A stretch of DNA of 64,000 bases. Source: Chiridota heheva (lineage: Eukaryota > Echinodermata > Holothuroidea > Apodida > Chiridotidae). Under the pieces are notes generated by a model. That model did not search any database. It worked only from the letters and a program-made list of their open reading frames with translations, and had not been told where the DNA came from. Below, piece by piece: positions 1-64,000 of the stretch; the first letter of the stretch is position 1; each line of letters starts with the position of its first letter. The position numbers and the translations under genes were made by a program. The stretch covers positions 1 through 64,000 of the forward strand of contig JAIGNY010000135.1 in assembly GCA_020152595.1 (NCBI GenBank), given 5' to 3'.

Positions 1-410
1 TTTAATCTTTCATTGGCGTTGGCAAGTCAGTGCATCTCCTTTCATTCTTGTTCAATAAATAGAACCAAAAGAGACGTTTTATGTATAAAGAGTGCTTGCT
101 TTCCCATGTTTTCTGAATTACTGGGTGAGGTCGTATCCTTGAGCTTATTTTTGTCTTAGAATATCTGGGACAATTCACGATATATTTTGAAGCTTGTAGT
201 AAAATGTGAAAATCTAAAACAAATGAAAATGTAAGTTCATCCTTCATAGCCCAGGTAGCCTCTACTAGCCCTATTTCTGCATATACATCCCTCAATAAGC
301 CCTTTCTCTATACTTGCTTCAAATAGTTGAGCATGATGTCCTTCCAACAGTTCTAGTTTAACAAATGTTTGGATACTATGTTATTCATGATTTTTTTAAT
401 TTTCTTTCAG
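1..410. other. Intron sequence left of the first visible exon
   Basis: I see no exon, RNA gene or recognisable repeat here. It ends in a pyrimidine-rich tract and the AG at 409-410, so it is the tail of the intron that follows the LRR-encoding exons outside the window. Confidence 0.6.
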
Positions 411-487
411 GGTATGAGTGATCTTGCCAAGGGAAAGAGTGAAGGACTCGGAACTCAGGATGAATTTCAAGAAGGAGAAACCCTCAA
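411..487 (+). CDS. FLII: FLII exon: linker between LRR and gelsolin halves
   Basis: Follows TTTCTTTCAG and ends before GTACTT. It reads [14 protein letters not shown] and then a polar, acidic stretch, leaving two bases (AA) that complete a Lys codon with the next exon. GMSD also occurs at this point in vertebrate Flightless-1. The linker is expected to be poorly conserved, so this exon rests on splice sites, phase and the GMSD match. Confidence 0.8.
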
Positions 488-3400
488 GTACTTAAATCTG
501 TATTGTCATGTTATATATAATAAAGAGGTGCAGTGACTCATGGGTTAATGAGTCTTGCTCGTATTTGAAAGGTACGGTGTTTGATTCCAGTTGTGAGCGC
601 TGCATTGTGTCCTTGAGCAAGACACTTTACTTGCTTCAGTCCACTCAGCTGTAGAATGAGTACCAGCACTGCTGGGGAGTTAATCTGCGATGGACGTACG
701 TCCCGTCCAGGGGGAGTCATGTACTCTCATCTGCTTGTGCCTAATGACTCAGATGGCTTTAGCTAAGCTTATGTTTAAAAGTCAATATCAGCTACAATGC
801 TTGAATAAAAACTGAAAATAGCAAAAGACCCCATCAAACCTCCAGCTAAAAACATTCTTCTCGCATTATTTAGGAAAGAGGTTCTGAAAGTTATCAATGA
901 TTGCATTTAAGCATTACATGAAAAGTTTTAGGTTATACTACATCACAAATTTTGTATTATCAGAACTTTGATCGGCCATAACTCAGAAACCAATAACTCA
1001 GAAACCCATAACTCAGAAACCCATAACTCAGAAACCCATAACTCAGAAACCCATAACCTATCAATCCAAAGACTTTCCTACTTACAGTTTTTTATCATTC
1101 AGTAAAGTAATTTACTTATCTTACAGTAAAGTAATTTACTTATCTTTCAGTAAGGTAATTTACTTATCTTTCAGTAAGTTAATTTACTTATCTTACAGTA
1201 AAGTAATTTACTTATCTTTCAGTAAGGTAATTTACTTATCTTCCAGTAAGGTAATTTACTTATCTTTCAGTAAGGTAATTTACTTATCTTTCAGTAAGGT
1301 AATTTGTTTTCAGGATGTCTCTCTAGCATACAAGTTACAAGCACAAAACAAGTACAATTTTATTACTGGATAATGTTCGTTTGATGCTCTTGTTACAAAA
1401 TCATTATGAAACATTTGGCTGAATATTGTAAATTACTTATAAATCACTTAAGTGTTTATTATATTATAAATTACACAAGTGTTTATTTTATACCTCATAT
1501 TTGAAATTATTCTTGAATATCTTAAATTTGACTTTCTGAATACCTTTTAAAGTTGAATAAGTCACTGTACACAGCCCCCGGGTATGAATGTTTGTAGGAA
1601 GAAACTTCTGGCATAAGAACTGGCGCAATTCTATTTTTGTAAGCGGACACATGGAATATATTAATTATCTATCACATTGTCCAGAGAGTGAGACTAATAT
1701 GAAAACCACATGTCAAAACAAAAGTATGAAATAAGAAAGTTTCAATGCATGTTTATAGTCTTTGCTGCATGTGGAAGGTTATAATTGGCACTATTTAAAT
1801 CATGTTGTTTCATAGTTTTGTATGGGCAGAAGAAAATGCATATTATTCAACATCCTTTTTGATATTTGACGTATATTGGCATAGGATGGCTGTACAATTC
1901 TTATCACTAAAGCCATGATATTCCAACAAGTTATTTTTTTATCACCCACAGAAGTCCAAAAAGTTGGTTAGATGCACTTACCAAGCCTCAGCTGGATTAC
2001 AGCGACTTTTTTCATGATGATATCGGTCAGATTATAGGCCTTACCATATGGCAAATCGAGAACTTTGTTCCAATTGAGATTGAAGATGGTAAGCTAAGAG
2101 TTGATAATGATTACTTTAGTAAATATAGAGAAATATTTGTCAAAAAAAGTACAGAACGACAAAACCCTGAAGAAACTTCTTTGATGTCTTGCTGTGTACT
2201 AGTATGAATATTCATGTATGAATATTCATGCCCAAATCATGCATTTGGATTTGGGCATGAGGGTATGCCTATTGAAAAAGAAGATACCACACACTGAGGC
2301 AACAGTCAATTAAAGATTAATGTTGAGGCAGAGTTTTTATATACGCATTAATGCACTGGGCAAAGGTCTTTGACCTTAAGTGGAATGGTCGAACTTTTGG
2401 CGGGCCATTCGTGAGTGCAAAGTCCTTTGAACAGTGCATTAAATGTGTATATAAACACAATACCAAAACATAAATCATTTTATAAAATTTCTGTGTTAGT
2501 TTACTTAAAATGCATGCAAAACAACTAAGAAGACTGAAAAACGTGAACAGTTTACTTGTACTTTATCTCTTTCTTTCTTAAAGCATTCACCTGTTCTAAA
2601 AATGGACTAAACCATATAATCAAGGTTGTGCATTACCAGGAATAAGTGCACAGGTCATGACAATGCAAATACTCCATAGACATTTTATAACACGTGTCCC
2701 AAAAAGCGTTAACTGAATTTGGGATACAAAAACTTTCACATTTTTGTCTGAATATTCAACCATGCATACTTTAATTCCTTCTTAAGTAATCCGTTGAAGA
2801 ACATTCATGATAGCCCATTCGGAAAACAAAGTTTTCACTCTTAGAAAAAAAAAAAGTTGGTTAATAAACTTATATGCGATTACCAAATGATGTATGCCCA
2901 TTTCCTTTAATGATCGCAAGCACAAATTAAAATGCCAGTGCATGAACACCCGTGATAAACTTTTGTGTCATCTTCTGCTGCATGGATTGTAACACTCAAA
3001 GAAAACATGTCACATAACTCCCATCCGAAAGATTTACACTGGTTTCCAATTTCTCATCGCATCATGTACAAAATATTACTTATTGTTTACAAATCGATGA
3101 ATGGTTGTGCCCAGTTTATATATCTAACTTGCTGAAATTATATGTTCCTCTTCGTAATCTTCATTCTGGTGATAAACTCCTTTTATGCGAAGCAAAATCA
3201 TTACCATACATGGGGTGACAGATCATTCGCTGTTGCAGCTCCGGCGTCTTTGGAATCGATTATCCCTCCATATCAGGTCTTGTTCTGTTGACCCATTAAA
3301 AAAAAATATAAAACCCCATCTCATGTGTGATGCCTGTACAAATATGTACTTAATTTAAAATCACTGTTCATTTATTTTATTGTTCATGAATACTTATTTG

Positions 3401-6400
3401 TAATTTTGATGTAATATGAGCATCCATTAGGAAGGATATGTGCTCGTTATTAATCTTATTCATTATTATTATACCCGAGCCAAACGAGTGCACAAATTTA
3501 CAGGAATACACAGTTTGTAATGTAGTACGTTGTGGACAAGCAAGAAGCAGTGAACAACTTTTCAAATAAATGATATTTTGTAACAGTTATAGAACTTTGA
3601 AGTGATTTAGGTGAGGTCATAGTATTTTCTAACAATATTTTGAACATCAAATAAATTTTGGAACCTTTTTGTGAAGAAAATCTGTTATCATTTTTAGGAA
3701 CATAAATTAGAAGTGTTCTGTTGAAGCAGCCCGTTTCACGTTTTTAATTTCCATTGGATTGTAAGGTATGCTGCCTAGGTAGCACTGTACATGCTTTAAA
3801 GTTTTCACAAGATTGAATGAAAACGAATGGTATAGAAAGTGTATTATAGAAAATCATACCCTCACTAAAGGCTGTTAATATATTTGTATTTAAATTTAAC
3901 ATAATTCTTTTACTTAATGAAATCGTTTGACATTTATTTATTTTTGCTGGATTGTTGGATTCATTTTGATTAAACAAATAAACATTTTGATTAAACAAAT
4001 AAACATTTTGTTTAAACATAATAAACATTTTGTTTAAGCATAATAAACTTTTTGTTTAAACAAGATAAACATGCTTTGGTTGTCTTACATTGAAGCATTT
4101 TTTCTTGAAGAAAGAAACCATGCTGACTCAAACATGAACAAAATCGTAGTGAAAATTTAGCAGTAATTTATGACTGACTTTCAGGAATGTTTATTTCATT
4201 GTAAGAAGATAAGAGTGTGATCAAATTGTTAATTGTCCACTTTTTGAAAAACTTTTTTGACGTATTTTCTTACATATTGTATGTAGAGACTAGGAAGCTC
4301 TTGAAAGCAATAGTTGTTGTGTAAATCACAGTAAATCAAACATTTAAGGACCTCTGCACAATGTAATAATGCATCTGAAATAACTTCAAAATGTCAGACT
4401 TCGCTTGTACGTTCTTTGTTCATTTAGTGTACATGTTACAAAACAATGATTATTCATAGAAATAACCAGAAACTTACTTCATCTTTTTTTCTAGCCCTGT
4501 TTGGTAAATTTTATGAAGCAGACTGCTACATTGTGCTAGAGGTAAGTTGATAAAGCATGTTTTGTCTTTATTTCTTTAGTGATCATACATTGACCCAAGT
4601 AAATAGCATCTGAAACAAGAACGTCATAGGCCTGAACAAGAACGTCATAGGCCTGAACAAGAACTTTGTAGGCCTGAACAAGAACGTCATAGGCCTGAAC
4701 AAGAACGTCATATAGGCCTGAACAAGAACGTCATAGGCCTGAAGAAGAACGTCATATAGGCCTGAACAAAAACGTCATAGGCCTGAACAAGAACGTCATA
4801 TAGGCCTGAACAAGAATGTCGTAGGCCTGAACAAGAACGTCATAGGCTTGAACAAGAATGTCATAGGCCTGAACAAGAACGTCGTAGGCCTGAACAAGAA
4901 CGTCGTAGGCCTGAACAAGAACGTCGTAGGCCTGAACAAGAACGTCGTAGGCCTGAACAAGAACGTCGTAGGCCTGAACAAGAACGTCGTAGGCCTGAAC
5001 AAGAACGTCAGAGGCCTGAACAAGAACGTCGAGGCCTGAACAAGAACGTCATAGGCCCGAACAAGAACGCGTAGGCCCGAACAAGAACTTCAGAGGCCGA
5101 AGAAGAACGTCGTGAGGTCCAACAAGAACGCCATAGGCCCGAACAAGAACGCCATAGGCCTGAACAAGAACGTCATAGGCCTGAACAAGAACGTCATAGG
5201 CCTGAACAAGAACGTCATAGGCCTGAACAAGAACGTCATAGGCCCTGAACAAGAACGTCATAGGCCTGAACAAGAACGTCATAGGCCTGAACAAGAACGT
5301 CATAGGCCTGAACAAGAACGTCATAGGCCTGAACAAGAACGTCATAGGCCTAAACAGAAAAGTACATAACTCTCCAGTAGAAGGAGTAACATTAAGACCC
5401 ATGCTCTGAAATGTTTTGAAACAAGTGTTTAAGGTTTATGGAGAAGTAAAGGCAACTTGCTGGGGAATTCATGACAAACCATGTAAATAACATTAGATGC
5501 CTTAATTGGTTGAGTCTTTTGAATTTTCTGGTGTTAATATTTTCTGTAATTTGAGATGTATGAACAGGCAAACCTTACGTTAATCAATTTTAACCACACC
5601 CCAATTAGCGTCTATGGGGAAGAAACATATTCTTCATTTGCAAAGATGGAAAACAATGAAAGAAATTTAAAGATGTTCATAAAGGTATTGTGTCATCTTT
5701 CCTTCCACAATTTACTAAATTGAAGAAGGAATCTCATCTCAGTCAAATTGCAATGTTCTTATCATTCACGTCACATCCGATTGTGGATCATTTCTAAATA
5801 AGTGTGCACTGTGCGCATTGTGTGTATGTACAGACAATGCTAGTCACTTGGTTATTGACTGGTTGTCGGTATTTGTGTATGACCAATCGGACGCTTTGGC
5901 TTGTATTACTGTCTGGCTTATTTATGTCTGGCTTTTAAACAATTACAAACCGTAAGAAATGCAGAACTAAACTATTCAGGGAATGAGAGGAACAAGAAGG
6001 AAGAATTGTTTCAGAGAAGAAACCATCATACCTCCTCTACAACTATATTTAGTTCTCCCATCCCCTACCTACTTCTTTTATATATGTTTTAAAAAAATTT
6101 TTTTACACTTTGGCACTTCCTCTTTTGATCCCAGCTTCCTGGCTATTAGCCCCGAACTTCTTTTAGATTCTTAGTAATAACTTTTCCTACCTCTGAAATG
6201 AGCTTGATTTTACCTTTGCATGATTGTTGCCTCATCAAACAAAATTGAACAAATGAAATTTGAATTGATCAGAAAATGTGCAGCTTATTTTCCATGCTTA
6301 GACAAGATTTTCATGATTTTGTTAATTTGATTTGTAATAAGCTAAAATTTTCCAACATTTTTACCTTTCTTTTGGTATTGAATTTGTTCATACAAAACAA

Positions 6401-9400
6401 AGAATTAAGCAAAGAGCATTGAATATGAGGTGTTCATTAAAAGTGCAACATCATTTTTCTTATCCTTTACAGACCAGATTTGATGCTTCTTCCAATCTTG
6501 ACTGGCAGATTTACTACTGGATCGGGGAACAATCGTCTGTGAGTTGTACTGTTATTTACCACGGCTTACTGTTATTTACCACGGCTTAATGTTATTTACC
6601 ACGTCTTACTTTTATTTACCATGGCTTACTGCTATTTACCACGTCTTACTGTTATTTACCATGGCTTACTGTTATTTACCACGGCTTACTCTTATTTACC
6701 ACGGCTTACTCTTATTTATCACTGCTTACTGTTATTTACCATGGCTTACTGTTATTTACCACGGCTCTGAAAGAAGGTTTCAAATTTTAGTTTAAAGATT
6801 CTGACTTTATTTCATTTTAGATTTCATATATTTGTTCTGAGTTTTTAATTTTATTTCGTTAAGAGATTTCATTTTTTTAATCAAATTTTTGAGATTTCGA
6901 CTTCTTCAAAGCTACCGTACCACAAAGCAAGTTACAGTCGCATTGAAACACTGCAAATAAAATCAAAAACTTGAAACGAAAGTCTAAATCTTGAAACAAA
7001 AAGTTGAAAACTTGAAACAAAAAGTTTAAATTTTGAATTGTCCCTTCAGAGCCACAGTAGTTTTTTGATTGTTGATTGGAACTTTTATTTTCATATAAAT
7101 TTTTTGTTGGTTCATCAACTTAGGAGTTGCTTATTTTCTTTTCATTTTCATTACGAAGTCTTTTAATTTTGTTTAATTTGTTGATCTCTTTTGCCACAAA
7201 CAAATATGAAATAAGAGAAGGCATAGCTTTAATGAGCAATGGTCATCAATTACAACTTACAAGTAAAATAATGTCTTGTTCCTCCAACTTTTTCTTAATT
7301 ATGTGATCTTGTCTTTTGCAATTTTATCTCTAAATTCAGATAAAAATAAAAACTTATAAAGAAAATTATCAAAAAAGAGTAATATTTAAAGCTATTGGAG
7401 ATATAGAGAAAAAAAATTGTGTGCAAAATAAGTAGGGATTTGACATTTGTATTTCAATAACCATAAACTAACCTCTGAGTAACACAATAGAAATGTTGAC
7501 GATTGTCATCAATCTACAGCAAACTTACACTTTTAGCGGTTGAAATGGCTGTAACTGTTTGCTGTCAGAGAGTTTCTTGGAGGACGGACCAGTTGTTCGC
7601 ATAACTTCTGGAATTTTCAATAAGCTTCAGACGTTCTTCCTACAGCACTTGCTTTCAGATGAACTTAATCTAGGTGTTGGGAGTCCCATGAGGTTTGCCA
7701 GTGGTCACAAACAAGGGAAGTGATAAGCGGTTTGATGTCAGAAAGGGTTTTGGGAAAGGGGGTAGGCGGCAGGTTGAGGGCAAGCTTAGCAGCTGCATCA
7801 GCTCTGTCATTGCCAGAGATGCCAACATGGCTGGGTATCCAGAAGAAAAGAATACTTTTCTGCAGGGGAGGGAGGAATTTGCTCTAAATTTCCTTCATAT
7901 TTTTGCAATATTTTTTATTTTTGTGAAATTTCCTATCATTTTTAGGAAAATTGCCTCATTTTCATGAAATTTTCTTCAATGTTTGGGAAATTATCTTCAT
8001 TTTCAGGGAATTTTTTTTCATTTTTGGGAAATTTTCTTCAATTGTCTGAAAATGTTGCCAAAATTTCCAATAATTTTCCACTCTCCTCCCCCCCTCATTC
8101 CCCCTCCCCCTCCTTTACAAATAGTTTTTGGACATAAGGGACATATATTTTAACTTTCAGATTTTTGATGTTTTCAACTTTTTAGTTTTTTTATGTTTAT
8201 ATTTTTGCCTTTTTAGCATCTCATTATAAGATAATCACAAGTAGAGTTATTGTTATAAAAGTTTTATTTAGCACTTTGAGTTGTGAAGTTTTCAAAATAA
8301 ATTCTTTTCAATTGAAGTTTCGTTTATTTTTGGTTTTGATCTTTCCAACTTGTTCAATCAATTTGACGGGATATTCAATATTATGGCATATCACATGAAA
8401 ACCTTCAACGCTTGCAAAGACTGCAAAGACTTCAAAATTGTGCAGCGCGTATGATTTTTTGTGTTGATAGACGTGCAAGCGCTTCCCCCTCTTGCGTGTT
8501 CTTTATTGGTTGTCCATCCAGCAAAGAATTGATTTCAAGATCTTACTGCATGTGTACAATTGCATTAAAATAAATGCGCCTTCATACCTTCAAGATTTGC
8601 TGCATATTTATGAGCCTGGACGCATTGGTCTTAGATCCAACAAGGATGTCACTCGCCTTGTGGTGCCAAGAACTAATCGTGTCAGTGGGGACTGCGCCTT
8701 TTCTGTCCTGGGACCACGTTTGTAGAATAATCTACTCATTGCAATCCATCAGGCTCAAACTGTTTATTCTTTTAAGAAGGCCCTTAAAGACTCATCTTTT
8801 TCCAACTGAATAAGTTTTATGCTGTCTATAATACTTATTTTCTTGTTTTTTTCATCTTGTTTTGGGATTTTTTTCCAATCATTTTATGCTTGTATACTGT
8901 CCTGCAATTCTTTTACTTTTTGATATTGTATATTAAGAGATTGTCTATGTATTATCAATTTTATTGTAAAGTGCCTCAATCCATGGGAGAGGTGCTATAT
9001 AAATAAGTGCAATAATATTAATGATAATACAAATAATAATGATAATAATTTTGTTGATTTTTATTTTGTTTAAGAATGTTTCAGCTTTTGAATTTGATTT
9101 ATTCAGAATTTGATTGTTTCAAGTTTGAATCAATTCAATAGTTGGATATTTTCAACTAATTCAACTTTTCAAATGTTCCGGTTCTGCTACATGTGTGTAA
9201 AGTGTCGACATGTTTACATTTTTAAGATATGATTCCTTAATTGAATTGGACATGTCATTTACCTTCCCAAGTATTCAATTTTTTAGTTGTTTAAAATGTT
9301 GTTTTATTGCATATCTTTGCCATTTCTTTGACTTAAAACAGTTTTTAGTTTGGTTATATTTTTGGCAGTGATGGCTAATTCTACTTGATTTCATTGATCC

Positions 9401-12400
9401 TTAGTTGGATAAGAAAGCCTGTTCAGCCATCCATGCCGTCAACCTGCGCAACTTCTTAAATGCCAAAACTCGTACAATCAGAGAAGAAATGAACGATGAA
9501 AGTGAGGAGTTTCTGGACCTGTTTAACCACGACATTGTTTACATAGAGGGCGGTACAGCAAGTGGCTTCTTCTCTGTGGAAGATACTCAGTACATATTAA
9601 GAATGTATCCGCGTGTGCGGATCAAAGAATCCTCATTTAGAATCAGTGAGTATAATGTCCCCATATTGTTTTTTAAACTTAATAATTATGTTTTTGCAAC
9701 GAAGTATGATGAAAAGTGGTGGAGTCATATGTGTAATTGAAATACAGTAATCCTTCATTTGTGGTAGCGTCTCAAGTATCTGAATCATCAAAACATATTC
9801 TGAAACCCTAATTAAGGCCAGAATTGGGCTTTGTATGTAGAGGGTATTCTCAGGGTCAGCATGACATGAGCAAAGGGGAAATGTGTCGGATATGCAATAG
9901 GATGAAACCTTAATTAAGGCCAGAATTGGGCTTTGTATGTAGGGGGTATTTTGGAGGTCGGCATGACATGAGCAAAGGGGAAATGTGTCGGATATGCAAT
10001 AGGATGAAACCTTAATTAAGGCCAGAATTGGGCTTTGTATGTAGAGGGTATTAACAGGGTCGGCATGACATGAGCAAAGGGGAAATGTGTCAGATATGCA
10101 ATAGGATGAAACCCTAATTAAGGCCAGAATTGGGCTTTGTATGCAGAGGGTATTCTGGAGGTCGGCATGACATGAGCAAAAGGGAAATGTGTCAGATATG
10201 CAATAGGATGAAACCGGAATTAAGGCCAGAATTGGGCTTTGTATGTAGAGGGTATTCTCGGGGTCGGCATGACATGAGCAAAGGGGAAATGTGTCAGATA
10301 TGCAATAGGATGAAACCGGAATTAAGACCAGAATTGGGCTTTGTATGTAGGGGGTATTCTGGAGGTCGGCATGACATGAGCAAAGGGGAAATGTGTCAGA
10401 TATGCAATAGGATGAAACCGGAATTAAGACCAGAATTGGGCAAGATATGCAATAGGATGAAACCGGAATTAAGGCCAGAATTGGGCTTTGTATGTAGAGG
10501 GTATTCTCGGGGTCGGCATGACATGAGCAAAGGGGAAATGTGTCAGATATGCAATAGGATGAAACCGGAATTAAGACCAGAATTGGGCTTTGTATGTAGA
10601 GGGCATTCTCGGGGTCGGCATGACATGAGCAAAGGGGAAATGTGTCAGATATGCAATAGGATAAAACCCTAATTAACCCTTACTCTCCCAAGGTTCCAAA
10701 AATAGAATAAGCTATTTCTGAAATTTTTGGAAAGAGGATTTTTCAGCACTTTCTGTTCCATTTGTACCAAAACAATTTCGACTTTTATGAAAGCTAACAT
10801 GTTGAGCTTTCCAAAAATGTGCATATTTCCGAACTCATATATGCAAATTAGGTCATTGAATTAGCATATTAGGTCTCCAAACATTCTATCTTTATGACAC
10901 GCTTGTGCCTTGTGGCTAAATAGCAAAAAAATATGGATAGAATTTCTGAATCGTCCTTGGAAAGACCTTTCACTTGATACTATTCATGGATTTTTAGGAA
11001 TCAGAAGAAAAAATTGACGCAAATATGAAAAATTTGGTACATTTTGACCTAAAAATTATCCCCCGATTCTGTGAATAATCTATCTAATAGTGTATGGCAC
11101 TAAATTTTCCGAAAAAATGCATTTTCCCCTTCTATGATGTCCAAAACTAATAGAATGCAGAAAAACAAGATGTTTACATCATCATTTGCAAAAAATAAAA
11201 TAAGAAATTATGCAAATGATATGCAAATTTGGTCATTTACCTCAATTATTATGCACGAAAGTGTTTTTTGTTTATTTCTGACCCAATTTCAGCCATTACA
11301 AGCTTCACAGCTACTTTCATGTTGATAGACTATGCTGATTATCTATTGAACACTTACTTCTGTTCATTCCACTTGGAATTCATAAGAAATGTTTGCCGAA
11401 AAGGTCCAAATTTGTAAAGTCTTCTGCTATACCTTGTTGCTGCAAATAGAAATACAAAAAAACAAAACAAATTGCAACTATATTCATTCAACTTACTTTA
11501 GTTTGGTCTTCCCATAACCAGTTACCGAAGACCTCGTGTCGATTCCGGTCACTCTCCACCAGTACTTCCCACAGATGATAGTCTTTATCGGCTGCAGGGA
11601 TGACCTTCGACCGTTGTATCTCCTGCAGCCGAGCATTCCGCTCTTTCTTCCTGGTTTTGAAGGCAGCTTTTTCCGCTGCAGTCGGATTTTCTTTGAGTGG
11701 TGATGGTGGCGAGACTGCAGCGGAAGGCCTGGAAGAGGGGCCTGAGCTCATCTTCAACGGTCTGTCCCTCTTCCTCTTGGGTTGGGGAGTAGCGGGCGGC
11801 TCGTCCTCTTCAAGCATACACATAACATGTTATCGCATAACATGTTATTGTGGTTTCTAGTAGCGGGCGGCTCGTCCTCTTCAAGCATACGCATAACATG
11901 TTATCGCATAACATGTTATTGTGGTTTCTAACCTGCCCCACAATTTTGTGGTAACCGTGGGGACAGACTTTTACAGCCGGGAAGCCCGGGGGTACATACA
12001 GGGGTCCAAAATGTTTGTTTTATCGATCTAGTCATCACCACAACAGTGGCATAGCCAGGAGGGGAAAAGGATCATGGTCCCAAAAAATGGGGCATCAAAA
12101 TAATGTACCGGTACTAGGCCTATATACAAGCATTTTCCTTTAAATGGGCCTGGGGCACCCCCAACATGTGTATTTTGCCCTAACATGGGACCCCTACTCC
12201 ACTTTCCCCATAAAATTGTGATTTTGGCCCTGAAATAATGGAACTTGGATTTTGTGAAATTGGGAATACACATATTTCAGTAGGCCTAAATTTACAATTT
12301 TGCCATTGGGAAATACATATATTTCAGTCCATTTAGAAATGTTATTATTGGGATTCAGCTTTCATTTGTTTCATCCGGGCTATTATAGAAAGGACCTAAA

Positions 12401-15400
12401 TCCTTTTTTTTTTTATATGTGATTTTAGTGTCCCTTTTACTTGTTTATCGTAACAAGCAAAAAATCCCCACTAATTTATCATTATAATTCTATAAGCCTT
12501 ATTTTATTACTACACATTTACAATGTAGTACTTTCGCTATTTTTGGAAGAAAACACTTACCAACTCCGTAATTTGGAACAGATCGCTATCCATCTCAGCA
12601 GGCTCTATATTCTCCTCCTCCTCAATCTGGTCGAGTTCTGGTACATCTTCTTCATCAGAAGTACCTTCCGACCCCTCTGAGTCATCATTATTCTGAAGAA
12701 AACAGGAGTCGGAAGGCACGTTCGACGTTGTAACTTATATCTCGCCATTTTGTGATGTCGAATGTGCGAGGAAAAAAAAAAAAAAAGACGCAAATTGACG
12801 TCATCATCAGAGACATTTTAGGCAAGTAGAGGGGGTGCATCTGTTATTGTAATAGTTTGTCTGAACGATCTATTTCTCCTCTACCCGTAGAGATTTTAAA
12901 AATTCCAATACAATATTTGGGCCGTTTTTTATAATTTTTTGATCAGAAAAGGTCCAAAATCACAAATTTTGGCATATTTTCTCCAAAAAAACACAAACAT
13001 TGACCAAGTACAAGTAAAAATTGTGTAGCAACCAACAATTCAAACTATCTTTATACTTTACCTGAAAAAGAAAAATAGAAAAAATATTCACGTATGACAT
13101 TCGTCTTTCAAAAAACAAAAACAAAAATGCCTTTTTTTCAAAAAATGCACTTTTTTGTAACGATTTTACTCAAAAAATTTCAATCTAATTCCCCAACAAA
13201 ATAACTATATTATAAAAGATCTATTCAATCTGGTTTGAATGAACGTATTTGCAGCTCTATAGGATTTTGGGAAGGTACTCAAAAATGTTTTTGGAAAATG
13301 GATCGTAACTGTCACGGTCACCGTGACGCTGGGAGAGTAAGGGTTAAGGCCAGAATTGGGCTTTGTATGTAGAGGGTATTCTCGGGGTCGGCATGACATG
13401 AGCAAAGGGGAAATGTGTTAGATAGGCAATAGGATGAAACCGGAATTAAGACCAGAATTGGGCTTTGTATGCAGAGGGTATTCTCGGGGTCGGCATGACA
13501 TGAGCAAAGGGGAAATGTGTCAGATATGCAATAGGATGAAACCTTAATTAAGGCCAGAATTGGGCTTTGTATGTAGAGGGTATTAACAGGGTCGGCATGA
13601 CATGAGCAAAAGGGAAATGTGTCAGATATGCAATAGGATGAAACCCTAATTAAGGCCAGAATTGGGCTTTGTATGTAGAGGGTATTCTGGAGGTCGGCAT
13701 GACTTGAGCAATGGGGAAATGTGTCAGATATGCAATAGGATTGATCTCTATCCCTGGCCATCTGCTTAATATCATTCCAGGTGTGTCCAGACTTTTGTAT
13801 ATCCACCAGAAGGTCACGTCGCCAGGAGTTTCTTGGAATGGGCATACTCTAAATACCCTAATTGCTTCACTGCAATTGAAAAAAAAATATATAAAAATTG
13901 TCCAGAATAATGGAAAAGTTTTTCTCCGTAATATGTGAAATTCTCCCAGTGTTTGTGAAACTTATGTGTAACTCAACAAGCATAAATGGTACTCCTAATT
14001 TCTAAGTTTTGGGATCTCTGGCACATTAATCCAAGTGGTAGGTAAGGAGGTCATGATTACTGCTTCTGCTGGAAAATTGGTTTTGTGTTTATCAATTTAT
14101 CAAAATGTTTAATAGCAACAAATATTTTGGCTTGTGTTTTGACCACTTTCACAGTTATTATATTTCAACATTATCAGGTTCCTATTGAACATGCTTCTCT
14201 GGACCCGTGCTACGTCTTCATGGTGGATTATGGTATGAAGATCCTCATTTGGTATGGCAAGAAGTCAAATCCTGTCAGCAGATCCAAGGCCAGGTAATGG
14301 TTTGGTGTGAATCTTTAAGCAATCTTTGTTTCCATTTATAGGATAGACGGCTATTAAACAAACAAATTGGTGTGAAAACCATTGGTGATTGGTGATATCC
14401 TATTCATTGTAGGAATGATTACGTTTGGAGATCTACCAGTGTGCTGAAAGTAACCAGTGCAGTATACAGTATAATGACATACAGTATGATGTCATACAGT
14501 ATAATGACATACAGTATGATGTCATACAGTATGATGTCATACAGTATGATGTCATACAGTATAATGACATACAGTATAATGACATACAGTGTAATGACAT
14601 ACAGTATGATGTCATACAGTATGATGTTATACAGTATGATGTCATACAGTATGATGTTATACAGTATGATGTCATACAGTATAATGTCATACAGTATAAT
14701 GTCATACAGTATAATGTCATACAGTATAATGTCATACAGTATGATGTCATACAGTATGATGTCATACAGTATGATGTCATACAGTATGATGTCATACAGT
14801 ATGATGTCATACAGTATAATGTCATACAGTATGATGTTATACAGTATGATGTCATACAGTATGATGTCATACAGTATAATGACATACAGTATAATGTCAT
14901 ACAGTATGATGTCATACAGTATAATGTCATACAGTATGATGTCATACAGTATAATGTCATACAGTATAATGTCATACAGTATAATGTCATACAGTATAAT
15001 GTCATACAGTATGATGTCATACAGTATAATGACATACAGTATGATGACATACAGTGTAATGACATACAGTATGATGTCATACAGTATGATGTCATACAGT
15101 ATGATGTCATACAGTATGATGTCATACAGTATAATGTCATACAGTATAATGTCATACAGTATAATGACATACAGTGTAATGACATACAGTATGATGTCAT
15201 ACAGTATGATGTTATACAGTATGATGTCATACAGTATGATGTCATACAGTATAATGACATACAGTATGATGTCATACAGTATAATGACATACAGTATGAT
15301 GTTATACAGTATGATGTCATACAGTATAATGTCATACAGTATAATGTCATACAGTATAATGTCATACAGTATAATGACATACAGTGTGATGACATACAGT

Positions 15401-18400
15401 ATGATGTCATACAGTATGATGTTATACAGTATGATGTCATACAGTATGATGTCATACAGTATAATGACATACAGTATGATGTCATACAGTATAATGACAT
15501 ACAGTATGATGTCATACAGTATGATGTCATACAGTATGATGTCATACAGTATAATGACATACAGTATAATGACATACAGTATGATGACATACAGTATGAT
15601 GACATACAGTATGATGTCATTTAGTATGATGTCATTTAGTATGATGTCATACAGTATCATGACATACAGTATGATGTCATACAGTATAATGACATACAGT
15701 ATAATGACATACAGTATAATGACATACAGTATAATGTCATACAGTATGATGTCATACAGTATAATGACATACAGTATAATGACATACAGTATAATGACAT
15801 ACAGTATAATGACATACAGTATAATGACATACAGTATGATGTCATACAGTATAATGACATACAGTATGATGTCATACAGTATAATGACATACAGTATAAT
15901 GACATACAGTATAATGACATACAGTATGATGTCATACAGTATAATGACATACAGTATAATGACATACAGTATAATGACATACAGTATGATGACATACAGT
16001 ATGATGTCATTTAGTATGATGTCATTTAGTATGATGTCATACAGTATCATGACATACAGTATGATGTCATACAGTATAATGACATACAGTATAATGACAT
16101 ACAGTATAATGACATACAGTATAATGACATACAGTATGATGTCATTTAGTATGATGTCATACAGTATAATGACATACAGTATGATGTCATACAGTATCAT
16201 GACATACAGTATAATGACATACAGTATAATGTCATACAGTATAATGACATACAGTATAATGACATACAGTATAATGACATACAGTATAATGACATACAGT
16301 ATGATGTCATACAGTATGATGTCATACAGTATGATGACATACAGTATGATGTCATACAGTATGATGTTATACAGTATAATGACATACAGTGTAATGACAT
16401 ACAGTATAATGACATACAGTATGATGTCATACAGTATGATGTCATACAGTATGATGACATACAGTATGATGTCATACAGTATGATGTCATACAGTATGAT
16501 GTTATACAGTATGATGTCATACAGTATGATGTTATACAGTATAATGACATACAGTATAATGACATACAGTATAATGACATACAGTATGATGTCATACAGT
16601 ATGATGTCATACAGTATAATGACATACAGTATAATGTCATACAGTATGATGACATACAGTATGATGACATACAGTATAATGTCATACAGTATAATGACAT
16701 ACAGTATAATGTCATACAGTATAATGACATACAGTGTAATGTCATACAGTATAATGACATACAGTATAATGACATACAGTATAATGACATACAGTATAAT
16801 GACATACAGTATGATGACATACAGTATGATGACATACAGTATAATGACATACAGTATAATGTCATACAGTATAATGTCATACAGTATAATGACATACAGT
16901 ATAATGACATACAGTATAATGACATACAGTATAATGACATACAGTATAATGACATACAGTATAATGACATACAGTATAATGACATACAGTATGATGACAT
17001 ACAGTATGATGACATACAGTATAATGACATACAGTGTAATGTCATACAGTATAATGACATACAGTATAATGACATACAGTATAATGTCATACAGTATAAT
17101 GACATACAGTATAATGACATACAGTATAATGACATACAGTGTAATGACATACAGTGTAATGTCATACAGTATAATGACATACAGTATAATGACATACAGT
17201 ATGATGACATACAGTATGATGACATACAGTATAATGACATACAGTATAATGTCATACAGTATAATGTCATACAGTATAATGACATACAGTGTAATGTCAT
17301 ACAGTATAATGTCATACAGTATAATGACATACAGTATGATGACATACAGTATGATGACATACAGTATAATGACATACAGTATAATGTCATACAGTATAAT
17401 GACATACAGTATGATGACATACAGTATGATGACATACAGTATAATGTCATACAGTATAATGACATACAGTATGATGACATACAGTATGATGACATACAGT
17501 ATAATGACATACAGTATAATGTCATACAGTATAATGTCATACAGTATAATGACATACAGTGTAATGACATACAGTATAATGACATACAGTATAATGACAT
17601 ACAGTGTAATGACATACAGTATAATGTCATACAGTATAATGACATACAGTATAATGACATACAGTATGATGACATACAGTATGATGACATACAGTATAAT
17701 GACATACAGTATAATGTCATACAGTATAATGTCATACAGTATAATGACATACAGTATAATGACATACAGTGTAATGTCATACAGTATAATGACATACAGT
17801 ATAATGACATACAGTATAATGACATACAGTATAATGACATACAGTATAATGACATACAGTATGATGTCATACAGTATAATGACATACAGTATAATGTCAT
17901 ACAGTATAATGACATACAGTATAATGACATACAGTATGATGTCATACAGTATGATGTCATACAGTATAATGACATACAGTATAATGACATACAGTATAAT
18001 GACATACAGTATAATGACATACAGTATGATGTCATACAGTATAATGTCATACAGTATAATGACATACAGTATAATGACATACAGTATAATGACATACAGT
18101 ATAATGACATACAGTATAATGACATACAGTATGATGTCATACAGTATAATGACATACAGTATAATGACATACAGTATAATGTCATACAGTATAATGACAT
18201 ACAGTATAATGACATACAGTATAATGACATACAGTATAATGACATACAGTATGATGTCATACATAATGACATACAGTATAATGACATACAGTATAATGTC
18301 ATACAGTATAATGACATACAGTATAATGACATACAGTATAATGACATACAGTATGATGTCATACAGTATAATGACATACAGTATAATGACATACAGTATA

Positions 18401-21400
18401 ATGTCATACAGTATAATGACATACAGTATAATGACATACAGTATAATGACATACAGTATGATGTCATACAGTATAATGACATACAGTATAATGTCATACA
18501 GTATAATGACATACAGTATAATGACATACAGTATAATGACATACAGTATAATGACATACAGTTTGATGTCATACAGTATAATGACATACAGTATAATGAC
18601 ATACAGTATAATGTCATACAGTATAATGACATACAGTATAATGACATACAGTATAATGACATACAGTATAATGACATACAGTATAATGACATACAGTATA
18701 ATGACATACAGTATAATGACATACAGTATAATGTCATACAGTATGATGTCATACAGTATAATGTCATACAGTATAATGTCATACAGTATAATGACATACA
18801 GTATAATGACATACAGTATAAGTATAATGACATACAGTATAATGACATACAGTATGATGTCATACAGTATAATGACATACAGTATAATGACATACAGTAT
18901 AATGACATACAGTATAATGTCATACAGTATAATGACATACAGTATAATGACATACAGTATGATGTCATACAGTATGATGTCATACAGTGTAATGTCATAC
19001 AGTGTAATGACATACAGTATAATGACATACAGTATAATGACATACAGTATAATGACATACAGTATAATGACATACAGTATAATGACATACAGTATAATGA
19101 CATACAGTATGATGTCATACAGTATGATGTCATACAGTATGATGACATACAGTATAATGACATACAGTATAATGACATACAGTATAATGACATACAGTAT
19201 AATGACATACAGTATGATGTCATACAGTATGATGTTATACAGTATAATGTCATACAGTATAATGACATACAGTATAATGTCATACAGTATAATGTCATAC
19301 AGTATAATGTCATACAGTATAATGACATACAGTATAATGACATACAGTATAATGTCATACAGTATGATGTCATACAGTATGATGTTATACAGTATAATGT
19401 TATACAGTATAATGACATACAGTATGATGTCATACAGTATAATGACATACAGTATAATGACATACAGTATGATGTTATACAGTATAATGACATACAGTAT
19501 AATGACATACAGTATAATGACATACAGTATAATGTCATACAGTATAATGACATACAGTATGATGTCATACAGTATGATGTCATACAGTATGATGTCATAC
19601 AGTATAATGACATACAGTATAATGACATACAGTATGATGTCATACAGTATAATGTCATACAGTATGATGTCATACAGTATAATGACATACAGTATAATGA
19701 CATACAGTATAATGACATACAGTATAATGACATACAGTATAATGACATACAGTATAATGACATACAGTATGATGTCATACAGTATGATGTTATACAGTAT
19801 AATGTTATACAGTATAATGACATACAGTATGATGTCATACAGTATAATGACATACAGTATAATGACATACAGTATGATGTTATACAGTATAATGACATAC
19901 AGTATAATGACATACAGTATAATGACATACAGTATAATGTCATACAGTATAATGACATACAGTATGATGTCATACAGTATGATGTCATACAGTATAATGA
20001 CATACAGTATAATGACATACAGTATGATGTCATACAGTATGATGTCATACAGTATGATGTCATACAGTATAATGACATACAGTATAATGACATACAGTAT
20101 AATGACATACAGTATAATGACATACAGTATAATGACATACAGTATAATGACATACAGTATGATGTCATACAGTATGATGTCATACAGTATGATGTCATAC
20201 AGTATGATGTCATACAGTATAATGACATACAGTATAATGACATACAGTATGATGTCATACAGTATGATGTCATACAGTATAATGACATACAGTATAATGA
20301 CATACAGTATAATGACATACAGTATGATGTCATACAGTATGATGTCATACAGTATAATGACATACAGTATAATGACATACAGTATAATGTCATACAGTAT
20401 GATGTCATACAGTATGATGTCATACAGTATGATGTCATACAGTATAATGACATACAGTATGATGACATACAGTATAATGACATACAGTATGATGTCATAC
20501 AGTATGATGTCATACAGTATGATGTCATACAGTATGATGTCATACAGTATAATGACATACAGTATAATGTCATACAGTATAATGACATACAGTATAATGA
20601 CATACAGTATAATGACATACAGTATGATGTCATACAGTATGATGTCATACAGTATAATGACATACAGTATAATGTCATACAGTATAATGACATACAGTAT
20701 AATGACATACAGTATAATGACATACAGTATGATGTCATACAGTATGATGTCATACAGTATAATGACATACAGTATAATGACATACAGTATAATGACATAC
20801 AGTATAATGACATACAGTATAATGACATACAGTATGATGTCATACAGTATGATGTCATACAGTATAATGACATACAGTATATGACATACAGTATGATGTC
20901 ATACAGTATGATGTCATACAGTATAATGACATACAGTATAATGACATACAGTATAATGACATACAGTATAATGACATACAGTATAATGACATACAGTATG
21001 ATGTCATACAGTATAATGACATACAGTATAATGACATACAGTATAATGACATACAGTATGATGTCATACAGTATGATGTCATACAGTATGATGACATACA
21101 GTATAATGACATACAGTATGATGTCATACAGTATAATGACATACAGTATAATGTCATACAGTATAATGTCATACAGTATAATGTCATACAGTATAATGAC
21201 ACACAGTATAATGTCACACAGTATAATGACATACAGTATAATGACATACAGTATGATGTCATACAGTATAATGTCATACAGTATAATGACATACAGTATG
21301 ATGTCATACAGTATAATGTCATACAGTATAATGACATACAGTATGATGTCATACAGTATAATGTCATACAGTATAATGACATACAGTATAATGACATACA

Positions 21401-24400
21401 GTATAATGACATACAGTATAATGACATACAGTATGATGTCATACATTATGATGTCATACAGTATGATGACATACAGTATAATGACATACAGTATGATGTC
21501 ATACAGTGTAATGTCATACAGTATAATGTCATACAGTATAATGACATACAGTATAATGTCATACAGTATAATGACATACAGTATAATGACATACAGTATA
21601 ATGACATACAGTATAATGACATACAGTATGATGTCATACAGTGTAATGACATACAGTATAATGTCATACAGTATAATGACATACAGTATAATGTCATACA
21701 GTATAATGACATACAGTATAATGACATACAGTATGATGTCATACAGTATAATGTCATACAGTATAATGACATACAGTATGATGACATACAGTATAATGAC
21801 ATACAGTATGATGTCATACAGTATAATGTCATACAGTATAATGTCATACAGTATAATGACATACAGTATAATGACATACAGTATAATGACATACAGTATG
21901 ATGTCATACAGTATAATGACATACAGTATGATGACATACAGTATAATGTCATACAGTATAATGACATACAGTATAATGTCATACAGTATAATGACATACA
22001 GTATAATGTCATACAGTATAATGTCATACAGTATAATGACATACAGTATGATTTCATACAGTATAATGTCATACAGTATCATGACATACAGTATAATGTC
22101 ATACAGTATGATGTCATACAGTATGATGTCATACAGTATGATGTCATACAGTATGATGTCATACAGTATAATGTCATACAGTGTAATGTCATACAGTATA
22201 ATGACATACAGTATAATGTCATACAGTATAATGTCATACAGTATAATGTCATACAGTATAATGTCATACAGTGTAATGTCATACAGTATAATGTCATACA
22301 GTATGATGTCATACAGTATGATGTCATACAGTATAATGTCATACAGTATGATGTCATACAGTGTAATGTCATACAGTATAATGTCATACAGTATGATGTC
22401 ATACAGTATGATGACATACAGTATAATGACATACAGTATAATGACATACAGTATAATGTCATACAGTATAATGACATACAGTATAATGACATACAGTATA
22501 ATGACATACAGTATGATGTCATACAGTATAATGACATACAGTATGATGACATACAGTATGATGTCATACAGTATAATGACATACAGTATAATGTCATACA
22601 GTATAATGACATACAGTATAATGACATACAGTATAATGACATACAGTATAATGACATACAGTATGATGTCATACAGTATGATGTCATACAGTATGATGTC
22701 ATACAGTATGATGTCATACAGTATGATGTCATCAGTATAATGTCATACAGTATAATAACATACAGTATAATGTCATACAGTATAATGACATACAGTATAA
22801 TGACATACAGTATAATGACATACAGTATGATGTCATACAGTATAATGACATACAGTATGATGTTATACAGTATAATGTCATACAGTATAATGACATACAG
22901 TATAATGACATACAGTATGATGTCATACAGTATAATGACATACAGTATGATGATGTATACAGACATAATGACATACAGTATAATGACATACAGTATAATG
23001 ACATACAGTATAATGACATACAGTATAATGACATACAGTATAAGTATAATGACATACAGTATGATGACATACAGTATGATGACATACAGTATAATGACAT
23101 ACAGTATAATGTCATACAGTATAATGTCATACAGTATAATGACATACAGTATAATGACATACAGTATGATGTCATACAGTATAATGTCATACAGTATAAT
23201 GTCATACATACAGTATGATGTCATACAGTATGATGTCATACAGTATAATGTCATACAGTATGATGTCATACAGTATAATGTCATACAGTATGATGTCATA
23301 CAGTATGATGTCATACAGTATGATGTCATACAGTATAATGTCATACAGTGTAATGTCATACAGTATAATGTCATACAGTATAATGTCATACAGTATGATG
23401 TCATACAGTATAATGTCATACAGTGTAATGTCATACAGTATAATGTCATACAGTATAATGTCATACAGTATAATGTCATACAGTATAATGACATACAGTA
23501 TGATGTCATACAGTGTAATGACATACAGTATAATGTCATACAGTATAATGACATACAGTATAATGTCATACAGTATAATGTCATACAGTATAATGTCATA
23601 CAGTATGATGTCATACAGTATAATGTCATACAGTATAATGACATACAGTATGATGTCATACAGTATAATGACATACAGTATAATGTCATACAGTATAATG
23701 ACAGTATAATGTCATACAGTATAATGTCATACAGTATAATGTCATACAGTATAATGACATACAGTATATGTCATACAGTATAATGACATACAGTATAATG
23801 ACATACAGTATAATGTCATACAGTGTAATGTCATACAGTATAATGTCATACAGTATAATGTCATACAGTATAATGTCATACAATATAATGACATACAGTA
23901 TAATGTCATACAGTATAATGTCATACAGTATAATGTCATACAGTATAATGTCATACAGTATAATGTCATACAGTATAATGTCATACAGTATAATGTCATA
24001 CAGTATGATGTCATACAGTATGATGTATAGTATGATGTCATACAGTATAATGACATACAGTATAATGACATACAGTATAATGACATACAGTATAATGACA
24101 TACAGTATAATGACATACAGTATAATGACATACAGTATAATGACATACAGTATAATGACATACAGTATAATGTCATACAGTATAATGTCATACAGTATAA
24201 TGACATACAGTATAATGACATACAGTATAATGACATACAGTATAATGACATACAGTATAATGACATACAGTATAATGACATACAGTATGATGTCATACAG
24301 TATGATGTTATACAGTATGATGTCATACAGTATGATGTCATACAGTATGATGTCATACAGTATGATGTCATACAGTGTGATGTCATACTTGCAGATCCAA

Positions 24401-25088
24401 GACAATATTGATGTATTTTGTTGGAAATTAAGTGCCTCTTTCTACATTGTTGAAATCTTTCTTTGTTTGATTATTGAGTTGCTGCTAATTATGTACTTGA
24501 CAAGAACATACTTTGCCTGTCTGTGCCTGTACCTTTTCAGGCTAGTGTTAACCTAAAACAAACTTTAATAAAACTATTTTCTTGCAGTTGGAATATTTTG
24601 AGTTTTAAAGAGTAAAACCAAACAATGCTACAAAAAAGTTAACAAAAAGCAAAAAAACTCATTTGAACCTAAAAGTACTTCACGTTTGATACTGATTGGT
24701 AGGTAAGTGTAATCACCCAGCAGTAAATTCTAGTCAAAACCATTTCAACAGGTTTTAACAGGTATCTGTTGAAACCAGTTGAAACCAGTTGCACTGCACT
24801 GCACTCTTGAAACAAGTAAATACCTGTTGAAACAGATGGTGATTCCACTTAAAGCCAACTGGAAATTGATTATATGCAAGAATGGAATTTACTGCTGGGT
24901 AAGCAGATAGGCAATTATAGTAAAAACCTTCACCACAAGGGTTTTGTATTTTATTCTGTGAGACTTGAAGGGTTAAATGTAGACCTGATGGTTGCTTGCA
25001 TATGAAACTTCCTCCATTTAGTCTTCATTATTGCACTGTGTAGGAATATTTCTTAGATTAGAACCAGCTTGTACAGTTGTATTTTTCT

Positions 25089-25120
<32 letters not shown>

Positions 25121-28100
25121 GTGAAATTAATGGAAATGAAGACATTTTGCATTATTTTGGATTCTATTCAGATTGCTTTTACCAATCATTCAGTTTCAAT
25201 CTTTTAACTACAAGAATATTTACAAAGTTATACTCTTGTCATAATTTGTCATTGGTCAGGTTGATGGCGGAGAAGATAAACAAGATGGAGAGGAAGAATG
25301 AAGCATCAATCATCATGATGCACCAGGGAAGCGAGAGCCAGGAATTCTGGGATATCCTGGGCGGATACAAAGAAGATTTTTCACCAGAGGTCAGATCAAG
25401 TTTTGAGTTTTACGTGCCCCACAAACAAAAGTTTTGAGGAGTATGTTGTAGATTGTTAAGGATTCTGAAATAAAACCTTGGTGTAAGATAAAAACATGTG
25501 AATAGAATATGAATAAATACTCTTATTATGTCATCTCTTATACTTGGAGAAAACTATTTAAGTTGGTGAGAAATTTGTTTTGCACAGTCAACTATAACTC
25601 TGTCAAGTGATTTGCATAGGTAACTTTCCATAAGAAACATTAGTTTTGACATTGGTACTGCATTCAAGGTGATAAGTGCAGTCTCCTGATATGTCAAACT
25701 GATTGCATCATGATGTTAGTGGTCAGGGAGTCTCCTTGATATGTCAAACTGATTGCATCATGATGTTAGTGAGTCTCTGATATGTTTCTTGATGATGTTA
25801 GTGGTCAGGGAGTCTCTTGATATGTCAAACTGATTGCATATGTCTGATATGTCAAACTGATTGCTGATCTTAGTGGTCAGGGAGTCTCTTGATATGTCAA
25901 ACTGATTGCATCATGATGTTAGTGGTCAGTCTCTTGATGAGTCTCCTGATATGTCAAACTGATCACATCATGATGTTAGTGGTCAGGGAGTCTCTTGATA
26001 TGTCAAACTGATTGCATCATGATGTTAGTGGTCAGGCAGTCTCCTGATATGTCAAACTGATTGCATCATGGTGTTAGTGGTCAGGGAGTCTCTTGATGAT
26101 TGTGGTCAGGGAGTCTCTTGATATGTCAAACTGATTGCATCATGATGTTAGTGGTCAGGCAGTCTCCTGATATGTCAAACTGATTGCATCATGGTGTTAG
26201 TGGTCAGGAGTCTCATGATGTTGTGGTCAGGAGTCTCCTTGATATGTCAAACTGATTGCATCATGATCTTAGTGGTCAGGAGTCTCCTGATATGTCAACT
26301 GATTGCATCATGATCTTAGTGGTCAGGAGTCTCCTGATATGTCAAACTGATTGCATCATGATGTTAGTGGTCAGGGAGTCTCTTGATATGTCAAACTGAT
26401 TGCATCATGATGTTAGTGGTCAGGGAGTCTCCTGATATGTCAAACTGATTGCATCATGATGTTAGTGGTCAGGGAGTCTCTTGATATGTCAAACTGATTG
26501 CATCATGATGTTAGTGGTGGTCTTGATGATTGTGGTCAGTCTCTTGATATGTCAAACTGATTGCATCATGATGTTAGTGGTCAGGAGTCTCCTGATATGT
26601 CAAACTGATTGCATCATGATGTTAGTGGTCAGGCAGTCTCTGATATGTCAAACTGATTGCATCATGATGTTAGTGGTCAGGAGTCTCTTGATGATTGTGG
26701 TCAGGAGTCTCCTTATATGTCAAACTGATTGCATCATGATGTTAGTGGTCAGGAGTCTCTTGATATGTCAAACTGATTGCATCATGATGAGTCTCTTGAT
26801 GATTGTGGTCAGGAGTCTCCTTGATATGTCAAACTGATTGCATCATGATGTTAGTGGTCAGGAGTCTCTTGATATGTCAAACTGATTGCATCATGATGTT
26901 AGTGGTCAGGAGTCTCTTGATATGTCAAACTGATTGCATCATGATGTTAGTGGTCAGGAGTCTCTTGATATGTCCAACTGATTGCATCATGATGTTAGTG
27001 GTCAGGAGTCTCCTGATATGTCAAACTGATTGCATCATGATGTTAGTGGTGAGTCTTGATGATTGTGGTCAGGAGTCTCTGATATGTCAAACTGATTGCA
27101 TCATGATGTTAGTGGTCAGGAGTCTCTTGATATGTCAAACTGATTGCATCATGATGTTAGTGGTCAGGGAGTCTCCTGATATGTCAAACTGATTGCATCA
27201 TGATGTTAGTGGTCAGGGAGTCTCCTGATATGTCAAACTGATTGCATCATGATGTTAGTGGTCAGGGAGTCTCTTGATATGTCAAACTGATTGCATCATG
27301 ATGTTAGTGGTCAGGGAGTCTCCTGATATGTCAAACTGATTGCATCATGATCTTAGTGGTCAGGGAGTCTCTTGATATGTCAAACTGATTGCATCATGAT
27401 GTTAGTGGTCAGGGAGTCTCTTGATGATTGTGGTCAGGGAGTCTCCTTGATATGTCAAACTGATTGCATCATGATGTTAGTGGTCAGGGAGTCTCCTGAT
27501 ATGTCAAACTGATTGCATCATGATCTTAGTGGTCAGGGAGTCTCCTGATATGTCAAACTGATTGCATCATGATGTTAGTGGTCAGGGAGTCTCTTGATGA
27601 TTGTGGTCAGGGAGTCTCCTTTATATGTCAAACTGATTGCATCATGATGTTAGTGGTCAGGGAGTCTCTTGATATGTCAAACTGATTGCATCATGATGTT
27701 AGTGGTCAGGGAGTCTCTTGATGATTGTGGTCAGGGAGTCTCCTTGATATGTCAAACTGATTGCATCATGATGTTAGTGGTCAGGGAGTCTCTTGATATG
27801 TCAAACTGATTGCATCATGATGTTAGTGGTCAGGGAGTCTCTTGATATGTCAAACTGATTGCATCATGATGTTAGTGGTCAGGGAGTCTCTTGATATGTC
27901 CAACTGATTGCATCATGATGTTAGTGGTCAGGGAGTCTCCTGATATGTCAAACTGATCACATCAAGATGTTAGTGGTCAGGGAGTCTCCTGATATGTCAA
28001 ACTGATTGCATCATGATGTTAGTGGTCAGGAGTCTCTTGATATGTCAAACTGATTGCATCATGATGTTAGTGGTCAGGAATCTCCTGATATGTCAAACTG

Positions 28101-31100
28101 ATCACATCAAGATGTTAGTGGTCAGGAGTCTTCTGATATGTCAAACTGATCACATCATGATGTTAGTGGTCAGGAGTCTCTTGATATGTCAAACTGATTG
28201 CATCATGATGTTAGTGGTCAGGAGTCTCTTGATGATTGTGGTCAGGAGTCTCCTTGATATGTCAAACTGATTGCATCATGATGTTAGTGGTCAGGGAGTC
28301 TCTTGATATGTCAAACTGATCACATCAAGATGTTAGTGGTCAGGGAGTCTTCTGATATGTCAAACTGATCACATCATGATGTTAGTGGTCAGGGAGTCTC
28401 TTGATATGTCAAACTGATTGCATCATGATGTTAGTGGTCAGGGAGTCTCTTGATGATTGTGGTCAGGGAGTCTCCTTGATATGTCAAACTGATTGCATCA
28501 TGATGTTAGTGGTCAGGGAATCTCCTGATATGTCAAACTGATCACATCAAGATGTTAGTGGTCAGGGAGTCTTCTGATATGTCAAACTGATCACATCATG
28601 ATGTTAGTGGTCAGGGAGTCTCTTGATATGTCAAACTGATTGCATCATGATGTTAGTGGTCAGGGAGTCTCTTGATGATTGTGGTCAGGGAGTCTCCTTG
28701 ATATGTCAAACTGATTGCATCATGATGTTAGTGGTCAGGGAGTCTCTTGATATGTCCAACTGATTGCATCATGATGATGTTAGTGTTCAGGGAGTCTCCT
28801 GATATGTCAAACTGATTGCATCATGATGTTAGTGGTCAGGGAGTTTCTTGATGATTGTGATCAGGGAGTCTCTTGATATGTCAAACTGATTGCATCATGA
28901 TGTTAGTGGTCAGGGAGTCTCTTGATATGTCCAACTGATTGCATCATGATGATGTTAGTGTTCAGGGAGTCTCCTGATATGTCAAACTGATTGCATCATG
29001 ATGTTAGTGGTCAGGGAGTCTCTTGATGATTGTGATCAGGGAGTCTCTTGATATGTCAAACTGATTGCATCATGATGTTAGTGGTCAGGAGTCTCTTGAT
29101 ATGTCAAACTGATTGCATCATGATGTTAGTGGTCAGGAGTTTCTTGATGATTGTGATCAGGAGTCTCTTGATATGTCAAACTGATTGCATCATGATGTTA
29201 GTGGTCAGGGAGTCTCTTGATATGTCAAACTGATTGCATCATGATGTTAGTGGTCAGGGAGTTTCTTGATGATTGTGATCAGGGAGTCTCTTGATATGTC
29301 AAACTGATTGCATCATGATGTTAGTGCTCAGGGAGTCTCTTGATATGTCAAACTGATTGCATCATGATGTTAGTGGTCAGGGAGTCTCTTGATATGTCAA
29401 ACTGATTGCATCATGATGTTAGTGGTCAGGGAGTCTCCTGATATGTCAAACTGATCACATCATGATGTTAGTGGTCAGGGAGTCTCCTGATATGTCAAAC
29501 TGATTGCATCATGATCTTAGTGGTCAGGGAGTCTCTTGATATGTCAAACTGATTGCATCATGATGTTAGTGGTCAGGAGTCTCTTGATGATTGTGGTCAG
29601 AGTCTCCTTGATATGTCAAACTGATTGCATCATGATGTTAGTGGTCAGGGAGTCTCCTGATATGTCAAACTGATTGCATCATGATCTTAGTGGTCAGGGA
29701 GTCTCCTGATATGTCAAACTGATTGCATCATGATGTTAGTGGTCAGGGAGTCTCTTGATGATTGTGGTCAGGGAGTCTCCTTTATATGTCAAACTGATTG
29801 CATCATGATGTTAGTGGTCAGGGAGTCTCTTGATATGTCAAACTGATTGCATCATGATGTTAGTGGTCAGGAGTCTCTTGATGATTGTGGTCAGGAGTCT
29901 CCTTGATATGTCAAACTGATTGCATCATGATGTTAGTGGTCAGAGTCTCTTGATATGTCAAACTGATTGCATCATGATGTTAGTGGTCAGGGAGTCTCTT
30001 GATATGTCAAACTGATTGCATCATGATGTTAGTGGTCAGGGAGTCTCTTGATATGTCCAACTGATTGCATCATGATGTTAGTGGTCAGGGAGTCTCCTGA
30101 TATGTCAAACTGATCACATCAAGATGTTAGTGGTCAGGGAGTCTCCTGATATGTCAAACTGATTGCATCATGATGTTAGTGGTCAGGGAGTCTCTTGATA
30201 TGTCAAACTGATTGCATCATGATGTTAGTGGTCAGGGAATCTCCTGATATGTCAAACTGATCACATCAAGATGTTAGTGGTCAGGGAGTCTTCTGATATG
30301 TCAAACTGATCACATCATGATGTTAGTGGTCAGGGAGTCTCTTGATATGTCAAACTGATTGCATCATGATGTTAGTGGTCAGGGAGTCTCTTGATGATTG
30401 TGGTCAGGGAGTCTCCTTGATATGTCAAACTGATTGCATCATGATGTTAGTGGTCAGGGAGTCTCTTGATATGTCAAACTGATTGCATCATGATGTTAGT
30501 GGTCAGGGAGTCTCTTGATATGTCAAACTGATTGCATCATGATGTTAGTGGTCAGGGAGTCTCCTTGATATGTCAAACTGATTGCATCATGATGTTAGTG
30601 GTCAGGGAGTCTCTTGATATGTCAAACTGATTGCATCATGATGTTAGTGGTCAGGGAGTCTCTTGATATGTCAAACTGATTGCATCATGATGTTAGTGGT
30701 CAGGGAGTCTCCTGATATGTCAAACTGATCACATCATGATGTTAGTGGTCAGGGAATCCCCTGATATGTCAAACTGATCACATCATGATGTTAGTGGTCA
30801 GGGAGTCTCTTGATATGTCAAACTGATTGCATCATGATGATGTTAGTGTTCAGGGAGTCTCCTGATATGTCAAACTGATTGCATCATGATGTTAGTGGTC
30901 AGGGAGTCTCTTGATGATTGTGGTCAGGGAGTCTCCTTGATATGTCAAACTGATTGCATCATGATGTTAGTGGTCAGGGAGTCTCTTGATATGTCAAACT
31001 AATTGCATCATGATGTTAGTGGTCAGGGAGTCTCTTGATATGTCAAACTGATTGCATCATGATGTTAGTGGTCAGGGAGTCTCCTTGATATGTCAAACTG

Positions 31101-34100
31101 ATCACATCATGATGTTAGTGGTCAGGGAGTCTCTTGATATGTCAAACTGATTGCATCATGATGTTAGTGGTCAGGGAGTCTCCTGATATGTCAAACTGAT
31201 CACATCAAGATGTTAGTGGTCAGGGAGTCTCCTTGATATGTCAAACTGATCACATCATGATGTTAGTGGTCAGGGAGTCTCTTGATATGTCAAACTGATT
31301 GCATCATGATGTTAGTGGTCAGGGAGTCTCCTGATATGTCAAACTGATCACATCAAGATGTTAGTGGTCAGGGAGTCTTCTGATATGTCAAACTGATCGC
31401 ATCATGATGTTATAGGTCAGGGAGTCTCTTGATATGTCAAACTGATTGCATCATGATGTTAGTGGTCAGGAGTCTCTTGATGATTGTGGTCAGGGAGTCT
31501 CCTTGATATGTCAAACTGATTGCATCATGATGTTAGTGGTCAGGGAGTCTCTTGATATGTCAAACTGATTGCATCATGATGTTAGTGGTCAGGGAGTCTC
31601 TTGATATGTCAAACTGATTGCATCATGATGTTAGTGGTCAGGGAGTCTCTTGATATGTCAAACTGATTGCATCATGATGATGTTAGTGTTCAGGGAGTCT
31701 CCTGATATGTCAAACTGATTGCATCATGATGTTAGTGGTCAGGGAGTCTCTTGATGATTGTGGTCAGGGAGTCTCCTTGAAATGTCAAACTGATCACATC
31801 ATGATGTTAGTGGTCAGGGAGTCTCTTGATATGTCAAACTAATTGCATCATGATGTTAGTGGTCAGGGAGTCTCTTGATATGTCAAACTGATTGCATCAT
31901 GATGTTAGTGGTCAGGGAGTCTCCTTGATATGTCAAACTGATCACATCATGATGTTAGTGGTCAGGGAGTCTCTTGATATGTCAAACTGATTGCATCATG
32001 ATGTTAGTGGTCAGGGAGTCTCCTGATATGTCAAACTGATCACATCAAGATGTTAGTGGTCAGGGAGTCTCCTGAATTGTCAAACTGATCACATCATGAT
32101 GTTAGTGGTCAGGGAGTCTCTTGATATGTCAAACTGATTGCATCATGATGTTAGTGGTCAGGGAGTCTCCTGATATGTCAAACTGATCACATCAAGATGT
32201 TAGTGGTCAGGGAGTCTTCTGATATGTCAAACTGATCACATCATGATGTTAGTGGTCAGGGAGTCTCTTGATATGTCAAACTGATTGCATCATGATGTTA
32301 GTGGTCAGGGAGTCTCTTGATGATTGTGGTCAGGGAGTCTCCTTGATATGTCAAACTGATTGCATCATGATGTTAGTGGTCAGGGAGTCTATTGATATGT
32401 CAAACTGATTGCATCATGATGTTAGTGGTCAGGGAATCTCCTGATATGTCAAACTGATTGCATCATGATGTTAGTGGTCAGGGAGTCTCCTTGATATGTC
32501 AAACTGATTGCATCATGATGTTAGTGGTCAGGGAGTCTCTTGATATGTCAAACTGATTGCATCATGATGTTAGTGCTCAGGGAGTCTCCTGATATGTCAA
32601 ACTGATCACATCATGATGTTAGTGGTTAGGGAATCCCCTGATATGTCAAACTGATCACATCATGATGTTAGTGGTCAGGGAGTCTCTTGATATGTCAAAC
32701 TGATTGCATCATGATGTTAGTGGTCAGGGAGTCTCCTGATATGTCAAACTGATTGCATCATGATGTTAGTGGTCAGGGAGTCTCCTGATATGTCAAACTG
32801 ATTGCATCATGATGTTAGTGGTCAGGGAGTCTCCTTGATATGTCAAACTGATTGCATCATGATGTTAGTGGTCAGGGAGTCTCTTGATATGTCAAACTGA
32901 TTGCATCATGATGTTAGTGCTCAGGGAGTCTCCTGATATGTCAAACTGATCACATCATGATGTTAGTGGTCAGGGAATCCCCTGATATGTCAAACTGATT
33001 GCATCATGATGTTAGTGGTCAGGAGTCTCCTGATATGTCAAACTGATTGCATCATGATGTTAGTGGTCAGGGAGTCTCCTTGATATGTCAAACTGATTGC
33101 ATCATGATGTTAGTGGTCAGGGAGTCTCTTGATATGTCAAACTGATTGCATCATGATGTTAGTGGTCAGGGAGTCTCCTGATATGTCAAACTGATCACAT
33201 CATGATGTTAGTGGTCAGGGAATCCCCTGATATGTCAAACTGATCACATCATGATGTTAGTGGTCAGGGAGTCTCTTGATATGTCAAACTGATTGCATCA
33301 TGATGTTAGTGGTCAGGGAGTCTCCTGATATGTCAAACTGATCACATCAAGATGTTAGTGGTCAGGGAGTCTCCTGAATTGTCAAACTGATCACATCATG
33401 ATGTTAGTGGTCAGGGAGTCTCTTGATATGTCAAACTGATTGCATCATGATGTTAGTGGTCAGGGAGTCTCCTGATATGTCAAACTGATTGCATCATGAT
33501 GTTAGTGGTCAGGGAGTCTCCTTGATATGTCAAACTGATTGCATCATGATGTTAGTGGTCAGGGAGTCTCTTGATATGTCAAACTGATCACATCATGATG
33601 TTAGTGGTCAGGGAGTCTCCTGATATGTCAAACTGATTGCATCATGATGTTAGTGGTCAGGGAGTCTCTTGATATGTCAAACTGATTGCATCATGATGTT
33701 AGTGGTCAGGCAGTCTCCTGATATGTCAAACTGATTGCATCATGATGTTAGTGGTCAGGGAGTCTCCTGATATGTCAAACTGATTGCATCATGATATTAG
33801 TGGTCAGGGAGTCTCTTGATGATTGTGGTCAGGGAGTCTCCTTGATATGTCAAACTGATTGCATCATGATGTTAGTGGTCAGGGAGTCTTGATATGTCAA
33901 ACTGATTGCATCATGATGTTAGTGGTCAGGGAGTCTCCTTGATATGTCAAACTGATTGCATCATGATGTTAGTGGTCAGGGAGTCTCTTGATATGTCAAA
34001 CTGATTGCATCATGATGTTAGTGGTCAATGATTAATAATCAGTTTAAACAAATTCCTGTATGTGCTTTTGTCTTTCCATGCAATTATTTTGTGCATTAAT

Positions 34101-37100
34101 CTCTTTTTTCTTTAGCCATGGATTAAGGGAGATTTTGTTCCTGATAAACCCAAACTGTATAAAGTTGGACTCGGCACAGGTTACCTGGAACTGCCACAAG
34201 GTGAATTATTTAATATTCTTATTATCATTACAAGTAGGGTGAGATCCCCTTGTGGGAAAATACCTGGAAAAATGAAAAAGGCCAAGGGCCTGAAATACCA
34301 TTCACTTACCCTAAAAAATATAACAATAAATGGATCACAATTTAAGAAAGGTCAGCATTTGTTCAAAAAATAGTTAGTGACTGCCTTTCTGCAGTGCCCT
34401 AAGGAGTGAGCCTTTGCAGATCTTAACACTGTGGTTTGGCAAAGAAGGGAAGAAGTCTTTCTTGAAAATGATTGCTGAGCTAAAGAAGTCTCTCCAGCAC
34501 AGTTGTAATGATAAACCATGTGGTCAAGAATAAGACACGAAACACTGAAAGAATCTTGAACACTTATAACTTAACTAATATTGAAATGTTTCAGCCGTCC
34601 AATTTAAGAATCAAAGTTCTGTGTTAGATTTTGGTAGCTCTTATCTACACAGCTTATGAATGAATATTTTGGTAGCTCTTCTCTACACAGCTTATGAATG
34701 ATCATTTTAGTAGCTCTTCTCTACACAGCTTATGAATGATCATTTTGGTAGCTCTTCTCTACACAGCTTATGAATGATCATTTTGGTAGCTCTTCTCTAC
34801 ACAGCTTATGAATGATCATTTTGGTAGCTCTTCTCTACACAGCTTATGAATGATCATTTTGGTAGCTCTCTCGACACAGCTTATGAATGATCATTTTGGT
34901 AGCTCTTCTCTACACAGCTTATAAATGATCATTTTGGTAGCTCTTCTCTACACAGCTTATGAGTGATCATTTTGAGCTCTTTCTACACAGCTTATGAATG
35001 ATTATTTTGGTAGCTCTTCTCTATACAGCTTATGAATGATCATTTTTAGCTCTTCACTACACAGCTTATGAATGATCTAGCTCTTCTCTACACAGCTTAT
35101 GAATGATCATTTTGGTAGCTCTTCTCTACACAGCTTATGAATGATCATTTTGGTAGCTCTTCTCTACACAGCTTATGATTGAATGCTCTTCTCTACACAG
35201 CTTATGAATGATTATTTTGGTAGCTCTTCTCTACACAGCTTATGAATGATCATTTTGGTAGCTGTTCTCCACACAGCTTATGAATGATCATTTTGGTAGC
35301 TCTTCTCTACAAGGCTTATGAATGATCATTTTGGTAGCTCTTCTCTACACAGCTTATGAATGATTATTTTGGTAGCTCTTCTCTACACAGCTAATGAATG
35401 ATCATTTTGGTAGATCTTTTCTACACAGCTTATGAATGAATATTTTGGTAGCTCTTCTCTACACAGCCTATGAATGATCTGGATAACATTTTCTGGGAAT
35501 AGTTGTTTATTTAATGTCTTACTTGCAATATGAATCTTGCAGTTGTTAATCAATACACACACATAATATTTGATGTTATTTCATGCTTGTTGTCTTTCTC
35601 TTTCAGTTGATTTGGTGAAAGGCAAGCTTGTTCAGTCTCTCCTAGGCACCAAGAACGTCTACATCCTGGACTGTAATGCAGACCTATTTGTGTGGTAAGC
35701 TACTTCAAATCTTTAACAAATCTGGTATAGGCTATAAAGGACCCACATAAATAGCAAAACAGGGGTAAAAATATTTTTTTTAAATTGCCACCATTCCATG
35801 GAACAGTACTTCTCAAATAATACTGTTCCTGATCAAATTTCACTGTTCCTACTTTTTTGTCGATAACAGGACAAATTTTCCGTTCTTCAAAATGGACTTA
35901 AGTTGCAACTTCTTTTTTGGTTAATATGTAAAAATATGTATGTTATTAGTATTTACATGATGCAGCATCCAGTTGCATACAGTCAGTCATACATACTGTA
36001 TGCAACAGCCTTGCATGTGTGTATTCATTATTAATTGTAATGATGATTGCAGGCAAGGTGGGAAATGCTGTTTCTTAATTACTGCAAAAATTATTTTTAT
36101 GGTAATTTTGTTTCACAACATGCATTTTTGTAAAGCAGAAGTTTAGGTATTGATCATTGATGACATATGCTTGTAAATAAAACACTGTTCCACCGAAACA
36201 GTGATGTTTGGAAATGAACTTTTCCTGCACAAAAAGCACTGTTCTTGGAACTGCGGATAATTCAACTCCTGCCAAAAACTAAAGTATTTTCTTCTGTGAA
36301 GTTTCTCTTGTGACCTTTACAAACTAGTTAAGTTAAATCTATCCAAGCCCATACTAATTAGTGCCATTGCTCATCCCAGTTTCCATGACATAAGCACTGC
36401 CAGTACTTATCATGGAGCAAGTAGAGTAAAATGTCTTGCTCAAGGACACAATGTAGTGCTTGCAACAGGAGAGCTGCATTTAAACTTGAACACTAATTAA
36501 ACAAATAATCTAAACAAAGGTACTCTATAAATATTTTATGAATATTATCTTTGAGCTCTTAAGAGTTCATGAAAGTAATATTTAGTTGTTATTATTTGAA
36601 GGATTGGAAGGAAATCCAGTCGTCTGGTCAGAGCAGCTGCATTGAAGTTATCACAAGAACTGTGTGACATGCTGAAAAGGCCCAGTAATGCTTTGGTCAT
36701 CAGGGTGCTTGAGGGGTAGGTATATGAGGAGACAGCTTATCTTTGTAGGGTATCCTGATATGGGGAGACTACTTATCTTTGTAGGGTAACCTGATATGAG
36801 GAGACTACTTATCTTTGTAGGGTAACCTGATATGAGGAGACTACTTATCTTTGTAGGGTAACCTGATATGAGGAGACTACTTATCTTTGTATGGTAACCT
36901 GATGTGAGGAAACTACTTATCATTGTAGGGTAACCTGATATGACTACTTAATGGTAAGATTACTTATCTTTGTATGGTAACCTGATATGGGAGATTACTT
37001 ATCTTTGTAGGGTAACCTGATATGGGAGACTACTTATCTTTGTAGGGTAAGCTGATATGAGGAGACTACTTATCTTTGTAGGGTAACCTGATATTAGGAG

Positions 37101-40100
37101 ACTACTTATCTTTGTAGGGTAATCTAATATGAGGAGACTACTTATCTTTGTAAGGTAACCTGATATGAGGAGACTACTTATCTTTGTAGGGTAACCTGAT
37201 ATGAGGAGATTACTTATCTTTGTAGGGTAACCTGATATGAGGAGACTACTTATCTTTGTAGGGTAACCTGATATGAGGAGACTACTTATCTTTGTAGGGT
37301 AACCTGATATGAGGAGACTACTTATCTTTGTAGGGTAAAATTCTTGATTTATATGTATTTTGCAGGGTTTTTTTCTCATTTTGTTGTTTATCACTTAGGG
37401 AAGAATCAAATTTTTTATAAAAGTATGGTAAATAAATCAAATGTTGCTTTTGCTATTTATTAAGAAGTATTGTCTGCAAAGTTTTTTATATTTTTTTATT
37501 GAAAAAGAACTACTAAGCAGTTGTCCTGCAATGATTATCTTGGCATTGTTCCTAAGGTACTGTCACCTGCAAGCAATTTAATTTGATTTTATTCTGATTT
37601 ACAATCGTAAGAATAAAAATGGAACAAAATCTGTGTACTACAAGTGGTTTGACAGAATTATTAGTTTTCATGTCTTCTGATGAAAAAGTGTTTTAAAGTT
37701 TATGATGTCATAAGTTGAATAACTCTCCAGTTCTGGTATAAATCCATTGAAATTTAACCCTCAGCCAAAGTAGATGGAAATCTAGTAGCTCTCTCAATTT
37801 TACAAGTTTGTTTTGCCCCAACTGGCAATTAGTTGAGGGTCATCAATGGCTTAGTTTTTAAAACATGATTTAAATGATTTATTTTTTAAAAGATAGAATT
37901 TTATGAGAATTATGACTTGCTTTCAACTTGGTACAATACAAATTTGTAAGTTTTCATACTTTTTCTCAGTTACCTTTTTCTTTGTGTTTGGTATGGGTAT
38001 TAACTTATGTACATAGAGGTATTGGCAACCATTTCAATCATATTTTATAGCAGAAGGATGTTCCTGAGGTCATTTAATGAATGACATGGAAAATGCCTCT
38101 TTTTAAATGTCAGATATTCCTGTAACATCATTTGCTTTCTACTGCTGTTTTTAGTTATGAAGCTTTGCGCTTTAAGCAGTATTTTGAAGAATGGGATGAA
38201 ATATTAGCAGTGGACTACACTCTCTCAGCAGAAATGGTCATCAAATCTATGATTTCCAAGATGGGGTAGGGTCTGCATCCAGGAATGAGCGCTAAATTGC
38301 ACCAAATGAATGTTGAATCATTGACAAATGTGTCTGTTATGGTGTCCAATTAACATGCATGTGTGTTGGTTGTTTAAAAGCATTTTGTGGTTAGGCGTAA
38401 TGTCTATTGTAATGGAAAATGTCAAGTTATGTGGAAGTAGGGTGAAAAGGGTTCAGTATGGTGAAAAGGGTCCAGTATGGTGAAAAGGGTCCCATATGGT
38501 AAAAAGGGTCTAAGTATGGTGAAAAGGGTCCAGTATGGTGAAAAGGGTCCAGTATAGTGAAAAGGGTCCAGTATAGTGAAAAGGGTCCAGTATGGTAAAA
38601 AGGGTCCTGTATGGTGAAAAGGGTCCCATATGGTAAAAAGGGTCTAAGTATGGTGAAAAGGGTCCAGTATGGGGAAAGGTGTCCTGTATGCTGAAAAGGG
38701 TCCTGTATGGTAAAAAGGGTCCAGTATGGTGAAAAGGGTCAAGTATGGTAAAAAGTGTCCAGTATGGTAAAAAGGGTCCTGTATGCTGAAAAGGGTCCTG
38801 TATGCTGAAAAGGGTACAGTATGGTGAAAAGGGTCCAGTATGGTGAAAAGGGTCCAGTATGGTGAAAATGGTCCTGTATGCTGAAAAGGGTCCAGTATGG
38901 TAAAAAGGGTCAAGTATGACAAAAAGGTCCTGTATGCTGAAAAGGGTCCTGTATGCTGAAAAGGGTCCTATATGGTGAAAAGGGTCCAGTATGGTGAAAA
39001 GTGTCCTGTATGGTGAAAAAAGTCCAGTATGGTGAAAAGGGTCTAGTGTGGTGAAAAGTGTCCCATATGTTGAAAAGGGTCCAGTGTGGTGAAAAAGGTC
39101 CAGTATGGTGAAAAGGGTCCAGTATGGTGAAAAGTGTCCAGTATGGATCACCCTCAGTAGCAGACTTCCCGACTACTCATCCATCTTTTTAGCCGAGGCT
39201 AAGGCCATGCTCCTTGCCCTCAACTTTATTGAGTACTCCCCGCTCAGCCACTTTGTTATTTTCTCCGACTCAAAGGCTGTTCTTACTTCTTTACTCAATC
39301 TTAAATAGGATAACCTCACATGCCACCTCCTCCTTCGCAAAGTCCTTTCTCCAACCCTCTGCAGGAAAAGTATTCTTTTCTTCTGGATACCCAGCCATGT
39401 TGGCATTCTGGGTAACGACAGGACTGATGCAGCCGCTAAGCTTGCCCTCACCCTCCTCCCTGCCCCTTTTCCCAAAACCCTCTCTGACATCAAACCGCTT
39501 ATCGCTTCCCTTGTTCGAGACCGCTGGCAAACCTCATGGAAGTCCCAAATTGATAACAAACTCCATGTCATCCAGCCCACAATTCCGATCAAAGCCACCA
39601 TCAACAACCTCTCTCGTATTGACAACGTTCATATCACCAGTCTTAGAACTGGTCACACTCATCTCACCCACTCCCACCACCTTATTGGTTCCCCCCAACC
39701 CCTCTGCAACAATTGCCATTGCACCCTCACAATCCATCACGTTCTCCTTGCTTGCCCCCTGTACAACCTTCCCAGAGCTTCCCTCGCTCCCTACAACTCA
39801 ATTGCTAAGTTCTTCCAGAAAAATCCTTCGGATAAAATTATCTCCTTCCTTCATCATGCCTCCCTCTATGACCATATTTAATTCTCCTCTTCCACCCCCT
39901 CTCTACTTTGTTTTTGTTTCAACCATGCACCTCCCCTCACAATCACAGCTTTCTGACCTTTTGTCCTTAAATTTATCTCATTCTTCCCTTGTTTCCTTTA
40001 CTTCCTACCTCTAGAATGATCTGACCTCTCAGGCACAATTTGACCTTAATTGTTGTGGTGCCATTAAGCCATCATCAAACAAACAAACAAACCAGTATGG

Positions 40101-43100
40101 TGAAAAGGGTCCAGTATGGTGAAAAGGGTCCAGTATGGTGAAAAGGGTCCAGTATGGTGAAAAGGGTCCAGTATGGTGAAAAGGGTCCACTATGGTGAAA
40201 AGGGTGCAGTGTGGTGAAAAGGGTCCAGTATGTTGAAAAGGGTCCAGTATGGTAAAAAGAGTTTAGTATGGTGAAAAGGGTCCAGTATGTTGAAAAGGGT
40301 CCAGTATGGTGAAAAGGGTCCAGTATGGTGAAAAGGGTCCAGTATGGTGAAAAGGGTCCAGTATGGTGAAAAGGGTCCAGTGTGGTGAAAAGGGTCCAGT
40401 ATGTTGAAAAGGATCCAGTATGGTGAAAAGGGTCCAGTATGGTGAAAAGGGTCCAGTATGGTGAAAAGAGTCCAGTATGGTGAAAAGGGTCCAGTATGGT
40501 GCAAAGAGTCCAGTATGGTGAAAAGGGTCCAGTATGGTGAAAAGGGTCCAGTATGGTGAAAATGGTCCAGTATGGTGAAAAGAGTCCAGTTTGTGAAAAG
40601 GGTCCAGTGTGGTGAAAAGTGTCTAGTATGTTGAAAAGGGTCCAGTATGGTGAAAAGGGTTCAGTATGGTGAAAAGGGTCCAGTATGGTGAAAAAAGTCC
40701 AGTATGGTAAAAAGAGTCCTGTATGGTGAAAAGGGTCCTGTATGGTGAAAAGGGTCCAGTATGGTGAAAAGGGCCAGTATGGTGAAAAGGGTCCAGTATG
40801 GTGAAAAGAGTCCAGTATGGTGAAAATGGTCCAGTATGGTGAAAAGAGTCCAGTATGGTGAGTAGGGTCCAGTATGTTGAAAAGTGTCCAGTATGTTGAA
40901 AAGGGTCCAGTATGGTGAAAAGGGTCCAGTATTGTGAAAAGAGTCCAGTATGGTGAGTAGGGTCCAGTGTGGTGAAAAGTGTTCAGTATGTTGAAAAGGG
41001 TCTAGTATGGTGAAAAGGGTCCAGTATGGTGAAAAGGGTCCAGTATGGTGAGTAGGGTCCAGTATGGTGAAAAGTGTCCAGTATGTTGAAAAGGGTCCAG
41101 TATGGTGAAAAGGGTCCAGTATAGTGAAAAGGGTCCAGTATGGTGAAAAAGGTCCAGTATGGTGAAAAGGGTCCTGTATGGTGAAAAGGTTCCTATGATG
41201 TGTTAGGGGTGAAGTATTATTGCAAGGGTCCAGTGTTATGGAAAGTGCCCATCATAATGGCTCCAGTGCTCCAAAAATGTTATGCAAAACATCTAGTGTG
41301 GTGGAAAGGCTTCAGGAGGTCTTGTGTTTTATGGAAAGGGTCTAGTATTACATATATTCATCATATGTGTTGTTTAAATGGCAAGTCAAGTTTTGGGGAA
41401 AACGATATTTTTCAAATACATTTTTGGAAATGCCCATATGATGAAGTTGTTCTCTCCATTTGTCATCAAAATCAATAATCAGATAATTTTGAACTTAAAA
41501 TATTAAAGCAAAGCAAAGCATCGGCTGCCTAACTTTATAGAGATAAGATATTTTTCCAATTTAATATTTCATGTTCGGCTGTATTTTCATTAAACTATCA
41601 ACTTGTGATATTTCATCCCATTTTCATCAGTTTTCTGTTGTATGTGTCATGTAATCATTCTACTCATTGATTTATGCTGATTTGTAATTGAATTAAAAAC
41701 TTACCTGCATAAAAATGTCTTCAATTATATCTTTATTCGTTACTCAACTACAACTGAAGAGAAGCAACTTTCCAAAACTTTTTAGATAAAGCAGCGATAT
41801 CATTTAATTTCAATAACACACTGATTTTAATGGCTTCAATCACAAAAATATGCATTTGTAGCTATTTTTCTAAGAACCTCCATGCAAGGGAAACATTATT
41901 TTCATTTTCAAAGTAAGACAATATACAGTTCTACAAGTATGACAAAGCAAATAACTTCAGCTTGTTTGAAAAGTAAAAAAAATCTTGCATGGAGCTGTAA
42001 AAAGTGTTATGGCTTTAAAGACAGCTTTATCAAATATAGGAAGATTTTACCATTGTAAGCATGTTGGAGATAAACCTAGTGGAAATTATCATTTTTTATT
42101 TCTTTAAAAGTGATTTTTAAAACAAATTGTCTCAGTATTTGAGAAATCTTACAGACAAGCATGAATTTGTATTGTCTGTTGTAAAAATGGCTGGAATAGA
42201 GAGGGACAACATGTCGCACGTTATTCCCTTGCTTAGTCCTTTCTCTGCTTTGTAAATTTGCAGTGTTTGATTGTTGTATGTTTTTAACACTTTAATATGA
42301 GTTGAGAGTAGAACACTGCAAGAGGGGTAATTCATAGTCAATATCTCCAAATTGAACATATTTTTTGAATATCTTAATGAGTTAATTTGCTCAAAGAAAT
42401 TACATTAAAATCCAGTCCAATTCAATGAATTTGGTCATCAAGGCCACAATTCAGAAAATATTTATAGAAAACATTTGTTTAAATAGATTTTAAGACTATT
42501 ACAATGCAGGTAGGTGGTCAACGACTAATTGCAAAATTGGTCAGTAAGTACCCATCAGCATGAGTAGCTAAAGATCAAGTTGAAAACAATAAACTGTACC
42601 GTACCCTTTATAAACATTTGATTAAGAATGACACAATGTTGTCTTTGATTGAGATGCACTCAGAATGAAGTGATAGTTTATGCACAGTAACCCTCATCAT
42701 GTGGAAGGTAAAACTGCAGGCCTTAGGAATTGCCATCTAAAGATGAGGGCTTAGCTCCCTAATCCTTGTCTTTCTACAGGGGGAAACTACAGATCCCTAA
42801 ACTCTCTACATTCATGATCAACATTAGTGCACAAACCTATCTTGTGAAAGATACTGGCACCTATACTTGCTACCTGTGTTACTGGTGAACCCTTATTATG
42901 CAGCAAGCTGCCTAGTATGTGATCAGGATTAACACTTTTCCGCGGTTTATTCCGTACGACACAGACTGCGGAATGGGGTGTGCTAGGTCCATTCCACAGT
43001 CTTGTGTCGTACAGGACAGACATCGGGATCGCCCTTTTTGCCTTATAAGGGAATTTTGATTTGACGTGCAATCTCACCCAGTGCTACCATTTGTGTGTTC

Positions 43101-46100
43101 GTTACTAATCATTCATTGATTGTAGATTGCAGCTTATTGTCTATATTGCATTCTTGACTGAATATCAACAAGCTGTGTTATATATTGTTCTAACAATCTG
43201 TTGTGTTAAACATGTGTATTGTGTAAAAGTAAAAACAGTTTGATTCTAATGATATTTGACACTAAAACTTGCATGATGTTGAGGATTGATTTTACACCTT
43301 AAGGTCAGCGAGTCACACTGCTGTTTGCTTGTAACAAGTGAGGAGTGCCCAGTAACATGCATATGATTAATAATGTTACATATCTGAGATAATAGAAGTA
43401 TAATGTAATGTATATAATAAAGCTAAACATCCAGCTATTATTGAAAGAGTACTCGGCTCAGATGCATTAAAAAGAGTACTCGGCTCAGATGCATTGAAAG
43501 GAGTACTCGGCTCAGATGCATTGAACAGAGTACTCGGCTCAGATGCATTGAAAGGAGTACTCAGCTCAGATGCATTGAAGGAGTACTCGGCTCAGATGCA
43601 TTGAAAGGAGTACTCAGCTCATATGCATTGAAAGGAGTACTCAGCTCAGATGCATTGAAGGAGTACTCGGCTCAGATGCATTGAAAGGAGTACTCGGCTC
43701 AGATGCATTAAAGGAGTACTTGGCTCAGATGCATTGAAAGGAGTACTCAGCTCGCTCAGATGCATTGAAAAAAAGTACTCGGCTCAGATGCATTTAAAGG
43801 AGTACTCGGCTCAGATGCATTAAAGAAGTACCCGGCTCAGATGCATTGAAAGGAGTAGTCGGCTCAGATGCATTGAAAAGAGTACTCGGCTCAGATGCAT
43901 TGAAAGGAGTACTCAGCCCAAATGCATTAAAAGGAGTACTCGGCTCAGATGCATTGAAAGGAGTTCTCAGCTCAAAATGCATTGAAAGGAGTACTCGGCT
44001 CAGATGCATTGAACAGAGTACTCTGCTTAGATGCATTGAAAGGAGTACTCGGCTCAGATGCATTGAAAGGAGCAGTCGGCTCAGATGCATTGAAAGGAGT
44101 ACTCGGCTTATATGCATTGAAAGGAGTACTCAGCTCAGATGCATTGAAAGGAGTACTCGGCTCAGCTGCATTGAAAGGAGTACTTGGCTCATATGCATTG
44201 AAAGGAGTACACTCAGCTCAGATGCATTGAAAGGAGTACTCGGCTCATATGCATTGAAAGGAGTACTCGGCTCAGATGCATTGAAAGGAGTACTCGGCTC
44301 AGATGCATTGAAAGGAGCAGTCGGCTCAGATGCATTGAAAGGAGTAGTCGGCTCGGATGCATTGAAAGATCGGCTCAGATGCATTGAAAGGAGTACTCGG
44401 CTCAGATGCATTGAAAGGAGTACTCGGCTCAGATGCATTGAAAGGTGTACTCGGCTCAGATGCATTGAAAGGAGTACTCAGCTCATATGCATTGAAAGGA
44501 GTACTCAGCTCAGATGCATTGAAAGGAGTACTCAGCTCAGATGCATTGAAAGGAGTACTCGGCTCAGATGCATTGAAAGGAGTACTCGGCTCAGATGCAT
44601 TGAAAGGAGTACTCTGCTCATATGCATTGAAAGGAGTACTCAGCTCAGATGCATTGCATACTCGGCTCAGATGCATTGAAAGGAGTACTCAGCTCAGATG
44701 CATTGAAAGGAGTACTCAGCTCATATGCATTGAAAGGAGTACTCACCTCAGATGCATTGAAAGGAGTACTCAGCTCAGATGCATTGAAAGGAGTACTCTG
44801 CTCAGATGCATTGAAAGGTGTACTTCGCTCAGATGGAAGGTGGGTTTTCAGGGGTCCCTATGATAATCAAAAACTTGCTGTAGCTCTTCATTTGCATGAA
44901 TATTCAAAATCAACTCTGAATCAATCAATCCATTGCTCTCCTGTTTAGTTCTTACTTGAAGCTTGTGATGATTGAAGAATAGTCAAATGCACTCTTTGGA
45001 AGAAGATGCTCCTAATGAGATCACGGACACTTCACTCACCCATAAGTGTTCCTTTGAAAATAACCTGGTGGTGGTCAAAAACTATTTGGAAGGGTCATTT
45101 CAATTCTATGATCTTCCATGTGCAGTTCTGTTTATGGTTGCCAATTTTTGGTTTACAACTAGAGTGAAAAGATGACATTTAGACCAGCATATAAAACAAT
45201 AGATTTGAAGAAGTTTTGTTTTGCTACTTTGGGAAATTCTTGTTCATGAGTTGATTTTTTCAACTAAAGAATTTAGCGTCCCAATGCATATTTTACTCAT
45301 TTGTAGCTTACAGTTGGATATTGCTGGTAAATTACATTTTAAAAAGATATTTGCATGATTTATAATTTTGTGAGTAGAAATTTTAAGAATGAAAGCTAGA
45401 CAAACAAAAACTGTCAAATGATTGTCTCTGAATTTTTCTGTTATGTTATTAAAGTTTCCATTTATACATGATACAAGATTGTGCTTTGTATCCTTAGGAA
45501 AATGTTGTGCAATTCATGTATTCTTTGTACAGTCAAATTACAATTATATTAGAATCTCGGATCAATTAATTAATAATGAAATGAGAAATATTAAACTCAA
45601 GATTGTAGGTTCTATAAAACTTGTGAAATATTTGTATTATTTTTTAAACACCTTCAATCCTTTTTTTAAATCTAGATCAGAGAGCCAGATTTTCAAATCC
45701 AAGTTCCCTGGATGGGATGATGTCCTGGTTGTAGATTACACCAGAAAATCAGAGGAAGTAGCACGGAAACCTCACATTCAAATGGTAAGACTTTAAGGGT
45801 GTCACCTGTGGGTCCCACAATATTGCACTTTAAGTTTCTGTAGTTTAAGGAAGATCAATAGTTGATGTTTATAGCTTACAGTTGAAGCAAACTAAATATA
45901 TTGGCAGGAGTATGGATGGGGGTCACCTCTTCAAAATGCAGGCCTTTTGTAGGATGATTTTTTCATTTTGATTTTATCCTGATTTTACCTCCACTTTTGG
46001 TATTGGGAAACGTTCCCTTTAAATTTTATTGCTGGAGAAAGTTTGAAAAATTCTGCATTCCTAGTTCTTGGAGAGTGAACAGCTCACCTTTCTAAAGCTG

Positions 46101-49100
46101 TTGTTGACCTGAAACTGTTATGTTTGCCTTTGAGGACATCTAACGGACCTTTTCAAACCGACTTTAGCCGAATGTGATTTCTTCAGTACTTCGACCATTT
46201 AAATGCTTAGGGAACATTTCTTTTGTTTCCCAACCAATCAGGTGCAGGATTGAGGGAAAAAATGTAAGCAGCAATACTTGCACGTGTTTCCTTCAAGTTT
46301 AACGCACATATGATACGTGCGCTTGCAAGCATTTTATCATACACTTGGTCCCATACCGTGCATGAATTGTGCAGACGGCCAAGATTCCTCAGTATATTTT
46401 TTGATCAATAAGATTCCTCCAGTATACCATTGGTCCATTATGGACACGTGAATCTTGGCCATGTGACATTATTTAAATAAGTTATCCGGAAATTGCCGAA
46501 TCAGATTTGAAAAGGTCTATAGTAAGATTAATTTGTTGTCACGGAATCAGTTGATCACACAATGTTTGCTGTTGATTTGCGATTAATTCACCAAGTGTTT
46601 AGTCACCAAAATTTGTAAGTGTTTAACGATTAATCGGAACCAATCTTTACCCAAAAATTGACAACAAAAAATAATCTGTTAAGTCTTCAACAAAATTTTG
46701 TGGAACTGGTACAGCTCCCACACAAGAAGACCATGCATTTTCGGAAAACAAATAGGCCAAAAATCTTACCAAAAGGCAAATATCATGCCTTAACATTACC
46801 CGCAAGGCTGATAAAACTGGTTGAAAATCAAAATCCTGGGATTAGTAAAAATATCAGCAAGAAATGTTACCGCTTTCGGCCTTACTTAGCGCCGCTGAAG
46901 TCACTTTCCTAGTTTGACAGCTGCTGTAACAAAATAGTTTATTTACAGACCATACCTTGATATAGGTTTTAAAAAGCCCCACCAATTATTTTGCTCCAGC
47001 TTGTACACTAAGCCACCCGTATAGTATGTTCGTGATAAACTGTTTGAAAACTTGACTAAACACTTTGAAGAGTTGTGAGCAATTGGCAATTTATAGCTAA
47101 TCTTTAACAGCACTAGTCTAACACAACGTTGTAGTTAGATATTTGTTTCTATTTTTAATGGTTTTATTTTCTTCCTATTTTGTTTGAAAAAGCAAGATAC
47201 AACTTTTAAAAGACACCTGGTTTTCATGGCCTTTAATCTCAATATTACACATTTTTTAGATATTTCTTTAACAATTTTAATACCAGATGAACATTGTTTT
47301 CATATTTGGTCCGATGCGATAGCATCAGGAACCTTTGCGGCCGTGTGTGGTGTGTATGTATGTGTGTAGTGTGTATGTATGTGTGTGTATGTGATGGCCA
47401 TATCGTAAACTAGATATCTCAAGAGTGATTCAGTGGATTTGTGTCATATGTGGTACACAGATAGCCCATAATCCGTTGATGTGCCCTAATGTTTTTGATG
47501 GTGATGTCATGTCTATTAATAAGTAATCGGGGCTTAATGAAAAATTCTTGAAATGTTCATATTTTAACATCGGCATGTCTGTTTTGTTTTGTATTTGGTA
47601 TACTTATGATATTAGCTGGTGTGTACATATTCATGATGTAAAAACATTGAATTTCATTAATATGCATAGTAGGCGAGGCTTAATATGATTTTGCTGAAGA
47701 GAGCTTGTAAACACAGTATCTCAAGAACGGTAAATTGGATTCATATTATATTTGGTACACAGATAGCCTATGGTCAGTAGATGTGCCCCATTGTTTTTGA
47801 TGGTGATGTCATACATATTATGTAGTAGGCGGGGCTTAATGTAAACATCTTGAAATGCTTTCATTTTGATAAGCGCATGTCTGTTTTGCTTCATATTTGT
47901 TATAAAAATGATGTTAGCTGTTATGTATGTTTTCATTGTATAAAAACATTGAATTTCATTAATATGCATAGTGGGTGGGGCTTAATATGATTTTGTAAAC
48001 AACAAGCGTGTAAACATAATATCTGAAAAACAATGAACCGGATTCACGCCGTGTGTGGTACACAGATAGATAGCTCATGGTCAGCAGATGTGCCCTCATG
48101 CTTTTGGTAGTGATTTCATGCATATTAGTAAGTAGGCGGGGCTTAACGTGAAAATGTGATAAATGAGCAAGTGTATGTGCGTTTTGCATCATTGGGTATG
48201 ATAATATTGTTGGTTATGTCATTAAATTTCATTATATGCATGGTAGGCGTGGCTTAATGTGAAAGTGCCAAAGGATGCAAACACCATACTGTATCTCATG
48301 AACTGTATATCAGATTTATGTCATATGTCGTACACAGATGGTCATGGTCTGTACATATGTTCTAATGTTGTGGTAGTGATGTCTTGAATATTAATGAATA
48401 GGCGGGGCTTACTGTCAAATTATTGAAATAGGATAAATGAACAACCGTGTTTGCATCATACTTGCGATGATAATGTTATTGATTATTGTGCACATGCTTG
48501 GGCTAATGTTGTCAACAAGTTGTATTTGATTGATCTGCATGGTGGGTGTGGCTTATGAATAAATATCATGGAACAAATATTTCATGATATGCAATGACAT
48601 GGCAGTTTATACAAAACTTGCAAATCAATCAGCTGATGAAAAAAGCATCAGAATTATAAAAACCTTTTGGTTCTGGTTAAGTTGAGATGACAGTTACACA
48701 ATTGCAGATGTTTCATTCATTTTGCTGTTTAACAATGATAGAAGTAATCCTTAATTCATTTTCTTACTTTGATGGTTTTGTTGACTGCTCAATGTATTCC
48801 GATATTCTCTTATTCTCATCATACAGGGCAGTCATTCTTGTGTATAGTTTACATTAGTATCTGTGTGTAACCTATTATGCTCATTAAACAAGCCATTGTA
48901 TCTTGGATGGAAAAAAGTATTTTTCATCATTTTATCTTAAAATAACATAATTCATTAGTTAAATTCCATCAATTTTGACTTTCGTGGTCTAGGGGTCATA
49001 GTATCAGCTTGGCATGCTAGTGGTCCTAGGTTTAATTCCCAATGGGTCTTCATTCATTCATCAGCGCTTCACAAACGGCCGTGGGTATCTCTGTATAGAC

Positions 49101-52100
49101 CTTTTCATATCAGAATCAGCAATTTCCAGGAAATAATGTAAATAATGTCACATGCCCGAAATTCATGTGTTCTTTATGGACCAATGGTATACTGGGGAAA
49201 TCTGTTCGTCCGGTCAAAAACTTGGGAATCTTGGCCATCTGCACAATTCACACACAGTATAGGACCAAACGTATTAAAAAAAGGCTTTTTAATGCACTTA
49301 TCATACATATGTTATACATGAAGGTAAAACGTGTGCGCAAAACTTCAAAACTGCACCTGATTGATCTGGATACAAAGGGAAAATTCCCCCAGCATTTGAT
49401 TGGTCGAAGTACGGAGTAAACTCGACCAAACTCAGTTTGAAAAGGTCAACAACCTTAGCTGTTGAGGGACGCTAAATACCCAAACTACCTACCAACAATT
49501 TTAAAGAAGAGTGTGCATGTTTGTTTGTTTCAGGATTCTGAACCCAGAGCGGCTCTGAAGACGGACCTGTCCGCTCTGTTCATGCCTAGGCAACCACCCA
49601 TGAACAACACAGAGACTGTAAGTTACTACCCTTTTGAGCCGCATATACTTTATGAAGTCAATTACAAACTGATTAATTTACAGCTCTTCGAATTCTCAAT
49701 TCTGAAAATGAGAGATACGCCAGAATGTGGTGTCATATGATGTCATTTTTATTTTGAATATATGGCATTTAGATCCTATAAAATGGATTGAAATTTACAC
49801 CAGAATGATCCCAGATAAGTTGTGCATTTGAGTATGGAGACAAATATTATTTTAGAGAAGGTGTGGTCAGTGTGTGTGGGTGTGTGTGTTTGCTTGAGGA
49901 GGAAGAAGGGTATATGGGACCCTATTTGAAACATTTTGATGCCTTTAAAATGTTTTTGAAGTTTGCTGCAGTTAATGTGAGAATGAGACCCAATTGCAAG
50001 AAGATTAATTTTCTTGCAACTCATTCATAAAGTAGACATTTTGTTGACACTTTTGTAAATTATGAAGGGGTATAAGCTAAACAAGAATTTGAGTTATATG
50101 GAATGTTTGGCAATTAATTGCTTGGAGATTTTGTTTCTCTTACCTCAGAAAGTTCAAAAGAGCATGTTTCAATAATTTAATTAATAAGTAAAATTAATTA
50201 ATTAATGATGAATAATTAATTTCTATGTTTTAGGATCAGTTGATGGAGGAGTGGAATGAGGACCTGGATGGAATGGAGGCTTTTGTTCTTGAAGGCAAGA
50301 AGTTTGCCAGGTTACCAGACAAAGAACTCGGTGTGTATTAAGCTATACACATTCACGTTTGCTCTAACTTATTGTGTAATACAGAATTACCTTTGTCAGT
50401 TTTTAAGTTGAATATCTTCTTAATGTCTTTAAATTACGTCAAAGGCACCTGTAGTTTCCAAGTTTTGGTTAATCAAAGTTAGAATAATTTTTAATTCATG
50501 TAAAACTTGTGATGTATTAAAGAGAAGACAGCTCAGAATCTTTCATGTAATTCTGTAAATTTCTGTCCTAAATTTTCTATCACTGACAATCACCAGACAA
50601 TTCTCCTGCTAAATATTTAATTTTTTTGATGGGAGATTTAAAGCCTCTTCGTCATATTCAACCTCTCCCATTCAAATAATGTTGGGGAAGGATTGAAAAA
50701 CAATAAGTAAACATATGGAAATTCATTTGTTCCTGTGTTGATTTTTCAAAATTTTAATAAAATTTGCATAATTCATTATAAAAAGGTGTTGAAATTTAAA
50801 ATGCTGTAAAATAGTCAATTTTCAACCAATTTTGATTGAATTTTTGGCTGTTTTCATGGTTTATAGCCTATTTTCATGGACAATAGCCTATTTTAATGGT
50901 TTATAGCCTATGTTTATGGGTTATAGCCTTTTTTCATGGGTTATAGCCTATTTTCATGGTTTATAGCCTATTTTTATGGGTTAAAGCCTATTTTCATGGT
51001 TTATAACCTAATTTCATATGTTATAGCCAATTTTCATGGGTTATAGCCTATTTTCATTGTTTATAGCCTATTTTCATGGCTTATAGCCTATGTTCTGGTG
51101 TTATAGCCTATTTTCATGGTTTATAGCCTATTTTTATGGTTTATGGCCTATTTTCATAGGTTATAGCCTATTTTCATGGTTTATAGCCTATTTTCATAGG
51201 TCATAGCCTACTTTCGTGGTTTATAGCCTATTTTCATGGGCTATAGCCTATTTTCATGGGTTATAGCCTATTTTCATGTGTTATAGCCTATTTTCATGGT
51301 TTATAGCCTATTTTTTAGTTTATAGCCTATTTTTATGGGTTATAGCCTATTTTCATGGGTTATAGCCCATTTTCATGGTTTATAGCCTATTTTCATGGTT
51401 TATAGCCTATTTTCATGGGTTATAGCCTATTTTCATGGGTTATAGCCTATTTTCATGGGTTATACAGTAGCGTATTTTCATAAGTTAAAGCCTATTTTCA
51501 TGGTTTATAGCCTATTTTCTTGGGTTGTAGCCTATTTTCTTGGGTTATAGCCTATTTTCTTGGGTTATAGCCTATTTTCTTGGGTTATAGCCTATTTTCT
51601 TGGGTTATAGCCTATTTTTATGGGTTATAGGCTATTTCTGTGGTTTACAGCCTATTTCTGTGGTTTACAGTCTATTTTCGTGGGTTATAGCCTATTTTCG
51701 TGGGTTATAGGCTATTTTTGTGAATTATAGCCTATTTTTGTGGGTTGTAGCCTATTTTCATGGTTTATAGCCTATTTTCTTGGGTTGTAGCCTATTTTCT
51801 TGGGTTGTAGCCTATTTTTCTAAGTTGTAGCCTATTTTTCTGGGTTATAGCCTATTTTTGTGGGTCATAGCCTATTTTCGTGGGTTATAGCCTATTTTCA
51901 TGGGTTATAGCCAATTTTCGTGAATTATAGCATATTTTTGTGGGTTTATAGCCTATTTTTGTGAGTTACAGCCTATTTTCGAGAGTTATAGCCTATTTTC
52001 ATGGGTTATAGCCTATTTTTCTTCAAATGAAGATCAATGTGTTGCTGCCTGTTCATAGATCTTGAAGCAACCATGCTTAACCACTAATACCATCTTCTAA

Positions 52101-55100
52101 TGCAAGGATGACTGGTAAACAAACTTAGCATCCCTGTCATTACATACATTGTAAATTATGATAGTTTAATGATGATGTTGGATTTTATACAGTGGCCTTG
52201 TACCTTGTTGCTTTTTGATTATCAAGTGTCAAGGTTTTATGCTGATATGATTTATTGCATAAGTTTCATGTTGATAATATGTATTGCACTATATCTGTTT
52301 CAGGTCACTTTAATAGTGGTGATTGTTATGTGTTCCTTTGTCGCTACTGGGTGCCCAAAGACCTAAAAGAGGGTGAAGAAAATGAAGAGGGGGAGAATGT
52401 AGATGATGAAGAAGAGGAAGTGGAAGAAGATGACTTTCAGTGCACAGTTTATTTCTGGCAAGGGCGTGATGCTAGTCAGATGGGGTGGCTTACATTTACA
52501 TTCAGTCTGCAGAAGAAATTTGAGTCGTTATTTCGGAATAAATTGGAAGTTGTAAGACTTTTCCAAGTAAGTGACTGTCTGTTCTTCCTTCCAAACCATT
52601 CACTGCAAACGTTGTAGGATGCAATAATGTATTCCATCTTCAACAAAATCTCCTTTGTTCGATCAGTTTGTGATTCCTTCCAAACCATTCACTGCAAACG
52701 TTCCAGGATGCAATAATGTATTCCATCTTCAACAAAATCTCCTTTGTTCGATCAGTTTGTGATTCCTTCCAAACCATTCACTGCAAACGTACCAGGATGC
52801 AATGATGTATTCCATCTTCAACAAAATCTCCTTTTTCCGATCAGTTTGTGATTCCTTCCAAACCATTCACTGCAAACGTTCCAGGATGCAATAATGTATT
52901 CCATCTTCAACAAAATCTCCTTTTTCCGATCAGTTTTATGTTCATGATTAAGTTTTCAGTATAGTTTCATCTCTTTATAGCATCTTCCAAAGTGACATGA
53001 CTCAGTGCAATTTCTGGGCAGAGAACTGATATTTGACAAATTTTAAAACATCTTTTATTGCAATGACTTTACTTTCGGCTATGTGGAATTTAACTCCCCT
53101 GCTTTCCCTGCCTTAGTTATTTCATATATGTCAAAAGGTTTTGATTATCCTATCTGGCCAATTAAAATTTTAGTTTGTTGTATCTACTCCATCATGTTTG
53201 TTCTATTGTCTGTAGATACTGTAGCACAACCTCATTTGTAAGTACCAAAAACCATGCTGGTGCAACCATGTCATTACCTGATGGGTCAAACTTTAAGGTT
53301 TTCCTTTTTCCTTTCAGCAACAAGAGAATTTAAAATTCCTTTCTCACTTCAAGAAGAAGTTCTGCATCCACCGTGGAAAGAGAAGGTTCGGGAAACAGCT
53401 GGAAGAGCCAGAGAAGCACGACATGAATCCCAGAATGCATCACATCCGAGCCAACGGGGATCCTTTGCACACGCTGCATAGAGGTTCCACCTGCAACATT
53501 GTGGCTGAATTCTGAATTTTGGTAAGGACTGATCATGTGACTGGAAAATTTATGAAAGAATGGAAGGATTTTTATCTATTGGTTAAAACCCATAAGAAAT
53601 GTTTTATTTTTACATTTGTACTCTTTACAGATGAAATCAATTCTTAACAATGCTGATTACTTTTTACTTTTTTTTATGTTTCTGTCTCATATGGAAAATC
53701 CACAATTCAGGGTGAAAACCTGGTATTTATCTGCTTTCATCCCAGTCAAATCAATTATATGGGCGTACACCATCAGCTGAAGTGACCATTGAGTAATGCT
53801 TGTCTATTGGATACATGCAGAATATGAATTAACCTATCTTAGATGATTGACAGCTTTTTCAACCAATCACTGCATGAATTTAACTAGCAACAAAATCTGC
53901 ATAACTAAGTAGGCAAAAATCCATGCGCAATACTGGTACAGTACAGCAAGCTAGTGGCGCGCTTTTGAGGTCAATGCAATATACTATACAAAACAAATTT
54001 CTGCACACTCAGACTGAGTGACAACAAAATGGTGAACAAACATTTCGCCACGGACTCGCTACGGGCATTGTAAATAAGAATTCCGTTACCCAGAATGTTA
54101 AGCAAATGGAATTTTGTTTATTCCTTCTGCTAAAAACTCTAAAGATTGGGGAAAGTGCCATAAATAGATCAAAACTTACAGCAGGCCACATGAACATTTA
54201 AATGGCAATGCATTGGTAATGCATGATAGTGTATTTGAGGTTTGTTTGCCCCTCCTAGTTTGCTATGGTGGGTGTGGCTTATTTCCTAATCCAGAGACGT
54301 TAATTGATTGATGATAGAATGAATGGTATGTTGCACTTTTAAGCAATTTTTAATGAGTTTTTTTTTAGAATTATATTAAGGTGCATAAAAGTTGTATTTC
54401 CTGAGTGAGTGTGGGGCCGTTGATGTTCACATATCAGTGTGGGGCCGTTGATGTTTACTTGTCAGTGTGGGGCCGTTGATATTCACATGTCAGTGTGGGG
54501 CCGTTGATGTTTACTCGTCAGTGTGGGGCTGTTGATGTTAACATGTCAGTGTGGGGCTGTTGATGTTTACTTGTCAGTGTGGGGCCGTTGATGTTCACAT
54601 GTCAGTGTGGGGCCGTTGATGTTTACATGTCAGTGTGGGGCCATTGATGTTTACTTGTCAGTGTGGGGCCTTTGATGTTTGTCAGTGTGGGGCCGTTGAT
54701 GTTTACTTGTCAGTGTGGGGCCGTTAATGTTTACTTGTCAGTGTGGGGCCGTTAATGTTTACTTGTCAGTGTGGGGCCGTTGATGTTAACATGTCAGTGT
54801 GGGGCCATTGATGTTTACTTGTCAGTGTGGGGCCTTTGATGTTTGTCAGTGTGGGGCCGTTGATGTTTACTTGTCAGTGTGGGGCTGTTGATGTTTACTT
54901 GTCAGTGTGGGGCTGTTGATGTTTACTTGTCAGTGTGGGGCAGTTGATGTTAACATGTCAGTGTGGGGCCGTTGATGTTTACTTGTCAGTGTTGGGTCGT
55001 TGATGTTTGTCAGTGTGGGGCTGTTGATGTTTACTTGTCATTGTGGGGCCGTTGATGTTTACTTGTCAGTGTGGGGCTGTAGATGTTAACATGTCAGTGT

Positions 55101-58100
55101 GGGGCCGTTGATGTTTACTTGTCAGTGTTGGGTCGTTGATGTTTGTCAGTGTGGGGCCGTTGATGTTAACTTGTCAGTGTGGGGCCTTTGATGTTTACTT
55201 GTCAGTGTGGGGCCTTTGATGTTTGTCAGTGTTGGGCCGTTGATGTTTACTTGTCAGTGTGGGGCCATTGATGTTTACTTGTCAGTGTGGGGCCGTTGAT
55301 GTTTACTTGTCAGTGTGGGGCTGTAGATGTTAACATGTCAGTGTGGGGTCGTTGATGTTTACTTGTCAGTGTTGGGTCGTTGATGTTTGTCAGTGTGGGG
55401 CCGTTGATGTTAACTTGTCAGTGTGGGGCCTTTGATGTTTACTTGTCAGTGTGGGGCCTTTGATGTTTGTCAGTGTGGGGCCGTTGATGTTAACATGTCA
55501 GTGTGGGGCCGTTGATGTTTACTTGTCAGTGTGGGGCCGTTGATGTTTACTTGTCATTGTGGGGCCGTTGATGTTTGTCAGTGTGGGGCCGTTGATGTTA
55601 ACATGTCAGTGTGGGGCTGTTGATATTTACTTGTCAGTGTGGGGCCGTTGATCTTTACTTGTCAGTGTGGGGCCGTTGATCTTTACTTGTCATTGTGGGG
55701 CCGTTGATGTTTGTCAGTGTGGGGCCGTTGATGTTTGTCAGTGTGGGGCTGTTGATGTTTACTTGTCAGTGTGGGGCCGTTGATCTTTACTTGTCAGTGT
55801 GGGGGCGTTGATGTTAACATGACAGTGTGGGGCCGTTGATGTTAACATGTCAGTATGGGGCCGTTGATGTTTACTTGTCAGTGTGGGGCCGTTGATGTTT
55901 ACTTGTCAGTGTGGGGCTGTTAATGTTTACTTGTCAGTGTGGGGCGGTTGATGTTAACATGTCAGTGAGGTGCCGTTGATGTTAACATGTCAGTATGGGG
56001 CCGTTGATGTTTACTTGTCAGTGTGGGGCGGTTGATGTTAACATGTCAGTGAGGTGCCGTTGATGTTAACATGTCAGTGTGGGGCCGTTGATGTTTACTT
56101 GTCAGTGTGGGGCGGTTGATGTTAACATGTCAGTATGGGGCCGTTGATGTTTACTTGTCAGTGTGGGGCCGTTGATGTTAACATATCAGTGTGGGGGCCG
56201 TTGATGTTTACTTGTCAGTGTGGGGCCGTTGATGTTAACATGTCAGTATGGGGCCGTTGATGTTTACTTGTCAGATTGAATGTACTTTGGGAATTTTATT
56301 GGTTGTTTATGCATCCTGCCTATAAATTTTGTTTATCAATTTGAAGCCATTGGTGACTGTTAATTGGGGGTATGGTGGGCCCAGTGGGGTATCAAAATAT
56401 CCTTGTCAGGGCTTCTCTTGATTTATTGTGTAATGAATATCAGTGAATTCATATAAGAAAATGGGAAGTTAAATTTAGCAGATGACATCACTAATGTTTG
56501 AGGTTCTTTATTGCTATTCCAGTCAATAACATGTATATTGCTGAATTAGAACCATCTGATGTGTTCCATGCATAGTTTATAAGGATAGACCATAATCGCC
56601 ATGAAATTTTTATCTTTAGTTCACCCTTGTTTTTCTCTTTTATTGCAGCTACATACTAATGGTGCCCTTCAACAGTGAAGATTGTAAAGGCATTGTGTAC
56701 ACATGGTTGGGCAGCAAAGCAGATGTGGATATGGGCAGATTAGCAGAAGAGATGGCATATGATATTTATCCAGTAAGTTTCTAGTAATATATTGCAAGGG
56801 TCCATATCCAGGAGGAAGATTTGTTGTTACAGGATTAGTTCAGGGGTCAAGCAAGTCTCATCTTATGTGAAAAAGGACTTCAAAGGAAACAAAATGGTGA
56901 AGACAACAATTCAAAAAGCTTATTCCATTAAGGCATTGAGGCGGTATTATTTCAGTTTAAAGTTTGATATTATTTGTGTAGAAGCGGTTGAAATCAGACT
57001 AGTCGTGATGTCACATCCTCACATTCCTCAGTCTTTCTGTATTCTCCGCCACACAACATACTTACCTGCTACCACATTAATACAATAGGCTACAGCTCTC
57101 GACCTCACTCAAAACACTTCGAAAAATTCTTACTCCGCCCCCTTTGGCCCTTAGACCCTCTTCCCTCCAGGAAATTTTCAACGTTCGTAATGACCTCAAG
57201 TCTGGAAAGTTTTCTGTTTGTTTTTATTGTGTTTTACGTACTTTTGACAAGAATTGACTGTTTTTACTCTTCCGTGAAGACTTCACTTTTGTGTATGTTT
57301 TTACGTGTTTCTGCAAGCAGAATCTTAAAATTTTCCGTGATTTGGTTTGGCCCCATAAAGCTTGCGTTAGTTAACATTAGGCCTAATGTTAGTCCTGCCT
57401 AACTCACTCTAGTGTGTCAGTGGATTGTGCAAGTTATGTTCCGTGACTAGCTTAGTTTAGCGGACTAGCTTAGCTCTGTAGAAAAGGAAGAATTGTAAAA
57501 CACATGTCCCGGCTTGGCTCAACTGACTAGCCAAGGCTGTGGGAAAAGAAAGTATGTTTCTGCCCTCTGGTATTTAGCTCAACTGACTAGCCATGGCAGT
57601 GGAACTAAAGTTAGGTCTACAGTTGTTTTGAATAGAACAGACATTAAGTATATACATTTTGCTTGGCCATCACAAAAACTTAAGGAACAAGTTAGTAGCA
57701 GAACTACTTAGAGTGTCTTTATTTTGTGTACAGGTTCAGATGTCTTAAATCTTCTTTTGGTTAAGCAAACACTACTCTACATAATAATACTATTGGTGGT
57801 TCATTCAGGGTGTCACTCTGTTTCACCAGTCTTTAGGATTGGCATGTATTACATGTACAATAAAATCATGGAAGTAAAAGTCACAGCCCACAACAAGCAC
57901 ATGCCTCATAAAGTTAAGTACAGTTAAAATAAGAGGTATTTAGATATCTGTGATGTTAATAATGAGAAGTAGAATGGCAAGTTCCACTCTTTTCAATTAC
58001 AGAGGTTTTATATGAGATGGGGTTTACAAGGTATTGGAAGTTTTTGTCATTAGAGTTCTCCTTGTTATAGCTTCTGACTTTATATCAGTTTGTTGATAAC

Positions 58101-61100
58101 TTTGACTATGACCTTGCAGTCTAGTATCAATGTAAGTTACTGTATGTGACTTGTAACACTTATCTTCATATCAGTGAACTTTGGAATGAATTAAGAGTTG
58201 TCTTCAGGCCCTTCTTGAGTACATTAAGTAGACTAAGGAGGTCTGTTTAGAGTCAGTTTTTAGATAATTACCTTGTTAAAGCTGCCTCTGGTGTAGGTCC
58301 TCGATGGTTACTACAGAGGTTTACATCAAATTGGATCTTTGGAGAGTATTCTTATGGTAGTACCTGTTGGGTGGTCCCACAAGCTAGGAATAGTTATATC
58401 ATTTATAGACCTGTACAAGACTATGGCATATTCATTCCCTTTTCATCTTGTCTGTGTGGTTGCAGTAAAGGTGTGAAGTAGCAGGTTATGGATGAGACCT
58501 GAACTTTTAAGTCTTTGGTTGCCAGAATAATGCTAGTGGAAGACAGGGATATCATGCAGTGTCATTTATGGAGATCCATGTTGTAGTGGATTAAGGACCT
58601 TGCAACGTTGATTTATGTGTCCTATAACTAATTAGGAAAGTGGTAATTAAAACAGTCCTGAATCAATTTTTGGACTAAGTTTCTGGAGCATATTTACTTA
58701 CATTTCAGGTACTGTAAGCTGTCCATTTGGTTTTTAGTTTCTCCTCCTTCCTTTCATTACCAGGAAGATGTTTCGAAGATTGGATGGACTTTGTAATAAT
58801 AGCATGTACAAGAATTTTGTTTATCTATTTTTGACTAAGGTTGGAGCTTTATTGTAAGTGCCACGATTATAGGGCTATCCTGGCATTTTATTGTCAGAGT
58901 TAAGTAGAGTATGTAGCTCTATCTGCCAATTTGCCTTTAATACAAGACTTCCTTGTATGATAGTTGAACTGTTGAGTGCTCACTAAGTTCATTATTTGCA
59001 ATGGGTTAAGCAGCAGAGAGTAGTTTCTTTCTATCTCAGCGCCTGCAGGTTGTGGTTGGAGTAGTTCTTTTTAGAGTGTGCTCCCCACCTCCCAGTAAGC
59101 TATGAATTTGTAGCCTATTGTATAATTGTGGTAGCAGGTAAGTATGTTGTGTGCCAGAGAATCATATTTCCCCTGAAATAGTCTTCTCCTAGCATTAAGA
59201 TACTTACCTGCTAGATTCCATCCCACCTCCCTACTGGAGCTGACTGTTTCCATAGGAGCGTTTTTGCTTTCCGCCGCAGTTTACTAGAGGGAAGAGGGTC
59301 TATGGGCCAAAGAGCCCGGGGTGAGAATTTTTCCAGCAATTTTGAGTGAGGTCGAGAGCTGTAGCCTATTGTATTATTGTGGTAGCAGGTAAGTACTGTA
59401 TGTTAGTGCTAGGAGAAGAGTATTTCGGTAGGGAAATATTCTATCCTATTTTGTACTGCGATTTTGTGGCTTAAAAACCATTGCATATGTCATGAAAGTA
59501 GTAAAACAGAATCTAGTGAGGTAATTATTATTCACCACCTGAAGAAACTTTGAGGAATTCAAGTAGTAAAATAGTTGAATCAATTTCTTTTAAATATATT
59601 AATAATTGTAAAGAATGTGAGGGCGTCAACCTTCCATAGTATACTTACTACACCAGTCATTCTACACAGATAAAACAGAGCTTTAAACTTGATTATCTTT
59701 TTAAGAATAATGAATGTTTTCTTCATTATTTTGTTTCCTTTAAGATCCTCTTTCTTATATCATAAGATAAACTTGCTTGACCACTGAACTAATCCGTTAA
59801 GAATATGAGAATGATTGGTGAGATGCATATAGCACGTGATGCCATTTTGAGTTTCCTAAAAAGGAAATCTACTGTTTGTACCAAGAAGCTGAGAGCTGCT
59901 AAGGGATCACACGTAGTACCAGGAGTTACCAGATAAGGTGTTGTATGATGTATGAAGCTTTTAAGCTTTGTGAGGATTCTGAAGCTTCTTTGTAAATCCT
60001 CAAGACTTATTGAAAGATTTTTGGTTCCGTGTGATAGCATAAGGAACCCATGTACAGTAGTCATGCTGGCGTGTATATGTATACGTGTAAGGGTGTATGT
60101 ATGTGTGTAAGTATGTATGTGTGTCTGTGACAGAAACTTGTAAACATGATATCTCAAGAACAGTGTGGTGGTTTTCACCCATACACCTCCTCTCTCGATC
60201 CCAGCTTTCTGGCTTTTAGTTCTCGTGTTCTCTCAATCTCCCCCTGTTTGCTCTCCTTCCTACCTCTGGAATGATCTAACCTCTCAGGCACAATTTGACC
60301 TTTGCTGTTGTGGTGCCGTTAAACTCTCATCAAACAAACAAACAAACATACTTAATATATGGATGTGTTGTGGTCTGCAGATGTCTGTGGTCCTATTGTT
60401 TTTGGTGTAGATGTCATGAATATTAAATAGTAGGCGGGGCTAAATGTAAATTTCTGTTAACAAGATTGTAAACACGATATTTTAAGAACCGTGTGGTGGA
60501 TTTATGTCATACATGGTATAGGGATGTGCTGTTGTTTGTAGATGAGCCTTATTAATTTTGGTGTTGATGTCATGAATATGGATTAGTAAGCAGGGCTAAA
60601 TGTAAAATTCTGTTAACAAGCTTGTAAACATGATATCTCAAGAACAGTGGTGCATTTATGTCATACTTGGTATATGGATGTGTTTTGGTCTGTAGGTGAT
60701 CCCTATTGTTTTTGTGGTGCTGGTGTCATGAATATTAATTAGTAGGCGGGGCTAAATGTAAAATTCTGTTTAGGTTCATATTTCCACAAACCCATGTCAT
60801 ATTTAAATCAAACTTGGTGTGATGCTGCTGATAAAAGCAGGAATCTCACAGAATGTGGAGTTAATGACTTCATCATTATTCATGTCATGTGGAACCAAAT
60901 ACAATTTTTTATAAGGTGTTGTGATTGTGACCTATAACTTTAGGCAAAAACCCTAACACTTGAACAAGCAACAAAATATACACGAATTACATGTTCCAGT
61001 ATGATAAATAAACTAAACGTGTAAGAACACAACATTTAAAGATATACAATATAAACAAAAAATGCTTCTAATCCAAAGTTAGCATCGGAACCACGTGGGA

Positions 61101-61479
61101 TTTCTCCCTCTGGTTTTGAATTTTGGCCATACTCTCATTGCATGTTGTTGAAAAGTATTTTACAAAACATTTCTTTGGCTGGGAGAACAAATATGAAGAA
61201 TGAAATGAAGGTTGTGAGCAAGGTCATAATTTGCATACATATTATATTTAGTCATGTGCTTGGACTACTATCCATCCTCCCCTCTCCTCCCATCAGGATA
61301 ACTACAGCCATCAGGTGCTTTGTGAGGGTGAGGAGCCTGAAAACTTCTGGTGGATCGCCCTTGGTGGTCGGAGGCCTTATGAAGAAACCGCCGACTACAT
61401 GAGACATGCCAGGCTCTTCAGGTGCTCCAATGAGAAGGGCTTCTTTACCGTTTCTGAAAAATGCTCAGATTTTTGCCAA
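411..61479 (+). CDS. FLII: Flightless-1 homolog, gelsolin half (gene-level entry, both ends outside the window)
   Basis: Flightless-1 proteins have an N-terminal leucine-rich-repeat half and a C-terminal half of six gelsolin-like repeats; they bind actin, remodel the cytoskeleton and act as nuclear-receptor coactivators. Here 17 exons with AG/GT borders chain in consistent phase into about 720 codons that follow the family from just before gelsolin repeat 1 into repeat 6. Diagnostic stretches include [84 protein letters not shown] and [10 protein letters not shown]. The LRR exons (left) and roughly the last 80 residues (right) are missing from the window. Two exons carry one-base frame breaks and one exon is duplicated (separate entries). 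Introns are large because of tandem arrays. Known family: certain. Function in this animal: inferred from homology. Confidence 0.95.
526..770 (+). repeat. tRNA-derived SINE-like interspersed repeat
   Basis: The head has a box-A-like TGACTCATGGGTTAATGAG and a box-B-like GTTTGATTCC, followed by GTCCTTGAGCAAGACAC and a core with GATGGACGTACGTCCCGTCC. Degenerate copies of parts of the same element occur on the other strand near 36350-36500 and 61590-61660. The family name is not assigned. Confidence 0.6.
977..1063. repeat. 15-bp minisatellite, about 6 copies
   Basis: Tandem CATAACTCAGAAACC units, nearly identical, in intron 1. Confidence 0.9.
1097..1304. repeat. 24-bp minisatellite, about 9 copies
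   Basis: Each unit contains GTAATTTACTTATCTTTCAG followed by TAAG. It therefore repeats an acceptor-like pyrimidine-AG next to a donor-like AAGGTAA, inside intron 1. The 640 bases that follow, up to the next exon, show nothing recognisable. Confidence 0.9.
1952..2088 (+). CDS. FLII: FLII exon: start of gelsolin repeat 1
   Basis: Acceptor CACCCACAG, donor GTAAGC. Encodes [16 protein letters not shown] and then [17 protein letters not shown]. The [12 protein letters not shown] core is close to identical across Flightless-1 proteins and starts the first gelsolin fold. It enters after two bases of a Lys codon and leaves one base of an Ala codon. Confidence 0.97.
2231..2257. repeat. Short inverted repeat (hairpin)
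   Basis: The arms GCCCAAATC and GATTTGGGC flank a 9-base loop. It sits just after a tandem pair of the palindrome TGAATATTCA. No function is assigned. Confidence 0.6.
2336..2456. mobile_element. Small fold-back element (MITE-like)
   Basis: The left arm (from 2337, TTATATACGCATTAATGCAC and on to CAAAGG) is matched in inverted orientation by the right end (CCTTTGAACAGTGCATTAAA to GTATATAAA), giving arms of about 32 bases with a few mismatches around about 55 bases. No clear target duplication is visible. Confidence 0.65.
2457..2984. other. Intron 2 sequence, nothing recognised
   Basis: AT-rich sequence without a supportable exon, RNA gene or repeat. Confidence 0.5.
2985..3475 (+). pseudogene. 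Degenerate LINE (non-LTR retrotransposon) 3' end
   Basis: Conceptual translation with frame breaks gives [20 protein letters not shown], then a [18 protein letters not shown]-like stretch, then [13 protein letters not shown]. This is the usual tail downstream of the reverse transcriptase in L2/CR1-type LINEs (HWLPI..RI.YKIL...YK, then LR, then APxLWN). It ends in an ATT-rich tract. No catalytic RT core remains, so it is a dead 5'-truncated copy. Confidence 0.65.
3476..3960. other. Intron 2 sequence, nothing recognised
   Basis: No supportable exon or element between the LINE tail and the AAACATTTTG repeat. Confidence 0.5.
3961..4071. repeat. Short degenerate tandem repeat, 22-24 bp unit
   Basis: About five imperfect copies around the core AAACATTTTGTTTAAACA. 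The 420 bases after it, up to the next exon, show nothing recognisable. Confidence 0.8.
4495..4541 (+). CDS. FLII: FLII exon: gelsolin repeat 1
   Basis: A 47-base exon after TTTTTTTCTAG and before GTAAGT. It encodes (A)[15 protein letters not shown], the [10 protein letters not shown] strand conserved in Flightless-1 and other gelsolin-family repeats. Phase is 1 in and 0 out. Confidence 0.96.
4614..5352. repeat. 21-bp minisatellite, about 35 copies
   Basis: The unit is built on CCTGAACAAGAACGTCATAG. Because 21 is divisible by 3, both strands stay open: NKNVVGL repeats on +, FRPTTFL repeats on -. There is no codon structure beyond the repeat, and it lies inside intron 3, so these frames are not genes. 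Units towards 5040-5140 are the most degenerate; 4870-5000 are homogenised with a CGTCGTAGG variant. Confidence 0.95.
5353..5960. other. Intron 3 sequence, nothing recognised
   Basis: No exon, RNA gene or known repeat could be supported here. Confidence 0.5.
5999..6245 (+). mobile_element. Degenerate 3' fragment of the RNase H-bearing LINE family
   Basis: Follows, with many changes, the 3' end of the copies at 62262-62885 and 39147-40091: an ACAACTATATTTAGT-like end of the reading frame, TTGATCCCAGCTTCCTGGC, CCTACCTCTGAAATGA and a terminal CATCAAACAAA. No coding capacity. Confidence 0.6.
6473..6538 (+). CDS. FLII: FLII exon: gelsolin repeat 1
   Basis: Acceptor ATCCTTTACAG, donor GTGAGT. Encodes [20 protein letters not shown] and two Ser. 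The IYYWIG motif is the conserved core strand of the gelsolin fold. Phase is 0 in and 0 out. Confidence 0.97.
6545..6765. repeat. 20-bp minisatellite, 11 copies
   Basis: Units of ACTGTTATTTACCACGGCTT with CATGG and GTCTT variants. The array starts only about six bases past the donor site of the preceding exon. Confidence 0.95.
6780..7677. other. Intron 4 sequence with low-complexity T/A stretches
   Basis: Apart from a short imperfect run of CTTGAAACAAAAAGTT near 6970-7040, nothing is recognisable. Confidence 0.5.
7678..7875 (-). mobile_element. LINE fragment (RNase H family), reverse orientation
   Basis: The reverse complement matches 39350-39550: the W-I-P-S-H-V-G-I segment of the RNase H-like domain, then the sequence leading to CGCTGGCAAACCTCATGG. 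It is truncated at both ends and broken. Confidence 0.75.
7880..8065. repeat. Degenerate T-rich short repeats
   Basis: Irregular copies of GGGAAATTTTCTTCA at 22-28 base spacing, followed by a C-rich tract (8075-8115). Probably an old decayed tandem repeat. Confidence 0.5.
8403..8810 (+). pseudogene. LINE (L2/CR1-like) C-terminal remnant
   Basis: Translates with frame breaks to [69 protein letters not shown] and FKKALKTHLF. This is the standard tail after the reverse transcriptase of L2/CR1-type non-LTR elements, ending in KTHLF. An ATA/ATT-rich tail lies around 9010-9050. The RT core is absent, so this is a dead copy of a different family from the RNase H LINE. Confidence 0.8.
9405..9645 (+). 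CDS. FLII: FLII exon: end of gelsolin repeat 1, with a one-base frame break
   Basis: Acceptor TGATCCTTAG, donor GTGAGT. Encodes [54 protein letters not shown] and ILRMY, all strongly conserved. After the TAT codon at 9606-9608 the frame no longer matches. Reading from 9610 instead (one C of the CC at 9609-9610 ignored) gives [12 protein letters not shown], which matches the family and joins the next exon in the required phase. The exon is 241 bases, where 240 would keep phase. It is either a sequence error or a real frameshift allele. Confidence 0.93.
9802..10676 (+). repeat. 102-bp satellite, left block (about 8.5 copies)
   Basis: The unit runs from AAACCCTAATTAAGGCCAG through GGGCTTTGTATGTAG, GGTCGGCATGACATGAGC and GATATGCAATAGGATG. 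One copy near 10441-10460 is internally deleted. Since 102 = 3 x 34, a spurious 34-residue repeat frame is open from 10130. The array continues at 13344-13740 on the far side of a transposon insertion. Confidence 0.95.
10673..10676. other. TTAA target-site duplication, left
   Basis: The TTAA is inside the unit's own AAACCCTAATTAAGGCC; the transposon begins at the next base. The partner copy is at 13344-13347. Confidence 0.95.
11497..11826 (-). CDS. Exon-like open stretch inside the piggyBac element
   Basis: About 110 codons starting [10 protein letters not shown], with a basic stretch (PKRKRDRP), a Ser/Pro-rich part, a charged helix with [17 protein letters not shown], and [20 protein letters not shown] near the end. 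It runs into a good donor (GTAAGT, bases 11496-11491 on the minus strand). The protein is not recognised. It could be an N-terminal transposase exon or captured sequence. No catalytic residues are visible. Confidence 0.4.
11788..11929. repeat. 71-bp direct duplication carrying paired palindromes
   Basis: Two adjacent copies begin AGTAGCGGGCGGCTCGTCC, and each holds two ATAACATGTTAT palindromes separated by CGC. The second copy differs by one base (GCATACGC for GCATACAC). Confidence 0.9.
12561..12691 (-). CDS. Acidic exon-like stretch inside the piggyBac element
   Basis: After a TTTTCTTCAG acceptor on the minus strand the frame reads [20 protein letters not shown], then DQIEEEE and [10 protein letters not shown], and stops at a GTAAGT donor. 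Acidic N-terminal segments like this are common in piggyBac transposases, which fits its host element. The assignment is inference; no start codon exon was fixed, though an ATG at 12748 lies upstream in another frame. Confidence 0.4.
13344..13740 (+). repeat. 102-bp satellite, right block (about 4 copies)
   Basis: Resumes at TTAAGGCCAGAATTGGGC immediately after the transposon and ends near CAATAGGATTGATCTC. The 437 bases from 13741 to the next exon hold nothing recognised. Confidence 0.95.
14178..14293 (+). CDS. FLII: FLII exon: gelsolin repeat 2
   Basis: Acceptor CATTATCAG, donor GTAATG. Encodes [19 protein letters not shown], then [19 protein letters not shown] and the first two bases of an Arg codon. 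LDP.YVF..D.G..I.IW.G is the typical strand-turn-strand of a gelsolin repeat. The frame agrees with the shifted reading of the exon at 9405-9645. Confidence 0.97.
14458..24388. repeat. 15-bp minisatellite, 9.9 kb, about 660 copies
   Basis: The unit is ATACAGTATRATGWC, with two positions nearly two-state: A or G after GTAT, and A or T after ATG. Rare marker variants are GTGTAATG, GTTATAC, ATCATG and TTTAGT. The G form contains the odd palindrome TCATACAGTATGA. The unit keeps its 15-base phase for long stretches, with small indels near 18264, 18821, 20880, 22733, 22950, 23041, 23208, 23700, 23766 and 24027. All frames on both strands stay open for hundreds to about 2100 codons (YSIMT, QYDVI, LYDII, YCMSL repeats). 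It fills most of intron 6, between two good exons, so these frames are not genes. Confidence 0.98.
24389..24714. other. Intron 6 sequence after the array, nothing recognised
   Basis: No exon or known element visible. Confidence 0.5.
24715..24900. mobile_element. 186-bp MITE with 16-bp terminal inverted repeats
   Basis: Begins ACCCAGCAGTAAATTC and ends with its exact complement GAATTTACTGCTGGGT. Inside, CATTTCAACAGG and CCTGTTGAAACAGATGG form a further fold-back. There is no clear target duplication at the ends and no coding capacity. Confidence 0.85.
25089..25121. repeat. Long poly-T tract
   Basis: More than 30 T, about 140 bases upstream of the next acceptor. It could be the tail of a reverse-strand retroposon, but no body is recognised. 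Confidence 0.85.
25260..25389 (+). CDS. FLII: FLII exon: gelsolin repeat 2, second half
   Basis: Acceptor CATTGGTCAG, donor GTCAGA. Encodes (R)[17 protein letters not shown] and [21 protein letters not shown] and the EFW..LGG end of the repeat are conserved. The open frame upstream of the acceptor is intron. Confidence 0.96.
25676..34027. repeat. 49-bp satellite, 8.35 kb, about 170 copies
   Basis: The unit runs TGATATGTCAAACTGATTGC, ATCATGATGTTAGTGGTC, AGGGAGTCTC. Recurrent subtypes are GATCACATCAAGATG in place of GATTGCATCATGATG, a GATGATGTTAGTGTTC form, and a short half-unit TTGATGATTGTGGTCAGGG that recurs at multi-unit intervals, giving higher-order structure. Blocks of units have AGGAG instead of AGGGAG. 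It lies in intron 7. Confidence 0.98.
34116..34200 (+). CDS. FLII: FLII exon: link from gelsolin repeat 2 to 3
   Basis: Acceptor TTTTCTTTAG, donor GTGAAT. Encodes [20 protein letters not shown] and then [23 protein letters not shown] is a signature of Flightless-1. Leaves one base of a Val codon. Confidence 0.97.
34201..34628. other. Intron 8 start, nothing recognised
   Basis: I looked here for an extra small exon, because vertebrate Flightless-1 has about 14 more residues at this junction, and found none. The insect protein also lacks them. Confidence 0.5.
34629..35478. repeat. 38-bp minisatellite, about 22 copies
   Basis: The unit contains GGTAGCTCTTCTCTACACAG and CTTATGAATGATCATTTT. Several copies are shortened. 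Each full unit carries an acceptor-like CTTCTCTACACAG. It lies in intron 8. Confidence 0.95.
35607..35694 (+). CDS. FLII: FLII exon: gelsolin repeat 3
   Basis: Acceptor CTCTTTCAG, donor GTAAGC. Encodes (V)[19 protein letters not shown], then [19 protein letters not shown] is the conserved core. The short stretch between PQ and LVQSLL resembles the insect length rather than the longer vertebrate one. Confidence 0.96.
35700..36349. other. Intron 9 sequence, nothing recognised
   Basis: No exon or well-defined repeat. There are scattered short copies of ACTGTTC-like words only. Confidence 0.5.
36350..36500 (-). repeat. SINE-like fragment, reverse orientation
   Basis: The reverse complement holds CATTGTGTCCTTGAGCAAGA and flanking sequence shared with the element at 526-770. 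Degenerate and partial. Confidence 0.5.
36602..36715 (+). CDS. FLII: FLII exon: gelsolin repeat 3, second half
   Basis: Acceptor TATTTGAAG, donor GTAGGT. Encodes (W)[32 protein letters not shown] and [19 protein letters not shown] is conserved. It leaves two bases (GG) of a Gly codon, so it can be joined in frame to either of the two homologous exons that follow. Confidence 0.97.
36716..37338. repeat. 36-bp minisatellite, about 17 copies
   Basis: The unit contains ACTACTTATCTTTGTAGGG and TAACCTGATATGAGGAG. It starts at the donor site itself: the donor GTAGGTATATGAGGAGAC is close to the unit. Period 36 leaves open frames ([12 protein letters not shown] repeats) on the minus strand, which are spurious. 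Confidence 0.95.
37339..38154. other. Intron sequence before the duplicate exon, nothing recognised
   Basis: No repeat or further exon seen. It ends in a pyrimidine-rich acceptor, CTGCTGTTTTTAG. Confidence 0.5.
38155..38265 (+). CDS. FLII: FLII candidate duplicate exon (copy A) at the end of gelsolin repeat 3
   Basis: A 111-base stretch between CTGTTTTTAG and GTAGGG, open throughout. It encodes (G)[19 protein letters not shown], then [17 protein letters not shown]. It aligns over its length with the exon at 45676-45784 (F.xxF..WD..L.VDYT..xE) and with the single corresponding segment of Flightless-1 elsewhere. It is phase 2 in and 2 out, so it can be inserted before copy B without breaking the frame. 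Joined directly to the exon at 49534 it gives a stop after eight codons. A weak donor (GTCATC after 38236) would allow an in-frame replacement. Whether it is used is unknown. Confidence 0.85.
38440..39146. repeat. 19-bp minisatellite, left block
   Basis: Units of GTCCAGTATGGTGAAAAGG with CTGTATGCTGAAAAG variants. Same array as 40092-41195, split by a LINE. Confidence 0.95.
39147..40091 (+). mobile_element. 5'-truncated LINE with RNase H-like and zinc-knuckle C-terminus
   Basis: The frame gives [24 protein letters not shown], a stop at 39306-39308, then [20 protein letters not shown] (an RNase H fold with the SHVGI.GN..TDAA end), [11 protein letters not shown], a [18 protein letters not shown] zinc-finger-like motif, and [10 protein letters not shown] before a stop. 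The 3' end is a 200-base untranslated region ending in CAAACAAACAAA. This is the layout of I/Nimb-type non-LTR elements. The 5' part, including the reverse transcriptase, is missing, and the stop makes it a dead copy. It sits inside the 19-bp array, with CCAGTATGG on both sides as the likely target duplication. Confidence 0.88.
40092..41195. repeat. 19-bp minisatellite, right block (about 58 copies)
   Basis: More uniform GTCCAGTATGGTGAAAAGG units than the left block. The edge fades into a decayed region to about 41350. Confidence 0.95.
41350..42950. other. Long unannotated intron stretch
   Basis: AT-rich and without a supportable exon, RNA gene or repeat. A pyrimidine-AG at 42770-42780 looks like an acceptor but opens into no family-like frame. 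Confidence 0.45.
42954..43012. repeat. Strong hairpin-forming inverted repeat
   Basis: GTACGACACAGACTGCGGAA (then TGG) at 42954-42976 pairs with CCATTCCACAGT and CTTGTGTCGTAC at 42989-43012, with one mismatch and one bulge around a 12-base loop. The sequence is more GC-rich than its surroundings. Confidence 0.8.
43447..44832. repeat. 27-bp minisatellite, about 51 copies
   Basis: The unit contains GGAGTACTCGGCTCAGATGC and ATTGAAA, with CAGCTCATATGC variants. Period 27 leaves several frames open on both strands (for example GSDALKGVL repeats), which are spurious. Confidence 0.97.
44833..45675. other. Intron sequence before copy B, nothing recognised
   Basis: No repeat or additional exon seen. 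It ends in TTTTTTTAAATCTAG. Confidence 0.5.
45676..45784 (+). CDS. FLII: FLII exon: end of gelsolin repeat 3 (copy B, canonical)
   Basis: Acceptor TTAAATCTAG, donor GTAAGA. Encodes (G)[19 protein letters not shown], then [17 protein letters not shown]. It is phase 2 in and 0 out, joining the exon at 36602-36715 upstream and the exon at 49534 downstream with the sequence expected from other Flightless-1 proteins (LEG.E.Q.FK.KF..WDDVL.VDYTR). This is the canonical exon of the pair. Confidence 0.96.
46146..46518. mobile_element. MITE with GACCTTTTCAAA ends, copy 1
   Basis: Begins GGACCTTTTCAAACCG and ends TCAGATTTGAAAAGGTCT, so its ends are inverted. Its interior matches the reverse complement of 49098-49447. 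No coding capacity. Confidence 0.8.
46519..47299. other. Intron 12 sequence, nothing recognised
   Basis: A short open stretch near 46658-46912 has no family resemblance and no splice context; I do not call it. Confidence 0.45.
47300..48590. repeat. Composite dispersed repeat with about eight degenerate ~150-bp tandem units
   Basis: Begins TTGGTCCGATGCGATAGCAT, then a TGTGTGTATG run, then units each holding ATCTCAAGAAC, a GTACACAGAT-like word, GATGGTGATGTCAT and GTAGGCGGGGCTTAAT at about 150-base spacing. A second copy with the same head and about three units lies at 59998-60790. Confidence 0.75.
48985..49050 (+). repeat. tRNA-like relic or SINE head
   Basis: TGGTCTAGGGGTCATAGTAT resembles box A and GGTTTAATTCC resembles box B, spaced as in a tRNA. 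The acceptor and T stems pair poorly, so this is not a working tRNA gene. Confidence 0.35.
49098..49447. mobile_element. MITE with GACCTTTTCA ends, copy 2 (opposite orientation)
   Basis: Begins AGACCTTTTCATATCAGAAT and ends GTTTGAAAAGGTC. The left end matches the reverse complement of copy 1's right end (for example GCAATTTCC, AAATAATGTCACAT). Confidence 0.8.
49534..49617 (+). CDS. FLII: FLII exon: linker between gelsolin repeats 3 and 4
   Basis: Acceptor TTGTTTCAG, donor GTAAGT. Encodes [20 protein letters not shown] and [18 protein letters not shown] is conserved in Flightless-1. Phase is 0 in and 0 out. Confidence 0.97.
49618..50233. other. Intron 13 sequence, nothing recognised
   Basis: Only a short TG-rich run near 49865-49890 and an AATTAATT-rich run before the acceptor. 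Confidence 0.5.
50234..50330 (+). CDS. FLII: FLII exon: start of gelsolin repeat 4
   Basis: Acceptor CTATGTTTTAG, donor GTGTGT. Encodes [20 protein letters not shown] and [12 protein letters not shown], almost unchanged from vertebrate Flightless-1. Leaves one base of a Gly codon. Confidence 0.98.
50331..50860. other. Intron 14 start, nothing recognised
   Basis: AT-rich sequence before the 20-bp array. Confidence 0.5.
50861..52018. repeat. 20-bp minisatellite, about 58 copies
   Basis: Units of TATAGCCTATTTTCATGGTT with GGGT, TTCTTGGG and TTTTGTGGG subtypes that cluster along the array (the TTCTTGGGTT type around 51510-51610), a sign of local unit amplification. Confidence 0.95.
52304..52566 (+). 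CDS. FLII: FLII exon: gelsolin repeat 4 with acidic insert
   Basis: Acceptor TCTGTTTCAG, donor GTAAGT. Encodes (G)[19 protein letters not shown], an acidic stretch of about 30 residues rich in E and D, then [20 protein letters not shown] and [20 protein letters not shown]. The acidic insert at this point is a feature of Flightless-1, while the flanks are nearly invariant. Phase is 1 in and 0 out. Confidence 0.98.
52584..52934. repeat. 89-bp tandem repeat, about 4 copies
   Basis: Copies start TTCCTTCCAAACCATTCACT and contain GGATGCAATAATGTATTCC and CTCCTTTGTTCGATCAG. The array starts about 17 bases past the donor at 52567. The next 380 bases before the acceptor show nothing recognised. Confidence 0.95.
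53318..53521 (+). CDS. FLII: FLII exon: end of gelsolin repeat 4 and start of repeat 5, with a frame break
   Basis: Acceptor TTTCCTTTCAG, donor GTAAGG. Encodes [20 protein letters not shown], a variable stretch, and HHIRANG. The original frame then runs to a stop, whereas the frame one base on gives [20 protein letters not shown], which matches the family and sets the phase needed by the next exon. The switch falls in the GGGG at 53456-53459. The exon is 204 bases, where 203 (or 206) would keep phase. Confidence 0.92.
53522..54402. other. Intron 16 start, nothing recognised
   Basis: No exon or known element before the 28-bp array. Confidence 0.5.
54403..56274. repeat. 28-bp minisatellite, about 68 copies
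   Basis: The unit is built on GTCAGTGTGGGGCCGTTGAT and GTTTACTT. Subtypes are GTTAACAT, and a shortened form in which GATGTTT runs straight into GTCAGTG. Groups of subtypes recur (for example near 54640-54720 and 54800-54880), so multi-unit blocks have been copied. Confidence 0.97.
56649..56772 (+). CDS. FLII: FLII exon: gelsolin repeat 5
   Basis: Acceptor CTTTTATTGCAG, donor GTAAGT. Encodes (C)[19 protein letters not shown], then [35 protein letters not shown] is conserved. Phase is 2 in and 0 out. Confidence 0.97.
57061..59393. mobile_element. Region bounded by ~113-base inverted repeats (fold-back or DIRS-like element)
   Basis: The left end (57061-57173; CTTACCTGCTACCACATTAA and on to CCCTCTTCCCTCCAGGAAA) is matched in reverse complement by 59281-59393. 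A further partial inverted copy of the outer end lies at about 59098-59155, including the flank ACACAACATACTTACC. The interior has no recognisable reverse transcriptase or recombinase. The class is unknown; DIRS-like is only a suggestion from the nested inverted ends. There is a ~62-base direct duplication near 57512-57600 (CTCAACTGACTAGCCA). Confidence 0.55.
59998..60790. repeat. Second copy of the composite dispersed repeat, split by a LINE fragment
   Basis: Head TTGGTTCCGTGTGATAGCAT, a TGTGTATG run, then ATCTCAAGAACAGTGTGGTG and about three ~155-base units with GTAGGCGGGGCTAAATG. The first unit is interrupted at about 60172-60348. Confidence 0.75.
60172..60348 (+). mobile_element. 3' end of the RNase H LINE family
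   Basis: Matches the untranslated end of the 62262-62885 copy (CACCCATACACCTCCTCTC, GTTGTGGTGCCGTTAAACTC) and ends in CAAACAAACAAACA. Only the 3' tail was inserted. Confidence 0.85.
60800..61296. other. Intron 17 end, nothing recognised
   Basis: No exon or repeat before the pyrimidine-rich acceptor (CCTCCCCTCTCCTCCCATCAG). Confidence 0.5.
61297..61479 (+). CDS. FLII: FLII exon: end of gelsolin repeat 5 into repeat 6 (last visible exon)
   Basis: Encodes [20 protein letters not shown], then [20 protein letters not shown] and [14 protein letters not shown], followed by [19 protein letters not shown] and [10 protein letters not shown] are near-invariant in Flightless-1. In relatives the sequence continues with DDLADDDIMLLDNG, which is not in the window, so the remaining exons lie to the right. 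Confidence 0.98.
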
Positions 61480-61589
61480 GTAAGAATTGTTAAATGTTTA
61501 TATTATTTGGAGTTGGTGTGTTTGTATTTGAAAACTTAAGTCCATACTCAGGCGATGATGACCCACCAGGTGCTTGTCCCCAGTTTCTT

Positions 61590-61660
61590 TGGAGTAAGTG
61601 GACGGGACACATGGCTCCTCTAGACAGGATGCCAGTCCATCACAGATGTTTGTAGTTACT
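61590..61660 (-). repeat. SINE core fragment, reverse orientation
   Basis: The reverse complement reads TGTGATGGACTGGCATCCTG, matching the core of the element at 526-770. Confidence 0.55.
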
Positions 61661-61714
61661 GGAAAATATAAAGAGATGATAAGATGTCTAGAGTGTTCAT
61701 TTTACTTGTCTTAG

Positions 61715-62158
61715 AATAGGTCACACCCACCTTACTCACTCCCACCTCCTTATTGGCTCCCAACCCCTCTGCAACAATTGCCATTGCACCCTCACAATCC
61801 ATCAAGTTCTCCTTGCTTGCCACCTGTACAACCTTCCCAGAGCTTCCCTCGCTCCCCACAACTCAATTGCTGAGTTTTTCCAGAAAAATCCTCAGATAAA
61901 ATGATCTCCTTCAATTATCATGCTTCCCTCTTCAACCATATTTAATTCTCCTCTTCCACCCTTCTCTACTTTGTTTTTGTTTCAACCATGCACCTCCTCT
62001 CTTGATCACAGCTTTCTGACTTTTTGTTCTTGAATTTCTCTTATTCTCCCCCTGTTTTCTTGCCTTTCTACCTCTAGAATGATCTGACCTCTCACGCACA
62101 ATTTGACCCTCGTTGCCGTGGTGCTGTTAAGCCCTCATCAAACAAACAAACAAACTAG
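61715..62158 (+). mobile_element. RNase H LINE, 3' 440 bases
   Basis: Follows 39645-40091: CTCTGCAACAATTGCCATTGC (zinc-finger-like part), CCAACCATATTT end and a CAAACAAACAAAC tail. Small deletions break the frame. Confidence 0.85.
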
Positions 62159-62261
62159 AGTGACCAGTAGAAAATGTTGGGTTTTTTGGTAGTAGACAGA
62201 AAGAGATTTGTTATTTATGTTTTTTGTGTTAATCATGAACAATATTATTATTATAATCAAA

Positions 62262-62885
62262 ACCCTTTTTCCAAAACTCTTTCTGACAGTAAACCGCTTA
62301 TTACTTCCCTTCTTCGTGGCCGCTGGCAAACCTCATGGGACTCCCAAATTGGTAACAAACTCCACGTCATCCAGCCCACCATTCCGATCAAACCCACTAC
62401 TCACAACCTATCCGGTATCGACAATGTCCACATTACCCGCCTTAGAAAGCACCCACCTCACTCACTCTTACCTCCCTACTGACTCCCCCCCACCCATCTG
62501 CAACAATTGCCATTGCACCCTCACAGTCCATCACATTCTCCTTACTTGCCCCCTGTCCAACCTTCACAGAGCTTCCCTCGCTGCCCACAACTCAGTAGCT
62601 GAGCTCTTCCAAAAAAAACCTCTGGATGAAATTATCTCCTTCTTTCATCATGCTTTCCTCTACAACCATATTTAGTCCTCCTTCCCCACCCCTTCTCTCT
62701 CTACATTATTTTTCAACCCATACACCTCTCTCGATCCCAGCTTTCAAGCTTTTAGTTCTCGTGTTTCTCTCAATCTCTCCCTGTTTACTCTCCTTCCTAC
62801 CTCTGGAATGATCTAACCTCTCAGGCACAATTTGACCCTTGCTGTTGTGGTGCCGTTAAACTCTCATCAAATAAACAAAAACAAA
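62262..62885 (+). mobile_element. RNase H LINE, 3' 620 bases
   Basis: Starts at the KTLSD..PLI segment, continues [20 protein letters not shown], and the [18 protein letters not shown] zinc-finger-like motif, and ends in ATCAAATAAACAAAAACAAA. Little decayed relative to the neighbour at 61715, but 5'-truncated and therefore inactive. Confidence 0.88.
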
Positions 62886-62939
62886 TGAATATTCAAAACC
62901 AAATGGGTAATGGGATTGTTGAACAATAAAGTAATTATT

Positions 62940-63400
62940 AATTTATACAACATAATAATTCGTTGCACTTTTGAAGAGTTTTGTATATGAACGTGGCTAA
63001 ATTTAAACTTAAAGATTCGCTTGTAATTCTTAGAAGTGTTTCAAACGAAACATATGAGTGGTGTTGATAAAAGTGCTGAGAATTTAAAACTTTACGAATG
63101 TCCTCATAGAAGGGACATTCTAGCGCAAAGTGATATTCATCCTTTACACTATGTACAGTAGGTTACACATGGTGCATAATCTTAGATATTTTGGAATATT
63201 TTGCCGTCTGCCAGTATGGACATTCACACGGAGTACGCCACAATGAAGGCATGTGATATAAGAAATATGTAATGTAATTGTTTAAAATGAATATAAAGAC
63301 AAGGATGCATTGTACATACAGTAGTCGGATGTAAGAGCTGATGGATTTGATTCTAGTGGAAAATATTAGATCATTTTTACTGGGCATGTAAGAGGTTTTT
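62940..63400 (-). pseudogene. Decayed LINE C-terminal remnant, reverse orientation
   Basis: The minus-strand translation with frame breaks includes DEYHFALECPFYEDIRKVL, a pattern common after the reverse transcriptase of several non-LTR families (EDEYHFLL.CP.Y.D.R). Nothing else is intact. Confidence 0.45.
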
Positions 63401-63440
63401 TAGGTATGAGGGAACATGGCCCACAATTTATGAATCACTG

Positions 63441-63560
63441 AAGTGTTGTACAGATGGTACCAGTATGTAGTTGGTGTATCAAGTGTTGTACAGATGGTAC
63501 CAGTAAGTAGTTGGTGTACCAAGTGTTGTACAGATGGTACCAGTATGTAGTTGGTGTACC
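63441..63560. repeat. 40-bp tandem repeat, 3 copies
   Basis: Copies of AAGTGTTGTACAGATGGTAC plus CAGTATGTAGTTGGTGTACC. The rest of the window (63561-64000) holds nothing recognised. Confidence 0.95.
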
Positions 63561-64000
63561 AAAACTCCCCAAATAGTTTTTCAAAATTAATATATGTAAA
63601 AGCAAATATAACCTAATACTACTATCTCCATATGGAACAGATATCTGATGTTTATTCCCTATAAAACAAAGATTTTAATGCAATGAACTTGACCGAGAGT
63701 CAAGCACTTCTTCTCACCCCTTAATAAAAATAATTTTGTATACTTTGTTCTTAATGGAACATGAAAGCAGCCAACTTTGTGTTATTGAAAATATTGGCCA
63801 TTCTGACTTGATTAAAAGGGTTTCTCAGATTCTAACCTATTTTAACGGAAACTTTTAGACCTTAATGTTTTTGTCAGCTTTGTCAAAGTGGTATCGTTTG
63901 TACAGTATGTCAACAGACAACTAACGAAATTTAGCCACATTGATATGTCATTACTGTCATGAACATGACAATCAACTTCTTGAAGAATATTCATTACATT

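What the first reader, a model, noticed from the sequence alone, without database searches (positions are those of the whole stretch)
38155..45784. Flightless-1 carries two homologous copies of the exon that closes gelsolin repeat 3
Seen: 38155-38265 and 45676-45784 both have good splice sites, both are open, and both encode F.xxF..WD..L.VDYT..xE. Copy A ([12 protein letters not shown]) and copy B ([12 protein letters not shown]) are clearly diverged yet neither is decayed. Phases are asymmetric: A is 2 to 2, B is 2 to 0. So A can be added before B (a protein with about 37 extra residues repeating this segment), or skipped; A replacing B by simple splicing would give a frameshift and an early stop, unless the weak donor after 38236 is used. 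Known: other Flightless-1 proteins I can recall have one such segment. Inference: a regulated cassette or near-mutually-exclusive exon that could alter the repeat 3 to 4 linker, or switch expression off through nonsense-mediated decay.
Basis: partly seen in the sequence, partly recalled or inferred. Interest (0 to 1): 0.82.

Follow-up and report, generated by a model that had tools for sequence, protein, structure and literature searches.

The report
Duplicated exon in animal Flightless-1 gene
The cytoskeleton gene Flightless-1 of an unnamed animal carries two old, still protein-like versions of one small exon, so it could make proteins with a changed joint between their two actin-binding halves, though no RNA evidence was available.

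Summary
The window holds the gelsolin half of an animal Flightless-1 gene. Exon B (45676-45784) is the canonical exon closing gelsolin repeat 3. A second version, A (38155-38265), lies 7.4 kb upstream. A and B match at 14 of 36 residues but only 44 of 108 bases (8 of 36 third positions). The similarity score is 65, against at most 32 in 500 shuffled introns. Permuted differences give such identity in an open copy once in 100,000. A was therefore held by protein-level selection after an old duplication. A can be added before B in frame; it cannot replace B by the ordinary sites. Similarity lies mainly in codons 5-22; A's tail is not shown to be homologous. No transcript or animal relative could be reached. 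Best reading: an ancient tandem-exon duplicate used as an alternative exon, mode unresolved; a new instance of a known kind.

The parts
36602..36715 (+). Flightless-1 exon before the pair ([38 protein letters not shown]), ends in phase 2
   Evidence: translation; tblastn 74% identity to the recalled human probe
38155..38265 (+). Exon copy [37 protein letters not shown], phase 2 to 2, 111 nt; an in-frame TAG overlaps its donor
38155..38236 (+). Possible shorter form of copy A ending at the weak ATG|GTCATC donor, 82 nt, phase 2 to 0, which could replace B in frame
   Evidence: length mod 3; donor score 2.8; 180 of 661 other intronic GTs as good
38263..38267 (+). G-run (38263-38266) and T of the donor GT of copy A; the base count here sets the phase of the exon
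   Evidence: sequence; two frameshifts elsewhere in the model make short-run counts uncertain
45676..45784 (+). Exon copy [37 protein letters not shown], phase 2 to 0, 109 nt; the canonical copy
49534..49617 (+). Next exon, [28 protein letters not shown], phase 0 in
49548..49617 (+). Same exon if the AG 14 nt downstream were used; would accept copy A in frame (loses DSEPR)
   Evidence: offset 14; acceptor score -4.5

Best explanation
Exon A is an old tandem duplicate of the exon that encodes the end of gelsolin repeat 3 and the start of the repeat 3-4 linker of Flightless-1. Shown: the homology, the open frame, the phases and past protein-level constraint on the copy. Inferred: it is spliced into some transcripts. 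As the sequence stands, the one frame-preserving use with ordinary splice sites is A placed before B, giving a protein with 37 extra residues between repeat 3 and repeat 4, while B alone gives the standard protein. A would then close repeat 3 and B would become part of a longer joint between the two actin-binding halves (inference; no model of the whole repeat was made). The confidence given is for this additive optional exon; that A is a real, selected coding exon of this gene by one route or another I put at about 0.85.
For: Homology far beyond chance (65 against a maximum of 32 in 500 shuffles). Constraint: 14 of 36 residues kept with only 44 of 108 bases and 8 of 36 third positions kept. 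With the observed number of differences at each codon position dealt out at random, an open copy with 14 or more identities arises 1 time in 100,000 (0 in 100,000 with A and B exchanged; 2 and 1 if open frames are not required), and the observed similarity score 0 in 100,000 either way. A is 111 nt, phase 2-2, so A then B reads through in frame. A's donor and acceptor score within the range of the gene's own sites. None of AATAAA, ATTAAA, AGTAAA or TATAAA occurs in 38151-40200, against use of A as a last exon.
Against: No transcript, read or relative was available. A's sites do not stand out: 85 of 662 other GTs and 47 of 640 other AGs of the intron are as good. Exon B is phase 2-0, so a faithful duplicate could not have been added in frame; a swap is the more natural original role, and 377 of 629 human mutually exclusive clusters (60%) hold exons of lengths not divisible by three (PMC5740500, passages). 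The gene model has two frameshifts, so the G-run that sets A's phase may be miscounted. The last 9 codons of A are not clearly homologous. The constraint test rests on two sequences, speaks for the past and cannot exclude recent loss of use.
Confidence: 0.4

Rival explanations
1. A and B are mutually exclusive exons: A replaces B, so each transcript closes repeat 3 with one of two versions. In-frame use needs A's donor to be in phase 0, through a miscounted G-run in this assembly or the weak donor at 38236, or else a linked shift to the acceptor at 49548.
For: B is phase 2-0, so a faithful duplicate could only work as a swap. A aligns with B without gaps over 36 codons, and A ends ATG|GGGT where B ends ATG|GT. 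F, F, W, D, L and VDYT, which I expect to serve the fold, are kept in both copies. The same gene model contains two frameshifts. Similarity is clear only to codon 22 and possible to codon 27, which ends at 38236.
Against: As read, A to the next exon gives GILNPERL and a stop. The 38236 donor scores 2.8 and 180 of 661 other intronic GTs are as good; the 49548 acceptor scores -4.5. Intron A-B is 7.4 kb, so no steric exclusion.
Confidence: 0.33
2. A is a dead relic or one whose use was lost recently: once functional, now skipped always.
For: Middling splice sites; weak similarity in the last 9 codons; phase does not match B; two frameshifts elsewhere could mean a decaying gene or allele.
Against: Open over 36 codons with third positions at 8 of 36 identical; with as many differences dealt out at random 12 to 13% of copies stay open, and one open copy in 100,000 keeps the identity.
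Confidence: 0.13
3. A is always included together with B: this animal simply has a longer joint.
For: A+B is in frame.
Against: With both always present, one copy should be free to lose the fold residues; neither has. This is an argument, not a test.
Confidence: 0.07
4. A is a poison switch: A joined to the next exon, or both copies skipped, gives an early stop and decay of the message.
For: Both joins give a stop soon after the junction.
Against: A switch exon needs no conserved protein sequence, yet A is conserved as protein; a stop after mis-splicing is common and proves nothing.
Confidence: 0.07

Closest known systems
Mutually exclusive exons from tandem exon duplication (human atlas, PMC5740500; passages seen)
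   Same: Adjacent homologous exons in one gene, similar length (111 and 109 nt), same acceptor phase, the canonical copy not a multiple of three
   Different: As read, A's donor phase differs from B's, so a plain swap breaks the frame; no RNA support; a length difference of 2 nt falls outside that atlas's prediction rule (steps of three)
Flightless-1 (FLII) of other animals
   Same: Order and sequence of the gelsolin exons; B plus next exon match the human segment (recalled probe)
   Different: A second copy of the repeat 3 closing exon; I recall one in the human protein, not tested on retrieved records
Repeat 3 of gelsolin and CapG (8vkh, 1j72)
   Same: B aligns with their end of repeat 3 (ETPLFKQFFKNW, ESPIFKQFFKDW)
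   Different: The VDYT stretch is not in the aligned part; A shares 6 of 16 with gelsolin and 6 of 12 with CapG, B 6 of 16 and 7 of 12

Membership tests
Flightless-1 gene | Gelsolin repeats in Flightless-1 order with its exon sequences | tested here: met
   16 exons located in order with a recalled human Flightless-1 probe, 41 to 83% identity, joined by AG and GT sites; Pfam PF00626 on 3 of 3 spliced pieces, E 2.6e-16, 2.3e-16 and, with A added, 6.3e-13. No retrieved Flightless-1 record was compared
Flightless-1 gene | N-terminal leucine-rich repeats | not tested
   They would lie before the first exon I modelled, at 1952; not searched for
Flightless-1 gene | Intact reading frame | tested here: not met
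   Two frame changes inside exons in 2088 coding bases as read; assembly error or real
Tandem exon duplication | Adjacent exon of the same gene with sequence homology beyond chance | tested here: met
Tandem exon duplication | Copy kept under protein-level selection | tested here: met
   on one pair of sequences; no relatives
Mutually exclusive exons | Either copy alone keeps the reading frame | tested here: not met
   As read: B alone yes, A alone no with ordinary sites; depends on the G count at 38263-38266
Mutually exclusive exons | Transcripts hold one copy and not both | not testable with these tools
   No RNA data
In-frame cassette exon | Length a multiple of three, same phase at both ends, no stop | tested here: met
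   111 nt, phase 2-2, open
In-frame cassette exon | Seen included and skipped in RNA | not testable with these tools
   No RNA data
Alternative last exon | Stop codon followed by a polyadenylation signal | tested here: not met
   TAG follows at once (38267-38269), but none of four hexamers in 38151-40200

The most novel reading that the evidence does not exclude
The copy is as old as the split between major animal groups (A matches a recalled human segment at 16 of 31, B at 18 of 31, A and B each other at 13 of 31; [quoted passage not shown]
Probability: 0.2. Interest if true: 0.65.

Novelty: new member of a known kind. Interest (0 to 1): 0.42.

Why it matters
Gelsolin opens its two halves on calcium (established knowledge); [quoted passage not shown] A second version of the segment between the halves would offer a different control, by splicing. 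It is also a clean test case: if A swaps with B, a protein module has been kept twice for a very long time in a gene for which my searches showed no report of such exons; if A adds to B, it may show how a duplicate with the wrong phase was made usable by a small change at its donor.

Tried and rejected
Alternative last exon: not supported, none of four polyadenylation hexamers in 38151-40200. Wider duplication of the region: blastn of 37301-39000 against 44701-46900 gave five short pieces (best E = 0.003), none pairing A with B. Other duplicated exons: with the gelsolin-half probe, at E below 0.1, this exon alone is hit at two places. Relatives: none by the search for related loci with 199 residues in viral contigs (1 pattern match, no relative) or 292 residues in genome contigs (35 pattern matches, no relative); these hold viruses and prokaryotes, so this says nothing about animals. 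No whole genome is held. Solved structures: A alone no match up to E = 10; the segment with B gave 22 sequences up to E = 1, CapG, gelsolin, adseverin and fragmin by name, no Flightless-1. Structure prediction of A and B as 36-residue pieces: mean pLDDT 62.4 and 61.9, not informative. Rfam and tRNA scans: nothing. The taxon was not identified.

Papers (open-licence library only). No paper holds 'flightless', 'gelsolin' and 'mutually exclusive exons', nor 'gelsolin' and 'tandem exon duplication'. Of 173 papers holding two of 'flii', 'flightless', 'exon duplication', 20 were listed, all with 0 of the last term. One paper held 'flightless', 'alternative splicing', 'isoform' and 'gelsolin domain'; its five passages on splicing or isoforms concern other proteins or reference titles. 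Of 30 papers holding 'flii' and 'mutually exclusive' 20 were listed; three that concern splicing or splicing factors were opened at the word and speak of LRRFIP1, not FLII; the rest were judged by title and start of abstract. A five-term search gave 2 papers: one was opened and 12 of 14 passages seen, using 'flightless' for a fly trait; the other was not opened. Of 105 papers on gelsolin, linker and caspase terms 10 were listed. The human exon atlas names FLII, flightless or gelsolin 0 times in its main text.

A first, all-neutral simulation (0 of 20,000) was replaced by the stricter per-codon-position test because B's own silent changes could inflate it. Splice scores had one acceptor off by a base and counted A among its own controls; one search corrects both.

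Full report
What is in the window. A probe of human Flightless-1 (recalled) places 16 exons of the gelsolin half on the + strand between 1952 and 61479, with AG before and GT after each; Pfam finds gelsolin repeats in 3 of 3 spliced pieces. The leucine-rich repeats were not part of the probe, and the end of repeat 6 was not found by it; neither was modelled. The species is unknown; the introns carry many minisatellites and G+C is 36%.

The pair. Exon A, 38155-38265, and exon B, 45676-45784, both follow the exon 36602-36715 in phase 2. B ends in phase 0 and joins 49534-49617 to give [58 protein letters not shown], which by recall is the standard Flightless-1 segment. A ends in phase 2. A then B is open and in frame; A to the next exon, and skipping both, give GILNPERL and a stop.

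Is it more than chance? Yes. B's 36 residues score 65 against A, 9 and 11 at best in the intron before and after A, and 32 at most in 500 dinucleotide shuffles of the intron. The probe finds it as well, E = 5.7e-6.

Is A constrained? A and B share 14 of 36 residues, 44 of 108 bases and 8 of 36 third positions; the synonymous distance is saturated. With the differences at each codon position dealt out at random, 12 to 13% of copies stay open, the mean identity is about 6, and 14 or more identities in an open copy occur once in 100,000 (0 with A and B exchanged); the observed similarity score was not reached in 100,000 either way. So the copy was held as protein long after the duplication. This rests on two sequences and cannot date the event. 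By identity to a recalled 31-residue human piece, A (16) is about as near to human as B (18), while A and B share 13: a hint, no more, of great age.

What limits the reading. First, the similarity sits in codons 5-22 (10 of 18); codons 28-36 match at 2 of 9, a score that 4.2% of open intron pieces reach. Second, A's splice sites are within the gene's own range but ordinary: 85 of 662 other GTs and 47 of 640 other AGs of the intron score as well. Third, the gene model changes frame twice inside exons, in 9405-9645 and in 53318-53521 (2 in 2088 coding bases). These are assembly errors or real lesions; I cannot tell which. Since A's frame downstream hangs on the GGGG at 38263-38266, a small miscount there would turn A from an additive exon into a swap partner in frame.

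Mechanism. As read, the ordinary use is A added before B: 37 more residues between repeat 3 and repeat 4. The history argues for a swap, since a faithful duplicate of a 2-0 exon cannot be added in frame, and since both copies keep the residues expected to close repeat 3. I weight additive 0.40, swap 0.33, relic 0.13, constitutive 0.07, poison switch 0.07. Use of A as a last exon is not supported (none of four polyadenylation hexamers in 38151-40200).

What is known. Duplicated exons are a well described kind; in the human atlas 377 of 629 mutually exclusive clusters hold exons of lengths not divisible by three, so that double inclusion breaks the message (PMC5740500, passages). Its main text does not name FLII or gelsolin. 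The searches listed under Tried and rejected found no report of such an exon in Flightless-1; they cover open-licence papers only and long lists were seen in part. [quoted passage not shown]

Verdict. A true and well preserved duplicate exon, probably in use; a new instance of a known kind.

Noticed in passing
9405-9645 (near 9610) and 53318-53521 (near 53460): The Flightless-1 model changes frame inside each of these two exons while the modelled splice sites keep AG and GT: assembly indels or real lesions.
   Followed up: partly
14464-24388: A 10 kb array of a 15-base unit (about 661 copies, 93% matches) inside one Flightless-1 intron; its period is a multiple of three, and it leaves very long meaningless open frames on both strands.
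   Followed up: no
52585-52936: Four copies of an 89-base unit, 96% matches, beginning about 20 bases after a Flightless-1 donor.
   Followed up: no
39464-40095, 61695-62158 and 62263-62879: Dispersed repeat, 81 to 88% identical, one copy in the A-B intron; four open frames there and elsewhere gave no Pfam match above cut-off, one with [18 protein letters not shown], which from memory recalls the end of LINE elements.
   Followed up: partly
47342-48421 and 60084-60783: Family of diverged repeats with phrases like GGCGGGGCTTAATG, 68 to 79% alike.
   Followed up: no
46146-46521 and 49094-49447: Inverted pair of a dispersed repeat, 72% identical, in the intron after exon B.
   Followed up: no
25260-25389: The donor that fits this exon's frame is GAG|GTCAGA, with C at the third intron base, so GTC donors may be used in this gene.
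   Followed up: no
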